Made by a program: the position numbers and the translations under genes. Of a stretch of 64,000 bases of DNA, positions 1 through 64,000 are shown in pieces (position 1 is the stretch's first letter; each line of letters opens with the position of its first letter). The notes beneath the pieces were generated by a model. That model saw only the letters and a program-made list of their open reading frames with translations. It searched no databases and was not told the origin of the DNA. The stretch is taken from the NCBI GenBank assembly GCA_011800155.1, contig JAALGH010000019.1, forward strand, positions 62,001-126,000. The letters run 5' to 3'. The DNA comes from Flammulina velutipes (Eukaryota; Basidiomycota; Agaricomycetes; Agaricales; Physalacriaceae).

Positions 1-622
1 GTCCTCCGATGCCCCGTGCGCCACACCGCTATTGTCCCCATCCATCCGCCTTCCGGGGCGGTAGCAGCATCTCTGTTTTTGGTGCCATGGTACTCAACCC
101 GCCCGTTCTCTCTCCTCCCGCGCCATCCCATTTTGCCCCATTTACTTCGTCCTCAATTACATCGACCATCCGTCATTTCCCCGTTGCCGTCGGCCGACTG
201 TAAATGTACCAGCTTTGTATGCTTTCGCGCCATCTTCTCGCGCTAGCGCTTCCTTGCCGGTCCCTCCCGAATTGCGCCACCCACGGTCCATATACCCTGC
301 CTTACACGTTCCTGCATACGAAGCGTCCATTGTGTTAGCTACATGTTGGCTATGCCCGGCAAAGCCCTCATTCACTCAAACGACGCTGTCCTCGCCCGAC
401 AATAATGACAAAATAAAAACCTTCTGCGTGAATTGAACTCTGAGACGTTCGTGGAACAACAATCGCTTCAACCGTTAAGCCAAAGGTGCTTTCTATGTGG
501 GTAGCCTTTTGGATTTTGTGCCTACCTCCCCTGATGACGGACATCACGAAGTCCATCATGATCTTAATTCCACATGTTTACTCCCTCCCATCGACACAGG
601 AGGGAGAAAAAGCTTTATTCGG
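1..622. other. non-coding left part of copy A
   Basis: No convincing gene is seen. It corresponds by position to the roughly 1 kb of non-coding DNA between the P3 stop and the left terminus of copy B. It carries the octamer TGCGCCAC at 17-24, a motif repeated through the subterminal part of copy B. Confidence 0.45.
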
Positions 623-959
623 CTACTTACCTACTCGCTCGCCATTCACTCTCACCATCTCCAACATCCACAAAGCGTCGCGTGCACGATCTTCCCAAAC
701 AGCAAACCCCTCCCGATCCCCAGCACTCGATATAGCAACACCCCACCACCACAAACAAGCCACAATGGACAGCCACCCGTTTTGGCCTCTCGTATTCAAC
801 ACTCCAAAATCTTTCCCCCGGTACTTCGGTCGGCTCCACCCATCGTTTTCGCACTTGCGCCACTTGGGCTGCAAGTCCTCCCACCATCCCTCATATTGCG
901 CCACAAAGTCCGGGACCTCCGTTAGATTTAGATAAGGCATTAACTTCGTCCTTGTCACA

Positions 960-2405
960 TCAGGAAATGCCCTCCTGCTCTCGGTTAACCTAAGTCTATC
1001 AGGTACACTTAGGTTACTCAGGTGCAGCTGAACCTGAAGACAAGGTTCAGATCAAGGTTAGACCTGAAGCAGACTGAGGTGAACTAATAGTAACACTAAG
1101 TATACCTCGAACAACTAAAGTACACTGTAGGTATTGTCTTGTCTTGAACCTTTACTGCCTGAAAACTTATGCATAACTTCAGGTATAGTCTTGTACTCAA
1201 GCTTAGCTGAAGGTTTACAAGAGGAATCCTTCAGTTCATCCTCAAGCAGTAACTAGAGGTCTCAATAATACTTGACATTTCAGTTAAAGATAGCAGAAAA
1301 TAAATGTCTCATTAAAAGCAATAGTATAATATAATGATTGGATAATAAAAGAAGAAATACTAGAAGAAAGAGTAGGTTAGTCAAGAATCAAGTCAACAGA
1401 GCAAGAAACATACCAGAAGAGCACACACAATCAAGAGTAAACACCTTTGAAGAAGAGACAATGATTAGCAATTATAAGAAAAGAAGAAACAAGTCCACAT
1501 ATCAAGAGAACATTCAAGACTTGAAGATTTAAAGGAGAACATGGAGGAAGGAGGTCAAGAGAGGAATGATGGGATCAGAGCTCAGCTCTGGTTTAAATAC
1601 CAACATGAAGTCACATGACCAGGGCAGAGGGTTTGGGTCCGGAGGTCCGGACCTAAATTGCCTGCCTGTTGGACTTGATCAATTCTTGATTCTTGATTTA
1701 CCACTGTTCACTCAATAACTCTCTGGGACTTGTATGGAAGATTATGGACCTATATATGGTTGGAAAGCGTTTAATTAGGGCTACAAGACGAGCCCATAAC
1801 CGTGGGAAAATAAGGGGTGCAGCTCCGGCCATAAGCCATTCAATCAATTCTCTGTTTCTTGTGTTCAAGCAATAGCACTACTACACTTGACTGGAAGGTA
1901 TAAGTATTATATACTGTCAGAAAGCGTTTAATTAGGCCTACAAAACGCTTATATAATCATTGGAATCGCAGGGACGCACCACAAGTTATAGGCAAAATAC
2001 ATGATTTTACTCGGATTTCTCTAGTAATAGTATCTATCCTATTATACAGTAATTGGACAACAAGTGTCAGAGTCTAGTCCTGTTGAAGACTGTTGGAATA
2101 CTTTGGGTAATCTGTAAGTAGTACAAGGCAGGTCTGAGGTGTACTTTGGATAGCTAAGGTCTGACTTGTTGCATTGATATCTTGAAGTTGACTCTGAGAT
2201 ACCTGAGTTTCTTGGTAGTTGATGTTCAACCTGGTGCTGTCCTATGCTAACTGAATGACACTATAGGTTATTGGATAGCAGTTCTGTTGGCCTATGTAAA
2301 CCTAGGTATGCTTAGGTGCTTGAGGCCTACCAGGCTGGCTAGGTCTGCCATAGTTAGCTTGAGGTAGAGTCTTCACACTAGATTAAACCTACTGTTAACC
2401 AAGGC
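960..2405. mobile_element. non-autonomous insertion (about 1.4 kb) inside P1
   Basis: This segment separates two parts of one conserved domain that are adjacent in P2 and P3. Its ends carry the inverted match CTYGGTTAAC. It is rich in short AGGT/ACCT words near both ends. It also contains a direct repeat of about 30 bp (GCGTTTAATTAGG with flanks) near 1765 and 1928. The sequence GGTCCGGAGGTCCGGACC near 1638 is palindromic. The only open frame (1338-1532) is lysine/arginine-rich low-complexity and is not credible as a gene. Target duplication could not be fixed exactly; CAGGA...GGGC occurs on both sides in imperfect form. Confidence 0.6.
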
Positions 2406-2709
2406 CAGGTAGCCCTTTCCTGATGCAGCCGCCCATCTACCACCCATTGCCCCAAAATATCAGGCCGCCCTCGCCTCGTTTTCGGCAGAAAATGCAACGG
2501 ACGCGAAAAGTCCGCCTCTTTTTCCAGCAGCACCCAATGGGCTAGGAGTGCTTTCCAGTCGTGACCTAGGTCGACCTCCTTGAAGAACTTCAAGGGTTCG
2601 GTCACCCAATGGTGTACCTACAATAATATGTATGCTCTAATTACAGGGCAATACATTGATTTGTACACTCTAAGCTAGAGGGTCTGACTTAGAGCATACA
2701 TATCTTTAT

Positions 2710-3703
2710 GGGTCAGCTACTATATATGGGCTGTGGCTGGGCAGGTGGCTGTCCAGGTGGCTGAGGTGGCTGGTATGGGGCGGGACAGGGCGCTGGGATG
2801 AGCCAAATATAGATAGGAATTGATGAGATTGATGTGGAGGAGGAGGAGGAGATGAGGATAGGGGGAAATGTGGCCACACAGGAATCCGGACCTAGGGATT
2901 GATGGGAACTGATGGGATTGATGGGGGAGGGGATGGGGGATGGGGGCAGGGGGATTGGGGGCAGGGTACAATTGTGGCACCAGGATAAATACTGGGCTAT
3001 TGCCAGGGTATGAGGAGGGTATGGGAGGGATGATTGTAGGTTGAAAAATAAAATTCTTTCTAACTATCAGAAACATGAATGGGGAGCTACTGAAACCAAT
3101 AATAAAACGATGTGTGGCGCATTTTTAATCGAGGAGCACATACCTCGGATCAACCTGGGGTTGTTCTAGATGTCTTCCTATTGAAAAATGGATATGTGCA
3201 GCACAAAGAACCATGTAAAAACACGAAGATTTGGCTGAGAAACAAGCAGAACATTATTGAAAATCCATCAAAAAGCACCAAAAAGGGAGCAGCACTTTGC
3301 CCTCGCTTGGGGGTGACCTGGAACCACTTGTAGGTCGTCCAGACACCTTTGGGGCATTGTATATGTCACTCAGTTAGGTCCCCAGGTCAACAGAACCCTT
3401 GGATATGATCAAAATGCCAAAAACCCGGACCACACAGCTTTGGGCCACACTATCAACTTGCCATGACCTGGGGACACCTTATATTCGAAGATATATGTAT
3501 ATAATGCTCTAATCATGAGTTAGATGAAGTCTGGAGTGTGAAAAATGCGGTCAAAACCTTGGATATACCCCAAATAATGTCCCCCACCAAAGCACACATA
3601 CCATCAACTTCCCCTGACCTCTGGGTCGTCCCAATGTGCTCTATTATCATTATAGATGATGTATTAACACCCCAGAGGTTCCCCCAGTGTGTCAAAATGC
3701 GAA
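2710..3703 (+). repeat. foldback element, left arm
   Basis: Inverted copy of 4067-5220. Inside the arm the pairing is almost perfect from 3703 outward to about 2880, then continues at lower identity to about 2710. Confidence 0.8.
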
Positions 3704-4066
3704 TATAAATGGTACAACAATTTATATTCCCTCCTTCTACACCAAGAATCACCCCAACTACCACACATCTGAGTGGTGGACTATTGATTTTAACATCATA
3801 CAATGTGTTTTTAGGCTCCCAGAATATGTCCCAGGTTGAACACCCTTCAATATAGAGCATGGACATTTGAGAATTAGTACAAAGATCATATCCTCACCAT
3901 GTACCAAAGGGGTGTATCTTCGAGGTCTACCTATGACCTGGGCCCCAAGATATCATCTATACAATGTTAAATGACTATTAGAACAGTCCTAAAGATGTAG
4001 ATATGCGAACCAATGGGTGTACTTGAGGAGGAAGGGTGAATAAAGGTTCACCTAGTATCATGAATG

Positions 4067-5220
4067 TTCGCATTTTGACACACTAGGGACACCTCTGGGG
4101 TGTTAATACATTATCTATAATGATAATAGAACACATTGGGACGACCCAGAGGTCAGGGGAAGTTGATGGTATGTGTGCTTTCTTAGGGGACATTATTTGG
4201 GGTATATCCAAGGTTTCGACCGCATTTTTCACACTCCAGACTTCATCTAACTCATGATTAGAGTATTAGATACATATATCTTCGAATATAAGGTGTTCCC
4301 AGGTCATGGCAAGTTGATAGTGTGGCCCAAAGGTAGGTGGTCCGGGTTTTTGGCATTTTGATCATATCCAAGGGTTCTGTTGACCTGGGGACCTAACTGA
4401 GTGACATATACAATGCCCCAAAGGTGTCTGGACGACCTACAAGTGGTTCCAGGTCACCCCCAAACGAGGGCAAAGTGCTGCTCCCTTTTTGGTGCTTTTT
4501 GATGGATTTTCAATAATGTTCTGCTTGTTTCTCAGCCAAATCTTCGTGTTTTTACATGGTTCTTTGTGCTGCACATATCCATTTTTCAATAGGAAGACAT
4601 CTAGAACAACCCCAGGTTGATCCGAGGTATGTGCTCCTCGATTAAAAATGCGCCACACATCGTTTTATTATTGGTTTCAGTAGCTCCCCATTCATGTTTC
4701 TGATAGTTAGAAAGAATTTTATTTTTCAACCTACAATCATCCCTCCCATACCCTCCTCATACCCTGGCAATAGCCCAGTATTTATCCTGGTGCCACAATT
4801 GTACCCTGCCCCCAATCCCCCTGCCCCCATCCCCCATCCCCTCCCCCATCAATCCCATCAGTTCCCATCAATCCCTAGGTCCGGATTTTCCTGTGGCCAC
4901 ATTTCCCCTGCCCCCATCCCCCATCCCCTGCCCCCATCAAACCCTAGGTCCGGATTTTCCTGGTGCCACAATTCCTATCCCCATCCCCCATCCCCCTGGG
5001 CAATCAATGACATCAGTACCCATCAATCCCTAGGTCCGGATTTATGTGTGGCCACATTTCCCCATCCCCTGCTCCCCCTCCCCCTGCCCATCAATCCCTA
5101 CATGCTCCCATCAATTCCTATCCATATTTGGGACCCATCCCGCCCCATCCCAGCCCGCCCCAGCCCGCCAGCCAGCCATTTCTACCAGCCAAAATATGGC
5201 CCTATAGCATCGGCCAGCAA
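4067..5220 (-). repeat. foldback element, right arm
   Basis: Inverted copy of 2710-3703. About 165 bp longer because of a local triplication around the TCCCTAGGTCCGGATTT unit. Confidence 0.8.
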
Positions 5221-6393
5221 CTAGTTATTTGGCCCCGCCACTAAGGCCTCTTAACTAGTTATCTGTATAGCATAGGGTGCACTCACGATTGCAACGTCTC
5301 GGCCGTGCGCGTCGGGATCTCTTTTCTCGCCTGTTCAAAGGCCAACCGCTCCTGTTCTGCAAACAGAGCAGCCCTCTTGACACACTCCTTCTGAGCCGCC
5401 TCGTCCAAATCGTTGAACATCTCTCGAGCGACCGCTTGGCGAAACACCAGCAGATCCACCTTTGTTAGGTCCTCGCCAGCAGCCTCCTTCCTCTGCCATC
5501 GGAGCGCGACCTCTTTTCCCAGCGACTCGCGGTTCTCGACCTGCCATTGCTGGTACCCTTGAAGCTGTTTGCGAGGCTTTTTCAGGCCGACGAGTTTTTC
5601 ACCGACCAACGACAACTGATCTGTGCGAGAAGAGGCACTGGTAAGTCGTGTCACTCTGTATCGAAACCATTCGCGGATTTGCTGACCAAAGATAAAGGAA
5701 TGTCAACCTTCACTCTGACGGCGCTCGAAATATACGGACCTTCTTTTTCGCTTTGATGCGAATTTGACGGTCCTTTTCCTTATCGGGAGCGAGGCGCGTC
5801 AATGGGGAGTCCGCCTTCGCGTCGTAGGCCTTCAAGACCGTAGGCTCCGCGTTCCTTTCGGCGTCGTCTACCACATCTCCTGGGAAATGGAAAAGGTATT
5901 CCTGTGTGCAGTCTCGCATAACCTGTGATATTCGTGAGTACACATAGTATGTGGCGCCAGCTCTACAAACTCACCTCTTCTACCTCAGTCTCTCGACTAG
6001 CCCCAAACCATGCTGCCTTGAACCGGGGCATATATTTCCCCAGCACGTCAGCGCGCAAGCCGTCAGCCCACCCCTTGTTGGACTTCTTGTCCTCCATTTT
6101 TTTCTTCACATACTGCCGCCCACCGGTCACTTTGTTGACTGGCACACTCGGGGCGAGTGGAACGTCTTTTTCGATTGGAACCTGTGTAGCGTCAGCCAGA
6201 AGATGCAAAGGGGATTCCATGTCGAGACGGGCAAGAGGACAATTTGGATGCACCGGAAAATCTCGGTAAAACCAAGATCTCGTTGTGACCACCTCCCGAT
6301 TCAGCACAACGGCCTCCCGATTGAGAAAGCAATCATTTAAAGGGTTCGTCACATCCGAACAAGTTCATCGACCTCTTCCTTACTTTCCCCCAA

Positions 6394-6998
6394 ATGTCTA
6401 CTGTATGTTGAGCCTCCTCTCATTTTTGCACGCGCTCATCGCCAGCACAGATCACCTTCAACGAGGATGGGCTGGCAGAGCACAGCCCCTCCTCTCAGAA
6501 TCAGGATACTAACCCAGTCGATTCCGACGACGAGGACCTTGAGATCGTGCTCCGTAAGCCAATGTTCGCTCGACACCGCCTGCTCTTTCTAACCCTCATC
6601 CTTTCTAGTTCCATCTGTTCAATCCAGCGCCGCCCCAGTTCAACCCAGCGTCGCCCCAGCTCAACCCAGCGTCGCCCCAGGAGCCGGAACCGCTACCCTT
6701 GTCAACGTTCGCTATACGCACGTCCCACTGACGCCCATGGTGCTCGATGCCAACAATCCCCACATCGGCCCATGGTATACAGTCATTGGTGGCAAGTTTA
6801 TCGGTGTCTTTGAAGACACGTACGTCTTCTTTCTCTCATTTTTTGCACCCCATGCTGATCATATCTTTTAGTGGCGCTGCTGATAAAGCTACTAGAAAGG
6901 TGTCATGCTCTTCGCACAAGGCTCACATGAGCCAGCAAGCAGCGGTTGTAGCCTTCAACGCCGCCCAGTCCATTGGCGACCTTGAAGTTATCACTTAG
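6394..6998 (+). CDS. V1, small protein with one viroplasmin-like domain
   Basis: Four exons are inferred: ATG TCT ACT, then an intron starting GTATGTTGAG (6403) and ending CACAG. Exon 2 is an acidic stretch (DSDDEDLEIV). Exon 3 has a PSVAP repeat followed by PWYTVIGGKFIGVF. Exon 4 has ATRKVSCSSHKAHMSQQAA..AF. The WYxVxxGKxxGVF core followed by a conserved AF helix matches the RNase H1 N-terminal/caulimovirus viroplasmin fold, known to bind RNA:DNA hybrids or double-stranded RNA. No RNase H catalytic domain is attached. It starts head to head with P1 over a short gap and is followed by V2 in the same direction. V3 in copy B is its counterpart (shared ATRKV). The domain call is moderately sure; the role is unknown. 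Confidence 0.65.
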
Positions 6999-7075
6999 GC
7001 ACGCCAATAGTACTTGCAGCGTACCATATGTAGTGATGACCAATCTCAATCAACGCCTCTTCGTCTCTCTCTCCC

Positions 7076-7990
7076 ATGTCTGAACTGGAACACCTTGCAA
7101 GAGATCCCGCTGATGATTCCAGCTCAAGCTCAAGCTCCGATGAGGAAGGCTGGGTCACTGCCTACGACAGCGAGTTCGATATGACTCTCTCGGACATAGA
7201 TGATGACCTTCTGGCAGCGATGCAACAGTTTGACATCGATGATGCGCCGATTCCAATCGCTGGTGAGGCACCGTAATTTCCAACAGCCCTTTTCAGTTGA
7301 TAATTTCGTTAGGATCCGCCACCAACGATGATACAAGATATCTGGTTGCGGGGAGCCGTACGACCCCATATTGGTGAGCATCGAATCTTTACCTGGACGT
7401 TTCTGATACACTTCAGGTCCGAAGCCGCCCGCGCTCAAAGGGAAGGCTCTCACGTCGAAGCCATTGTGAAGCGCACAAAAATCAAATGCGCAAACGAGTG
7501 GTTTGTCGTCGTAGTCGGCAAACCCCCGGGAATCTACTCGTACAGGGAGTCAACGGCGCACACCAAGGGCACATCTAATGTCTATCAAGGCTATCCTACG
7601 CGTGACATGGCCGAACGAGCATGGACGAAGGCCCAAGAGATGGGCATCGTTGGATCGGAAGACGGCCTCATGCCTCGCGATTTTCTTCTAGAATCCCTAC
7701 CCCTGGAATCCGCCATTGTGCCACCTCCCTCGCCGCTCTCTGCTCCCGGAGATGGGCGACGCTTCTACGTGGTGTATCGCGGTCGCTTTACAGGAATTTT
7801 CAATTCCAGGTATGTTGCCTATCCCCATCAGTCGCACATGATACCAAGCCATTACAGTCTGGAGGCAGGTTTATCTGTCCTCAATGTGCCCGGAAACGCG
7901 CACGAGAGTCAAATCACCTACGCTGTGGCGTCACGTAAGTATAAGCGGGCCAGAGAGAGAAACGAGGTGGCGATAATCAATACGGCGTAA
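7076..7990 (+). CDS. V2, protein with two viroplasmin-like domains
   Basis: It starts at ATG 7076 with a serine/acidic N-terminus (DSSSSSSSDEEGW and DLLAAMQQFDIDD). Introns are inferred after PIPIA, after TTPYW and after FTGIFNS (near 7808-7855), each about 45-50 nt. The first domain is NEWFVVVVGKPPGIYSYRES..., ending YPTRDMAERAW. The second is RFYVVYRGRFTGIF...LEAGLSVL. Both match the FYVVxxGxxxGIY core of RNase H1 N-terminal (viroplasmin-like) domains. A basic tail (ASRKYKRARERNE) follows. It is the counterpart of V4 in copy B. The stop codon is only 7 bp from the stop of M1 on the other strand. Likely nucleic-acid binding; the target is unknown. Confidence 0.7.
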
Positions 7991-7997
7991 TTATTCC

Positions 7998-8750
7998 TCA
8001 TGTACAACAATCCAATGGTCCTTCGCCCCATCCCTGAAACTTGAACCCTCCCCGCGCGAATGTCCTCTTTAACGATTTAGGATATTCGTCCTCCGAATCC
8101 TCAGATGCAGCCTCCCACAGATCAAACACAGCCCCAACGCACTCCTTTACGACATTAAGCTTTTCCTGCCCCTGCCGGTACTCCTTGCAGTTCGTACCAG
8201 ATATCTCGAGAATGTCGTTGAGAACCGTGCCTATGTCGCTTAGCACACCGTCGAGTATGTCGTGGGCATCACTGAGGCGTCGAAAAGCGATGTTGCTATC
8301 CAATTCCAACGCTGATTCGTACAGGGAAGTGCAATACCCCTTGGCAGAAGCACCGACAATATTGCGCCACTTGTTGACATGACCGTCAATCAGAGTGGCC
8401 TGTCGCGCTGCTCTAGTGATCCTCTTGGCTGATTCACGCAAAAGGCGAGGCGCAGTACTGTCGTCCGTCAGCTCGGGTGTATTTGTCATCATTTTGTACT
8501 TACTTTGTCGGCGGCGCCACACTTGGTTTCTTTTTCTTTGAATCGACCTCTTGATTGAGTTGGCGCTCAACGTAGCGTTTTCGTTGTTTCTTTAAAATAC
8601 TCTTACGGTTCCTAAGTTGCCCGTAGTTTCTAGTCCGGTCAGAAAACAAAAATAAGATGATTGTACGCACCGTTGGTAATACTTCTCATCATACTTAGCT
8701 CGCGCTGCCTTGCGTTCGTCTTCTGTTTGGTAAAGTTTTTTGCGCCCCAT
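7998..8750 (-). CDS. M1, small MGRKKLY-type basic/coiled protein
   Basis: Exon 1 (8750-8671) encodes MGRKKLYQTEDERKAARAKY and ends at GTGCGTAC. A second exon is very basic (NRKSILKKQRKRYVERQL). After a short intron (GTAAGTACAAAA...GACAG) a third exon encodes a mostly helical domain (SAKRITRAARQATLIDGHVN, then RLSDAHDILDGVLSDIGTVL) and an acidic segment before the end. M2 in copy B has the same layout: MGRKKLY start, basic second exon, helical third exon. The N-terminus looks like a small DNA-binding basic region, but no named domain is recognised. It is tail to tail with V2 (7 bp between stops). Function unknown. Confidence 0.65.
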
Positions 8751-9123
8751 CAGGAGATGCTATTTGACGCCCGACAGAAAGTGAAAGTGGCGTTGGATGG
8801 CAGCAACTGCTAAACACCAGACGGCCGTCAGAGCTTAAGTGCGAAAACTTGAATGAGACCGAACCAATCCTGCGAGATTTTCACGGGATTTATGTAGAGG
8901 CCTGACTGGAGGTAAATTGAGCTAGCACTGCTGTTCAGTACATGAAAGATATATGTATAGCGTCAATAACAGTATGCTTCATGGTTAAGAGTTCTCTAAA
9001 GAGTAGACTTTGGGTCTGTCAAGCTTAACTGGAATCGATCGGACGCTGATCGCCTGATTTGGATAGGTCGCGTGCTCACAGCCACTCTGGCTAGCGCGGG
9101 AGGGAAACTTGCACAAGACCTTC
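8751..9123. promoter_or_regulatory. divergent intergenic region between M1 and the RING gene
   Basis: Holds the upstream regions of two genes pointing away from each other. No clear TATA box or repeat is seen. Confidence 0.35.
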
Positions 9124-10259
9124 ATGGCTCCTCAGAAACGCGCGTCCACTGCCATCACCATTTCCTCGGATGAGGACAACGCTGAACCTTCGAAGGCGAA
9201 CAAGAGGGGCAAGTATATTCTAATAGATCTGACCCATTCCGAGGACGAGGAAGCAAGTGATTCCGACGACAAGAGGGCCAGCGACGCGCCAAAGGGGATG
9301 TTCTCGGGCAAGGACATCAAGAGCCTGATCAAGCCTCTTCCTGTGAGTGCAGGTTGTTCATTTGATGCTGCAGCAGCTGATGCATTCCCAGCAACGAGGT
9401 GACGCTGCGGCTGGCTCATCCAAGTCGAACGCCCGTAGGGACGCGAAGGACGGGATTCTGGTGGGTATCATACGGGCTCCTCCATACTTTGTCCTCTGAC
9501 AACAATCTTTAGCAACGCCAGGAGAGATCAGGTGCCTCTGGTGCCACTACTGGCGCCCCAGGTTTAGTTCAACCGCTAGAGGTGTGTATCCTGCGGTAAC
9601 TGAAATTATTGGTCAAATAATGTATTGCAGCTCGCACGCGACCGCATCAAGGCTTCGTCGTCGAGGCGTAACGTCGCGTCGAATGCGGTCGAACTGCAAA
9701 AGGTGTGTATCAGACATTTATTCACCAGGCACTTCATCTAACGACATATCCATAAAGACAGAGCGAGCTGAGATATCCAAGGAAGAAGATATGACCAGGA
9801 GACGCATTGAACAGCTCGAAAAAGAGATTGCGGAGACGGCGAAAGATCGTGAAGCCGTGAGTGCGCCTATTTTCGTCTCTTGTCAATTGGTTTGACGAAT
9901 CATGCAGTTGCTGGCCAAAATTGGTGAAGACTTGGAGTGTCCAATGTGCTATGACATCTTCAAAAGACCGTCTTTGTACGCCAGATCATTATTGGTGTGG
10001 ATCGAGGGTACTGACAAAAATGTATAGCTTCACGTCTTGCGGCCATGTTTTTTGTGCCGGATGTATCGAGCAATACTGTAGGTCGAACAGTGGGCCTCGG
10101 CCTCCTGGCATGATCCTTCGGGAGTATGCCCCAGCCCCTCGCGTGCTTCGCTGCCCGACGTGCAAGGAGCCTGCTCCCAAGGAGTTCAAGATTAAACGGG
10201 AATACGTCCTCCAGAGGCTGGTGGAAACTTGGAACGCTGCGAGGGGGAACAGTTCGTAG
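9124..10259 (+). CDS. RING-finger protein (probable E3 ubiquitin ligase)
   Basis: The inferred protein starts MAPQKRASTAITISSDED. It has an acidic, SUMO-interaction-like stretch (YILIDLTHSEDEEASDSDD), several short exons, and a coiled coil (EISKEEDMTRRRIEQLEKEI). A C-terminal C3HC4-type RING follows: CPMCYDIF, an intron near 9975-10027, FTSCGHVFCAGCIEQYC, and RCPTCKEP. Introns lie after KPLP, after DGIL, near 9582-9631, near 9700-9760 and near 9857-9905. RING domains of this layout recruit E2 enzymes; the VIDLT-like acidic motif suggests a SUMO-targeted ligase, which is inference. It lies between M1 and KDZ1 of copy A and has no counterpart in copy B, so it may be cargo acquired by copy A. 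Confidence 0.75.
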
Positions 10260-10991
10260 GGCGTTGCGTCGCAATTATTCAAGAAAGTAGCATACATCAA
10301 TTACAAGGGTACTATATGGACTACGGTGCACTACAAAGAATGCCGCCAGACTAGCAGGTGTGTGCGCCACACATGGTGTGCGACTCATCGGACCGTGGCT
10401 CCTATCCGCATCCGACGCATTCTTCTCTTTGAGATGAAGTAAAATCCGACGCCTGTATGCAACACCCGACTCATTGGCAAGGCATGTCATTGGTGTGTGG
10501 TTTCATTGGCAATTGACACCACATTTTGGGGACTGATGAATGTCTTTCCGATGCGATAGGACGCGTGGGCCTGCCCACGAAGGTACATCTTTGAATATAT
10601 CGTATAAATCTCGATGATGCGACAGCGGGATGAACGGGACATGGTATTTGAAAATCTCGAATAAATCTCGATGAGTGGACGCGGTCACAATACAAGACCA
10701 CATGACAGAGTAGGGATTTCAAATGATAACAGCGGACGCTAATTAGCGTCCGCTGTATTCGCCTGCATGAGATCACTGTGCCCCAGCTACTCAGCACTGT
10801 TCTAGAACTTCGAGCTATCATTCGCAGAGCTCTGCTCAGCCTCCCGCTGGATCCTCAGCATCTCCCATACGGGTTCAATTTTCTCTCCCGCGGAACAAGT
10901 GGTGATATCGGCACGCGATGTGACTTGATAGGGGCAAGTGGCCTACTCAACGATAAGTATTGCATCTTTGATCCCGTAGGAAAAGGAAGGA
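10260..10991. other. non-coding region with short repeats
   Basis: No supported gene. The word TAAATCTCGATGA occurs at 10605-10617 and 10662-10674, each in an AT-rich setting following CATCT or CATGG. TGCGCCAC occurs at 10363-10370. Confidence 0.4.
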
Positions 10992-11393
10992 TTATTGTAC
11001 CTCGTGTGCAATCTGTGACCAGCTACAAGGACGAATAAATTGTCCTTCAGCCTTGTGAACAAGGTGATCTTGTCCTGGAATATCTTGCTCGACGGTAGAG
11101 TGTTGGGTCGACATGATTCCTTGAGATACAGAGTGAAAGAGTGAAATGCACTCATCAGGGTCTGCGTTTAGCAATTTGAGTTGCCAGTTGCTGATGCTTT
11201 CAGCCTTCGGATCAATATATGCCCCATTTGGGTAAGAAAGATCGTAAAAGCAGGCACTCGCGATGTTTGCGCATTTCACTCCCAGACAGCATGGACCGAC
11301 GACCTCTTCGCCACTTTGATAAAACCAAATGTCGTTCCAGGGCATGGAGCTCAGCGCAGCAGTAAGCCCACGTACTTTCGACCTTCTTGTCAT
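10992..11393 (-). CDS. hypothetical protein, divergent from the 11417 gene
   Basis: An open frame of 133 codons on the minus strand, starting 24 bp from the next gene on the other strand. It contains MPWNDIWFYQSGEEVVGPCC, then ACFYDLSYPNGAYIDPKAES and LLNADPDECISLFHSVSQ. The regular amino-acid composition and the tryptophan/cysteine content suggest coding rather than noise. A further exon to the left could not be fixed. No family recognised. It is part of the copy A cargo. Confidence 0.4.
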   Translation of the reverse strand: MTRRSKVRGLTAALSSMPWNDIWFYQSGEEVVGPCCLGVKCANIASACFYDLSYPNGAYIDPKAESISNWQLKLLNADPDECISLFHSVSQGIMSTQHSTVEQDIPGQDHLVHKAEGQFIRPCSWSQIAHEVQ

Positions 11394-11416
11394 ACCCTAA
11401 ATTGCTTCCCAGCTTC

Positions 11417-11935
11417 ATGAGCGAGCAACTCCGCTACGTTCGTGTTCAGGTCGGTGGGCCTGAGCTATCAGAACAGCTTTCCGAACGCCTGGAGAAAGTG
11501 AACGGAACGTTTCTACTGGAAGACCTGGAGGCAGCGGGCGTCACATCACTTCGTGATCTGACATACTGGGCTTGTCTGGTAACCCAGCCCGATTTCCTTC
11601 ATATCACGCACGAGGCAATCGGACTCGAACGAACAGAGCGCGACAAGATCAACTTGACCGCTTGGGCAGACCTGCTCTTTGTTCTACGTGTTGAGGAATG
11701 CGAACGTCGTTGGCCTGGAGAGCAAGGCGAGTTATTCTGCTCACTCTGTTGCGTGTTCTGACAGTAATTCCCGACAGCGTTTTCCAAGCGCACACTCCTT
11801 TGGGAGCAGTACAAGCCCATCGCCAAGGAGCTCTACCGTAAGACCGTGGAAGACTACCAGGTTTGGGGACAGTTGTCACCTTCAGTCATGCGGAGGAGTA
11901 TCGCTCGACGTTTGGACCTGCCGCGTTGGGTGTAG
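11417..11935 (+). CDS. hypothetical helical protein with a GC-AG intron
   Basis: Exon 1 starts MSEQLRYVRVQVGGPELS and continues through NGTFLLEDLEAAGVTSLRDL to RRWPGEQ. The frame runs into a stop, but splicing from AAG|GCGAGT (about 11728) to GACAG|CG (11778) keeps the frame and gives FSKRTLLWEQYKPIAKELY and a basic end (RRSIARRLDLPRWV). The donor is therefore GC rather than GT. No known domain is recognised. It lies in the copy A cargo between the RING gene and KDZ1. Confidence 0.5.
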
Positions 11936-12056
11936 TCCAGCTTCCCGGTTACATCGTAGCTATTGCGTACCGAAAATGAATGAATTTGTGGCTGGATAAT
12001 GTTTGTGGGGGGACACTTCGTACAGCAGAGCCCAGGCACGTGCACACGCGGTGAAA

Positions 12057-12063
12057 TATAAAG
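12057..12063 (+). promoter_or_regulatory. TATA box of the 12136 gene
   Basis: TATAAAG lies 73 bp upstream of the ATG at 12136. Confidence 0.55.
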
Positions 12064-12135
12064 CCCAGCCTGCTGCCACAACGTTCTCTGACCCATCGTC
12101 TCTCTCCTGCGTACATCATCAAGCACTTATCACTC

Positions 12136-12589
12136 ATGTCCTCCACCCAAGCAAAAGCCAGAGTGGGATTGAAGAAGAGACCCGCCAAAAAAAAATTCGC
12201 GGCCGTCAGCGTGGATCGTGGTGCGTTGCAAGACTCGAGGTGACCGCAATATATTGATGAATGTCGTAGTCGGGACTTTGACGTTTACGGAAGACCAGAG
12301 GAAGTGGCTTCGCGAGCACCACCAAGAAAACTACAAGGCGTCCGACGACGCCACCCCCGTGGAGAAACAGAAATTCTTTCGCGCCGTTTGGACAAGATTC
12401 TGCGTGGCCTTCCCGAATAGCCCAGCTGCTAGCAACACTGCTGGGGGAAGTGACTCATTCGAACAGTACATATGGGGAAGGGTACGTCTTGACATTGCCC
12501 GCCGGGAGTCTTGTGCACTGACATCTTCCCAGCAAATCGTGAATGCAACGCGGCGGGAAAAATGGTTCGGCAAAAAGGAGAGTAGTTAG
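12136..12589 (+). CDS. small protein resembling the N-terminal module of P proteins
   Basis: Three exons: MSSTQAKARVGLKKRPAKKK (basic), an intron starting GTGCGTTGC (about 12219), then GTLTFTEDQRKWLREHHQEN with FFRAVWTRFCVAFPN, an intron at about 12482-12531, and a short basic end (ATRREKWFGKKESS). The pattern 'F...R..L..H/Y ... VW.+F..A+P' is shared with the small gene at 58131-58607 in copy B and, more weakly, with the N-terminus of P2 (KGQRLEFLNSHQD). It may be a stand-alone version of that module. It lies upstream of KDZ1. Function unknown. Confidence 0.55.
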
Positions 12590-13042
12590 CCGTGACTTTA
12601 GTGTGTACATTAGCGGAAATATTCTACTACACGGCATTCTGTGGCGCACACAGAATGCCACCATGATCTACCTCCATTGAGAAACGAGACTGTGAGCTCA
12701 TCCAGATAAAAACGTTGAACCCCTTTTACACTCCCTGAGATCAGCTCGCTTGGGATAGGGTACGGCCGTGCAAGGCCATGATAGGCCAGGATTCACATAT
12801 TTTCAATTTTGATTTAAGATTCATTTCCATAACAAAGATCAAACATTCGGTTTTAATCAATATCTCTCTCTCTTCCCCCCCCTCCCCTTTTACTCACCGA
12901 CTCCCTCGACGTAGAGCACTCTCGTGTACTCATCCTGCGCCACAAAGCAAACCTTAACCTTAGTTTTGGTACGTGATAATGATTTGTCACGGCGTGATGA
13001 TTTTGTTGAATCTAGCCACGATGACCAGGTCAAAGCATTTGA
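12590..13042. promoter_or_regulatory. upstream region of KDZ1
   Basis: No gene is seen. It contains TGCGCCAC motifs (12639-12646 as GTGGCGCA, and 12936-12943) and a pyrimidine tract near 12870-12892, common in front of fungal start codons. Confidence 0.35.
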
Positions 13043-16000
13043 ATGGGCTCTACCCCACCGCCAGACTACCCACCGACACGGTCTTGGGACTTGCGATATC
13101 GACCCAGGGAGGAATTTCTTGCGCGAAGTGAATATGAGGAGGTGAACTTTGGCGTACCTCGCCCTGCTCGCACGGCGGGCGGTTCCAGCAATCACCCCCA
13201 GGTATTTGACTTCTTCATTCCACCTGTCTTACTCTGACAATGCATATAGACAAGGGGCCCCGCCCCCCCTATGCCTGCAGTCTACACTTTGCCACCCAAT
13301 CCTAATGTCGTCCCTGCTGCTCAGGCCAGCCAGCCATGGGAGCGCCGTCGAGGGCGTCCACGTAAGAGTGCGGTCGAGGTGATGCCAGCAGGATCAATCT
13401 CTGTCGGAAAGCACTCAACGGATCGTATGTTTGAGATCTCAGCCGACGGCGCTCGTCAAAGCGTCACGGCAGAGTCGCGTTCTGTTGTTCGTCCTGTACA
13501 TCGTCCTTTACAGAGAAGGAAACTGGGAGAGGTTGGATCATCTGTCGTGCCCGATTCGGGTAATGCATTCGTGTCGGACGACTCCGTCGAATACGGGAGC
13601 GAGGAGGAGTGGGAGTTTGTCGAGGATACTGTTCGACCAGAGGACACACTGGATGCGAATGGTGACCCGGTGGACAGCGAGGACGAGCAGGACGATGTGA
13701 CGGACGGCGCAGGGAAGCGGAAAACATATGCTAGCTCGGTGCGTCTTACCATAATATTTTACTCGCATTTCAGGTTACTGATAACGGGTAGGATGATCCT
13801 ATGGCGATTTTCACCTCTCTGGCAGATACCATTCTGGAAGAGACATACTATCTGGAAGCGCTACCAACATCCGCGCGCTGCCGAACATGCGGCGAAGGGA
13901 AGAATCAGGAAGGCCCCGAAGAGGCAGAGTCACATCCTTCTCATCGACAAGAAGCGTCCCACACGGACTCTCCCAGGGACTCGCCTAATGGTACGCTGGC
14001 TGGGTCTTCAGCTCGAGCTCCACTTACTCATTTTATTGTCAATTCAGATCGTCTTCCGGAGGTTGATGCATTCCCTCAGCAGCCTCTGTACCGATGCACG
14101 ACGTGTGGTGTCTTTGTGGAGTGTAGAGAGTGCTGCTTAGAGCGCCATGCTCTTTCGCCTCTGCATTCTATCTCGGTATGATTCCCCTCTGCAATTTTCC
14201 CTTAGAAGACTCAACCTCGCATTAGGAATGGGATTACCAGAGCCACTTCTGGCGCAAGACAAGCCTGCGGAAGCTGGGCCTATCCTTCCAGCTCGGGCAT
14301 GATGGCTATCCATGTGTGCTCCCCACACAACTCAAGACCGTATCTGTACTCCACATAAACGGCATCCATCGAGTCTCAGCCGCATTCTGTGGCTGCAGTG
14401 CATCAGTCTCTGCTAATCCTTGGCAACAGGCGATGCGCACTGGCTGGTACCCCGCCTCTTTCGCCGCACCTCAAACATTCTCCACCTTCGAATGCCTCAA
14501 GTACTTTCGCACGATGAACGTTGTGGCCAACGCAAACGTTCGGGATTTCGTTACCTCGTTGGAACGTCTAACGGACCCGCTTGGTGTGGAATGGTTACCT
14601 GATCGATACAAAAATTTTGGGCGGTCAACAACTCAATGGAACTACATGTCCCGCATGCGACGGGCAGGCATTGGGCACCTTCCTCACGGTGTTGCGTCAG
14701 CAGCTTGGGGTTCCGCAGCCGTGAAATGTTGGGCATGTCCGCGCCCTGGCATCAACCTGCCTGTCGACTTCAAGAAGAATATTGAGGATAACCTGCAGTA
14801 AGTGTCGGAGCTTGTCATATGGTGTACGTGTATTGATGGCGTGTCATAGGTTTAAATACAACTTGTACGTCGGCATGGACGCGTGTTTTCGCCTGGAAAA
14901 CAAGTTGTGGAAGAAGAGCTCGAAGAAGGCATACACTATCTTAGGAGACGGTCTGGGCTGCTTTGCGCCGTGGGGAGGAGTCGACGGATATGAGGCTCAT
15001 GTGAAAAAAAACGTCAACGAGGAAGATGTGAGTCGGCCCTCATCAATGGCATACTTATATTGACGTTTTGCGTAGGTTAGTACTTGTATCGCGTTTGCAG
15101 CCTTGATGCAGAAGGATAGTCGCTTTTCGAAAGGGCTACGCGCGACCGGGATAGGTGGCTGTATTTGCACGCGACACGAAGTGGTACGCCCATTGGGTCT
15201 AGTGGACCTCCTCAAAGGTGAACGGTACGCATTCTGTATTCCCCTCCTTCACTCAAACGACTGATAAGTTCTATTTTAGATACTCGAGCATGGATTACGT
15301 TTTTTGGGCGTCGACCTATACGGAAGATATCCTGAAGATTATGGCGTCCTACGACGTAGGGTGCCAGTGGAAGGTCCACCTCCTTGAGCGCAAGAAGGGC
15401 ATGCCTTCGATCTTCGTGCCTGCGAGGGAAGATGCACCAGACATTGAAGTGTCACTTCCTGTTTGGCACGGCGGCGTGCATAACGACGATTGCGCCATGT
15501 GTGAGTCATTGCGATACAAGACAGGCGCTGGGATGGTTGATGGCGAGGGGGTGGAACGAGTATGGAGTACCACCAACCCGCAAGCGTACGCTACACGCGA
15601 GATGCAGATGAACAACCAGCATGCGTCCTTGGAGGATCATTTCGACAATCAAAACTACATGATGAATCTTCGAATGGGTACGTTTTCTGGGTCCCGTCTC
15701 TCAAAAGTGTTCATTGACAGAGCAATGTTAGGCCATCTTCTGCCAAAGCGCTTGCAGGTCGCAAGAGACGAACAAGCAGCACAAGTGGAAAATCATGCCA
15801 GTGGGAGCGCGACGGTCGAACCGACTGTACTTGCAGAATGGACGAAGAAGATCAAAGCCTGGCACGCACAGGAGAAGGTCCTGCTTAAGAACAAGACGGT
15901 GGAGAACCCCTACCTATCTCTTTGGAAGAAGGGTCAGTTTGATAATGTTTGGAGGCTTGGGATTTCACTGACTTTGATGCTTTCAGACGAGCTGACGGAG

Positions 16001-16658
16001 AAGGAGATCAAAGCCGATCTGGAACGCGAGGAGCGAGACGAAGACGCCAGAATGGGCAATGACGAGTCGGCGAAAAAAATGAATATCGTCGTCTTCCTAC
16101 GACTAGCGCTACAACTGCAGCAGGTGCAGTGAGTTTTGATTTCTCGGCTACTATGTACAAGGCGCTAATACACCATTCAGATTGAAGATTCATGGCGTCC
16201 TGAAGGCAAAGGGAAAAATGGGATGGGGTGGTGCCTCGAAGGTCAAGGACATGCGTACAGCGTTCTGGAAAAAACATCGCCAGTTTCGCAAACTCCAGCA
16301 GCTGTTCATGCCAGGTGTCATCACTCTCGAAAACGACGGATCCTCGCGACCGACGGCTGGAGTAGTCTCGAAGACGGCGAAGCATCATGTTGAACCGGAG
16401 GACATGTGCTTGTGGCTCCCGTCAGACATTCCAAAGGCATCGCGCCTTGCGTATCGAGGCTCGCTCTTCACGACAGAGGCAGCATTACGCAAGCTTCAAT
16501 GCTCCCAAAATCTGAACGCGCTTCGCCTCCGCCTCCACACCAAAAGCCATCTAATTCGATTCAAAAACAAGAATTTCACCGGTCAACGAAAGACCACTCG
16601 CGCTCGGACCCTTCTAGACGACCTTGGCGACAAGATCAATGCCACGAAGGAGAAGTAC
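13043..16658 (+). pseudogene. KDZ1 transposase, 5' part (gene split by gypsy element)
   Basis: Starts MGSTPPPDYPPTRSWDLRYR. A low-complexity N-terminal region holds an AT-hook-like RRGRPRK and ends GKRKTYASS. The CxC cysteine cluster follows (CRTCGEG, then CTTCGVFVECRECC..RH). The KDZ catalytic region has LGHDGYPC, WYPASFAAPQTFSTFECLKY, GMDACFRLENKLW, YDVGCQWKVH and DGEGVERVWS; the acidic residues in the last three blocks are the likely RNase H-fold triad. About ten introns of around 50 nt are inferred. The frame is intact up to TACTA at 16658 in the C-terminal helical region (INATKEKY), where the gypsy LTR begins. It continues at 28030. Paralogous along its length to intact KDZ2 (59050-63226). 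Confidence 0.85.
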
Positions 16659-17449
16659 TATAGATCTCTTAACGAGTCTGAGTTCGTTGTGATGTTGAGG
16701 GGACTACCCGGTGGATTCCTGCTCTTGTTCTGGCGCACCGAGGTCGCAGACCTTGGTAGGTGAAGAAGTCGGGCAGCGAGCTGTCGCAGACGACGGTTGC
16801 GCTTCCAAGTACGCGTTCGTCGAAGTACTAACGCGTGCGCGAAAGTATAGGTTCCAAAAGTCTCTCGACAGTTGCAAGGGGCTTCTGTGTTGATATTGTG
16901 GGGTGATAATTCTATATATCTGTTTCTACGACATGCTACAGTATTTATACTGTACGCTGTCGGCTTTCTCTTCCGTCTAGTTCTACGCTTAGGCCTCTCG
17001 ATGCCTGCGTCATGTACCCTGATCGAGCGATCGTGCGACGATCCGGGGTTTGAGTCCGTGATGTGATTGGCGTTCCGTCGCGTCGAGTCAGACCACCTCG
17101 CGATATGACTCTTCGAGGGTGGTAATTCTCTCCGTTCCTGTCGGCTTTGGCATCCAGATTCCCGAAGGTGCCTGGGCGCCATGCATGGCGCACAGCCTTG
17201 GTGTAATCTCTTCCCATCGATCTGGATCTTCTCGTTATCGATCGTTGCAATCCATCGATTAGTTCGGTAGCTTCCGTGTTCTGAAACGTCCATGCTTGTG
17301 CCGTGTGAAGTGCTGCGCCATATGTTCCTAATGCGGACGCGCCGTGGATGGCGCGTTCACACGTTCCGACCTATATGGCGCTGGCGCCGTCGTGCGCCAC
17401 ACCCATGTTTAGTATCAGTTCTGCACTCAGCCCAAGTGCAGGCTGTACA
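16659..17449 (-). repeat. gypsy 3' LTR
   Basis: Same sequence as 27239-28029 wherever compared, including three long shared open frames on both strands. Ends at the polypurine tract (17450 onward). Carries TGCGCCAC at 17393-17400. Confidence 0.93.
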
Positions 17450-17459
17450 TCTCCCCCCA
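17450..17459 (-). other. polypurine tract
   Basis: On the minus strand, TTGGGGGGAGA directly precedes TGTACAGCC, the start of the 3' LTR. This is the expected position of the plus-strand primer and fixes the LTR edge. Confidence 0.8.
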
Positions 17460-17586
17460 ACTTGAATGTGAACTCCTCCATGGGTGAAATCGGCGAATTT
17501 GTCCTAACCCGTGTGTCCGCGCCATAAATGTCGCAAGGATTTGGCTCCGTCTTCCATTCGGTAATTCCTGTGGCGAGGGGTGGCAC

Positions 17587-17593
17587 TATAAAG
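17587..17593 (+). promoter_or_regulatory. TATA box of antisense gene 1
   Basis: TATAAAG lies 83 bp upstream of ATG 17670, which itself has a good start context (CCACCATGTCC). It supports a promoter inside the gypsy element that faces against gag-pol. Confidence 0.65.
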
Positions 17594-17669
17594 AGGGCCG
17601 CGCGGATAGGAAAATTTCCCAGCCAACGCTACCATCTCAAGCCCCAAAGCCTGAAAAAAAAATTCCACC

Positions 17670-18833
17670 ATGTCCAACACTCCCAACGCCGCTTCTTCCC
17701 CAATCGAGAACCCAGTTGTTCAGCAGCGCTACGATGAGCTTGACCGTCTCATCAAATGCGCCCTTAGCACTGTCAAGGCGCACGAACATTTTGGCTTGGA
17801 GCTGTCCCCTAGGCAGCTTGAGGACTACCTCTCCATCTTCCGCAGCCAATATGCAAGTCCCTTCCCTCGACTCATCTTCTCCTCCTTCCTAACCATTTCC
17901 CAGGCAGACGTTCGCGAGCTGAACGCAGCCCTCGTTGCTGCTGGTCATCCCCACTTGGATTGCACCGCTCTCGACGTCCTCGCTCAGCGCCAGCTCACCC
18001 AAATCGTGAACTTCATGTGGAGCCACCGTATCTTCCTTTTGATCGTAAACAATCCCAGGTGGGATTTGGATGCAGAGGCGCTGTCGCAGCGTGCGCAGGA
18101 TAGCACGCGTCTCCGCTGTCTCCGTGGATGGGGGTGCATTCCCGACGTGCAGGAACGTCCTCCTTCGCTTAGGAACCGTCCGTTGTCCCACCCGGCGTCG
18201 GGTACGTCGTCCTTCGAGCCAGTCGCAGCCTTCATGACCTCCGTTGTCCAGAATCGAGCGGTCTCTTCCTCAGCCGTCGACAATTGGCGATCCTCAGTCA
18301 GGCCGTCGGTCAGGCCGTCGCATCTTCCATCTCGTCCCCTCCAATCTCCGCCCCCACTCCCCCGCTACAGTCCTACTCCCAGAGTCGCGTTTACCCAGCG
18401 CATAACCAGGTCAGGGAGGGTCGAGGACCCCGAGATCCAGTACTTGGGTCGACGGCGCCAGAGCCATGGGGGCGACCAGCGCGCACGTCGGGGGTCCCGG
18501 AGAGACCTAGGAGCGCGCCTTCCGGCTCGACACGCCTCGCCTCCAACTACTCTTCCAACCTCCCGGGCCACCGGGGCCAATGCACTTGTGGCGCCTTCGA
18601 CTACAGGGGGTTCTTCCCGACTCCTATCCCCACTCGCGTACCATCCTACCAGTCCTCCCCCTTGGAGTCCCGTTCCGGGAGTGGTCGCGGACGACAACGC
18701 CATTCCGCCCCTCGTGGACGTCCAAACTAGCGATTCCACTCGCGAATCCATGAGCGAAAGTGATGACGAGGGGGCGGAATACAGGGACCATGCCGATTAT
18801 GTCAAAAAGGAGTTTGACGTCGACTTAGAGTAG
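17670..18833 (+). CDS. gypsy antisense gene 1 (unknown protein)
   Basis: Runs opposite to gag-pol between pol and the 3' LTR. The N-terminal 130 residues are helical (VVQQRYDELDRLIKCALSTV, LEDYLSIFRSQY, TQIVNFMWSHRIFLLIVNNP). The middle is serine/proline/arginine-rich. The C-terminus is acidic (MSESDDEGAEYRDHADYVKK). A 51-nt in-frame segment (17853-17903) starts GCAAGT, contains CCTAAC and ends CCCAG, so it is probably a GC-AG intron; removing it joins SQY to ADVREL. The length, TATA box, start context and intron argue for a real gene rather than a shadow, as no sense-strand frame competes here. No family recognised; an accessory protein of the element is the simplest idea. Confidence 0.7.
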   Translation: MSNTPNAASSPIENPVVQQRYDELDRLIKCALSTVKAHEHFGLELSPRQLEDYLSIFRSQYASPFPRLIFSSFLTISQADVRELNAALVAAGHPHLDCTALDVLAQRQLTQIVNFMWSHRIFLLIVNNPRWDLDAEALSQRAQDSTRLRCLRGWGCIPDVQERPPSLRNRPLSHPASGTSSFEPVAAFMTSVVQNRAVSSSAVDNWRSSVRPSVRPSHLPSRPLQSPPPLPRYSPTPRVAFTQRITRSGRVEDPEIQYLGRRRQSHGGDQRARRGSRRDLGARLPARHASPPTTLPTSRATGANALVAPSTTGGSSRLLSPLAYHPTSPPPWSPVPGVVADDNAIPPLVDVQTSDSTRESMSESDDEGAEYRDHADYVKKEFDVDLE

Positions 18834-19368
18834 TGGTTTTCCTGTTTGTTGTCGTGTAGGTTCGCGCCCGTAGTTTGAAAGCGAATGCAGTTGATGTATC
18901 CTATTTTTCCGAAGTTTTTCCAGTGTACGCGCCTCGGCTCCGTTCCCTTCGCGTCCTTCCTCCTCGTGTTCGTGATTATAAGCGTGAGTTGCTGATCCCA
19001 TCCATCAATCTTGTCCAAGTTTGGTATAGTTCGCGCGACGACCAATTCCTTTCCCTGGCCGCGCGTCCCAGAAAGGCAAGTGCGTCATCACTACCCTTCA
19101 TCAGTGCAGGCTGTGCAACGCAATGATCGTCCCGTGTCCAGAGTACGCGGTGGTATGTTCTTGTCCAGTTTCGGGTACTTGGCTTCCAATGTCGGGAGTT
19201 CTCCGTGCTTCGATTCCAGTAAGCTTTGGTGTCCGATCCTCTTCTTTGGCAGATTTCCCTTGATAGAGTTCGTCGGCATCTTCCGATTCGTTGGACGCGT
19301 TTGAACCCTGGTCCAATGTTCCACTTAAATCCGCCACGCGTAACTTCGTCCTGTAAAGTCATAGTACA
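18834..19368. other. region between the two antisense genes
   Basis: No gene supported on either strand. Serves as the 3' end of antisense gene 1 and the upstream region of antisense gene 2. Confidence 0.4.
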
Positions 19369-20168
19369 ATGTCGTCGACCAGCTTCAATGTATCCTTTTC
19401 GTTTCCGTTAGACGGCGAGCGTGCGCAACGACTAGTAGAGAATAGTCTGGAGTTGGTTTGGCAGGGGTCCTCCGAGATTCCCAATCGTTTTCCTCTTCTG
19501 TACGGCGAATGGGTACGTCCAATTTTTCGTTTCTTTTTGGTAGGTCCATCGAGCCGTGTTCATCGCGTGTAGGTGGCGATGACCCAAGGTTTGTCCAATG
19601 TCCAAATTGCCGAAGTCATACACCATCCCGCCTTCGATTCGGTTCGCGCTGCCCTGCAGCTCGCGAGCCATTCGTACGACACCACCGTTATGTTCTCCAT
19701 GAACCGGTTCCCCTTTCACCTCCTACGACAACCCTTCTGTTTTTCCCCCATTCCGTCCACCGTCGCGTCCGCTGGGTCCTGGCCCCTCCCAACCGGTTGG
19801 TCCTGCTGGGTCGTAGAGAATGTCCTTCAGGCCCCGACCCGAACGGTCTCCCCGCCTTCTCACCCCCGTGCGTTTTCCTTTCTTCCTTCTCTATTCCTTG
19901 CATCCTGATAGTCCAATTAGTCCCTGGTTCCCCCCATCATCGCCTAACTCGCAGCCTGTCGTATACGCCAAACTCCTGGTTCGACGAGGGAGCCGACGTC
20001 CTATCCCAATACGTCGTCGACCTTCGCCACCGCGCCGATCGCGTCGAGGCCATCTCCCAGCATCTCCGGGCTACTGCCCAATCCCTCCGCGAGCTCGAGG
20101 CTCAATCCCATTCTTCCTCCCTCCACCTCTCCGACCTCCTCCAGTTCCGGCCCTCCGAGGCCCCGTAG
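19369..20168 (+). CDS. gypsy antisense gene 2 (unknown, coiled-coil end)
   Basis: Three exons fit together in phase: 19369-19512 (MSSTSFNVSFSFPLDGERAQ to YGEW), 19573-19867 (VAMTQGLSNVQIAEVIHH onward) and 19912-20168 (WFDEGADVLSQYVVDLRHRA and a heptad-like VEAISQHLRATAQSLRELEA). Introns have GTACGT...TGTAG and GTGCGT...GATAG ends. The estimated product is about 231 residues. The phase match across both introns is strong evidence that this opposite-strand gene is real. It ends about 700 bp from the pol stop. No known family; possibly an antisense-coded accessory factor of this retroelement lineage. Confidence 0.65.
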
Positions 20169-20867
20169 TTCCGTGCCGTTTGATGGGAGTCCGGTAGACA
20201 TATTTGGGTATCGTGGCGTCGTATTTACATTATTTTGATTTTCCTTATTTCGTGGTATTTTCCCCGTATAATTCGATACCGCTGTTCCGAATTGTGTGTG
20301 ACTTGGATTTTCCGTTAATCCTTGCGTTTCCCATTACGCTGTAGTCCAGGTTTCTTTTGCATCCGGCGTGTTTAGGCGGTGTTGCCCTTCCTGGTCCGGT
20401 ACCATAGCAAGTCCAGCTAGGAGATCGTTGGCGTCCCTCCGATCTTCCCTTCCAGGCACACTGAGTGGCTAAATCAGTGGCTCCAAGAATTGCTATAGGT
20501 GCAATTGTTACCGCGCTACCTCGGTGGCGCACGCGATCTCCAAAAGATATCTTGTGTTTTCCGCGTATGGTGATAGGTGTAGGTCCATGTCGTTCATGGG
20601 TGGTTCGATCGATCGCCTGTTGGTGTCTTTCGCTGGTAGGTTGTGTTAGGTAGATTGTTCGGTGGTAGTGGCGCCTGGTCGTAATTCGGTCCCGATGTTT
20701 AACGAATGACGTGCCACTGTATTGTAGGTACACATGTGGGTTATTATATCGATTCGAGATTCGATAGTCCTTCCCCCAACAAAAATTTGTCTTGATCTTG
20801 ATTTTCCAGATTTTATCTCCGTGCGCCAGAAATGGCGCTCCCCCCAACTTGTTGAAAAACTCCCATT
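20169..20867. other. non-coding gap between antisense gene 2 and pol
   Basis: The two genes converge on this stretch. No supported gene. One GTGGCGCA motif at 20524-20531. Confidence 0.4.
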
Positions 20868-23800
20868 TTACTCCCCTTTCTCGTCGCTCTCCATTAAGCG
20901 CTTCGTCTCCTCATCAGTCAAAGCTCCCGTGTAGTACCAAGGCAATGATATCCGCTCCCGCGCCAGATATTTCATGACACGTCGCGCCGCTACCGTGTTA
21001 GCGAGTCTTGTGCCAGATAGTTCGCAAAGCTGGTAGGCGCCTCCTTTCGTCCTGAATAGTACCACAAGGGGTCCAAAGTAGCGGGCTTGCATCTTGTCTT
21101 GAAGTCCTTTTCGTCCTTTAGAATTTTCCAGTAGTACGAGATCGCCACGTTTGAAATCGAAATCCACAACTCGGTTTTGGTGTTCCTTCTCCCAACGCTT
21201 TGCGGCGTCCACTCTAGACTTCCAAACGTCTTCTTTCAGCTTCTCCATCTCCTTCTCCCTGTTCCATAAATCCATGGCTCTTTGCACGATGACATCACCG
21301 TGGGAAACTATACCACTGAACGGCGTAGTTAACCAGGTTGCTTGCACAAAGTCCAGAGGTAGCAGAGGTTCCGCTCCTGTCGCAGCTCGGTAGGGGCTCA
21401 TGTGCATAACACGGGAGATAGTAACTCTCTCTGCCCACATCATGGCGAATGTCCCTTCCGACCACTTGGATTCGTTTCCTTTGGCTAATTTGAATAGACC
21501 CTCCCGAACATCGTAATGCCTGTTTTCGATGATACCGTTTGCCTGAGAGTTGTAGCCAGAAATCCTGATGTGTTTCACTCCGTATTGTCGGGATAGTCGG
21601 TCCATTGCAGCAATAAACGCTTGCCCATTATCCGTCACGATTTCCCTAAGCGATCCCCATCGACATATGAGCTCCTCAAATATGAAAGCTGCCAGAGTGT
21701 TTTCGTTCTCCTTCCTGAGCATCCGGAATTCGGGGTACGCCGTTAGAGAACACCTCGCGTGTACGAAGTATTTGAAACCGTTTGAAGGTGGCATGAAAAA
21801 GGTGTCGATATATGCTTTCGCAAACAAAGGTGCTGGTTCCGCTACGACCGGTGGAATATGCCAGTGCTGCGTGCGTCGCAGCTGACACTCGTGACATGTC
21901 GATAGGTACCACTTGATGTCGTTCAACAGTCCCGGCCACCAGAATCGAATCTGTACGGTATGGCGGACTGAGAACGTTCCTTTGTGTCCCAATCTGTCAT
22001 GCGCCGATCGTAAAATCCCAAGTCGAGCTGGTGGCTTGACCACTAGTTGATGCTTCCCGTTTTCCATCCTGCGCCACAGGTCACTTTCCCTTCGAAAGAA
22101 ACCCGTTGCGTATTTGATGAACCTCTTCCTCTCCTTCTCTCCCATCCTCTCCGGTATTTCCAATTTATCCAAGAAACGCAGGATTTGCACAAGGCGCTCA
22201 TCCTGCGCCATATGTTTCTTCGACCTGGGAATCTCCGGTGTGGCGTCTGGCTGGATGTTCGGATTTAACTCGTCGTACGAGTAGTCCGGGACTTCCACCA
22301 GCTCCCTCAACAGTACTTCACAAACGGTTGCTTCAGGTTCCACGTGCGCCGACGCTATTACCTGAAGGAACCCGTAATGCCTATCCACCCAATCTTCGTC
22401 GTCCTCCTCCAACTCCTCTCCAGGAAACGGTCGCCGACGAGATAGACCATCTACCCCGTGACGAATCCCCGGAACGTGTACCAGCTTGAAGGTAAATAGC
22501 AGGACACCTGCGACCCATCGGTTTATTGTGGCGTTCGGGTTCAGATCAGGATTGTTGATCATTCCCTTAATAGCTGTGGCGTCCACTTCTACGACCAGAT
22601 TCCTAGCTCCGATGATGTACATGGATACCGCTTTCAGAGCCCTGTAGAGTCCGTATAACTCCAGTTTTGGCTGACTGTAGTTGGTTTCCCTGGGGTTCAA
22701 TGCCATAGATCCAAAACGGTTTGGGTACCGCAAGCGTGCGTCCTCTTCGTCTTCCTGGAAGAGAGCGTAGCCAATCGCGATAACGCTTGAATCTACGCAT
22801 AGAATTATAGGTGCGCCCGAGTGGTAGTCCAAAGGGCGCAATGCAGGTGAACTTAGCATCGCGGCTTTCAGCTCGTCCTGCGCGTCCTGTTGTTCTGGTC
22901 CCCAATAGAATTCGGCATCCTTCTTCGTCAAGTCCACTAGAGGCCTAGATAAACCCGCGAAGTTCCATATGAACACCCTCATGAGGCCCACGGTCCCCAT
23001 GAATGCTCGTACATCCGTGAGGTCCCTGCATGGTCCCCAGTTCCTAACTTTCTCCATCTTCGTTTCGTCGGGTTCCCTCCCTGCGTAGGTACACTTGTGT
23101 CCAACAAGCATGGCTTCTGGAACGCAAAGGAAAGCCTTTTTCCCGCTCCAAGTACATCCAATGTACCAAATCCTCTGGACGATCCGTCCGAGCGCCTGAA
23201 AATGCTCCCAAACGAATCTCCGTATCCCCTCGTTTCCTTCAATCGTCTCGTACCCTCCGTCCTTGGTCTCGTATCTTGTAGGTGGTCCTCGAATACCTGC
23301 GTCATCCATAAAAGGTATTGTGAATTCCGGTATTTCGTCCTGCAGTGCGTAGGTGACGTCCCCATGTAAAATGGGTACACTATTCGTCCATCCCATTGGT
23401 AGCTTCGTGAGTCGAAAGGTGCCTAACGGTGTCTGGAAAGTCGTATAATCCCTAGACGGCTGCGCAAGTCCTCTTTGATCGAACGCCACAAAGAGATCCA
23501 GAACTCCATAACATGCGCGCCCAGCAAATGACTCCGCCAGCGTTTCGACGAACGGTAACATCCCACTATCGCGTATAGTGACCGCGTTCAGAGGCTGTAG
23601 GTCGTGTACAATCCGCAAGGATTTCCCGTCCTTCTTGAGTACCGTGAACCAGCGCGATCGGTAGGAAGAGCTTGATGGCTCGTACGCTCCGGACGCGACC
23701 TTCTCCCTAACGATGCGAATGACTTCGTCGTATATCCCAGGTGGTATCGGCATGTTCCTATTGACCCAAGGAATATGTTCTGTTATTCCCATGTTTACCG

Positions 23801-24491
23801 GCGGGAAGAAGTCTTCCCGAAAGTGTCCTTTTTCCGTTTCGTCCCAAGCGAATCCTTTTTCGTGTAGCGCCATAAAGTGATGCATCAACTTCCTCTCTTC
23901 TGGCCAGAGAAATCCCTCGGGATGCAAGTCGTCGATGATCTTTTTCCTTTCCAGAGTGTATCGTCCCCGTGGCTCGAAGTGTGGCGGGCGCACGGGTAGT
24001 ACGGGTAAGGTTTCCAGAGGGTTCCCCACGATGTTCCTGACTATCCTGAAGTCCTCTGGTAGAGTGGTGGCGACTGGTTTGATCCTGTTCGCGACCTTTT
24101 TGTATTTCTTTCCTGCAAACACAGCGACCGGCGCTTTCGTATCCAATATCACAGCCATTCCACCCCTTCCATGACTTCGCGCCTTTGGAACTCCCAATGG
24201 ACGCGATGAGTCGCTTTTGGCCGGGGTACAAGTGTCCGCGTAGAGCGCCGCAGCCAGAACGAATGCCTTCTGCGCCAATGTTGCTGCGCCATCCGTCTGT
24301 ACGGCCTCTTCCAATACTTCCCCTGTAAATCCTGAAATAGATATTCCGTATCCTGGTATACTTTCCCAATCTTCGAAGGTTTGTGGTCCTTCCAGAAGCT
24401 TTCCGATGTGAGGTGTCCTAGATCCAATGCCGTTCCTGTGTGTAACCGTTATAACAAGCCCTGTTTGTTCGTCTTCTTGCATAATCATCAT
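20868..24491 (-). CDS. pol: gypsy pol: reverse transcriptase, RNase H, integrase
   Basis: 1207 codons, uninterrupted. Reverse transcriptase: YRSRWFTVLKKDGKSLRIVH near residue 290, DLFVAFDQRG, LPMGWTNS and FMDD (IPFMDDAG), the form of the YxDD active site. RNase H: ILCVDSSVIAIGYALFQ, ending near VEVDATAIKG. Integrase: a zinc-binding HDRLGH...CHECQ, then a D,D,E core (AYIDTFF, VTDNGQAF, GIIENRHY) and a C-terminal region with DFDFKRGDLVLLENSKGRKG. The domain order RT-RNase H-integrase is that of Ty3/gypsy elements. The start ATG overlaps the gag stop as ATGA, so translation may be by re-initiation or by -1 frameshifting. All core motifs are present, so the element may be active. Confidence 0.95.
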   Translation of the reverse strand: MMIMQEDEQTGLVITVTHRNGIGSRTPHIGKLLEGPQTFEDWESIPGYGISISGFTGEVLEEAVQTDGAATLAQKAFVLAAALYADTCTPAKSDSSRPLGVPKARSHGRGGMAVILDTKAPVAVFAGKKYKKVANRIKPVATTLPEDFRIVRNIVGNPLETLPVLPVRPPHFEPRGRYTLERKKIIDDLHPEGFLWPEERKLMHHFMALHEKGFAWDETEKGHFREDFFPPVNMGITEHIPWVNRNMPIPPGIYDEVIRIVREKVASGAYEPSSSSYRSRWFTVLKKDGKSLRIVHDLQPLNAVTIRDSGMLPFVETLAESFAGRACYGVLDLFVAFDQRGLAQPSRDYTTFQTPLGTFRLTKLPMGWTNSVPILHGDVTYALQDEIPEFTIPFMDDAGIRGPPTRYETKDGGYETIEGNEGIRRFVWEHFQALGRIVQRIWYIGCTWSGKKAFLCVPEAMLVGHKCTYAGREPDETKMEKVRNWGPCRDLTDVRAFMGTVGLMRVFIWNFAGLSRPLVDLTKKDAEFYWGPEQQDAQDELKAAMLSSPALRPLDYHSGAPIILCVDSSVIAIGYALFQEDEEDARLRYPNRFGSMALNPRETNYSQPKLELYGLYRALKAVSMYIIGARNLVVEVDATAIKGMINNPDLNPNATINRWVAGVLLFTFKLVHVPGIRHGVDGLSRRRPFPGEELEEDDEDWVDRHYGFLQVIASAHVEPEATVCEVLLRELVEVPDYSYDELNPNIQPDATPEIPRSKKHMAQDERLVQILRFLDKLEIPERMGEKERKRFIKYATGFFRRESDLWRRMENGKHQLVVKPPARLGILRSAHDRLGHKGTFSVRHTVQIRFWWPGLLNDIKWYLSTCHECQLRRTQHWHIPPVVAEPAPLFAKAYIDTFFMPPSNGFKYFVHARCSLTAYPEFRMLRKENENTLAAFIFEELICRWGSLREIVTDNGQAFIAAMDRLSRQYGVKHIRISGYNSQANGIIENRHYDVREGLFKLAKGNESKWSEGTFAMMWAERVTISRVMHMSPYRAATGAEPLLPLDFVQATWLTTPFSGIVSHGDVIVQRAMDLWNREKEMEKLKEDVWKSRVDAAKRWEKEHQNRVVDFDFKRGDLVLLENSKGRKGLQDKMQARYFGPLVVLFRTKGGAYQLCELSGTRLANTVAARRVMKYLARERISLPWYYTGALTDEETKRLMESDEKGE

Positions 24492-27028
24492 TGGTCGTGT
24501 GTGTTGGCGCGAGCCGTATGAATATGCGGTGAGTCCAATTCGTGTTCCCGTGGTGCAGAGAATCTCGGTACGCCTTTCTTATGCGTCGGAATTGCTATAG
24601 TCCGTTCCGAGTTAGGGTCCCTGAGAGTAATGGTTTGTTTTCCGTCGATGTAGTTCCTTGTAACACTTTCGGTAAGTACGCCGAAAGGTCGTCCTAGTAG
24701 AATGTCGTAGGCGACTCCTCGTAGAACGTGGACTTGCAAGAATATCGTAAGGTCGTTTCCGATAGTGAAAGGTACGTTCCGGCAAACCCCCAGTGCAGAC
24801 TCAACACCTTTGTTGGCAGACTGGACTTGAATTCGTGTTGAGGTGTCCAATGGCAGTCCGACGTGCTCCCACACTTCTTCTGACATTGCCACTAGTTGCG
24901 CCCCTTCGTCCAAGATTGCTTCCACCTCGTACTTGTGATCGATCACCGGAGTGATCGCGCGTAAAGCCAGACTTTCCGCGCCGACGATCACCCCTTGGTC
25001 CGCGAGTGATTGATAGAATGCGTCGATCAATTCCCCCGCTTCCACGGATTCCAAGTTTTCCTCCGAGAGCGGTTCCTCGTCATCGTCCTCGATGGCGAGC
25101 ATTCCCGTTTGCGCCACATCTTGTAATATCCTCCGGTTTGATACCACTTCCTTGATGCGTTTCCTAATCTCCGGTGCTACGGCCAGTAAGTCTTTGTTCG
25201 ACAAAGTGGACGATCCTCCTAGTATAGTGTCGAAGACCCTATCGCTAGATTCCTTTTCGTTCAGGCCCGGTCCTAATTGGGTACGATATTGTTGATCGTC
25301 GGCCCGAAAAGGGTTCCTTGATCCGATCTGCGGATTTCCTTTTTGCTGAACCTGTTGTGGCTTAGGTGCTGATGGAGCGGCAGTGACGGTAGGCTTCGTC
25401 TGCTGCGCTTGTTTAGGCAAGACGTATCCTGGTGGAAGGTTCGGTCCGGGCGCTGCATCGTGAGCTGCCTTGGGGTCCACCCCAAATGGAGGTTTCTTCC
25501 ACGTCGTCTTTGGTATCTCTACTCCTCGAAATGCCATTCGTTTGCCTGGCGGCATTGGCGGTCCTTTGTAGTTGTTTCCCGGCCCCGTGTTTTCCTTCTG
25601 GTTAAGGTTCAACGTAGCGTTCCAAAACTGTTCAGGTTGTTCGGTGATAATCTCGTTGCTGAGAAAAGTGGAGGAAGGCGGTATCCTCGATCCTCCTCCC
25701 CCTGGTCGAGTCACTTCCAGTAGGAAAGCCTTCCCTTCTGGTTGTCCCGTTGGTTTGAGATGCGGATTTTTCAGGTTCCACTGCACGATACGGTCGTACA
25801 GCGATCCTTCTCCCCTTGGAAAGTCCCTGGATCCGTCCCATAACGTGGTCCTTCCACCTGGCGAGATCAAGACTACTTTGTCTTCGACCGCTTTCCGATG
25901 TACTGGACAAACGTTCCAGCTCCTGCATTCGGTTCCTCCGCAGAAACATCTAGGTTGGAACTGATTTCGCCTGGTTGATTCCTCGAACCTTTGCGTACTC
26001 GTGGATTTCACGTTTCCGCCGTTCGCTTGTGGGTTCCTTTGTGGTTGTGGTCCTTGAGCGTTACCTGGTCCATTCTTGTTCTGTCCCGTCGATACTCCTT
26101 GTAGAGTCAGCGCTTGTAGTACCGCTTGTACCACAGCCGCTGGTTCAAATCCTTCGATTTTGACGCTATGTTCTTTTACGCCCGCTTTCTGGTTGGCGAT
26201 AAACGTAGAGGTGCCAGTGAGACAGAACTCAGATGCTGATATGAGGTCGGCGAGCTTATGAGGCCTAGTTGGAGGATGGTCTGGGAATTTGATTTCCAAG
26301 CGCCTCTTAACCATTCCTTTCAAAGCTTCTCCCAAGCCGCGCTCGAACAGGCGCGCGAGCTCGGGGTCCGAAACCGCACTCTCTTCCTTGAGAGCTAACC
26401 CAATCCTCTCGAATGTCCGCGTATATTCTCCTAGGGTGTGTAGGTCCTGAGGTGGCGCCAGATGGCGCTGGTCCGATGCGTCCTGTAAGTCCGATAATTC
26501 GTATCGTCCTTTCTCCCTTGCTCCTGGGTACTTGTTGAGCACCGCCTGTACGAAGGCGTCCCATGTTGCCTTGGTTATGACTCCTAGCGCGGATGTCACA
26601 TCCTTTGCTTCTGGGATACGGCGCCAGTACTCTCGTGCTTCTGCTGGTAGATAGTACAGGGCGTACTGGATCCAGTCCGCGTCGTCCTTCTTCCCATGTT
26701 CCACACAAAGGTTTTTCACGTCTTCAAGGTAGTCCATCAGGTCTTTCGGATTTTCCGTAAAGGAGGGGGCGCTTTTGTTTCCCCTTCCCGGCATCGTTTT
26801 GTTAGACATGTTGGGTGTAGGTGTATTGTTGGTTGGTGGGTTGGTAGGTGTATTGGTAGGCGCGGGGTTGTCTCCTCGGCCTTGGTTTCTGGCTTGATGC
26901 GCCAGGAATGGATTTGTAGGTGGAATTGTTGTTCCAGGTGGTCTCGCGGTCGTGGGTACCGTGAAGTCGAAGGGTTGTAAGGTGAGGGCAGTAAAGTCGA
27001 TGTCCAAATCTTCTTGTACCGGAGTCAA
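24488..27028 (-). CDS. gag: gypsy gag-protease polyprotein
   Basis: 846 codons. After a proline/threonine-rich leader comes a capsid-like region (NPKDLMDYLEDVKNLCVEH, ATWDAFVQAVLNKYPGARE, ARLFERGLG). A cysteine/histidine motif, CFCGGTECRSWNVCPVH, stands where the zinc knuckle is expected, although it is not a classical CX2CX4HX4C. The C-terminal third contains an aspartic protease: VEAILDEGAQLVAMSEEVW with DEG in place of the usual D-S/T-G, and YDILLGRPFG near the end as the conserved ILGR-type motif. So the protease is fused to gag, not pol. The frame ends TGA in ATGA shared with the pol start. Confidence 0.93.
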   Translation of the reverse strand: MTPVQEDLDIDFTALTLQPFDFTVPTTARPPGTTIPPTNPFLAHQARNQGRGDNPAPTNTPTNPPTNNTPTPNMSNKTMPGRGNKSAPSFTENPKDLMDYLEDVKNLCVEHGKKDDADWIQYALYYLPAEAREYWRRIPEAKDVTSALGVITKATWDAFVQAVLNKYPGAREKGRYELSDLQDASDQRHLAPPQDLHTLGEYTRTFERIGLALKEESAVSDPELARLFERGLGEALKGMVKRRLEIKFPDHPPTRPHKLADLISASEFCLTGTSTFIANQKAGVKEHSVKIEGFEPAAVVQAVLQALTLQGVSTGQNKNGPGNAQGPQPQRNPQANGGNVKSTSTQRFEESTRRNQFQPRCFCGGTECRSWNVCPVHRKAVEDKVVLISPGGRTTLWDGSRDFPRGEGSLYDRIVQWNLKNPHLKPTGQPEGKAFLLEVTRPGGGGSRIPPSSTFLSNEIITEQPEQFWNATLNLNQKENTGPGNNYKGPPMPPGKRMAFRGVEIPKTTWKKPPFGVDPKAAHDAAPGPNLPPGYVLPKQAQQTKPTVTAAPSAPKPQQVQQKGNPQIGSRNPFRADDQQYRTQLGPGLNEKESSDRVFDTILGGSSTLSNKDLLAVAPEIRKRIKEVVSNRRILQDVAQTGMLAIEDDDEEPLSEENLESVEAGELIDAFYQSLADQGVIVGAESLALRAITPVIDHKYEVEAILDEGAQLVAMSEEVWEHVGLPLDTSTRIQVQSANKGVESALGVCRNVPFTIGNDLTIFLQVHVLRGVAYDILLGRPFGVLTESVTRNYIDGKQTITLRDPNSERTIAIPTHKKGVPRFSAPREHELDSPHIHTARANTHDQ

Positions 27029-27217
27029 CGGGTTTACTGGCTCTCCTCTGTCCTCGGGGTCTTCGGTTGTACGAACTTTCTTCGCGAATCTACCGCTGCT
27101 CTCTCTCGGCCTCTTTCCTCCAGCCAGAGTCCGACCCTCGGTTGATTCCTAGACTCCTTTGTCTCGCGACGACAAGGAAAGTGTTCGGAAGAACAAATGG
27201 GATCCTTGTTGTAGTAT
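27029..27217 (-). other. gypsy 5' leader
   Basis: Untranslated stretch between the primer-binding site and the gag ATG. A minus-strand open frame runs through it from the LTR but lacks family features. Confidence 0.5.
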
Positions 27218-27236
27218 CCCCTCGCGGTGGGCTCCA
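27218..27236 (-). other. candidate primer-binding site
   Basis: Two bases after the 5' LTR, the minus strand reads TGGAGCCCACCGCGAGGGG. A start with TGG pairs with a tRNA CCA end. The tRNA was not identified. Confidence 0.55.
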
Positions 27237-27238
27237 GA

Positions 27239-28029
27239 TATAGATCTCTTAACGAGTCTGAGTTCGTTGTGATGTTGAGGGGACTACCCGGTGGATTCCT
27301 GCTCTTGTTCTGGCGCACCGAGGTCGCAGACCTTGGTAGGTGAAGAAGTCGGGCAGCGAGCTGTCGCAGACGACGGTTGCGCTTCCAAGTACGCGTTCGT
27401 CGAAGTACTAACGCGTGCGCGAAAGTATAGGTTCCAAAAGTCTCTCGACAGTTGCAAGGGGCTTCTGTGTTGATATTGTGGGGTGATAATTCTATATATC
27501 TGTTTCTACGACATGCTACAGTATTTATACTGTACGCTGTCGGCTTTCTCTTCCGTCTAGTTCTACGCTTAGGCCTCTCGATGCCTGCGTCATGTACCCT
27601 GATCGAGCGATCGTGCGACGATCCGGGGTTTGAGTCCGTGATGTGATTGGCGTTCCGTCGCGTCGAGTCAGACCACCTCGCGATATGACTCTTCGAGGGT
27701 GGTAATTCTCTCCGTTCCTGTCGGCTTTGGCATCCAGATTCCCGAAGGTGCCTGGGCGCCATGCATGGCGCACAGCCTTGGTGTAATCTCTTCCCATCGA
27801 TCTGGATCTTCTCGTTATCGATCGTTGCAATCCATCGATTAGTTCGGTAGCTTCCGTGTTCTGAAACGTCCATGCTTGTGCCGTGTGAAGTGCTGCGCCA
27901 TATGTTCCTAATGCGGACGCGCCGTGGATGGCGCGTTCACACGTTCCGACCTATATGGCGCTGGCGCCGTCGTGCGCCACACCCATGTTTAGTATCAGTT
28001 CTGCACTCAGCCCAAGTGCAGGCTGTACA
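27239..28029 (-). repeat. gypsy 5' LTR
   Basis: Direct repeat of 16659-17449. The outer edge is followed by GTAC, the target duplication, after which the KDZ1 frame resumes. Confidence 0.93.
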
Positions 28030-28697
28030 GTACCGCACGGCGTACACTGCCCTGGCCAGCTTGGAGGACGATGTCGCGCCCTTTCGCGCCCTGACTGATA
28101 GCGACATTCAGACCAAATTTGTGTTTGATCATGACGGGCAGGCTGCGCGTCGACTGGCCAAGTTGACGCAACACTCCAGTCGTCGCCGTATCCAGACGAC
28201 AATGATGCGGGTGGATGATAACGAGCAGGAGGGGGCTGGGGAAGAGACGCCTGACGGGGCCTGGGTGGCGGGGTCCAGTCGACAGAAGATGAGTTGGATA
28301 TGGACCGCGCAAGGTGCTCCCGACGTGGAGGATGAACAATTTTTGCATGATTGTAAGTACTTAATATACTGATATCCGGCAGTGACTGATGCGTGGCATA
28401 GCTGTTCGAGTAGAATGGTCGAAGTCCTTTGCGCGAAAGGAACGTTGGAAGGAGGAGGTGATTCTTTTGGAGGAGGAAATGCGTCGTGTGTTGGAATCCC
28501 TTCAATATGAGGCGAAGGAGTGGAGAGCACGGGAAGCTGGGGTACAAATGTCAAAGCATACGGGTGAAGGCATGCGTGCGTACGCGCGACGTCAGGCGGC
28601 GATTCGGGAGCGGCTGCTGCATCGTTTCACGGAGCTCTTCTCTCCAGAGCCACGCGGGGTCTCAGGGAAACGCAAGAAACGTGGCGAGGATGACTGA
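28030..28697 (+). pseudogene. KDZ1 transposase, 3' part
   Basis: Resumes in frame after the gypsy element (YRTAYTALASLEDD) and contains LSWIWTAQ-type residues (KMSWIWTAQGAPDVEDEQ). One intron follows (about 28352-28401). Then comes the conserved C-terminal helical end (VEWSKSFARKERWKEEV, LLEEEMRRVLESL, MRAYARRQAAIRERL) and a basic tail before the stop. It matches the end of KDZ2 (62560-63226) throughout. Together with 13043-16658 it gives a complete transposase gene split by one clean insertion. Confidence 0.9.
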
Positions 28698-29700
28698 GCC
28701 TGGTGGCGCAAGGGGCTTTAGGACTTTGCTAATAGATTATTTAATTTTCTTAATCAATTATTTAAGTTATCGTAATTTAATTCTCTAGTTCTTAAGCTGC
28801 TTTTGAGGATGGGAGGCACGGCATTGGACATGCCATTGATGTTGAGCAGCGGCACACCGGTAAACCCGGGACGAAAATGGCCGTGACTGGAAAATGTAAC
28901 ATCTTCCGTGGCTATAGCCCGGGGAAATTGTCCTTCTTGCTCTAGGGCTACAGCCCGGGAAATTTTAACCATTTAATGCCGCTACAGCTAGGAAGATGTG
29001 CCATCTAGTACTGCCAGTGGTGGCCGTCGAGAGATACCCACGCAGATTTGCTCTGGTGGGTGTGCTGCACAGTTATTGTGAGCACAGCATCTTCCTGGAA
29101 CACCAACATCCATATACCGCCCGCCGTGATGACCTTGCCTGCATACTGGGAGCGAGACCTTCGGGTGTAATATTCTTGTACGTGCCACGATGGTTCTTTT
29201 TCATTCAAACAATTTATCTCTGCTGCCAGGCCGCCGTCGCTGCTGATATGACGATGTTATCGCTTCTATATGACGATACTCGTCCTCGCAGCACGTCCTT
29301 GCATCTACCACGGGATGAGGCCACTATGACTGAGCTCCATGGTTATGCTCTCAGCATACAGCGTCTTGGTAGGTCTCATGTCCTATTCGTCTTCTGTCCA
29401 ATAATTTATCACATCTAGGTCGGCCTTATTTTTCCTTCGCGGGTTGTCCGCGTTGGTTTCAAACTGCTAATCCTAGCGATCTACGTTGGAGAAACAATGT
29501 TCAAACACGGAACAGGTAATATTCCCCATCTTTCCGTGATTTTTTCAGCCTCCTGACGTCTTCTTAGACCAAGCAGAGGACCTTGCCAGCTCCTTCAAGT
29601 CTGCGCAAGACAAAAGACCTCATCATCCCCTTTAATTCACTACATTATCCTTCCACGTTAGTCGACACGTCCTCCAGGGATTTTTTCCGTAGTAACTTTA
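28698..29700. other. end of copy A and unassigned DNA
   Basis: From 28698 to about 28994 lies the 3' end of copy A, with GGCTATAGCC and GGGCTACAGCCC palindromes near 28912-28953 and the candidate terminus CTACAGCTAGG. Beyond it is about 700 bp of unassigned DNA. Open frames there (for example residues DEATMTELHGYALSIQRLG near 29315-29370) could be remnants of the gene hit by copy A, but no family is recognised. Confidence 0.4.
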
Positions 29701-29708
29701 TATATAAA
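29701..29708 (+). promoter_or_regulatory. TATA box of the hAT1 transposase
   Basis: TATATAAA lies 43 bp upstream of the ATG at 29744. Confidence 0.5.
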
Positions 29709-29743
29709 CAGAGAAAGCACCAGTATTTATCAACAATCTCAAG

Positions 29744-32674
29744 GATGCCTCCAAAGTCTCTACGCTCTTCTAGCACTCGCTCGTCGTCGGATGCCTCTTC
29801 TCAGCCATCGTCCGATGTGTCGTCGACTATCTCCAAGCGCAAGCGCTCGGAAACTGTAGGCAAATCGTCCAAACGGTCTCGCGCTCAGACTATCACCGTA
29901 TCTCGCGCTACCTCAGAGAGCGATCTTCCTGATTCGTCTGCTGGAGACGATGACATCGTTGACGTTGACAAGGACAACGATGAAGACGAGGTTGAAGAGC
30001 CCCTCTCCAACCTTGACTACGTCAAACGTCTCCTCGGTAAGCCTTCTCGTCTATGATTCCCTCATGCAGGCCTAACTGTTCCCTTAGAGAAGAAAGCCCC
30101 CGCCTGGATTTCCGATGTTTATGAGCACTTTGTCGCGCCTCCTGCTATCGCCTTACAAGCCAATGGTCGGTATACCTTTGAGTTCACCTGCAAAATGTTA
30201 GTCTTTTTCATACCTCTTTCGCTGCAATGTAGACTCACTTTATCCCATTTAGTGCTGGTGCCAAATTATTGCGCTCCCCGCTGGATACATCGACAAGCAA
30301 CCTCAAGCGCCATGTTGAGCGTTGTATCTCGAGCAAGAACTCTGGCTCCATTGAGCAGTACGCTCATGGCTCGACATACTCGCCAGGCCGTCTCCAACTC
30401 TACATGGTCGAAGAGGTCACTGTGCATCATCGACCTCTTGTTCTCTTCGAGGACGCGCCTATTGTCAAAATCTTCAAGATGTTCAATCCGATGGCTCGGG
30501 TGGTGTCCGCAGTCACTCTTTCAAGAGATACCCAAGACGTCTATACTTTGACCAAGAATTATGTGGAGCTATATCTTAGGGTACGTTTTATATATCTATG
30601 CTTGTTGGACCTTGACTAACTGTATCTCCAGATGCCTCGGGGCAAGATCCATATCCTCTTTGACGCATGGGCATCGGGACACAAGCGCTCCTGCCAGGGC
30701 TTGGCTGCTGCCTTCTGGCATGCTGGGAAGCTTAATGTCATTTACCTCGACTTGTTCAAGTAGGCCTCCTTAATTCAATCTAAATACAAGGTCTCATTCG
30801 TCTCCAGCTTGACGGAGTCGCACACGGGTGCCTATCTCGCAAAGGTCAACTTCAGTATCCTGGAGGCCTTCAAGATCATGCATAAGCTCCTGGGCCAGAC
30901 TGGCGACAATGCCTCTGTCAATTACACGCTCGTCGAGAAGATGGCTGGACTTCTCCCGGCTGACTCTGCGGCGGCGGAGGAGACCTACGTTGGATGCTTT
31001 GCTCACATTCTTGATCTCGCTTGCAAGGTGCGTACTTTGTGTAAAACTCTTTTGTTTATCAATTAATTATCCACAGGCCGGACTCAACCAGTTCATTGGC
31101 AAGAAGCTCGCAAGTGTCGGTCTAGATGATTACGACGAGGAGGATGATCCCGAAGAGGAAGGTGGTGTTTGGGACATGGAGCTTGTTGACGACTTCGATG
31201 AGGAGGAGCAGGAATTTATGGACGGGGTCGATGAGGAGCGCGAGCAGACAGAGGAAGAGGAAGCTGAAGAGATCGCCGCCCTCTTGAAAGAGGTCAAGAA
31301 CTTGACCGCCCGTGATCTCAAGCTTGGGAAAACATCTATCACCAAGGTTTATTGATTATTACTTTTTCTCATTCGTTACTCAATCATTCTGCAGGTCATG
31401 AAGATCGGACGCCGGGTTTTCAACTCGTCTCTACTCCAAGACGAGCTAGAAACGCAGTGCGAAAACACAGACACCAAACACCTCAAGATGATTCGTGCTG
31501 TTGCCACTCGCTGGAACTCACTACATCCCGTCCTCGAACGTGCACTGCTATTGCGCGACGCACTCGATGCCCTTTGCTTGTCTCCCATTGCCAACAAGAC
31601 CCGAAAGCGCAAGATGCAGCGTTTCCGCCTTACCAGTGTCGAGTGGACAGTCGTTGCTCAGCTGGAACACCTACTCAAAGTAAGCTTCAAATACTTGTAA
31701 AATGTGATTATATATTTAATTTCATACTGTTTCTCTTCATAGCTTTTCGTGCTGGCATCGAAGCACATGTGTCAGTCGGCCGTACCACTCATACATCAAG
31801 TCATCCCCATCATGGACTGCCTCGTCGACACGCTGGAGACAACAATAAGCGACAAGTCGCTCCAACCTGTTGTCCGCGCTGCAGCAGCTTGTTCCCGTGC
31901 GCTCATACTCAAGTATTTCTCCAAGACCGACAACTCGCGCATGCACCGACTTGCAATGATTCTGTACCCACGCATGAAGCTATCATACTTCCGTGCCCGT
32001 GGCTGGGAAGCAGAATGGATCACGACTGCGGTGGGAATGGTAGAGACTGAGTGGGTGAAGCATTATAAACCCATTACTAATGTGGAGGCCACTGGGACGA
32101 AGACCGTCACCAATGTATGCTTCTCGTTTACCTTTGCGCTATTCTGTCTAATTTCCCTTGTAGGATTTTAATCCTTTTGTCGGGGTAGACAATTATGGCC
32201 TGTCGGAGACGGATAATGCGCTAGAAGAGTATCTTCAGTCACTGCCATTGACATCAGTCAAGGACCCTCTGACTTACTGGGACACTATGCTTGATAAGCC
32301 TGGCGCTAAGGTTACATCTAGTGGCGCGCTTGCCCAGATGGCACTTGATTATTTGTTGGTCCCTGGTAAGTACTTCTCTTGTGTTGTGGCAATCTGACTG
32401 ATCAATATGATTAGCTACCTCTGCCGATGTGGAGAGGATGTTTTCACATGCAGGACTTACTGTAACGAAACATCGCCACAATCTTTCTGATGCGTCAACG
32501 CGTGCCGCTGTAGTCTTGCGCAGTTGGTTTATGAACAACCTGGTTCCTGAGACCGAGCTAATCAATATGTTCAACGAGAAGGCGACCCGCGCAGCCGTCG
32601 CTGCTCCAATTGTCACCAAAGCCAAAGGTAAAGGCAAGGCGGTTGATGATGTCGAAATTACTATAATTGACTGA
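29744..32674 (+). CDS. hAT-family transposase (hAT1)
   Basis: Multi-exon gene starting MPPKSLRSSSTRSSSDASS, a Ser/acidic leader. A degenerate BED-like zone follows (FEFTCK...TSTSNLKRHVERC). RNase H-fold blocks include GKIHILFDAWASGHKRSCQG and GQTGDNASVN..V, then GCFAHILDLACK. An acidic insert follows (DDYDEEDDPEEEGG), then ATRWNSLHPVLERAL and LYPRMKLSYF. The C-terminal hAT dimerisation region is ALAQMALDYLLVPATSADVE, then RMFSHAGLTVTKHRHNLS. About nine introns are inferred. The second BED cysteine is not evident. All core blocks are present in frame, so it may be functional. Terminal repeats were not found with confidence. It lies between copy A and the TET/JBP gene. Confidence 0.88.
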
Positions 32675-32961
32675 TAACCCTACATCGAAACATATATACA
32701 AGTTCGAAATGTATTCCGTAGTATAATGTACCACCACCTTGACTTTCTCAGAGCATTTTAATGTGGCGTCGAAGAGTCTGTCAGAGTACTTGCAAGTACT
32801 TGTATGACCCTCGAGTGCATGCAAGTACTCTTGTACTGACCGGGTACTTGCACTCTTGAACCCGGGTCGTTGACGGGTCGAGTCATTGGAGGGTTCACGG
32901 ACACTTTTCTGGGAGGCAAGTACCTGCCTGCCGGGTCCGGAGGTCCGGAACCGGGTAACTC
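32675..32961. repeat. cluster of GTACTTG/CAAGTAC words
   Basis: Within about 32780-32930 the word GTACTTG or its complement CAAGTAC occurs at least six times in both orientations, followed by GGTCCGGAGGTCCGGA near 32936. Such clusters are typical of subterminal transposase-binding sites; this may be the right end of the hAT1 element. No terminal repeat partner was found on its left side. Confidence 0.45.
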
Positions 32962-33615
32962 GTGAAGAGCTCTATGAAGGATGAGGCGATTGTCTGGCTG
33001 ATGGGATTCGCAGACGGTACGTTTCGTGCTAGGCCTATAGCTGGTCTGACTGCTGAAGCTCCCACGGTAGCCAGCCTCGCCAATTATTTTCCTGAAATCC
33101 ACGCGGATTATGAGTCAGTTTTGGAAGCAGTGGTGGGAGACAACCCGACGCTCTCCCGCCCCTTTCCCAACTGCGCCTTCGCAGCCGCCCAGGCCAACTT
33201 TCCCCCTGCAGCTTTCACACAGCTCCATACCAACCACCTCAACCATATCGCCGGCCTCTGCGCGCTTTGGGGCTTGGGGAACTATGACCCGGACAAGGGT
33301 GGGCACCTCATCCTCTGGGATCTCAAACTCATCATACGATTCCCTCCGGGAAACTTAATTCTGATACCCTTGGCGCTCATCAAGCATGGCAACTTTGGCG
33401 TATACCAAGGGCAAACCCGGTGTGCATTTGTCATGTTCTCTGCCGCTGGATTATTTCGATGGTTTATGAATGACATGAGGTCGGATCTGGAAGTCAAGGA
33501 GGGGTGTTTGGCGGAGCATGTGAAGGAGTGGCGCCAGTATAGAGAAAGCCTGCGCTGTCTCAATCCCGAGCGGTTTCCCTTGTGGGAGGACCTCGTTTCA
33601 GCTCGTAGTGTATAG
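32962..33615 (+). CDS. TET/JBP-like 2-oxoglutarate/Fe(II) dioxygenase, altered iron ligand
   Basis: 217 codons, one exon visible. It contains LHTNHLNHIAGL, LGNYDPDKGGHLILWDLK, RFPPGNLILIPLALIKHGN and RCAFVMFSAAGLFRW. These are the core strands of the fungal TET/JBP dioxygenase family, which oxidises methylated cytosine or thymine and is reported to be expanded alongside KDZ transposons in basidiomycetes. The first motif should hold HxD...N, with His and Asp as Fe(II) ligands. Here it reads H-T-N-H-L-N, so the Asp appears to be Asn. The distal His (IKHGN) and the Arg after it are kept. Activity is therefore doubtful. The N-terminus is short and an upstream exon may be missing. It lies between hAT1 and KDZ3. 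Confidence 0.75.
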   Translation: MKSSMKDEAIVWLMGFADGTFRARPIAGLTAEAPTVASLANYFPEIHADYESVLEAVVGDNPTLSRPFPNCAFAAAQANFPPAAFTQLHTNHLNHIAGLCALWGLGNYDPDKGGHLILWDLKLIIRFPPGNLILIPLALIKHGNFGVYQGQTRCAFVMFSAAGLFRWFMNDMRSDLEVKEGCLAEHVKEWRQYRESLRCLNPERFPLWEDLVSARSV

Positions 33616-33895
33616 GTTTTTCCCCATCTAAATGCCATAAATTTGCAAACTTTCAGCTTAAACGGGCTTGAATTTCCTTAATGGGAATGTTTGAGGTGGG
33701 GGGCCTGGAACTTCCGCATCAACTTGATTATATAATCAGTCCTCTTTTGCCACTTACCATCGCCTGCCTGACAATAATGAATGGTATAGAAGGTGTGTTT
33801 ATCATGAAATGAGTTTAGGCAAGATGTTGAAACATTAGCTGCCAGTGGTTCTACGCTTCCAATCGATCACCCGCCCGTCACCTACCACCGTTACC

Positions 33896-34403
33896 ATGGT
33901 CGACGAGGCCAACATCCGTGCCGACATCGACAACATTTTCGATGAACCAAGTGAAGAGTGGGACCTATCCTACAGGCCTTTGGATCCTAGCGTGGAGGGT
34001 CCATATGCCCTAGCATGGCCTTCAGTAGTTGCCATAGTTTTAGGCCCGGTATGTCCATCGCCTCCTTCACTGGCCCAACATCTAACGAATCCCCCCACAG
34101 CCTGTTGCTGGATATCACGTCGTCGTTTTGCGGATAGCTGCTTCGAGAGACCACACCGTCCCTCTTATCCTGGACTCTGCTAATCGCCACACCTTGGTAT
34201 CTGCATGCGGCAACGCCGGGGAATTTCCTTTAGAGTGTTATGATGTGGGACAGTCGTCGTGGGTCTCATTGGCTCGTGATGAATGCATTTGGGTGGATCG
34301 TCGCCGATTTTTAGCACTGAGGAGGGCTGGCATGGAGGGTCACCGACGATGGTCGACCGTAATGCCGTTCATTGAACACCGTAGACCAGATCTTCCCTTC
34401 TAA
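33896..34403 (+). CDS. hypothetical protein, two exons
   Basis: ATG in good context (ACCATGGTC). Exon 1 is MVDEANIRADIDNIFDEPSE up to VVAIVLGP; the intron is GTATGT...CACAG (about 34050-34100); exon 2 is PVAGYHVVVLRIAASRD up to the stop, in phase. The product is about 150 residues, acidic at its N-terminus, with no recognised domain. It sits between the TET/JBP gene and KDZ3 and may belong to the same mobile neighbourhood. Confidence 0.5.
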
Positions 34404-34653
34404 ACATCACTCGTTCAATTAGGATATGCAAGCTTCTTTTAGATTACACCGTCCCGTAATAAAAACATATACCTTGACCGTGCTGCCAAGTGGAGGCGCA
34501 GGCATGTTTCATAGATTCATCAATAATTAGGCGGGTGAGTGACGTCCATGCTGCAGCTACTTCTTAAATTAACGGTCGACGTTTTAAAAGGACTGCTCCG
34601 TTCTCAATTATCCCCCACCACCTCTCGGACCCACGGTCTCTTCGTCGCCCTCC

Positions 34654-35692
34654 ATGGCCTTGAACTACGACTACCGCCACCGAAGCCATCTCAACAGGTC
34701 GACGAAATCGCAGATTGCTGCCCTCACTCCGGATCCTCCTCGGAAGTGGTCCATGGACTCCCCAGCAGAACACAAAGCCGCCGTTGACGCCCATCTTCGC
34801 CTCCAGGCCCTCGCTAGGGTCTGTGATCTTCACGACCTTTTCTCCCGTTTCCCTTTCCGTTGTTCGTCATGTTTTGGCAGGATGAGGCTCAAAGTCCACT
34901 TCAACGTGTTTCACTTAAACACAGATTCGTTTGCATATTTAGCCAAGGTATGTGTCTCGACCGAATTTTGAACCAATTTTTATTCATGGTCGGACAGTGC
35001 CTGGAGTGTAGCAAGGGCATTAAGCTACCCTCCCTTCCCCTCGAAACCATGCAGAACGATGTTCTTCTTCGAACCATCATACAGACTCGCGCCGAGGTCG
35101 CTTCCGTCAAACTCCGCTACCAAGTTTACAAGAACACCCTTCAGGATATCCATCGCAATTGGAAGACCTTCATTGCGCCTCCTCTTTACGGAACCGTGCT
35201 CGGACCACGCACGGTGAGACACAACCCGCCTTTGAGGCGCTACCCGTCGGTAGAACTTGTCGACGCTGCTTCGACCGCCCCGGCCCCAACCACTCGACAA
35301 CGCTCCCCATCGGTGGAGATCATCGCTTCAGTTCTCATCAACAGGCATAGATTGAATTTGATCGTCTTTGGTGTAAGTTACCCCCTCTATCCGTTGAGCA
35401 GCCAAGGCACTAACACGTTCCTCAGGCGACCGTCAGCCGTTTTACTTTCGACAACCTGAAAGGCCCCAGCACCACCATCCGCCAGCTTTGCCACGACACT
35501 CGGCTGAATCAGATGCTGGTAGGAACCTCTCGCCTGCAAAGCTATGTTGAAGGTAGCTGGAAGCACTTCAGTCTAGACAGGGCGATTCCCCTGGAGGATG
35601 CTGGAGTGGGGAAGGGGCTGACTTACCTTATTCGTGTGGGGTGGGGTGTGGTAGACAAGGACACCCTGGCATTTTGGGCCTCGCTCCTTTAG
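34654..35692 (+). CDS. hypothetical multi-exon protein
   Basis: Begins MALNYDYRHRSHLNRSTKSQ and contains SPAEHKAAVDAHLRLQALAR. After one or two short introns comes CLECSKGIKLPSLP (one CxxC pair) and a helical stretch (VLLRTIIQTRAEVASVKLRY). The last exon is ATVSRFTFDNLKGPSTTIRQ to LAFWASLL before the stop. The splicing between 34818 and 34998 could not be settled: the obvious donor and acceptor pairs do not keep one frame. No family recognised. It lies directly upstream of KDZ3. Confidence 0.45.
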
Positions 35693-36089
35693 GACCAGTC
35701 CACCATCTTATGCTTACATGTCGGGGGTTTCAACACCCTTGCCTAACGCTCTTTACTTTACCTTACCATTATACATATTGCACCATTTACATTTCTACAT
35801 AATGCTCTTGAAGATTTTACCAGCGTATCATGAACCTGCTAACACCTTCGTCTACTGTACTATACTGAACGACCCGTTAACGCTTGTTTACTGTACATTG
35901 TCTCCATGAATGACCTCTTGATGCCTTTTCACCACACCTTCCTCCTACCTTTACCATTACCTGGTCTGAGGGAACCCTAATAATAATAATAATAATAAGA
36001 TCCTGACCCCTGGGTAAACTGAACAACAGCATCGGTTAAGTAATGATGCTAATATTGTTTGTCCCAGCACTCTCCCATTTACCAACAAC
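35693..36089. other. upstream region of KDZ3 with TAA microsatellite
   Basis: No gene. A (TAA)7 run lies at about 35978-35998. Confidence 0.5.
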
Positions 36090-39054
36090 ATGACCATGAG
36101 CCAGGAAAGCACCCCCCATTCCAAACCAGATGTCTCCACTGTAGAACCTCCCAAGGCTCCCAGCAAACTCCCAGGGAATCCCTTCCAATTTGGCAGCCCT
36201 TCCAGAGCTACCTTCCCCCTTCGTCGCCCGACACAGACCCCTACCAGCTCACCGACGAAAGTGCTCGGGAGCCCAAAGAAATCTGGCAGAGTTGTTACTC
36301 CCCTTCGGGATCCAACGCGAACCCCCAGCAAAAAGCATAAGGGGAAAGGCGCCTTTCAGCAGGGCACTCCGAAGAAAGCATCGGACCCCCTGCCCAACTT
36401 CATCCCCGCGATCTCCCCCCCCAAACCCTCCGATGAGGTGGAAGGAGTCCGTGTTACTGCGACCTCTGTCGAATTCTCCAGGTTCTCCTCTCTATTGAAG
36501 GCAGCTGGTGGAGTCCCTGTTGATCCTTACGGCTGGGATCAACTTATTCATGAACCCGAACCCGCAGCGTTCGAAGCCGCAGAGGTCTCATCGGAAGAAG
36601 TGGAAGTTGTGCCATCGCCTGAGGAACCTTCAGAACCCACTACCTCTGCCCCATCGGAGGTGAGCACCCCCTTTTATCATTGCTCATCACGCCTCTAACC
36701 CATGGCCGTAGGCGCGACGGAGAATGGAAGATTTCCAAACCAACCTTCCCGCGTTTCATAGGATCCTCATGGATCTGGAGTACGATGACAGAGTCAACCA
36801 ACCATGTTCCTGCGATGGCCAGGAGTCGTGTGGCGTTCGACTTGTTCGTTGCGAGCAGTGTCCTGACCCGAGCGTCGTCTGCGCGCAGTGCTTTCTGGAT
36901 AGACATCGCTGGACATGGACTCATTGCGCTGAGGTTTGGAACCCATCTTTAGAGATCTTTCAAAAGACCTCTATTTCCGACCTATCCGTCCCATTCTATT
37001 CTCAATTAGGCCACCAAGGAGTGCCGTGTCCCTCACCCACCGACACTATCGGCTTCATCGTGGTGGACGTACACGGTATCCATAGGATTCGTATCCGGTT
37101 TTGCAACTGCAAGGATGGAGAGAATAGCCCCCACTTTCATCAACTACTGCGGGCCCGCCTGTTCCCAAACACCACCAGCCGACCTCGGATAGCGTTCAGT
37201 CTGGAGTGGCTTCGGCACTTTCAGCTTATTCATACCGAAGGAGCTTTGAGCACTGCTGCTTTGATGGCGGCCTGGCAACGAATCACTAATAACGCCTATC
37301 CTTGGGTGGTAGCAGTAAGTCAACTTGATGCTCTCTTCCTCAGGCTTCGCCTCATGCCATTTTCTTTTCAGGATCTTGTCAAACAAGCAGGACGGGTGTT
37401 CCGGATCTTTAAACTGGTCAAGGCTGAAAGGCGAGCAGGGAAGATTCATGATATCCACGTCGAAATTCCTACGCGCCCGCGCAACCATCTCATGGTACTC
37501 TGTCCTGCTTGTCCGGAGATAGGATTCAACGTCGTTCCCGAAGAGTACAGGAATATACCAGAGCATCTGAAGTGCGTCTAATACTCCACCTATCATGGAC
37601 CCGCACTGATTGAATGAGTTTCTAGACACATTTGTCGCATAGAGAAGACCCTCGATGGCAACTTTAAGCAAACTGCAGGGGCTCACACTTCCAACAACGA
37701 CGACATCGACCTCATTGGTGGGGACGGACTGTACCCCGTTGAGGAGATCATGCCTGCCTATCGGGATCGAATTGTTACACCAAACGACGCACAGAAAGTG
37801 AGAGCCAAACAGGTGAGCGCCTGTGTTTACAATCACCATATACTTCTTTGACCAGATGCCGCCTAGAAAATCATCTGCAACGACCATAAGTCCCAAAGTA
37901 CTGCAGACAAAAACGTGCGTTCGAAAAGCATGCAATACAACGGGGTCCTACAGTGTCAGTGCTCTCATGTCTTTGTATGCTCCACGTTGGAGATCCCAAA
38001 AGGCGAAGAGTAAGCAAGTGTCTCACACTTAACGAAGTTTTGGCTAATGATGGCCGGCAGCCATAAAAGTGCGGACATGGCGCTCAACCTGGGCCTCGAG
38101 TGTAGCGGTTTGAATAACATCAAGCAAGGAGAGCCGGTGCCGCCTCAGGTATATTGCTATGATAGCATGTGCAGATATTCTACCAACCTCACATTTCGGT
38201 TCGAAAATACGCCTGAGCTGTCCCCTCTTAGCTGGCTCATAGGATTTGCGCTACTCCTCATAGGTGCAGCGCATGTCTATGCGCATGTGGACGTTTGCAA
38301 ATATATATTTGGCCCCTTCTACATTCTCTGCGCTGCACATTTCCATGGTGAAACCGCGGAACACTTTTGGGCTATCGCCAATAGATTCACGTCCATCATC
38401 TTCCAGATGAATCACAACCATGGTCACGAGGTTTACTTCCACGTCGCTATGGACTGGAACTGGAAGAAGTATATCAACTTTCGTGAGTCTTGGACCAATA
38501 GGATTAGGGTTTCAAGGTCAAGTCAAAGTGACTGTGAATGACCATTAACTTAGCTTGACTTGACTGCAGTTAAGGGTTTCGGTCAAGGTTTGGTCAAGGG
38601 TTAAGGGCAGTCAAGGTCATAGGTCAAGGCTAATCTTGAGAAATCTTTGACTGGTCCCTGTTGGTCAATGATTTTAATCAAGGTTAAATACTAAACCTAT
38701 CTGAAACAGCCTAATACATGATAGTAATAGTAGTTTATCAGTTATTGACTGGTTATAACTCTTAACTTGACTGCAATTAATTGAATTTTAACTTGACTGA
38801 TGTAAATTGGTCAAGGATTTTGACCGGTTAAAGTTAAGGTCAAGAGAAATCAAGGATTTTTCTTGACTGGTTAAGGTCAGGTCAAGAGAAATTTGGTGAA
38901 TAACCTGACTTGACTTGACTTTAAAACCCTAAATAGGATCTAACGTTGGAATCTCACCGTCCCCTCAGCAAACCAGCTACACAAAGAAATTGAATACGCA
39001 TACGCTCAGCATTTGGCGTTCAAGCGGGAGTTCGACGCATCCTGCATTCATAAC
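36090..39054 (+). pseudogene. KDZ3 transposase, first part
   Basis: Starts MTMSQESTPHSKPDVST with a Pro/Ser/Lys-rich leader. The CxC cluster follows (CSCDGQESCGVRLVRCEQC, CAQCFLDRH), then the KDZ region: LGHQGVPCPSP, HGIHRIRIRFCNC, FSLEWLRHFQLIHTEG. Later exons give ICNDHKSQSTADKNVRSKSM and GVLQCQCSHVFV after an intron (about 37813-37866), then YDSMCRYSTNLTFRF and HGETAEHFWAIANR, ending AMDWNWKKYINF. One intron (38483 to about 38969) contains a MITE; the next exon is NQLHKEIEYAYAQHL to CIHN. There the hAT2 element starts. Each intron tested keeps the frame. Confidence 0.85.
38505..38931. mobile_element. 427-bp MITE inside a KDZ3 intron
   Basis: Perfect 8-bp target duplication AATAGGAT (38497-38504 and 38932-38939). 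The termini TAGGGTTTCAAGGTCAAGTC and, inverted, TAGGGTTTTAAAGTCAAGTC match at 18 of 20 positions. The interior is packed with GGTCAAG/CTTGACT words. The length of the duplication fits the hAT superfamily. The host intron keeps its GTGAGT donor and CTCAG acceptor. Confidence 0.9.
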
Positions 39055-42000
39055 CAGTGTTGGGCGGACCCGGGCTGAACCCCTCAACCCATAGACCCGG
39101 TCAAGGGGTTAAACCAAGGGTCAAACCTGGTTTAACTTTTTGGGTTGGAGTTAAACCCTTACCACGTAATATAGATTATCGCAGATCCAATATTGTCGCG
39201 TCGCGACCGTTGTAAATACAATCTACGACCTACATTGACCATGCCCAGCCTCTCAGATGTATGGAAGTACTTCTATAAAGTAGGACACAAGTACAAAACC
39301 GATACTGTACACTGGGGATGCTGGTGTAAACCATGCATTGATTTTGAAGTCGGGATACAGTATGATATGGAGGTAAACGCGTCAATAGAGGGAAGCGTAG
39401 CCTTCGCGCGCAGTACTGAGGCTATCAGGACAGAAGGTATGTGTCATTAAGAAGACTATATTTATGGTCTAACTATACATGAATAGTATGCTTGAGAACA
39501 CCGGAGATGTGTGGAAAGACAGATAAAATGTGGAAGCATCTGGTTAAAGGGTGCAGACATGTCGACGAGGAAGGGAAGGCTATCGCGTCCCAACTCATAT
39601 CTGACAAAAAGGGATCAGTTCTACAGCTGTCAGCCGCACAACTCTCTCGCACGCACACTCCACGTCGTATCCCGCCCGGTCAACGATTTCCGACAAATGT
39701 TGCACCCTCATCCCAGCCACGCTACGAGCCAGACACACCACTCAGCCAGCAGGAGCGCGCAGAACTTGTGATGCATAACTTGGATCCTACTTCCGGGCGC
39801 CCACTTACACGCCAGCGGACAGAGGCAGACATATTCAGTGGCAAAACAATCCCAGCCATGAAATGGCCTCAAGGCGTCCAGGACAAGTTTTCTGCTGAGC
39901 TCTGTGTCTTGATGATAATCTGTAACACGGCGTGGTGGAACGTCGAGCATCCATACTGGCGCGCTTTCTTCTCCAAATGGGTGCCACAGAGCATCATGCC
40001 AGGCAGGAAGGAACTATCGGGTCGTATCCTGGACGAGCAGGCTGCAAAGGTTGAGGGAAAGATGAGAGGTCAAGCGCAAGGGAAATACGGGACTGGTCAG
40101 TGTGATGGTTGGAAGAATGTGTCGAAAACGTCGCTGATCACATCAATGGTCAACGTCGAGTATACAGTTTGTTGGTTCATACCTTCTTAAAGGATTTCTT
40201 ATTCATCAGATTCTTAGCCATTTATTCTCAACACGTACAACGTCTCACCAGTCCACAAAACTGCCCAGAATCTACTCAGTATTGTGCTGGATGAGATCAA
40301 ATATGTTCTTTCGCTCGGAATATTTTTGGTGGCCTGGTGTACAGATGCTAGTGGAGAGTCCTCAAAGATGAGGCGCTTATTGAAGATCCGTCTTCCGTGG
40401 ATTGTTACGGTAGATTGCTGGGCACATCAAGTAAGCGAACGAAAGAAAACTTGATTAATTCACTCATTTATTTTATAGATCAATCTTATCGTCGGAGATG
40501 TCTTTAAGCTCAAGGGTGTCTTTGTTTCCATCGTTGACAAGGCACTGGATGTAGTCAAATGGTTCAATAACCACAGCCGTGCACTTGGTTTGCTACGCGA
40601 CGTGACGCGCGCGCGCTTGTCAAAGATTCTCGCGCTGATCTTGCTGATCATAACATGATGGACCTCTCACTATCTCTCAGTTCGCCGTCTGCTAGAGCTC
40701 GAAACCTGCTTCAAACAGCTTCTACTTGACAAGTTCGGAGAGCTACGCCTCTGCGCAGGTGACACCACCGATGCAAAGCAGAAGGCAGACGACATTTTGG
40801 CTATCATTGAATCAAGTGATTTCTGGAATGATCTTCGCAAGTAAGCTTATATATTAAATGATCTACTTGCACTGACCTAGTAATACACTTCTAGAATCAA
40901 GAAACACATCGAGCCACTTGCCATTGCAACAAATGTCACTCAGTCAGACTTTGCGCGGCTTGATGTCGTTCTCATCACTATGTTTCATCTCTACCATTAC
41001 TATTCCGACACCACACTCGATGATGCCGTCCGTCACGCTGTTCTCAGAAGCTTGGAAAAGCGATGGAAGAAGCAGGACCAGGACATATTCATTCTAGCGC
41101 TCCTGCTTAACCCGTACATCCGTACATCTTGTTTTGCCACGGATAGCTCGTTTCGGGCATTCAATAGCTGTTGGCGACTCTTCGTATCAGTCTACAAGCG
41201 GTTGTTCAACACCCTCGAAGAACCTGATTATGAATGCCGCAAGGCTTTCGGTGATTTTTATAATGGTATTGGTGATTTCAGTGATGAGGAGATGGATTTA
41301 TCCTACCACCAGGAAGCAGCAGAGCGTGCTGTGAGTTTAATCATTTCTCTCTCGCAATGGACTCTGATGAGTGGATAGAAGAAACCGGTAAACCTCGTTG
41401 CACTATGGCGAGAGCTGGACAAGACCGCTATGGATCCTAGTGAAGCCGCCACAAAGGAATACACCCTCGACGATATTGGTCCCCCACCGAAAGGCAAATC
41501 AGCAGTTGTCCGCCTCGCCATGAAGATCTTCAGCATCGTTCCAAACTCTACAGCCACGGAACACCTATTCAGCCAGTTCGGCATTGTACATACCAAACAC
41601 CGTAACCGTTTAAATCCAGAGAAGGTTCGGAAATCTGTCATTATCCGTAGTGATGTCTCGAAAGAGTACGGAAACGGCCCCTCGTCGAGGAAGCGCAAAT
41701 TCTACACAGACAACGACAATATTCTCGCCACACACCCGTCAGCGGCCCCCGTTACTCCTTCATTGGATACTGTTTCTGGAAATACACAGGACGGTCCACT
41801 CAACGAGCGCTCTGCAGGAGGAGGGGAGTTTCAGCGTCTCGTCAACATAATTGGAGAGGAAAACAATGAGGCGGACCTAGCAGAGAGAGAGGTGCCATCA
41901 TTCTACGGTGCTTCATACAACGAGCCCCTTCTTCTTCGCAACCTTTTTCAATTTCCCGCGCCTGGAGAGCCGTTGCCTGGGTCTATGGCCAAGCTTGTCG

Positions 42001-42301
42001 AGTTTTGGAAGGCTGGGATTACAGGATTGGAGACTGAGGTGGAATTCCATGATACAATACTTGGATTGGGTTCAGATACAGATTAGAGCATACTATAATT
42101 GAAGTGATTGATTCATCGCTATATTTTCGTGGCCATATGATGTCTATGAACGCTGTATGAGGTGGTCGTCAATGTGGTCGTCGATGTGACAAGATGTGAC
42201 GGATGACACGGTTTGACCTCAACCGGGTTTAACCACATTGGGGTTAAACCCGGATCAAACCCCTTAACCTTTTGGTCAAACCACGATTAAGCCCAACACT
42301 A
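39055..42301 (+). mobile_element. hAT transposon hAT2, complete, inserted in KDZ3
   Basis: The 3,247-bp element starts CAGTGTTGGGC and ends in its inverted match (GCCCAACACTA). The 8-bp target duplication is TTCATAAC (39047-39054) and TTCGTAAC (42302-42309): seven of eight, fitting the hAT preference nTnnnnAn. Both ends carry GGGTTAAACCC-type words. Removing it restores the KDZ3 frame as CIHN-TAHIKSW. Carries its own transposase. Confidence 0.93.
39241..42086 (+). CDS. hAT-family transposase (hAT2)
   Basis: Starts MPSLSDVWKYFYKVGHKYKT. A BED-like zinc-finger zone spans two exons (HWGCWCKPC and KMWKHLVKGCRHV). RNase H-fold blocks follow: CDGWKNVSKTSLITSMVNVE, LVAWCTDASGESSKMRRLL, VDCWAHQINLIVGDVFK and ALGLLRD. 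The C-terminal part has FILALLLNPYIRTSCF and the dimerisation region VVRLAMKIFSIVPNSTATEH then LFSQFGIVHTKHRNRL. About six introns are inferred; some joins (near 40175-40250 and 40610-40680) were not fully resolved. Probably the source of the element's mobility. Confidence 0.85.
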
Positions 42302-43794
42302 TTCGTAACACTGCCCATATTAAATCTTGGAGAGCGGAATGGGCGTACCTTGGGACGAAGGCTTGTGAATGGACAGAGGACGGTAAGGATGTGATCAGCC
42401 CCTACAAGCACCGCACGCTCCAAAGTATGTGTTCCCCTCAACATCGTCAAATACTCCTGACGATTTCTGTAGTGCCATCAATAGATGAGGCTATAGCGAC
42501 CTACAACAAGAACCCCATCGTCATGCTGTGCCTTCCTGGGGACAAAAAAGTGAACCGAAGTGGGGAGGCTCTATCCCTTCTAATTGATGGGCTTAAGCTC
42601 GAGAAAGAACAGTACATTGAGTTAAATATGATCGAGCCAATGGCTAACGTTGACGTTAGACGGGACTTACGACACTTGATTAATAAGGTGTCGAAGTACC
42701 CTTCCCTTACGGAGAAGGAATTGATTGCGCGAACACGTCTCAATCTAACCGGTCAACTTGAAGTTTGGATACAGCGAGCCACGAAAACTATCGCTTCATA
42801 CATTTTTCTTACCGATGAGGCCGACTTCCATGGTCCACAGCTTACGGAGGGTAACACAGAAGATTGGTCCCTAGTTTTGCCCTCTCATCTTTCCCCAACG
42901 GAACGCCAGGCAGTCTCCTTCTTGGTCGACGTGGAAACCAAGCTGAGAGAAGGAGCTGTGTATGAAGCTGCGCGGATGGCAGTGATTATGGCTGATGCGC
43001 TTCGGAAGTTCGCTTCAGACAAAGTTTTGCATGGGGAGGAGGTTGCAGAAGTCATGGCCCGCCTAACAGCGGGTATAGCTACGAAGTCTACATCTGCGTT
43101 ACGACAGCTGGAATGGGAAAGAAACAAGGCGATTGGCGATTGGAACGCACATAGGTCAGCGCTGGACCGTATGGGAACCTTAGACCAGTCCATGTTGAAG
43201 GGCCTCCCGGAGATGGTGAAGAAAGATACCTTCCGAACCAGATCTGTAGATGGACCACGGCTTCCCGGAGATTCTCATATTCACGAAACGTCTGGTTACC
43301 AACATGTACGAGCAATTGCAACCCAGGATAAGGCGGCAAACAGGCCAGATTCCCGAATGCAGAGAACGGTCAGCGAAGGATAGAGGCAGACGTCTCTAGG
43401 AAGAGGTCCAGGGCCGCTGATGACAAAGGCGACCGCCGTGGTACGTCTGCAGTTAATGGTTTTCTATAACTGCTGATTCTCCGTAGCCAAACCTCAGAAA
43501 TTATTGAAGAGTCGCAATGAACCTACGGACTGGTTGCATGAGCTCACCATTCGGGGAAATAAGAACGCTTCGGAAATCGAGGAATGGCTTGTAGACGGTT
43601 TGTTTTTGTGGTTCACCTTACTGACCCTATCTAACAAGACCCCTAGGTGAACAGGTTCAGTTCTTCAGGTTAGAGGCCGAAGCTCTTCGGTTTTTGGAGA
43701 AGGTGGAAAAGACTCAAAGTGAAATGCTTCGATGCATACGATCTTGGACTGTAACCCAAAAGGCTTGGTCGGAACGTGCCGTTCACTACCGCGC
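42302..43794 (+). pseudogene. KDZ3 transposase, middle part
   Basis: Resumes after hAT2 with TAHIKSWRAEWAYLGTKACE. After an intron (about 42424-42471) it continues with a long exon: DEAIATYNKNPIVMLCLPGD, ELIARTRLNLTGQLEVWIQR, ALRQLEWERNKAIGDWNA. Near 43250-43400 the frame changes and no single splice was settled. Later exons give SRNEPTDWLHELTI and FRLEAEALRFLEKVEKTQSE, then AWSERAVHYR, where the 43795 element begins. The WLExVE...AWSERA pattern is the usual KDZ C-terminal helix. Confidence 0.75.
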
Positions 43795-45532
43795 TGATGT
43801 GCAGTGTAGAAGAACGCCACAAAAACACACACAAAACATACACTAACAAGTCAATGGTGCGATGCGGGAAAGTCCGATGTTTATAGCGGGATTTCACGTT
43901 ATAGTAGCAATCGTTCATTTTGTAATAGGTGGTATGGGACGGGTTCTTGTTCTTTGTATCTTTGTTTTATGGGACTGTTTCTCTCTATCTTCTGCTCAAA
44001 ATGCTTATACTAGTTCGACGGGGTAACAGGGATCTGATCTTAAACTGAGTTCTAGTTTGCCACTAAGTCACAGGCCGATTGGGATGTGTGTAAAGAGACC
44101 TAATGAGGCTCTTCCCAGGCCAACAACCTTCAACCACACTAGGGAGCGGGAGCTCTGGTATCTATCTGTATAATCAGGACTCTCCAACAACTAGTCGGGG
44201 CCTGAATAGATAGCCTAGCACAGTCTGAACCACACTTGTATGGGACTTGGGACTCCAACCAGAGTTGGTAGGTTCTTTAGATGGAATTTCCCGCGGAAAC
44301 TCGGATCGTTTGAATCGCAAAGGACTTGGCTTCAACTTCTTTAATATGGGAAGTAGCTCCAATGAGTTCTTAGATCTTTGGTTCTGTTTCTTATTTCCAC
44401 CTATCTAACAGTGGTTCTTTTTCTAACTAAATCTTAGAGTCTATTCCTCCAGTATATACGGCTTGTGGGCTGCGGATACGGGGGGCGTAAGCTACTGTAA
44501 ATAGTACAAACGAGCTAGCTTTATAGTGTTTTCTATATACATCTGAATAAGGATATAATACCGAGTCCGCTGGTTCGGGGGAATATTCCGACTGGATGTA
44601 CGGAATATCCCTCTAATGGTGCCCTTGGCATTGCTGCCTATTCGTTCTGGCTTCTATTTGCTTTGAATCCAACCAATGGTGGCGCCGTAACTGAGTTTGC
44701 AGTGGCGCCAGGTTGTTCCTTGTGCTTGGAAGCTCCACTATTTCACCGTTTCCACTATTATTAGCGGCCGAGTCCTCTCTAGCAGGAACTCTTAGCCTTT
44801 GTTTGTATTCTTATTTCATACTACGAGTCCGAGTAGTACCGACTAGGTTTGGTATACTGGACGCGCAAGTATGTTCTTAGTATCGTGTTCGGACTTTTCC
44901 GGTAGTACTCCGGAAAAGCTATCGTTGTATCTTTACGAGTTGTCGATAGTACTCGTATTGTAGGTCCTTGTAACAATTTACTTGTGGATCCCGAGAATCG
45001 ATCAGGAACAGTCCACCGGAGTAAGTCGATCGGTGATCGAGCAGTATCTTTTGAAAGCCTAAAAGGTTACCCTGACTCCTGAGTCTCCTATGTAATATCC
45101 CGACGTCTGAGTAGTGTGAACATTTGGTTTGCTAGTCCAGCCAGCGTTTAACTGCTTGCTGGCGTTGCATCTCTTTATGTAGAGTTTCCTTGTGTAAGGG
45201 TAACTCGCTGAATTCCGTTAAGTAATTCGGAGTTTCGCGCGTTCAAGTGTATTTGATCACGATGTCTCCATCGGGGTACTTTTGATGATGATATTCAAGA
45301 TCGTCATGTGTGGTTTGGCTATACCTACACGCCCTTCAGTGTGTGGCGCTTTTCCGACGAATCTTAGGAGTTTTCCGGTCGTACCACGGAAACTCCTTAC
45401 ACTGTATTGTATACGCGTTTCGGTCTGTAACTAGAGGTTCTCGTACTCATAGGTTCGTTCTATCACTAAGAATGCTTCTTAGAATCACAAATTTTGGGGT
45501 CTTTTGTACTTGCATTAATACAATGCGCATCA
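43795..45532. mobile_element. 1.74-kb solo-LTR-like insertion in KDZ3
   Basis: Flanked by the 4-bp duplication GCGC (43791-43794 and 45533-45536). Starts TGATGTGCAGTGTA and ends in the near inverse (TACAATGCGCATCA), so it has TG...CA ends. No coding sequence inside. A 4-bp duplication and TG...CA ends fit a solo LTR from another retroelement; a non-autonomous DNA transposon with 14-bp inverted ends is the alternative. Removing it joins HYR-ADDQNGHA in frame. Confidence 0.75.
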
Positions 45533-45870
45533 GCGCAGATGACCAAAACGGACATGCTACCTTTGCTTGCCAACAAGCTCACATGCACAAGGAGATGATA
45601 GGATGGATGAAGGACAAACTTTATTCGGCTGGTTATGGGCACCTGCTCTTTCTTCCTGAAGGCCAACCTTTTTGGAAACACATCGAAGCTGTGCGGAAAG
45701 GGAAAAGTCCTCTACGAATGACCGTTGAGGAGCTAGTGGAGAAGGAGTATGTTCTTCCCGAAGGATTAGCAGAGCGAGTCCAAGAGGAACGTCTCGCCAG
45801 TGAGAAACGCAAAAAGTCTCGCGCCAATAGGAAGGAAACGCCGAAGCAGTCGTCTGATAAGGAAGGGTAA
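45533..45870 (+). pseudogene. KDZ3 transposase, last part
   Basis: After the insertion the frame continues ADDQNGHATFACQQAHMHKE then MIGWMKDKLYSAGYGHLL. This matches the usual KDZ end (an 'AYA..QA' helix), followed by a basic tail (RKKSRANRKE) and a stop. It is the last exon of KDZ3. Confidence 0.75.
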
Positions 45871-45898
45871 ACAAGCAGACGTTTGATAATGTATACTA

Positions 45899-46141
45899 CT
45901 ACAAGATACATTCTACGAATTTCTCGCTATTGAGTTTGAGCTTGGGATAAGTTTTACCGTCTTGCGGTTGTAATGGCTCTGATTCGTCCGAGTCCTCGTC
46001 GAAACAATGGACTGCACCAAGGTGCTTCAGTTCGCCATCGTACACCTTGATAGTGAGATGGTCCTTGTGTGCATTCGACAGGCCAGGTTGTAATATTACC
46101 CAAAAGGTAGTGGTTGTAGCCACACAGGGCTTTGCCTTCAT
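45899..46141 (-). CDS. small hypothetical protein
   Basis: 80 codons on the minus strand, convergent with the end of KDZ3 (28 bp between stops). Contains VATTTTFWVILQPGLSNAHK and an acidic stretch HCFDEDSDESEPLQ. May be the last exon of a longer gene; no family recognised. Confidence 0.35.
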   Translation of the reverse strand: MKAKPCVATTTTFWVILQPGLSNAHKDHLTIKVYDGELKHLGAVHCFDEDSDESEPLQPQDGKTYPKLKLNSEKFVECIL

Positions 46142-46423
46142 GTGTGGTTATAAACACTCAAATAAGCACAGTTTATTTCTCCCTTGTAATAATTATATTT
46201 AACTCCCTTATTAAAGTATTCTTTTAAAAGCTATCATTTTCGGGCTTCTCGGGCTGGCTTTTCAGCGGCAATTCCCGGCATTAACCCTCTGGCGCGCTAT
46301 TGGGCAGATATGGCGGGATAGGCGCGGATAGCGGGCTGCTATGACCTCCAATAGTTCGGAAATGTCATTTTTATTCATTATTCTATTCATTTTACCAGTG
46401 TATCAATCAATAGAACATCTACA

Positions 46424-46910
46424 AGCGCTGGATGCACTTCGTGCGCCACGGATGTACCAGACCCCAGCAAATCCCGTGTGTACCCAAAAGTACGGGAATG
46501 AGCAAAAGCGGCGGGAACGCGCCGTCCAAATGCTTTAAAAAATGACATTCATACCGGCAAAAGGGAGTTCACAATGTATCTAGTGTAATTGAGGCCATAT
46601 CGTACCCAGAAGCGCTGGATGTGCTTCGTGCGCCACGGATGTACCAGACCCCGGCAAATCCCGTGTGTACCCAAAAGTACGGGAATGGGCAAAAGCGGCG
46701 GGAACGCGCCGTCCGAATGCTTTAAAAAATGATATTCATACCGGCAAAAGGGAGTTCACAATGTATCTAGTGTAATTGAGGCCATATCGTACCCAGAAGC
46801 GCTGGATGCGCTTCGTGCGCCACGGATGTACCAGACCCCGGCAAATCCCGTGTGTACCCAAAAGTACGGGAATGGGCAAAAGCGGCGGGAACGCGCCGTT
46901 CGAATGCCTC
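46424..46910 (+). repeat. 187-bp tandem repeat, about 2.6 copies
   Basis: Units start with AGCGCTGGATG at 46424, 46611 and 46798, a period of 187 bp. Copies are nearly identical. Each has GTGCGCCACGG and the small hairpin GTACCCAAAAGTAC. The third copy stops near 46910, and a diverged piece (AGCGGTGGATGCGCCTCGTG) follows near 46950. No coding meaning. Confidence 0.85.
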
Positions 46911-47068
46911 TGGATCTAATACACAGTCGTCGGGGCAATATTGCGCCCAGAAGCGGTGGATGCGCCTCGTGCTTTACAGCGCAGCAAGATATACATTGTA
47001 CATATAGGTCATGATACAAAATAACAATAACATATGTATGCAATGATCAAGAAAAAGTCCGAGGTAGA
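46911..47068. other. 3' flank of P2
   Basis: Short AT-rich stretch after the tandem repeat, holding the 3' end of P2. Nothing else seen. Confidence 0.35.
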
Positions 47069-49195
47069 CTACACTAAACACGATAGAACCCAACCTACAT
47101 CACTCAACGCCCGAGACCAGTCACTTAAGTCTGTCATACAATCTACTGCTACCTCCCCCCACCAGCCGAGCGCCATCAGCACGGAAAGAAATCCGTTGAT
47201 TCCACGTGTGTCCAAAGGTCCCCAAGATTTGTCGCCAGCATCGGGACGGTGTTCGTTAATGACATGTATGTCGCCTATTTTCACTCCGCGCCACGTTGGC
47301 TGAATGGAAATCCACCACTGCCAAAAGTCTCTTGAGAGGGCTGTGTGCTTCTTCGACGAAAAATCGTCCTCCCTGGAGCGTCCTCGGGCAATCCAAAAGG
47401 TGACCCAACCGGGTCGTTTGGTAGCGGGTAGAAAGGGGAGGGGATCGGGGAACTTCGCAGGATCCTGGGTTTCTAATTGTACCCAAAGCTTGATGACCTT
47501 TCGGAAGTTCACCGGCACGTCAAAAGCCAGGAGTCGTTCTTCGGCCCGTGCGATCCAATCTGGGAGCAACCTGATCTCCTTCTCGGGAGGAGCGGGAGGA
47601 GGAGTAGGAGGAGGAACGGGAGGAGGAGAGGCCGAGGGAGGAGCAGGAGCAGGAGAGGAGGCCGAGGGAGGCACGCTCGAGGGAGGAGCGGGAGAATTGC
47701 CCGACGCTGCTCTTGATCCTCTTCCTCTCCCTGGCATCGCCCTAGTCTCAGTGGGACCGAGTGTCTGATTGTCGGGTTCGTAGTCCTCGTTGTCGTCCAA
47801 AACCGAACCTCGTTTCTTGGCGTTCGAGCCCTCCAGATTCGTGTCGGCAGGGCGCTTGTGTGCTGAGGATACATGGAGGGGAAGTGGCGAGGCGGTAGAC
47901 AGGACTGGGAGGGCTTCCCCAACAGTGTTCCAAGGCTTGGGTTGTCTCATGAACGAGGGCATGGTCTGGGACACGGCGACTGTCGGAAGTGTGCGCTTCT
48001 CTTGCTCACTTATGGCTAAAAATACATTAGCACACATTACGCGTATGGCCTGAACACGCACTGAAGCATTCCATGGCGAACTCGCCGAACGCTGTTTCGA
48101 CTATCTTGCGACGCCTCTTCCCGCGTTCACCGCCCACCATATCGAACGTCTCCGGGATAGCAGCCTTGTTCGCTCCCGCGTGCACTCTAGAATATAGCGT
48201 GAACAAAAATGCAAGGGAATACAAAACCTGCACTTACGAGATGACGTTCACTTGGCCACCTTTCACAGGTTCCGGGCCAGCCCAAATTATAGAGACGTTG
48301 CCACTCGTGAGGATGGCCAACCCTTTGATAAATTCCTGCATCGTATTCGCCAGGTTATCAATGACTCTGAGAAAAGTTAGTGAAGGACAGGGTATGAAAG
48401 AAAGAAAGTGACGCACTCTTGGGTTTCCACTGGACCAAGAGGAGTAAGAGGACCGCTCAATGCCTCCTTTGCCCGCGCTACCGCCGCTTGATCCTCCCGG
48501 GCCCGCTCCTTCCACACTGCTTGCTCATCAGCCGGTAGCGCTTTGAACGCTGCCATCGAATGAGCTTGCGCCTTCGCCACACGTCCCCTCTGTGAGCTAA
48601 CGCACTCCTCCTCCACTTCCTCGTCCACATCGACTCGAACAGTCCCGAACTCCTCTTTTGACCACATTTGGAAGGGAGTAAGACCTCGACGACGTTGCCC
48701 TTGGAGCTTGACGCCCGACACCTTGGCGAGGAGGGCAGCCAGTGGATTGCGAGCGATGTCTGCCTTCGTCATGCGCGCGATTGGGTCTGCTGACCCCCAA
48801 CGATTCTCAAAGAAGTTTTCGATGCCCTGCGGGAGTCAGAACAAAATTCTATGCAAAGAAAAAAAGGCTCACCTTCATCAGGCGACCTAAAGCCTGTCCT
48901 TTGAGCGCCATATCTTCCTCGCTGAGTGACGCTTTGTCGTAGACCGTGCTATCATCCGGCTCCTGGTCCATAGGCAACCACCATGTAAATTTCTTGACGA
49001 AAGCGTTGACGACTTCGTGGGCGTATTCAAAACCTGTGTTTCGGCCTTTGCGTCGTTTCGCCCGATGTGCATCTTGGTGGCTGTTGAGAAACTCCAGCCG
49101 CTGACCCTTGGCCCAATTCCGGCGAAATGGAGATACATCCCTGTATCAATGTTAGGATGATCCGAGAACAGAATATCAGATACATACACTGCCAT
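47069..49195 (-). CDS. P2, apparently intact P-family protein
   Basis: Six exons in phase. ATGGCAGT (49195-49188), intron 49187-49141, then VDVSPFRRNWAKGQRLEFLN (N-terminal module). Intron 48872-48827, then GIENFFENRW, a basic region (VSGVKLQGQRRRGLTPFQMW) and ALPADEQAVWKERA. Next comes a compact module NVSIIWAGPEPVKGGQVNVI, then VHAGANKAAIPETFDMVGGE. A long Pro/Ala/Ser linker (PPVPPPTPPPAPP) leads to the C-terminal domain: PGWVTFWIARGR, FWQWWISIQPTWRG, RGINGFLSVLMALGWWGEVA. I know this family only as a widespread, uncharacterised protein set in Agaricomycetes. The GP...GG module and the WW..xQPxWR / NGxLSV motifs are diagnostic. Function unknown; the mobile context of P1/P3 suggests an element-borne protein. 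Confidence 0.8.
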
Positions 49196-49400
49196 CTCGA
49201 AGGATCCAGGTTGATGTGATGTTAGGTTAACCGTTAGAGTTGTCGAACGAAGAGAGGGGCAGGCTTTTCGTGTAGTTAGCTTACCTCTTCGGCTCAGCAG
49301 TACAAAGTCACATCGTTAGAACGCCGTCGAATCGTACAGAATAATGGAGCCACGTGTATTCAACTAGTTGCCGACGTCTACAGGCCAAAGCAGAAAAAAA
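49196..49400. other. gap between P2 and the 49401 gene
   Basis: Upstream region of P2. No other feature seen. Confidence 0.35.
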
Positions 49401-49788
49401 TTAGGCAGGCACCACCTTCCACAGACGGCTCATCCCCGGCTGGGGTCCAGGCAATCCAGGAACGTCGCTGTAATCCTGCTCAGGCTCCAACTCAAAGTTC
49501 CTCGTCGCCGTAGCCTTCCTCCCCGTGTGATCCACCATGCAAAACTCTGTTTTGAAACGTTGCTCGAACTTGTAGATGTCCTCGCAGAGGTTGTGGCGCG
49601 CGTAGACATACTCGTAGTAGTTGTTGATGAGCTATTGCGTCCGTGAATCAGTAATAGCAGCGCCATGGTTAACTCAGACGTACCTCGCGCAATTCGATCA
49701 TCTTCGCGCCCTTGGTCGCCATGACATCCGGCGGCAGGGTGTTTTCATCGTAGGTTGTGCCGGCAATGAGCTCAACCCTTGCTGTAGC
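49401..49788 (-). pseudogene. 3' remnant of an unknown gene, cut by a small MITE
   Basis: Two exons: ARVELIAGTTYDENTLPPDV up to MIELRE, an intron GTACGTCTGAG...CAATAG (about 49682-49631), then LINNYYEYVYARHNLCEDIY, KFEQRFKTEFC and an acidic end before the stop. The 5' side stops abruptly at a 113-bp MITE (49789-49901), and no start codon is visible. No family recognised. It lies between P2 and the KDZ4 gene, all on the minus strand. Confidence 0.5.
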
Positions 49789-49901
49789 CTTTGACTGTCC
49801 CCCACTGGTTACATCTAGTGGGCCACTTGGCAAATTTCCCAGTTACAACCAGTCAGTTTGACCCCAACCTACTGGCTGCAACCAGTGAATCACAGTCAAA
49901 G
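49789..49901. mobile_element. 113-bp MITE
   Basis: Ends with CTTTGACTGT and its exact inverse ACAGTCAAAG, followed inward by CACTGGTT/AACCAGTG on both sides. No coding. Target duplication not clear. Confidence 0.65.
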
Positions 49902-50090
49902 TGGTAATAACCCTTTCTTTCTCTATTACTTATTGGAATCCCTTAACCGTAATTCAAGAAATGTGTTTTCGCATTGATTAAAAAATAGAAATACAGGGAT
50001 GTAATAAAAATAACGTTAATAAAGTAAATATCGCGTATATAAATGTTCATTGCGGCAAAAATCGTTTCGTCAGAAGCGTCCGTATATTGG

Positions 50091-50484
50091 CTAGTCAGAG
50101 GATCCAGCGTCTCCATCCTGTACGGCCGTGGGGTCCGCAGCACCACTATCCACTGGAGCAGCCTCACCTTCGCCTTCACCCTCCACTGCCTCCTGCGCCT
50201 CAAGCTCCTGCTCCTCCTGCTCCTGCTCTTCGTCCTGCTCCCCATCCTCCTTCAGATCTATTCGGTCCTTGACTCTTGCCTTCTTCGCCTTGATCACTTT
50301 CGACCAAACCACTTCGCAATTTGCAGCGAGCGTCTCGTAATTGTCGGCCTGCCGCTGCCCATAAGCGGAGATGCCTTCAAGCAAGGCCGTATCATCCAAC
50401 CCTGCCCATCCCGACGTGCGACCTTGCCAAGCGGTGACTTCGTGGCGGAACGAAAGTAGAGTCCTTCGCTTCTCTTCGCGTAGG
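50091..50484 (-). pseudogene. KDZ4 transposase, C-terminal part (split by copy B)
   Basis: Carries the KDZ end: REEKRRTLLSFRHEVTAW, GISAYGQRQADNYETLAANC, and an acidic Glu/Ala-rich tail (EEQEQEEQELEAQEAVEGE). The upstream part of the gene lies 13 kb away at 63538-64000. The join LLR|EEKRR is exact in frame once copy B and one duplication are removed. Confidence 0.85.
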
Positions 50485-50545
50485 GAGCCATAGCTGTAAC
50501 CCTCAGCCAAAAGTCCAGGGATGTATCCCTACAGGTAAATGACAG
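50485..50545 (+). repeat. copy B left terminal inverted repeat
   Basis: Matches the inverse of 63480-63537: A-CC-T-GCTG-A at the tip, then AGGGATRTATCCCTAC with GGTAAWT behind it. The 12-base palindrome GGGATGTATCCC is part of it. Confidence 0.75.
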
Positions 50546-51552
50546 TGCTGGGGTTACATCCCTACTGGGCTTGAAGGGATGTCACCACCACCACCACCAC
50601 CACCCAGGCTTTGTCAGCCCTCCCGCCCCCGCCCTATGCTAGGCACACCAGGTACCGCCTTTGGTACCATTTCCCATGAACCGTCGGGTATTCCCGTTGC
50701 TTACCTACACGGTGTGGCGTAGCTTTTAAATAAATCATTTCGTTCCCGCGGATAGCTCCGGTCTCCGTATATCAGTATGATGTAGCCTCACCTTATGACT
50801 GTGATGCAACAGTGTTGCATAGCAGGATAGCTGCTGTCCTGGCCATTGCCGCTGCCGCTGCCGTTGCTTACCTACGCAATGTGGCGCACATCGTAATAAA
50901 TCTTCGTCCGGATAGCTCCGTCCCCCTAGTACCGCAACAAGTGTCTGCCGTCTGAGCGCTGTATAGCGTTAGTAGCTGGCTGGCCAGTACCGTTGCCTAC
51001 CGGCATCATGTGGTGCACGTTCCAATTATTTTTAGCCGCTACAGCCCCATCCTACCAGGGTGGAGCACCACATTGCACTGCATCTTATATTCACTGTTGA
51101 ATCATCCAGCCACTAGCCGTTGCCGCTTCTTACCGACCCAATGTGGCACAACCATCCAATCCGTTGCCACCCCGCGCAGCACCGTGCGGCGCCCAGTTAA
51201 TAGCGCTACCTACCTCTAGGCCGTTAAATCAGCCTGTGCACGTGCACGGTTTTACCTACTTCTCAATTGTGTGAAGCTCACTTATATCAGGCTGTCCAAT
51301 ACCTATAATCAAACATTATGTACTGTCTTACCCTATGCTATGAGCATGTCAACCTGTCCCGCCACTCCCTCAATCCCGAAAGAAGATTCATCCCGCTCAC
51401 ATTTTCTCCAAGTCCGTCTCATGACATCATCCGGCAGGTGCCGACATCCTGGATCCAGTAGAATCCAGAAACGTATATACTGTAGCTCTATTTCGACGAT
51501 AACATAGACGCCTACGGTACGTTGTTATGTTACCTTCAACCACTATCCCAAT
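50546..51552. other. copy B left non-coding end with subterminal repeats
   Basis: No gene. A unit near CCGTTGCTTACCTAC..AATGTGGCGCA occurs four times in the same direction at about 50692, 50861, 50990 and 51117, decaying from first to last; the first two also share GGATAGCTCCG. A (CAC)n run (CACCACCACCACC) lies near 50583. These repeats are good candidates for transposase-binding sites. Confidence 0.6.
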
Positions 51553-54136
51553 CTACTGAAATCCACGCAGCCTCAATCCTTCCATCATCCACGCGGCATC
51601 CGTTACGTACTCTTCCCACACGCTCTCTCCATCTTCCTCAGTCAGCGCTTCCCTCCACCAGTACAGACAGGCGACTACCGACAGCCAGCCGTTCTGACCC
51701 CAAACGTCTAAACCTTCAAAATCTCGCCCATGCCGTGTTCTCAACCATTTCCCGTCCTTCTCTTTCCTCCATGACGGCTGCATGGAATCCCACCACCCGA
51801 TAAAGGACGCCTTGAACACGGGCAGGTCCTTTGCTTTCAATGACAACATCCTCCTCGCGGCTGCCCCTCCCTTCTTTGGCTTCAACCGCCCATCGGCCAC
51901 CCACTCCGATAGAATTGCCGGGCGACCTTGAGCAGGCAAACTTCCTCTCGCTTCGCCAAATTCAACCGAACCTTCCAGTTTAACGAACGACTCCAGCAAC
52001 ATTTTCCATGCCTGCCCCCAGCCAGGTGCAGCGAACACGCGGTACGGAATCCCGAACCAATCCACGACCTCCAAGAGCAACTCGCGTGCCTCGTCATCTA
52101 CTTGCGTCCCCGGCGTATCGATGATGGGTATGTTTTTTTCCTTCCCATTCCCGTCCCTCGTGGCTGACTCGCTCGACAGAGCTTTCGTGGGGGAAGGATC
52201 CACGGTAGATGGTTCATGGATAACAACGGGCGGGGTGACTGGGATGAGTGCCGTGCCTGACGTCAGGGCTGGGATGGGCACGACAGACGATGAGCCCTGG
52301 GTGGGTGAACTGGGAGGCGCTTCAGGCAAATCTGAAGGCGGGATGATAGGCGGAGAGGCTTGTCCATTGGTCAAGGGGGTTGGCGTAGGGATCGTGTCAA
52401 TGTCCATCGGTGCGTCTCCTTCCATGGGATTATCAACGTCCATAGGCTCACCCGCCCCAGTGTTTCCAGCCGACGACCCTTTCAAGCGACCTGACTGACG
52501 TCGCTCAACCATCTCTGTATCCACCGGTTTCGCGACAGGTGCCTTTTTGGTAGCCGGCGGCTTGGTCCCCGTCGCCTTCGGTAGAGCACCCAGATTAATG
52601 TTCAGACCTTCCAAAATCGCCTTGTTTCTGCGTATGTTGGCCTCCCTTTCAAGCTCGTACCGAGAAATCAACCGTCCATCCACCATGACAAGGAGAGGGT
52701 CAGGAGATTCCAGTCCCGCTTTATCTTTGTCGACCTTCTGGCGTTTCGCCTGAGTTGACGTCGATGCCAAACTAGGTGCAGGACGCTTCTGTCCACCAAT
52801 GCCCTCGTCATCATCAGCATCGTCTATGTCGGACCCTTCGTCGTCTGTTCCCGCCAACTCGCCTGTATCCTTTGCCCGGACTGTCGCTTTGACGGTCTCG
52901 ACGACTCTGTCCAGGACGTCGTCCTCGAATACGGTGCCTTTGAAGTCTGCTGGGAGCTGTGGTGTCACGCTCATCTTGAATGTGTCCTTGTCGGCTTGAG
53001 TGTACGCGGTGTTGGCGAACTTGACCAAATGGTTGCGCCAACCCTCGTAGGCGCCAGTGTCCCACTTTGCGACACTCACCGGGACCGTGTCTAGATTCTT
53101 CCCAGAACAAACACTTCAGAAAAGACAGGTCAGTGACTCGCACGCTGCCTCACAACTGTTTCGCTCACGTAACGACACCTATCTCTCCATTCAGCAAACC
53201 CATGGGTCCGACAACATGCACAATCGTCATCAGCCCAGTGAGGGACTTTATTCCTTCTGCGACAGGCTGGAGAAAGGCGGGCAAATTTTTAACACAGCTG
53301 ACGAAATGGTTAGTTCCATTCTGCCCTACACAATTCAGGTAGAACTCACTCCGCGCGATCCTCAGGTGCCTTTGAAGGGGGTCCAAGATAGGCGTCGTTC
53401 CATTGAGTCTTCTTCAGCTCCGCGGTCGACTTTGCACGCTCCGCCCAAGACTTCTGAATATCGGCGCTCAACGAGACGAAATGGGCCTGGACAGTCTCCT
53501 GGCGAAATTTAGGACAGATGCCTCCCCTAGCCGGTATAGTCTGTCGCCCCGCGCTGACCTCCTTCTCCCACCGGTCCTTCACAATAGACGTCGCCTCCTC
53601 CTTATTCTGTGCCTGCCACTCCTGGGATGCCGTGCGAGCTCTGGGAGGGCGCATGCCAAGCTTCCCAACTTTATTCAGCAGCGCGAGGTACGCGTCGGTG
53701 AGAAGGCGACGGCGAACAGTGGAACGGATCGTGGTCAGCTTCAGCGCCCTGTACAACAGCCACGCGCGAATAGCCTACGACCATGATTAGTTACAGTGGC
53801 GCACAGACAACATTGGACGCTGACCTTTATCTTTTTCTCCCTCAGGGCCCTCTTCGTTCGCAATTCCTCAAGTGTTCCCTCCTCAACTGGCGGCATCCAC
53901 GATTCCTCGAAGTCCTTCAAAGGCAGTGTAGGCTCGATAGTGTCGTCCAAGTCGAAGTGGTAGAAGTATTGACGGACGACCTTGCGAAGAGCTTCCTCCT
54001 CTGCCGCAGCTCCCTTTCCCATCGCAGTCGCGAAGTCATCGACATGCTGGTTGAGGAAATCCTCCCGCGCTCCCTCCGCCCAGCCCTTTTTCGTAGCACG
54101 CTGGGCCTTGGGCTTTTTCGTGTATTTCTGTGGCAT
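51553..54136 (-). CDS. P3, intact P-family protein of copy B
   Basis: Start MPQKYTKKPKAQRATKKGW (54136). N-terminal helical module (REDFLNQHVDDFATAMGKG, VVRQYFYHFDL). Intron 53826-53777. Then AIRAWLLYRALKLTTI and an R.QEWQAQNK...W..E region. A 52-nt intron leads to the central module FLQPVAEGIKSLTGLMTIVH, VGPMGLLNGEIGVV, and another intron leads to VSVAKWDTGAYEGWRNHL. A long disordered Ser/Pro/Asp-rich linker follows, with an NLS-like TQAKRQKVDKDK. The C-terminal domain has GRPAILSEWVADGRL, FIGWWDSMQPSWRKEK and WGQNGWLSVVACLYWW. About 800 residues, frame intact. Same module order as P2. It starts 230 bp from V3 in the opposite direction. Function unknown. Confidence 0.8.
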
Positions 54137-54365
54137 GTTGATGTTGACTGACAATGGATTCACAGACAGACGACAGAGGATCAAGGGAATGAGCTAGCAG
54201 AAGGATCGTACGGCCCGTATACTATTTCCAATGGCGATGGCTCCTGCTTTCCCCGCCACAATGGAACTGCACGTTCCATGTGCGTTTCCGGCTATCTGAT
54301 CCCCCGTTTTCTTTTAAGGTGGGCCCCAATTATTCCATCTTGATTCATCCTTTCCATCTTTTCTC
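54137..54365. promoter_or_regulatory. shared divergent promoter of P3 and V3
   Basis: 230 bp between two head-to-head start codons. The same arrangement exists between P1 and V1 in copy A. No clear TATA box; a pyrimidine-rich tract precedes the V3 ATG. Confidence 0.5.
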
Positions 54366-55136
54366 ATGTCGCAATCTCCCAGCCACCTTGACGCCAACGA
54401 ACAGCCCGATGGGCGCTGCTCGCTGTCGTCTCCGGCAGAGATCTCGACGAATACGTCTGCAGAGTTCGACACCGACAACGAAGAGAGCCTCAGCGAGTAC
54501 ACGATTATCAGTGAGTTGAATTTTATTTTATTTTCATTGTGCTAACACAGATCCAGCCGAGCTCGAACCTAGCTCTGTCGCCGAACCGAGTGTGTTGCCT
54601 CATTTCGTCGCTAACACTGTCATATTAATGTTACCTTTAGCCGTGTCCGAGCCTACCTCTATCGCCGAATCCAGTACGTTACGACAATATCGCGGCACCG
54701 ATTGTTTGCTAATATACCTTCTAGCCACGCCCACCAATGTTGTAGCCCCAACACCCGTTATCCACGGCATTCCTTACTACACCGTGCCCATGACCGACAT
54801 GGTCTACTTGGCAGCCGACGAACAGGCGCGCGAGTGGTACGTTGTCACCCGTGGCATTTTTGTAGGCGTTTTCAAATATTCGTATGTCTTTGGCATTGTT
54901 TTTCCAACGTCTCTCATCGATTTCGCAGGTTCCAGGTCGACCAAGCCACACGCAAAGTTGGTTCCGCCCATGGCAAGAAAGAGGACAGCTTGCGTGATGC
55001 CGTTGACCATTTCAATGCGGCGCGCAACTCGGACTGGATGCGTATCTGTGTGTCAGTCTCCGTTTATTATTTTCAACATCGACAGCCACTAATTTCCCTC
55101 ATAGTCGTCCTGATCTTTGAAACCATAGTCATGTGA
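54366..55136 (+). CDS. V3, viroplasmin-like domain protein
   Basis: Starts MSQSPSHLDANEQPDGRCSL with an acidic stretch (FDTDNEESLSEY). Several tiny exons follow (the repeated 'EP(S/T)S(V/I)AE' pieces near 54550-54680). Then comes the domain REWYVVTRGIFVGVFKY, an intron near 54883-54929, and FQVDQATRKVGSAHGKKEDS with a final AVDHFNAARN helix. This is the RNase H1 N-terminal/viroplasmin fold with no catalytic domain. Counterpart of V1 (shared QATRKV). Followed by V4 after a 90-bp gap. Confidence 0.65.
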
Positions 55137-55227
55137 AGTGAAAGCGATCGGACCGCATTTGCCGCTCTCGTACCTACTGTAGTGCCTCATTTGCAATAAA
55201 CTGGTTGCTCTTCCGTCTGTCTTCAAC

Positions 55228-56181
55228 ATGAGTGACACTGAGCACTACCCCGTCATCTGGGTTGACTCCTCCTCTGAATCCGAAGACTCTGCGATGTACG
55301 CAACCTGCGCGGATGACACAATTGATCTGCAACTCTCGGACAACGACGAGATTTGCCACTTGATAAATGCCCTCGCGATTGAGGAAGAGGAGGCAGCAGA
55401 TCGCGCAGGTATTCTTCGGATTTGTCTGATGGCTGCCGCCTTGCAAACTGATTGTCGTCCGTAGAACAGCAGAGGGCGGCAGCAGATGCCACCAGTTATC
55501 AAATTGTATCGCCACGGGGAGCGACGACCACTGCTCATTGGTTCGATAGTCCTCTCTTTGTTTCATTCTCCTTATTTACTTGATTCGCAGGGCGACAGCA
55601 GGCACCGCACAAATAGGAGGGGCCCACGTTGTCGCAGAAGTCAAACGCAAGAAGCCAAAGAAACGCTGGCCATACTATGTGGTTTTCATTGGGCGCCCCA
55701 CTGGCGTGCACACGGGCTGGCGCGACGCATACGCAGCAACGCATGGTGTTCGCAACAACTGCCTCAAGGGCTACGCCACGCTCCCGGAAGCACAGGCGGC
55801 CTTTGAGTATGCCGACCAACACGGATGGATTGGTCGACCTGATGGTGGATATCCGATTCCTCGTGTTCTCCCGATTCCACTGGATGCGCGTGGTGTCGTA
55901 GCTCCCGCGCTGACTCCTTTGTCCCCCAGTGATACATATCGTCGCTACTATTGCGTTTACCGTGGCCAGCGCCCGGGTATATACACTTCCCTGTAAGTTA
56001 CCTTCCTTCTGCTCGATCAAACACTCCACTCACACTCGCGCCCAGTATTGAGGCGCATCTGTCCTCTGTAGGTGTCCCGACTTCCCTCCATGAAGGGCTA
56101 TCCTCTATCACGGTGGCAAGGGAGAAGTACCTACAGGCTGTCGAGAGGCATGAGATTGTACATATTCCTGCCCCCCAATAG
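55228..56181 (+). CDS. V4, two viroplasmin-like domains
   Basis: Begins MSDTEHYPVIWVDSSSESED, acidic. Introns are inferred near 55411-55461 and 55542-55590. First domain: KRWPYYVVFIGRPTGVHTGW..., ending YATLPEAQAAFEYA. Second: YRRYYCVYRGQRPGIYTSL, an intron (about 55993-56045), then IEAHLSSVG and a helical tail (VAREKYLQAVERHEIV). The Y-V-V-x-x-G-x-x-x-G-I/V-Y/H core appears in both. Equivalent to V2 in copy A in layout and position. The stop lies 9 bp from the stop of M2 on the other strand. Confidence 0.7.
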
Positions 56182-56190
56182 TAGATTTGA

Positions 56191-56932
56191 TTACTGGAAC
56201 GATAACAAATTCAAACCAAATGCCTCCGGAAAATCCCCGCTGTCAACATGGTGATGAATTTCATCGAGAAATTGCATAGCCATGGACATTTCGTTCTGCA
56301 CGCTCCTCGCCTCCCTCCACTCGGATATCGTCCCATGCTGCTGAAACAAAGCCCTGATATGTGGACGGGCCCCATCGATGAACGTAGCCACCCTCTCCAA
56401 GTAGCTGGTGATAGTCCGGAGCTGGAGTTCCGTAGGCGTAACACTGATTTCTTCAGCCACGCGGTTGCAGAACTCCTCGACAGTTGTCTCCATGAAATCG
56501 CCAAGTAATTGATTCTGTCGATGCACACAAGCCAAAAGATGTTGTGGCGCAGTAATGTGCTCTTCGTTCTCGGAAACCCTAAATGTAGTGTCAGCATCTA
56601 ATCAGTTTATAAATTATTTCACTGGCTTCTCTGTTGTATGAGGGACGTGCTGGCTCGCTATCTTCTGTCCGACGTTCTGAGGATCGAGCCTCTGCGCCAC
56701 ATCCTCCGGAATTGTGGTTGTCTGGAGACGGGGCAATCCAGGCGTTGGCAGGGCAGATTTACGCTTTTTGTATGCTTTAAGGATTTTGTTGTGGTTGCTG
56801 GCAAACCCAATGAAGTCAGAATCACACTTGAGACGCAAAGAAAGCCCATTACCGGTCATACCAGTTCATCCTGTTGCGACGACGAGCCTCAGTCTTCTCT
56901 TCTTCAGTAAGGTAAAGCTTCTTCCGTCCCAT
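56191..56932 (-). CDS. M2, MGRKKLY-type protein
   Basis: Exon 1 encodes MGRKKLYLTEEEKTEARRRN and ends at GTAATG (about 56852). Exon 2 is basic then polar (NHNKILKAYKKRKSALPTPG ... TIPEDVAQRLDPQN). After an intron (GTGAAATAA...TTTAG, near 56624-56581) exon 3 is helical: MACVHRQNQLLGDF-type start, VEEFCNRVAEEISVTP, ARSVQNEMSMAMQFLDEIHH. Same three-exon layout as M1, with weak similarity outside the first exon. The basic N-terminus suggests nucleic-acid contact; function unknown. Confidence 0.65.
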
Positions 56933-57151
56933 CTTGGGTGGCAAAGGTCTAATCCAATGACCAAAAAGCGCGCAGAGTGTAAAATATGACGAACTCGTGA
57001 GAGAATGAGCTTAAGGAATCAAGATCAACTTGGGCGTTCGTTGGATCTTTATTGGATCTTTATTTTATAAACGCTCTGCGCACATCGCCTGGACTCACAT
57101 ACCTTGATATAGACCCATAATGATTTTCCAATCTATCTCAGCGCTCAATTT

Positions 57152-57609
57152 ATGAACCCACAGACGTCCCCAGGATGCAAAGTGCTACGATTTAACATAC
57201 TGCGGCCATCCGGGCCGATTGCCGTGAGTTGTATCAATGGATACCTTGTTCAAGGTTCGTGCCATTTAGCTGAACCCACCATGAGGGACAGAGAGAGTTT
57301 GCGCAAGGATTTCGCACAACAGAACCGGACGCACACTTTGTCACCAGACACAGAATTTGTGCACGCAAGCGTGCAGCTCACATTAGCGCTCATGCGATAT
57401 GCTCGACCCGACGAAGCAAGGCGTCGAAGGGAATTCTTGTTCATCATTTAGAGGTGGACGGCAAGCTGCGATACCTGTTTGAGGATACAGAATGGGAGGA
57501 GAAACTACGAGCGGTAGATGAGGAGGTAAAAATGAGGGAGCACGCACGGGAGAAATGGGTTGACGGAATGATCAAATCGTATCAGGCGGCAGAGCGTAAC
57601 GACTTGTAG
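57152..57609 (+). CDS. hypothetical protein in copy B, probable frame break
   Basis: A TATA-like TATAAAC (about 57066) precedes ATG 57152. The first part is MNPQTSPGCKVLRFNILRPS through VHASVQLTLALMRYAR, which ends at a stop near 57451. The coding signal then continues in another frame (VDGKLRYLFEDTEWEEKLRA, a charged helix) to a stop at 57609. Either an unrecognised short intron or a frameshift near 57400-57440 joins them. No family recognised. Confidence 0.45.
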
Positions 57610-57653
57610 CGTGCGTGTGCGAGGGCAAATAATATTGTTGTAGAAGATGCTTA

Positions 57654-58006
57654 TTACAATTTGGGCTTTCTCCACCAATGCCAGATCTTCTCGGTAGTTT
57701 CACCATCCGCTCTACTGCCCCGGACGAGATAACGGTTTTGGCGCCGACAAGCCACGTCGTAGGAAAACTGAGGCTGGTGAGTGAGCCATATCGGGTGGAA
57801 TAGCGCCGTCTGCACGAAGAGCCGCGGGCGAAGCATCGCATCGCGGTATGACCAGTCTCTGGCGGGAAGGGAACCGCCGTACGACGCTATAAGTAGCGTT
57901 TAGGTCTTGTAATTTATTTAATAAAAATCGGAGACATACCCATGGGAGCGGGCGGGGTAACGGCGACTGAAAACGTCTCTGCGTGCGATGAGTCAGAGTT
58001 GGACAT
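57654..58006 (-). CDS. small hypothetical protein in copy B
   Basis: Exon 1 MSNSDSSHAETFSVAVTPPA, intron GTATGTCTCCG...TTATAG (about 57940-57893), exon 2 SYGGSLPARDWSYRDAMLRP then FVQTALFHPIWLTHQPQFSY and a tryptophan-rich end (IWHWWRKPKL). About 100 residues. Splice signals are good; no family recognised. Confidence 0.45.
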
Positions 58007-58130
58007 GATGGTTGACGATAGAGCGTGGCTAGAGATCACATTGACCGAACGCCACAAACGTGCAGGCAGGGAGGACACATGGTCGCAGAAATCGTGCATT
58101 TATTGAACTAAATAAGTCTGCCTGGTGTAC

Positions 58131-58607
58131 CTACTTGCTCTTGGGGCGTGGAGCACGAGGACTAAAGAAAAGGAGATTCTCCAATTTTTGTCCCAAAGCC
58201 TGCAGGAACGTGAATTTAGCAATGTTTAACGCCATAGAACTGCAAAAAATATACCCTGGCGCGCGACTGATGGTACCGCCCAACCAACTCCTCGTCCTCT
58301 GGGAAGGGAGGGGTATTGTGCTCGGGATATGCCTCCAAAAACTTGCGCCACACGGAGTTGAGATAGGCGAGACGGGCGACTGGTTCTTTCTGGTGGTCGC
58401 GATACTCCTCCAAATGACGGCGGATAAATGTGAATTGACCGCCTGTCACGCACAAACTTGTCGCTGGATCCATGTCAAGCCGGGTTCTGCAACACAGCGG
58501 GGAGAAGACCTACATGTGCTAACTCGCAGAGCCTTTTCCTTCGGTGGTCTCGTCTCATTGCGCGGGGACTGGCTGTTCTTTTCAGGAGGCGTAGTGACCT
58601 TGGGCAT
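58131..58607 (-). CDS. small protein with the P-like N-terminal module
   Basis: Core exon: MDPATSLCVTGGQFTFIRRH, LEEYRDHQKEP, AYLNSVWRKFLEAYPEHN, FPEDEELVGRYHQSRAR. An intron (GTATATTTTTTGCAG...CCTGCAG) leads to ALGQKLENLLFFSPRAPRPK and the stop. An upstream Met (58607, MPKVTTPPEKNSQSPRNETR) is possible, but no clean splice links it; otherwise the start is Met 58473. It resembles the 12136 gene of copy A ('VW+F..A+P') and sits in the same place, just upstream of the KDZ gene, but on the other strand. Function unknown. Confidence 0.5.
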
Positions 58608-59049
58608 CGAAGTGATGTGGAGTGTTCCTGCAACGTCGTCAAAATTTAAATATGGAATGAATATACCTGCAGGAAGCCCTGAACAGGCAAATGGTTTCCG
58701 AGTATAGCCACGCCACAAATCAGACAAATTAGAGAAGGAAACAGCCACACGCTCGCACATCCGGAAGCATCAGATAATTTGTGGCGAGGGGTCTTTCCGC
58801 AGAAGCTGCTCGACCTTCCCTACCGTTCCCTAGTTCAGCCACCAAGGTTATACGTTCGACCAGATTTTACCTGCATCGTACGACGACAGAGAAGGCGAGC
58901 CTACTGAGACTTTGGCCTCAACCGAGGGAAGCTAGTGAATTGGTCTGGGAGAGTCCACCGTCACCGTCACGAGTCACGGTCCGTTATTTCATCTCACCTT
59001 TAACAACAATGGCCAACATCTTGGATATGTCGTTCAGCCCTTCCTGCCA
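58608..59049. promoter_or_regulatory. divergent upstream region of KDZ2
   Basis: Lies between the small minus-strand gene and the KDZ2 start. No definite TATA box. A possible alternative upstream start (MANILDMSF, 59009) is in a different frame from the clear MDEETPIPEKSWDLRW start. Confidence 0.35.
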
Positions 59050-62000
59050 ATGGATGAAGAGACTCCGATACCTGAGAAGAGCTGGGACCTGAGATGGCGT
59101 CCTCCAGAGGAATACCATGCGCGGAGGAGCTATGAGATCAGGAATTTTGGAACGACATCCATCGGTCCGCCTCCTGCTGCCTTTACGCCTCAACCACCCA
59201 CTGCACCCGCTGCACCACTCCCTTTGCCAGGCGTTTATACCCTTCCATTAATTCCTTCCCCCCCTTCGGCCTATGCAGCTACACAACCACTCCCGGCCCA
59301 ACGGAAAAAACGCAGGAAGACGGGCGTCTCCGACATCTCTCTGCCCGAACTACCAACAGAAACACTGCCGGGCTATACGCGAAGAGACGTGGATACCACG
59401 TTCGAATTCTCTGCAGACGGAGATCGTGCCGTCCGTGTTGCCGAGCTACGCAATGTACCCATAGTCAAGCGAGTACGCGTGAGCAGCTCCAGCGACTGGG
59501 TCGGTCGCTCGGGAATGGATCCTCCTGCTGGCCCGGAAAACGGAGACTCTGATTCGGACGAGAGTGTCGCGCAGGAGGAGATGGATACGGAAGACCCTTG
59601 GCAAGACGTGGAAGAAGGCTGCAATCCAGCCGCACTGTTGGATGAGACTGGCGAGATTCGCGATGGAAAGCGCAAGACTTATGCTAGCTCGGTAAGTTCT
59701 TTCCCTCTGGTTGCTAGTCCCTCTTTCTGACTGGCCTGGACGCAGGATGATCCCATGTCTCTCTTTCTACCTATGATGGACACGATCTTGGACGAAACTT
59801 TTGTGCGCGAAAGCATCCCCACCCAAGCATGCTGTCACACTTGCTGTGCACCTCTGGCCACGCCTCCCTCGCCCTCGCATGCTTCGGCTTCGTCCCCTCC
59901 GGGTGATCCCCTTCCTCCATCGCTTTCCTCGACCTCCTCTACACCCGAGGATGGAGGACGCGTTCACGTCGATCAACTGTTCAAGTGTACGACGTGTGGA
60001 GAATTCCTTGAATGTCGTTCATGCTGTATGGAACGACACCAGCATACGCCACTCCATATGATAAAGGTACTTAATCTTATACTCTTGGGACGATGTAAAC
60101 TGATCTTTTGGGAGGTATGGTCTGCCATAGGCCACTTCTCGCGGACAGCGCTGCGTGATCTCGGGTTATGCTTTCAGCTGGGACATGGTGGAGGTCGTTG
60201 TCCGGTCCCTGGGGCACTCAGAGCGGTGACAGTTATGCATGTCAACGGAGTACACCAAGTTACCACATCAATTTGCGGGTGCGACTTGTCGGACGACGCC
60301 AACGAGTGGCGACAGTATATACGGATGGGATGGTACCCCGCATCGACTGCGCAGCCCCGGACGTTTGCCACCTTCGAATGCCTACGACATTTCCGACGTC
60401 TCAATGTGGTAGCAAATGTGAACGTGCGGGACTACGTTACGACTCTGGAGCGTCTGTCGGACCCCATGGGACTGGAGTTTCTCCCTGACCGATACAAATC
60501 ATTTGGCTTGATGTCCCAGCAGGTCTCCTACTTGGATCGAATGCGTAGGTCAGGTCTTGGATATCTGAAGGGGGGTGTCCGCTCAGCAGCTTGGGGTTCA
60601 GCTGCCGTGCGCTGTTGGGCATGCCCGCGCGCCAAAGTTAATCTGCCCGAGAACTGGAAGGAGGTCGAGGGAAACCTCCAGTGAGTCACAGTATCACCTT
60701 CGACGAGGCAATTCTAACGTAGTTGCAGGTTCAAGTACGCCCTCATCTTGGGAATGGATGCATGTTTCCGTTTGGAGAACCGGCTCCGTGCAAAGAGCGA
60801 GAACAAGGCGTATACCATTCTGGCCGACGGACTTGGGTGTTTTGTACCCCACGAAAGCTATTTCTCCCATCTGAAAAATTACGTGAAAGAGGACGATGTG
60901 CGTTTTTTTTGATTACTGGACGTTTACGAAGGTCGAAGCTCATGTTGTATCCAGATCAGTAGTTGCATTGCGTTTGCAGCGTTGATGCAAAAAGACACAC
61001 GCATTTCAAGAGGTCTACGAGCGACGGGCGTAGGGGGCTGCATATGCACACGTCATGAGGTTATACGTCCCCTGGGTCTAGGTGACCTTCTTAAGGGCGA
61101 GCGGTATGTCTTCGCAGGATGTTCAGTACAACATGGAATTAATGAGTGTGTGTAGATACGCCAATATGGATTACATCTTTTGGGCCTCAATCCTGGGCGA
61201 AGATCTCTTGCAGTATGTCGTCTCCTACGACATTGGATGTCAATGGAAGATCAACATGGAGGATCGCCGCAAAAACCTACCAGCGATTTTGCGAGATGAC
61301 AGCGACACACGCAATATCTGCGTCGGACTCCCAGTGTGGCACGGGGGAGGTCACAGAGATGCGTGCAATTCATCAGAGTCTTTGCGCTACAAACAGGGAG
61401 CAGGCATGACGGACGGCGAGGGAGTCGAGCGGGTTTGGAGTAAAATGGGCCCTAAGGCTTGGGCTACAAAGGAGATGCATGAGAATACACGTCACGAGAG
61501 CCTAGAGGACACTATGGATGATCTCAATTGGACGAAGAATCTGGGTCTCGGTGCGTGAATTTTTTTCGGACGTTGGCTCGAATACATGGCTGACATACAG
61601 TGTTAGGTATCCTTCTTCGGCGCCGCTACGAGGTGGCCAAAGTCGAACAGAAGGAGCAGGCAGAGAATTTCAAAACCACGAGTGCGACTCTGGATATCAA
61701 GTTGCGCGAGAGTTGGATGGCGTGGATCAAGGACTGGCACGCTCAAGAGTTCATTTCACCCAAGGACAAGACAGTCGCCAATCCATACGAGGCGTCTTGG
61801 AAAAATGGTAGGGTTTTTTTTCGGCAGCATCCAGTCAATTTCACTCATCGCTTGAAACAGAGACGATCACAGTGGACAGGGTTCACACGGATCTGGATAG
61901 AGAGGAGTTGGAACAGCTTCGAGAGGAGCGCCAGGAAACAAACAAGAAGAAGTCGACATCTGGCAATATTAGCCAAAGCATGAAGGGCGTCGCCGGTGCC

Positions 62001-63226
62001 CTGGCGTTCGTTCGTTTGGGCTTGGATGTACAGAGTCTCCAGTAAGTTCTTGTTCTACTACGGGGATAGTTGGTGACTGACATTTGGGTAGGTTGCGAAT
62101 AAAAAATATGAACAAAGCGCGCCGCAAAGAGGATGGTCATGCACGTCTTCTCCAAGCACGACGAACAGGATTCTGGAAGAAACTCCGTCGCTTTTGCGCA
62201 CTTCAGGCGACTTTCATGCCACACGCACTGGCTCTGGCTTCGGATCACGAGCAGGCCATTACGGCAAAGCGAGAGGAGGCAGGGCGCAAGGCCAAACAGG
62301 CTGCGAAGCCGGTCGAGGCTGAGGACGTCAGACTATTTCTTCCTTCCGAAATTCCGAAAGCTGAGCGTGGGCCCTCCTACCGCCAAGCTATCTTCTCAAC
62401 AGAATCCCGCTTACGGGAAGCTCAGTGCTCAACCCAACTATCTACGCTGCGCATGCTCTTACACACGAAGTCGCATCTCATCCGTTTTCGAGATGCAAAT
62501 CTCCGAGGCCAGACGAAAACAACTCGTTCGCGGGGGGCACTGGATCGCCTGAGTGACCGTATTGACAGTGCCGTGCGTCGATATCGTGTGGCGAGGAAGG
62601 CCTTGGTGGGGTTAGACGGGGAGGAAAAATGGTCGCATTTTAGGGTTTTGGACGACGCGGACGTCTCCACTCGATTCGTCACTGACTACGATGGTCTGCG
62701 TGCCCGTCGCCTCGCAAAAATCGGCCGAGACGGCAAGCGAAGCATGATAGCGCATGCTGAGGAGGAGAATGACGGTGCAGAAGTGCGTGGTGGGAGTCGC
62801 CGGAAGTTGAGCTGGATTTGGACAGCGCAGGGCGTTCCGGATCCTGATGAGGATGAGGCCTTGCATGAATGTAAGTAATTTTTTCCGGGCTGCGCCGCAC
62901 TGGTTGACTTGCTATCTCTAGCGATTCGTCTAGAATGGACGAAGGCTTATGCACGAAAGGAGAGATGGCGGGAGGAGCTCCTTTTGCTCGAGGAGGAGAT
63001 GCGTCGGGTGGTGGCATCGTTGGAGTATGAGCGTGGGGAGTGGACACGTAGGAAGGATGAAGTTGTGGGCAGAGATAGGATTAGCGCTGGCAAGCGAGCT
63101 TACGCGCAACGCCAGGCGGCCTTACGTTCAAAGCTTCGTGATGAATGTAAGACACGCTTCGAATCTGTAGAGGAGCTCGGACGAACAGGGAAAAAGAGGA
63201 GGGCGAACACTGTGGCGCAGGGGTAG
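59050..63226 (+). CDS. KDZ2 transposase, intact, transposase of copy B
   Basis: Starts MDEETPIPEKSWDLRWRPPE. A disordered N-terminus with a basic RKKRRKTG ends GKRKTYASS. Intron 59692-59745, then the CxC cluster: CCHTCCAP and CTTCGEFLECRSCCMERH. Catalytic part: LGHGGGRCPVPG, MGWYPASTAQPRTFATFECL, LGMDACFRLENRL, YDIGCQWKIN, VWHGGGHRDACNSSESL, DGEGVERVWS. The Asp, Asp and Glu in the FRL, CQW and GEGVER blocks are the likely metal ligands. The C-terminal helices include KLSWIWTAQGVPDPDEDEAL and LLEEEMRRVVASLEYERGEW. About ten short introns; no stop or frameshift seen. It should be the enzyme that moves copy B. Closest relative in the window: KDZ1. Confidence 0.92.
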
Positions 63227-63479
63227 TTAGTGGTACTAGAATAGTGCAATGTTACTCAGTGGTTCCGGTATGCCGAAATATTGGGTGCAAGACCTGCTCG
63301 CTTTGGGCTGGAGTCCCTGATAATGGCGGGCTCGTGTAGGGCGGGGAAGGTATTATGGCGGGAGATGGTGTAATGAGAATGACAGTACATCGGGCTACAT
63401 CGGTCCGGGACGCAGGCACGACGCGAGAAATGGATTGTTTCCGCTGATAAGGCCCGGGTGGGGTTGTATCCCTAACACA
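63227..63479. other. copy B right non-coding end
   Basis: No gene. Contains GGGGTTGTATCCCTAA, related to the AGGGATRTATCCCT palindrome of the terminal repeat; the left end has a matching GGGGTTACATCCCTAC. Confidence 0.5.
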
Positions 63480-63537
63480 TATGAATTACCGGTAGGGATA
63501 TATCCCTAGAGGCTAGCATCTACCTGCAGCCACGGGT
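63480..63537 (-). repeat. copy B right terminal inverted repeat
   Basis: Inverse of 50485-50545: ACCCGTGGCTGCA at the tip and AGGGATATATCCCTACCGGTAA further in. Confidence 0.75.
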
Positions 63538-64000
63538 GGCGTAGGAGCCGTACGTCTTCCCACGAACGGTTGACTCGCGCCCGACTTTTCAACCACTCAA
63601 TGCGCACCATCCCGTCCATCTCGTCTTTAGCCATAGAATCCATTGCGCCCCCAACCATCCAAATCCACGAGAGCTCGAACGTTGAGCTTCCATACTCCGC
63701 TCTGTCCTTGTTCTGCCCAAGCCGCATCTTCTTTCTCGCCGGCATATCCGCTGCATTATCGATGTCGAAGACCTGACTGTTGAGGTCCCGGATGTCCTTG
63801 TCCTCCAATATCCGCAGAGTCTTCATCCAAGCGCCAGGGCCTCGGAGGAGCAGAAGCGTGTTTCGAGCCGTTCGATATTTCTGGACAACAAGCTGCTCGC
63901 GAGCCTTCAGGCGATGCAGGGCACTCCATGTCCGAGTTGTCTGCTTTTGCGAACGTTGGTTAAGTTGACGATAGTATGAGATGGAACGCCTGGAGCGGAT
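63538..64000 (-). pseudogene. KDZ4 transposase, upstream part (continues past the window)
   Basis: Minus-strand frame open to the window edge: QKYRTARNTLLLLRG, KTLRILEDKDIRDLNSQVFD, KKMRLGQNKDR, FELSWIWMVGGAMDSMAKDE, VRIEWLKSRARVNRSWEDVR, then LLR where copy B begins. This is the conserved region just before the last helices of KDZ transposases. It continues in frame at 50484. Confidence 0.85.

Follow-up and report, generated by a model that had tools for sequence, protein, structure and literature searches.

The window, i.e. the whole stretch of 64,000 nucleotides of Flammulina velutipes DNA analysed here (C19:62001-126000 on contig C19 of the 38.1-Mb genome), contains a large insertion, designated E19, which carries a KDZ transposase gene (T) beside the accessory genes A, B1, B2, C, D2 and a remnant of D (Table 1). 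When the first 120 bp of E19 were used as query against the genome, the element itself and five further left ends were found. Since all five align from base 1 of the query, the left terminus is position 50485, as given in an earlier note on this DNA. The right end of E19 matched only itself in the genome, and the right ends of the other copies were located in the surroundings of their left ends. The right boundary was set to 63538 and not to 63537 as before, because the sequence ...CGGGTG ends there and the next seven bases are identical to those in front of the left terminus. The target site duplication, formerly described as imperfect, is a perfect 7-mer.

Table 1. Features of the E19 element and its flanks (positions refer to the window).
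Feature	Position	Strand	Remarks
Interrupted host KDZ gene, 3' part	50091..50484	-	
Left target site duplication copy	50478..50484		GCGTAGG, 7 bp
E19 element	50485..63538	+	13,054 bp; termini GAGCCATAGCTGTA...CACGGGTG
Outer left site	50517..50530		AGGGATGTATCCCT; element position 33
Inner left site	50550..50563		GGGGTTACATCCCT; element position 66
Gene A ('P')	51553..54136	-	4 predicted exons, 799 aa
Gene B1	54366..55120	+	about 150 aa; 5' exons uncertain; distantly similar to B2
Gene B2	55228..56181	+	264 aa; RNase H1 N-terminal (Cauli_VI/viroplasmin) domains
Gene C	56191..56932	-	about 190-200 aa; MGRKKLY basic N-terminus, conserved C-terminal part
Gene D remnant	57338..57570	+	pieces corresponding to residues 71-82 and 135-204 of 213
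Mini-ORF K	57654..57881	-	resembles KDZ catalytic-E region (SYD..C...DGE..E..W..KL-stop)
Gene D2	58131..58607	-	123 aa, 3 predicted exons
Gene T, KDZ transposase	59050..63226	+	9 predicted exons, 1255 aa
Inner right site	63460..63473		GGGGTTGTATCCCT; position -79
Outer right site	63494..63507		AGGGATATATCCCT; position -45; perfect palindrome
Right target site duplication copy	63539..63545		GCGTAGG, 7 bp
Interrupted host KDZ gene, remainder	63546..64000	-	continues past the window; KDZ core matches at C19:129190-129815

The gene interrupted by E19 codes for another KDZ transposase and is split in its 3' part. If the flanks of E19 are joined with one copy of the duplication, a single open frame of a KDZ C-terminus runs over the junction, and the joined flanks (600 bp) matched an uninterrupted site on the same contig (C19:34268-34851) at 97%, an empty site of the kind that the earlier note had proposed to look for; five more sites spanning the junction matched at 74-76%. 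For the copy E9a, a second empty target was detected at positions 20505-21332 of the window (97.6% over 829 bp of the joined flanks), which is situated inside an LTR retrotransposon. These empty sites demonstrate the insertion of E19 and E9a directly, and the clean split of another KDZ gene that the earlier note had assumed is confirmed.

The genes were modelled with a conservation-driven spliced gene finder. T is open in the spliced model and possesses a CxC2 cluster (104.5 bits, cut-off 27) and a KDZ core with GMDACF, SYDIGCQW and DGEGVERVW, in which the expected D, D and E residues are present. The match to the KDZ transposase domain PF18758 (117 bits, cut-off 26.6) and these DDE-type residues place E19 in the KDZ superfamily. 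For the second exon of gene A an HMG-box-like fold is tentatively predicted, and the C-terminal domain of A is common to other KDZ elements. B2 matched the Pfam family Cauli_VI with 52.9 bits (E19 exon ORF) and 43.2 bits (spliced E1 model; cut-off 21). The automatic E19 models of gene C were too long (263 and 328 aa), and its end was set by ORF and alignment. In comparison to the cargo listed in the earlier note, the transposase, P (gene A), the MGRKKLY gene (C) and one viroplasmin-like protein (B2) were recovered, but the second, B1, is only distantly similar to B2, and its spliced E1 model gave no match to Cauli_VI. From the three small genes listed, D2 is upheld, D is present in E19 as a remnant only, a fuller gene existing in other lineages, and the weakly constrained mini-ORF K is doubtful as a gene.

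Additional copies that share ends and cargo with E19, a search for which the earlier note had suggested, were found elsewhere in the genome. E19, E1, E6 and E9a represent four lineages, which differ by approximately 30-35% in alignable DNA and are colinear over the full length. Their right termini, including that of a further copy, E9b, read ...CAGGTG (E1, E6, E9a, E9b) or ...CGGGTG (E19), and the 7-bp duplications are AGCTGGC (E1), GGAAGAT (E6), CCCACAT (E9a), GGTTCGA (E9b) and GCGTAGG (E19). Additional family loci, e.g. F5, F8b, F8c, F1b, G1, G3 and W2, were located via gene A. Duplications were also identified for G3 (CTCACGA), W2 (GCCGTCG), F1b (GTTTGGT), F5 (GCCGTTT), G1 (GAAATTG) and F1c (AGCGCTC; only the ends were compared). 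Of the 14 elements for which both termini were looked for, 11 thus had perfect 7-bp duplications at homologous ends; E8, F8b and F8c, where no duplication was assigned, belong to these 14, and the left ends F13, G13 and F5c stand outside this count. E9a and E9b differ in their duplications, although their identity over 13,475 bp is 99.96%; therefore, the family has moved recently. The proposal of one bounded insertion with cargo, existing in several copies, is borne out by the perfect duplications, the empty sites and the shared termini.

E8 and E1 are nearly identical (99.2-99.5% over the compared parts); E8, whose right end lies outside the sequence analysed, is interrupted by another element of 11.2 kb (E8n). 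The neighbourhood is rich in nested transposons, with KDZ elements in KDZ elements and an LTR element in W2.

The terminal inverted repeats claimed before were found in altered form. The inverted match between the ends of E19 is real (59 alignment columns, score 56; 34 for the best of 300 random window pairs), but it is subterminal and made up mainly of 14-bp sites, two at each end, with a poor match in the outer 32 bp; it is not a classical terminal repeat. The pattern RGGGWTNNATCCCY (≤ 2 mismatches) occurred at +33 and +66 in all five left ends scanned (E19, E1, E6, E9a, E9b) and at -78/-79 and -45 in all seven right ends scanned (additionally F5 and F1b), and was found zero to five times elsewhere in an element or stretch, with two mismatches each. 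It is palindromic in form, but if no more than one mismatched pair is allowed, only 7/16 sites of E19, E1, E6 and E9a qualify as palindromes, as against a background of 0.10-0.20 per 130 bp elsewhere, and none of the sites in the right ends of F5 and F1b is palindromic at this threshold. The motif is absent from the ends of G3. E8n (11,198 bp; termini CAGGCC...GGTTG; duplication GACACCT) carries four near-palindromes of a different sequence (GTGGTTATAGCCAC and similar), each no more than one base off the positions of these paired sites. The paired sites start 33-34 bp apart, i.e. about three helical turns, which would place both on one face of the DNA. They are putative binding sites of the transposase.

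The association of the genes was also observed genome-wide. From 52 matches 28 B2 loci and from 30 matches 13 C loci were merged, and these counts include near-identical, non-independent copies. With one exception, the B2 loci (27/28) lie 0.9-3.7 kb from a gene A in divergent orientation, and all 13 C loci are on the strand of A and tail-to-tail with B2 within 200 bp. A KDZ core is located 6-11.5 kb from A in divergent orientation at 27 of 35 A loci, and at six A loci in another arrangement at this distance; random placement yielded on average 0.7 such divergent pairs (maximum 4 in 1000 trials). A 14-bp pattern of the left end matched the genome 31 times (20 times for the reversed-pattern control), and in 18 of the 31 cases a gene A follows within 8 kb inside in antisense, a position that it never occupied in the wrong orientation.

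The order A(-) B1(+) B2(+) C(-) D(+) D2(-) T(+) was identical in the eight close lineages fetched (E19, E1, E6, E9a, F5, F8b, F8c, F1b), in agreement with the fixed gene order assumed earlier. F5, F8b, F8c and F1b contain all seven genes in this order, T of F8b and A of F5 being incomplete in the stretches analysed. In a second clade (G1, G3, W2), A, B2 and T were found at lower identity, and the gene order is largely kept. Profiles built from the close lineages alone detected A, B1, B2 and C in all three (C in G3 merely with E 0.004); the core set therefore predates the split of the two clades. D2 was weakly detected there on the opposite strand (E 3e-5 in W2, 7e-4 in G1, 0.013 in G3), and D was not found in G1, G3 and W2 with profiles from the eight close lineages. 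In the second clade, D2 is probably inverted and another gene probably occupies the place of D.

For the close lineages, codon alignments gave 0.68-0.81 synonymous differences per site, which is close to saturation, and a much higher variability at third codon positions than at the first two. The mean pN/pS was 0.26 for A (10 pairs), 0.22 for B1 (10), 0.37 for B2 (15), 0.32 for C (15), 0.39 for D (21), 0.37 for D2 (10) and 0.18 for T (3), stretches below 35% local identity having been omitted, which lowers pN. On these alignments, accessory genes and transposase are under purifying selection (pN/pS 0.18-0.39). Maximum-likelihood trees of T, of A and of the pooled other genes share the splits E19+F5 (82, 100 and 83) and E6+F8c (97, 99 and 96) and recover the G clade with 100 each. 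The trees conflict in two respects: A puts the long-branched G clade with E1 (91), whereas T gives it another position (66), and E9a branches with E6+F8c in the trees of A (92) and of the pooled cargo (89) but not in that of T. In Mantel tests against T, the results were significant for B2 and D and not significant for A, B1, C and D2. It is likely that transposase and cargo descended jointly, and some genes may have been exchanged between lineages. An assembly of the cargo from two elements or a recent capture was considered and rejected because of the synonymous saturation and the three splits common to transposase and cargo. For the same reasons, as the gene set is shared by lineages with saturated synonymous sites, the designation as a composite element was abandoned.

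Taken together, the ends, duplications, empty sites, copies and ordered conserved genes point with a probability of roughly 0.9 to the E19 family being an autonomous multi-gene cut-and-paste DNA transposon of the KDZ superfamily. That the region is a chance patchwork of nested insertions might be suspected from the many transposons nested in it; the copies are colinear along 13 kb with the same termini and perfect duplications, empty sites exist for both E19 and E9a, and with the independent colinear copies this explanation is refuted for practically all purposes. It is very improbable, too, that the accessory genes are host-derived passengers serving the host or nobody. Transposons do capture genes, and the cargo has no recognised function in transposition except by analogy. 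Against this, C and B2 were hardly found outside the elements at the search sensitivity used (13/13 and 27/28 loci, respectively, with their partners), their order is fixed in eight lineages and largely maintained in the second clade, and purifying selection as well as tree splits are common to cargo and transposase.

Among the possible mechanisms for such an autonomous transposon, the following is the most likely. T, with its CxC2 zinc cluster and DDE-type core, would bind the paired 14-bp sites near each end and perform cut-and-paste transposition there. The element-encoded HMG-like protein A might bend the DNA of the ends and so allow them to pair, and C and D2 could assist as additional partners that bind DNA or act in regulation. 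In known proteins, domains of the RNase H1 N-terminal (viroplasmin) type bind to double-stranded RNA or to RNA/DNA hybrids, and B1 and B2 might form an RNA-directed anti-silencing arm that shields the element from host silencing, as is thought for TET/JBP elsewhere in KDZ elements. These roles of A and of B1/B2 are tentative, with odds below even. It is doubtful, if conceivable, that the family inherits a whole kit for transposition and evasion, consisting of an HMG-type bender, two DNA-binding regulators and two RNA-binding viroplasmin-type proteins replacing TET, with paired end sites whose positions are fixed across KDZ families and whose sequences are family-specific.

Regarding TET/JBP, the domain Tet_JBP was absent among the 20 ORFs of E19 scanned, and the ORFs of two TET-like loci of the genome, which are sub-threshold Pfam matches, showed no match at E ≤ 1e-3 to 11 family elements and E8n. 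One of these two loci is situated between gene A of F8c and the nearest left end of the family (C8:970598), where its ORF may be nested or may belong to the element, and another TET-like stretch about 0.2 kb outside the left end of E9b; TET-type genes are therefore close neighbours of family elements. The accessory genes might also serve mainly as an anti-silencing or regulatory kit, with the transposase alone sufficing for movement. This is possible, although unlikely: it fits B2 being in the viroplasmin-like domain family, the lack of TET-like matches in the 11 elements and E8n, and the TET/JBP genes of other KDZ elements, which are thought to counter methylation according to the accessible part of PMC12730594. 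The HMG-like fold predicted for A would rather suit a role in bending the end DNA, and the pairing of sites at each end suggests a complex of several proteins.

Usually, a eukaryotic cut-and-paste transposon codes for one or two proteins. With its seven conserved genes, exact ends and recent copies, a KDZ element of this type would rank among the more complex fungal DNA transposons, and the function of six orphan gene families becomes accessible to tests. The family-specific end sites in fixed register suggest how the many KDZ families within a genome keep from acting on the ends of other families, and the cargo may offer mushroom transposons an alternative to TET/JBP for escaping silencing.

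The comparisons below refer to the accessible portions of the sources cited. By duplication length and TG terminus, the E19 family appears nearest to Kyakuja (Kojima 2025, PMC12730594), TET/JBP-carrying KDZ elements with 7-bp duplications and 5'-CA..TG-3' termini without TIRs. A KDZ transposase, the 7-bp duplications, the ...TG-3' end and the presence of an extra gene beside the transposase are common to both (PMC12730594). In contrast to Kyakuja, the E19 family has the termini 5'-GAGCC...GGTG-3' with paired subterminal sites, and six or seven other genes instead of the reported TET/JBP (PMC12730594). The nested E8n agrees with Kyakuja in its CA..TG termini and 7-bp duplication (PMC12730594). 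Zisupton, also of the KDZ superfamily, has 8-bp duplications and TIRs according to PMC12730594, compared to 7 bp in the E19 family. The Cryptococcus elements KDZ1, KDZ2 and KDZ3 (PMC12810828) are likewise large (about 9-11 kb) and were shown to move, but possess CxC1 where E19 has CxC2, TIRs of 139-241 bp, and duplications of 8 bp (KDZ1) or 4-8 bp (KDZ2, KDZ3) instead of 7 bp; an accessory gene is not mentioned in the part of PMC12810828 available. The KDZ elements of Pleurotus (PMC7641404) share with E19 the CxC2 ahead of the KDZ core, the accessible text describing neither ends nor cargo. For the agaric KDZ elements of Marasmius oreades, a terminal motif was characterised (PMC8290104), which might already represent E19-type ends. 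A description of this gene set was not found in the KDZ literature searched, as far as its accessible text extends. The claim of a new kind of element was nevertheless too strong, since KDZ elements with an extra gene are known from Kyakuja (TET/JBP; PMC12730594). The novelty of the E19 family is a different and larger gene set on a known type of cargo-bearing KDZ element.

Beside E19, the 13,054-bp multi-gene KDZ element of the window, a second, diverged element with the same architecture (W2) overlaps the window. Its transposase gene is split by an LTR retrotransposon of 11.2 kb, the two LTRs of which are identical to one another. On contig C8, left ends of both clades, i.e. the close lineages and the more diverged lineages to which W2 belongs, were found just 269 bp apart (C8:90403 and C8:90672), which suggests that one element may be nested near the end of another.

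Coordinates of the features (C8 and C19, contigs; L006, L009, L010 and L046, stretches of the same genome)
Feature	Location	Remarks
W2	C19:61485 to window 29022	target duplication GCCGTCG
LTR retrotransposon in W2 transposase gene	window 16737-27960	identical 644-bp LTRs
E8n	L009:5581 to L010:6778 (C8:470440-481637)	CA..TG termini, 7-bp target duplication
TET/JBP-like stretch	window 33064-33462	similar to TET/JBP-like ORFs from other places in the genome
TET/JBP-like stretch	L006:1805-2221	adjoins E9b
TET/JBP-like stretch	L046:602-1231	adjoins F8c
KDZ core match	window 37648-38460	
Mini-ORF K	window 57654-57881	minus strand
A-domain homologue	window 47075-47521	minus strand
26-bp direct repeat	window 50694-51148	four diverged copies
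187-bp unit	window 46423-46983	three tandem copies, outside E19

The TET/JBP-like stretch of the window showed no Pfam match of its own in a Pfam scan of the stretch. A KDZ core match lies approximately 4 kb away, and together the two probably represent a TET-type KDZ element located between W2 and E19. Of the similar stretches elsewhere, one is situated about 0.2 kb outside the left end of the family member E9b and the other between the A gene of F8c and the nearest family left end (C8:970598).

Seven further lineages carry mini-ORF K at the corresponding position. It has kept the KDZ-like motif SYD..C...DGE..E..W, and its C-terminal end is alike in most lineages; it is possibly a transposase-derived relic or a transposase-derived regulator. 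The copies of the 26-bp direct repeat are spaced 129–167 bp between the left end of E19 and gene A. In the tandem array of the 187-bp unit, the other copies are 97% and 67% identical to the first.

An 11,198-bp KDZ element, E8n, is nested inside a copy of the E19 family. Its genes include a homologue of the C-terminal domain of A (minus strand) and the transposase gene T (plus strand). A further homologue of this domain is present in the window near the KDZ gene that received the E19 insertion; A-like genes are more widespread than the E19 family.
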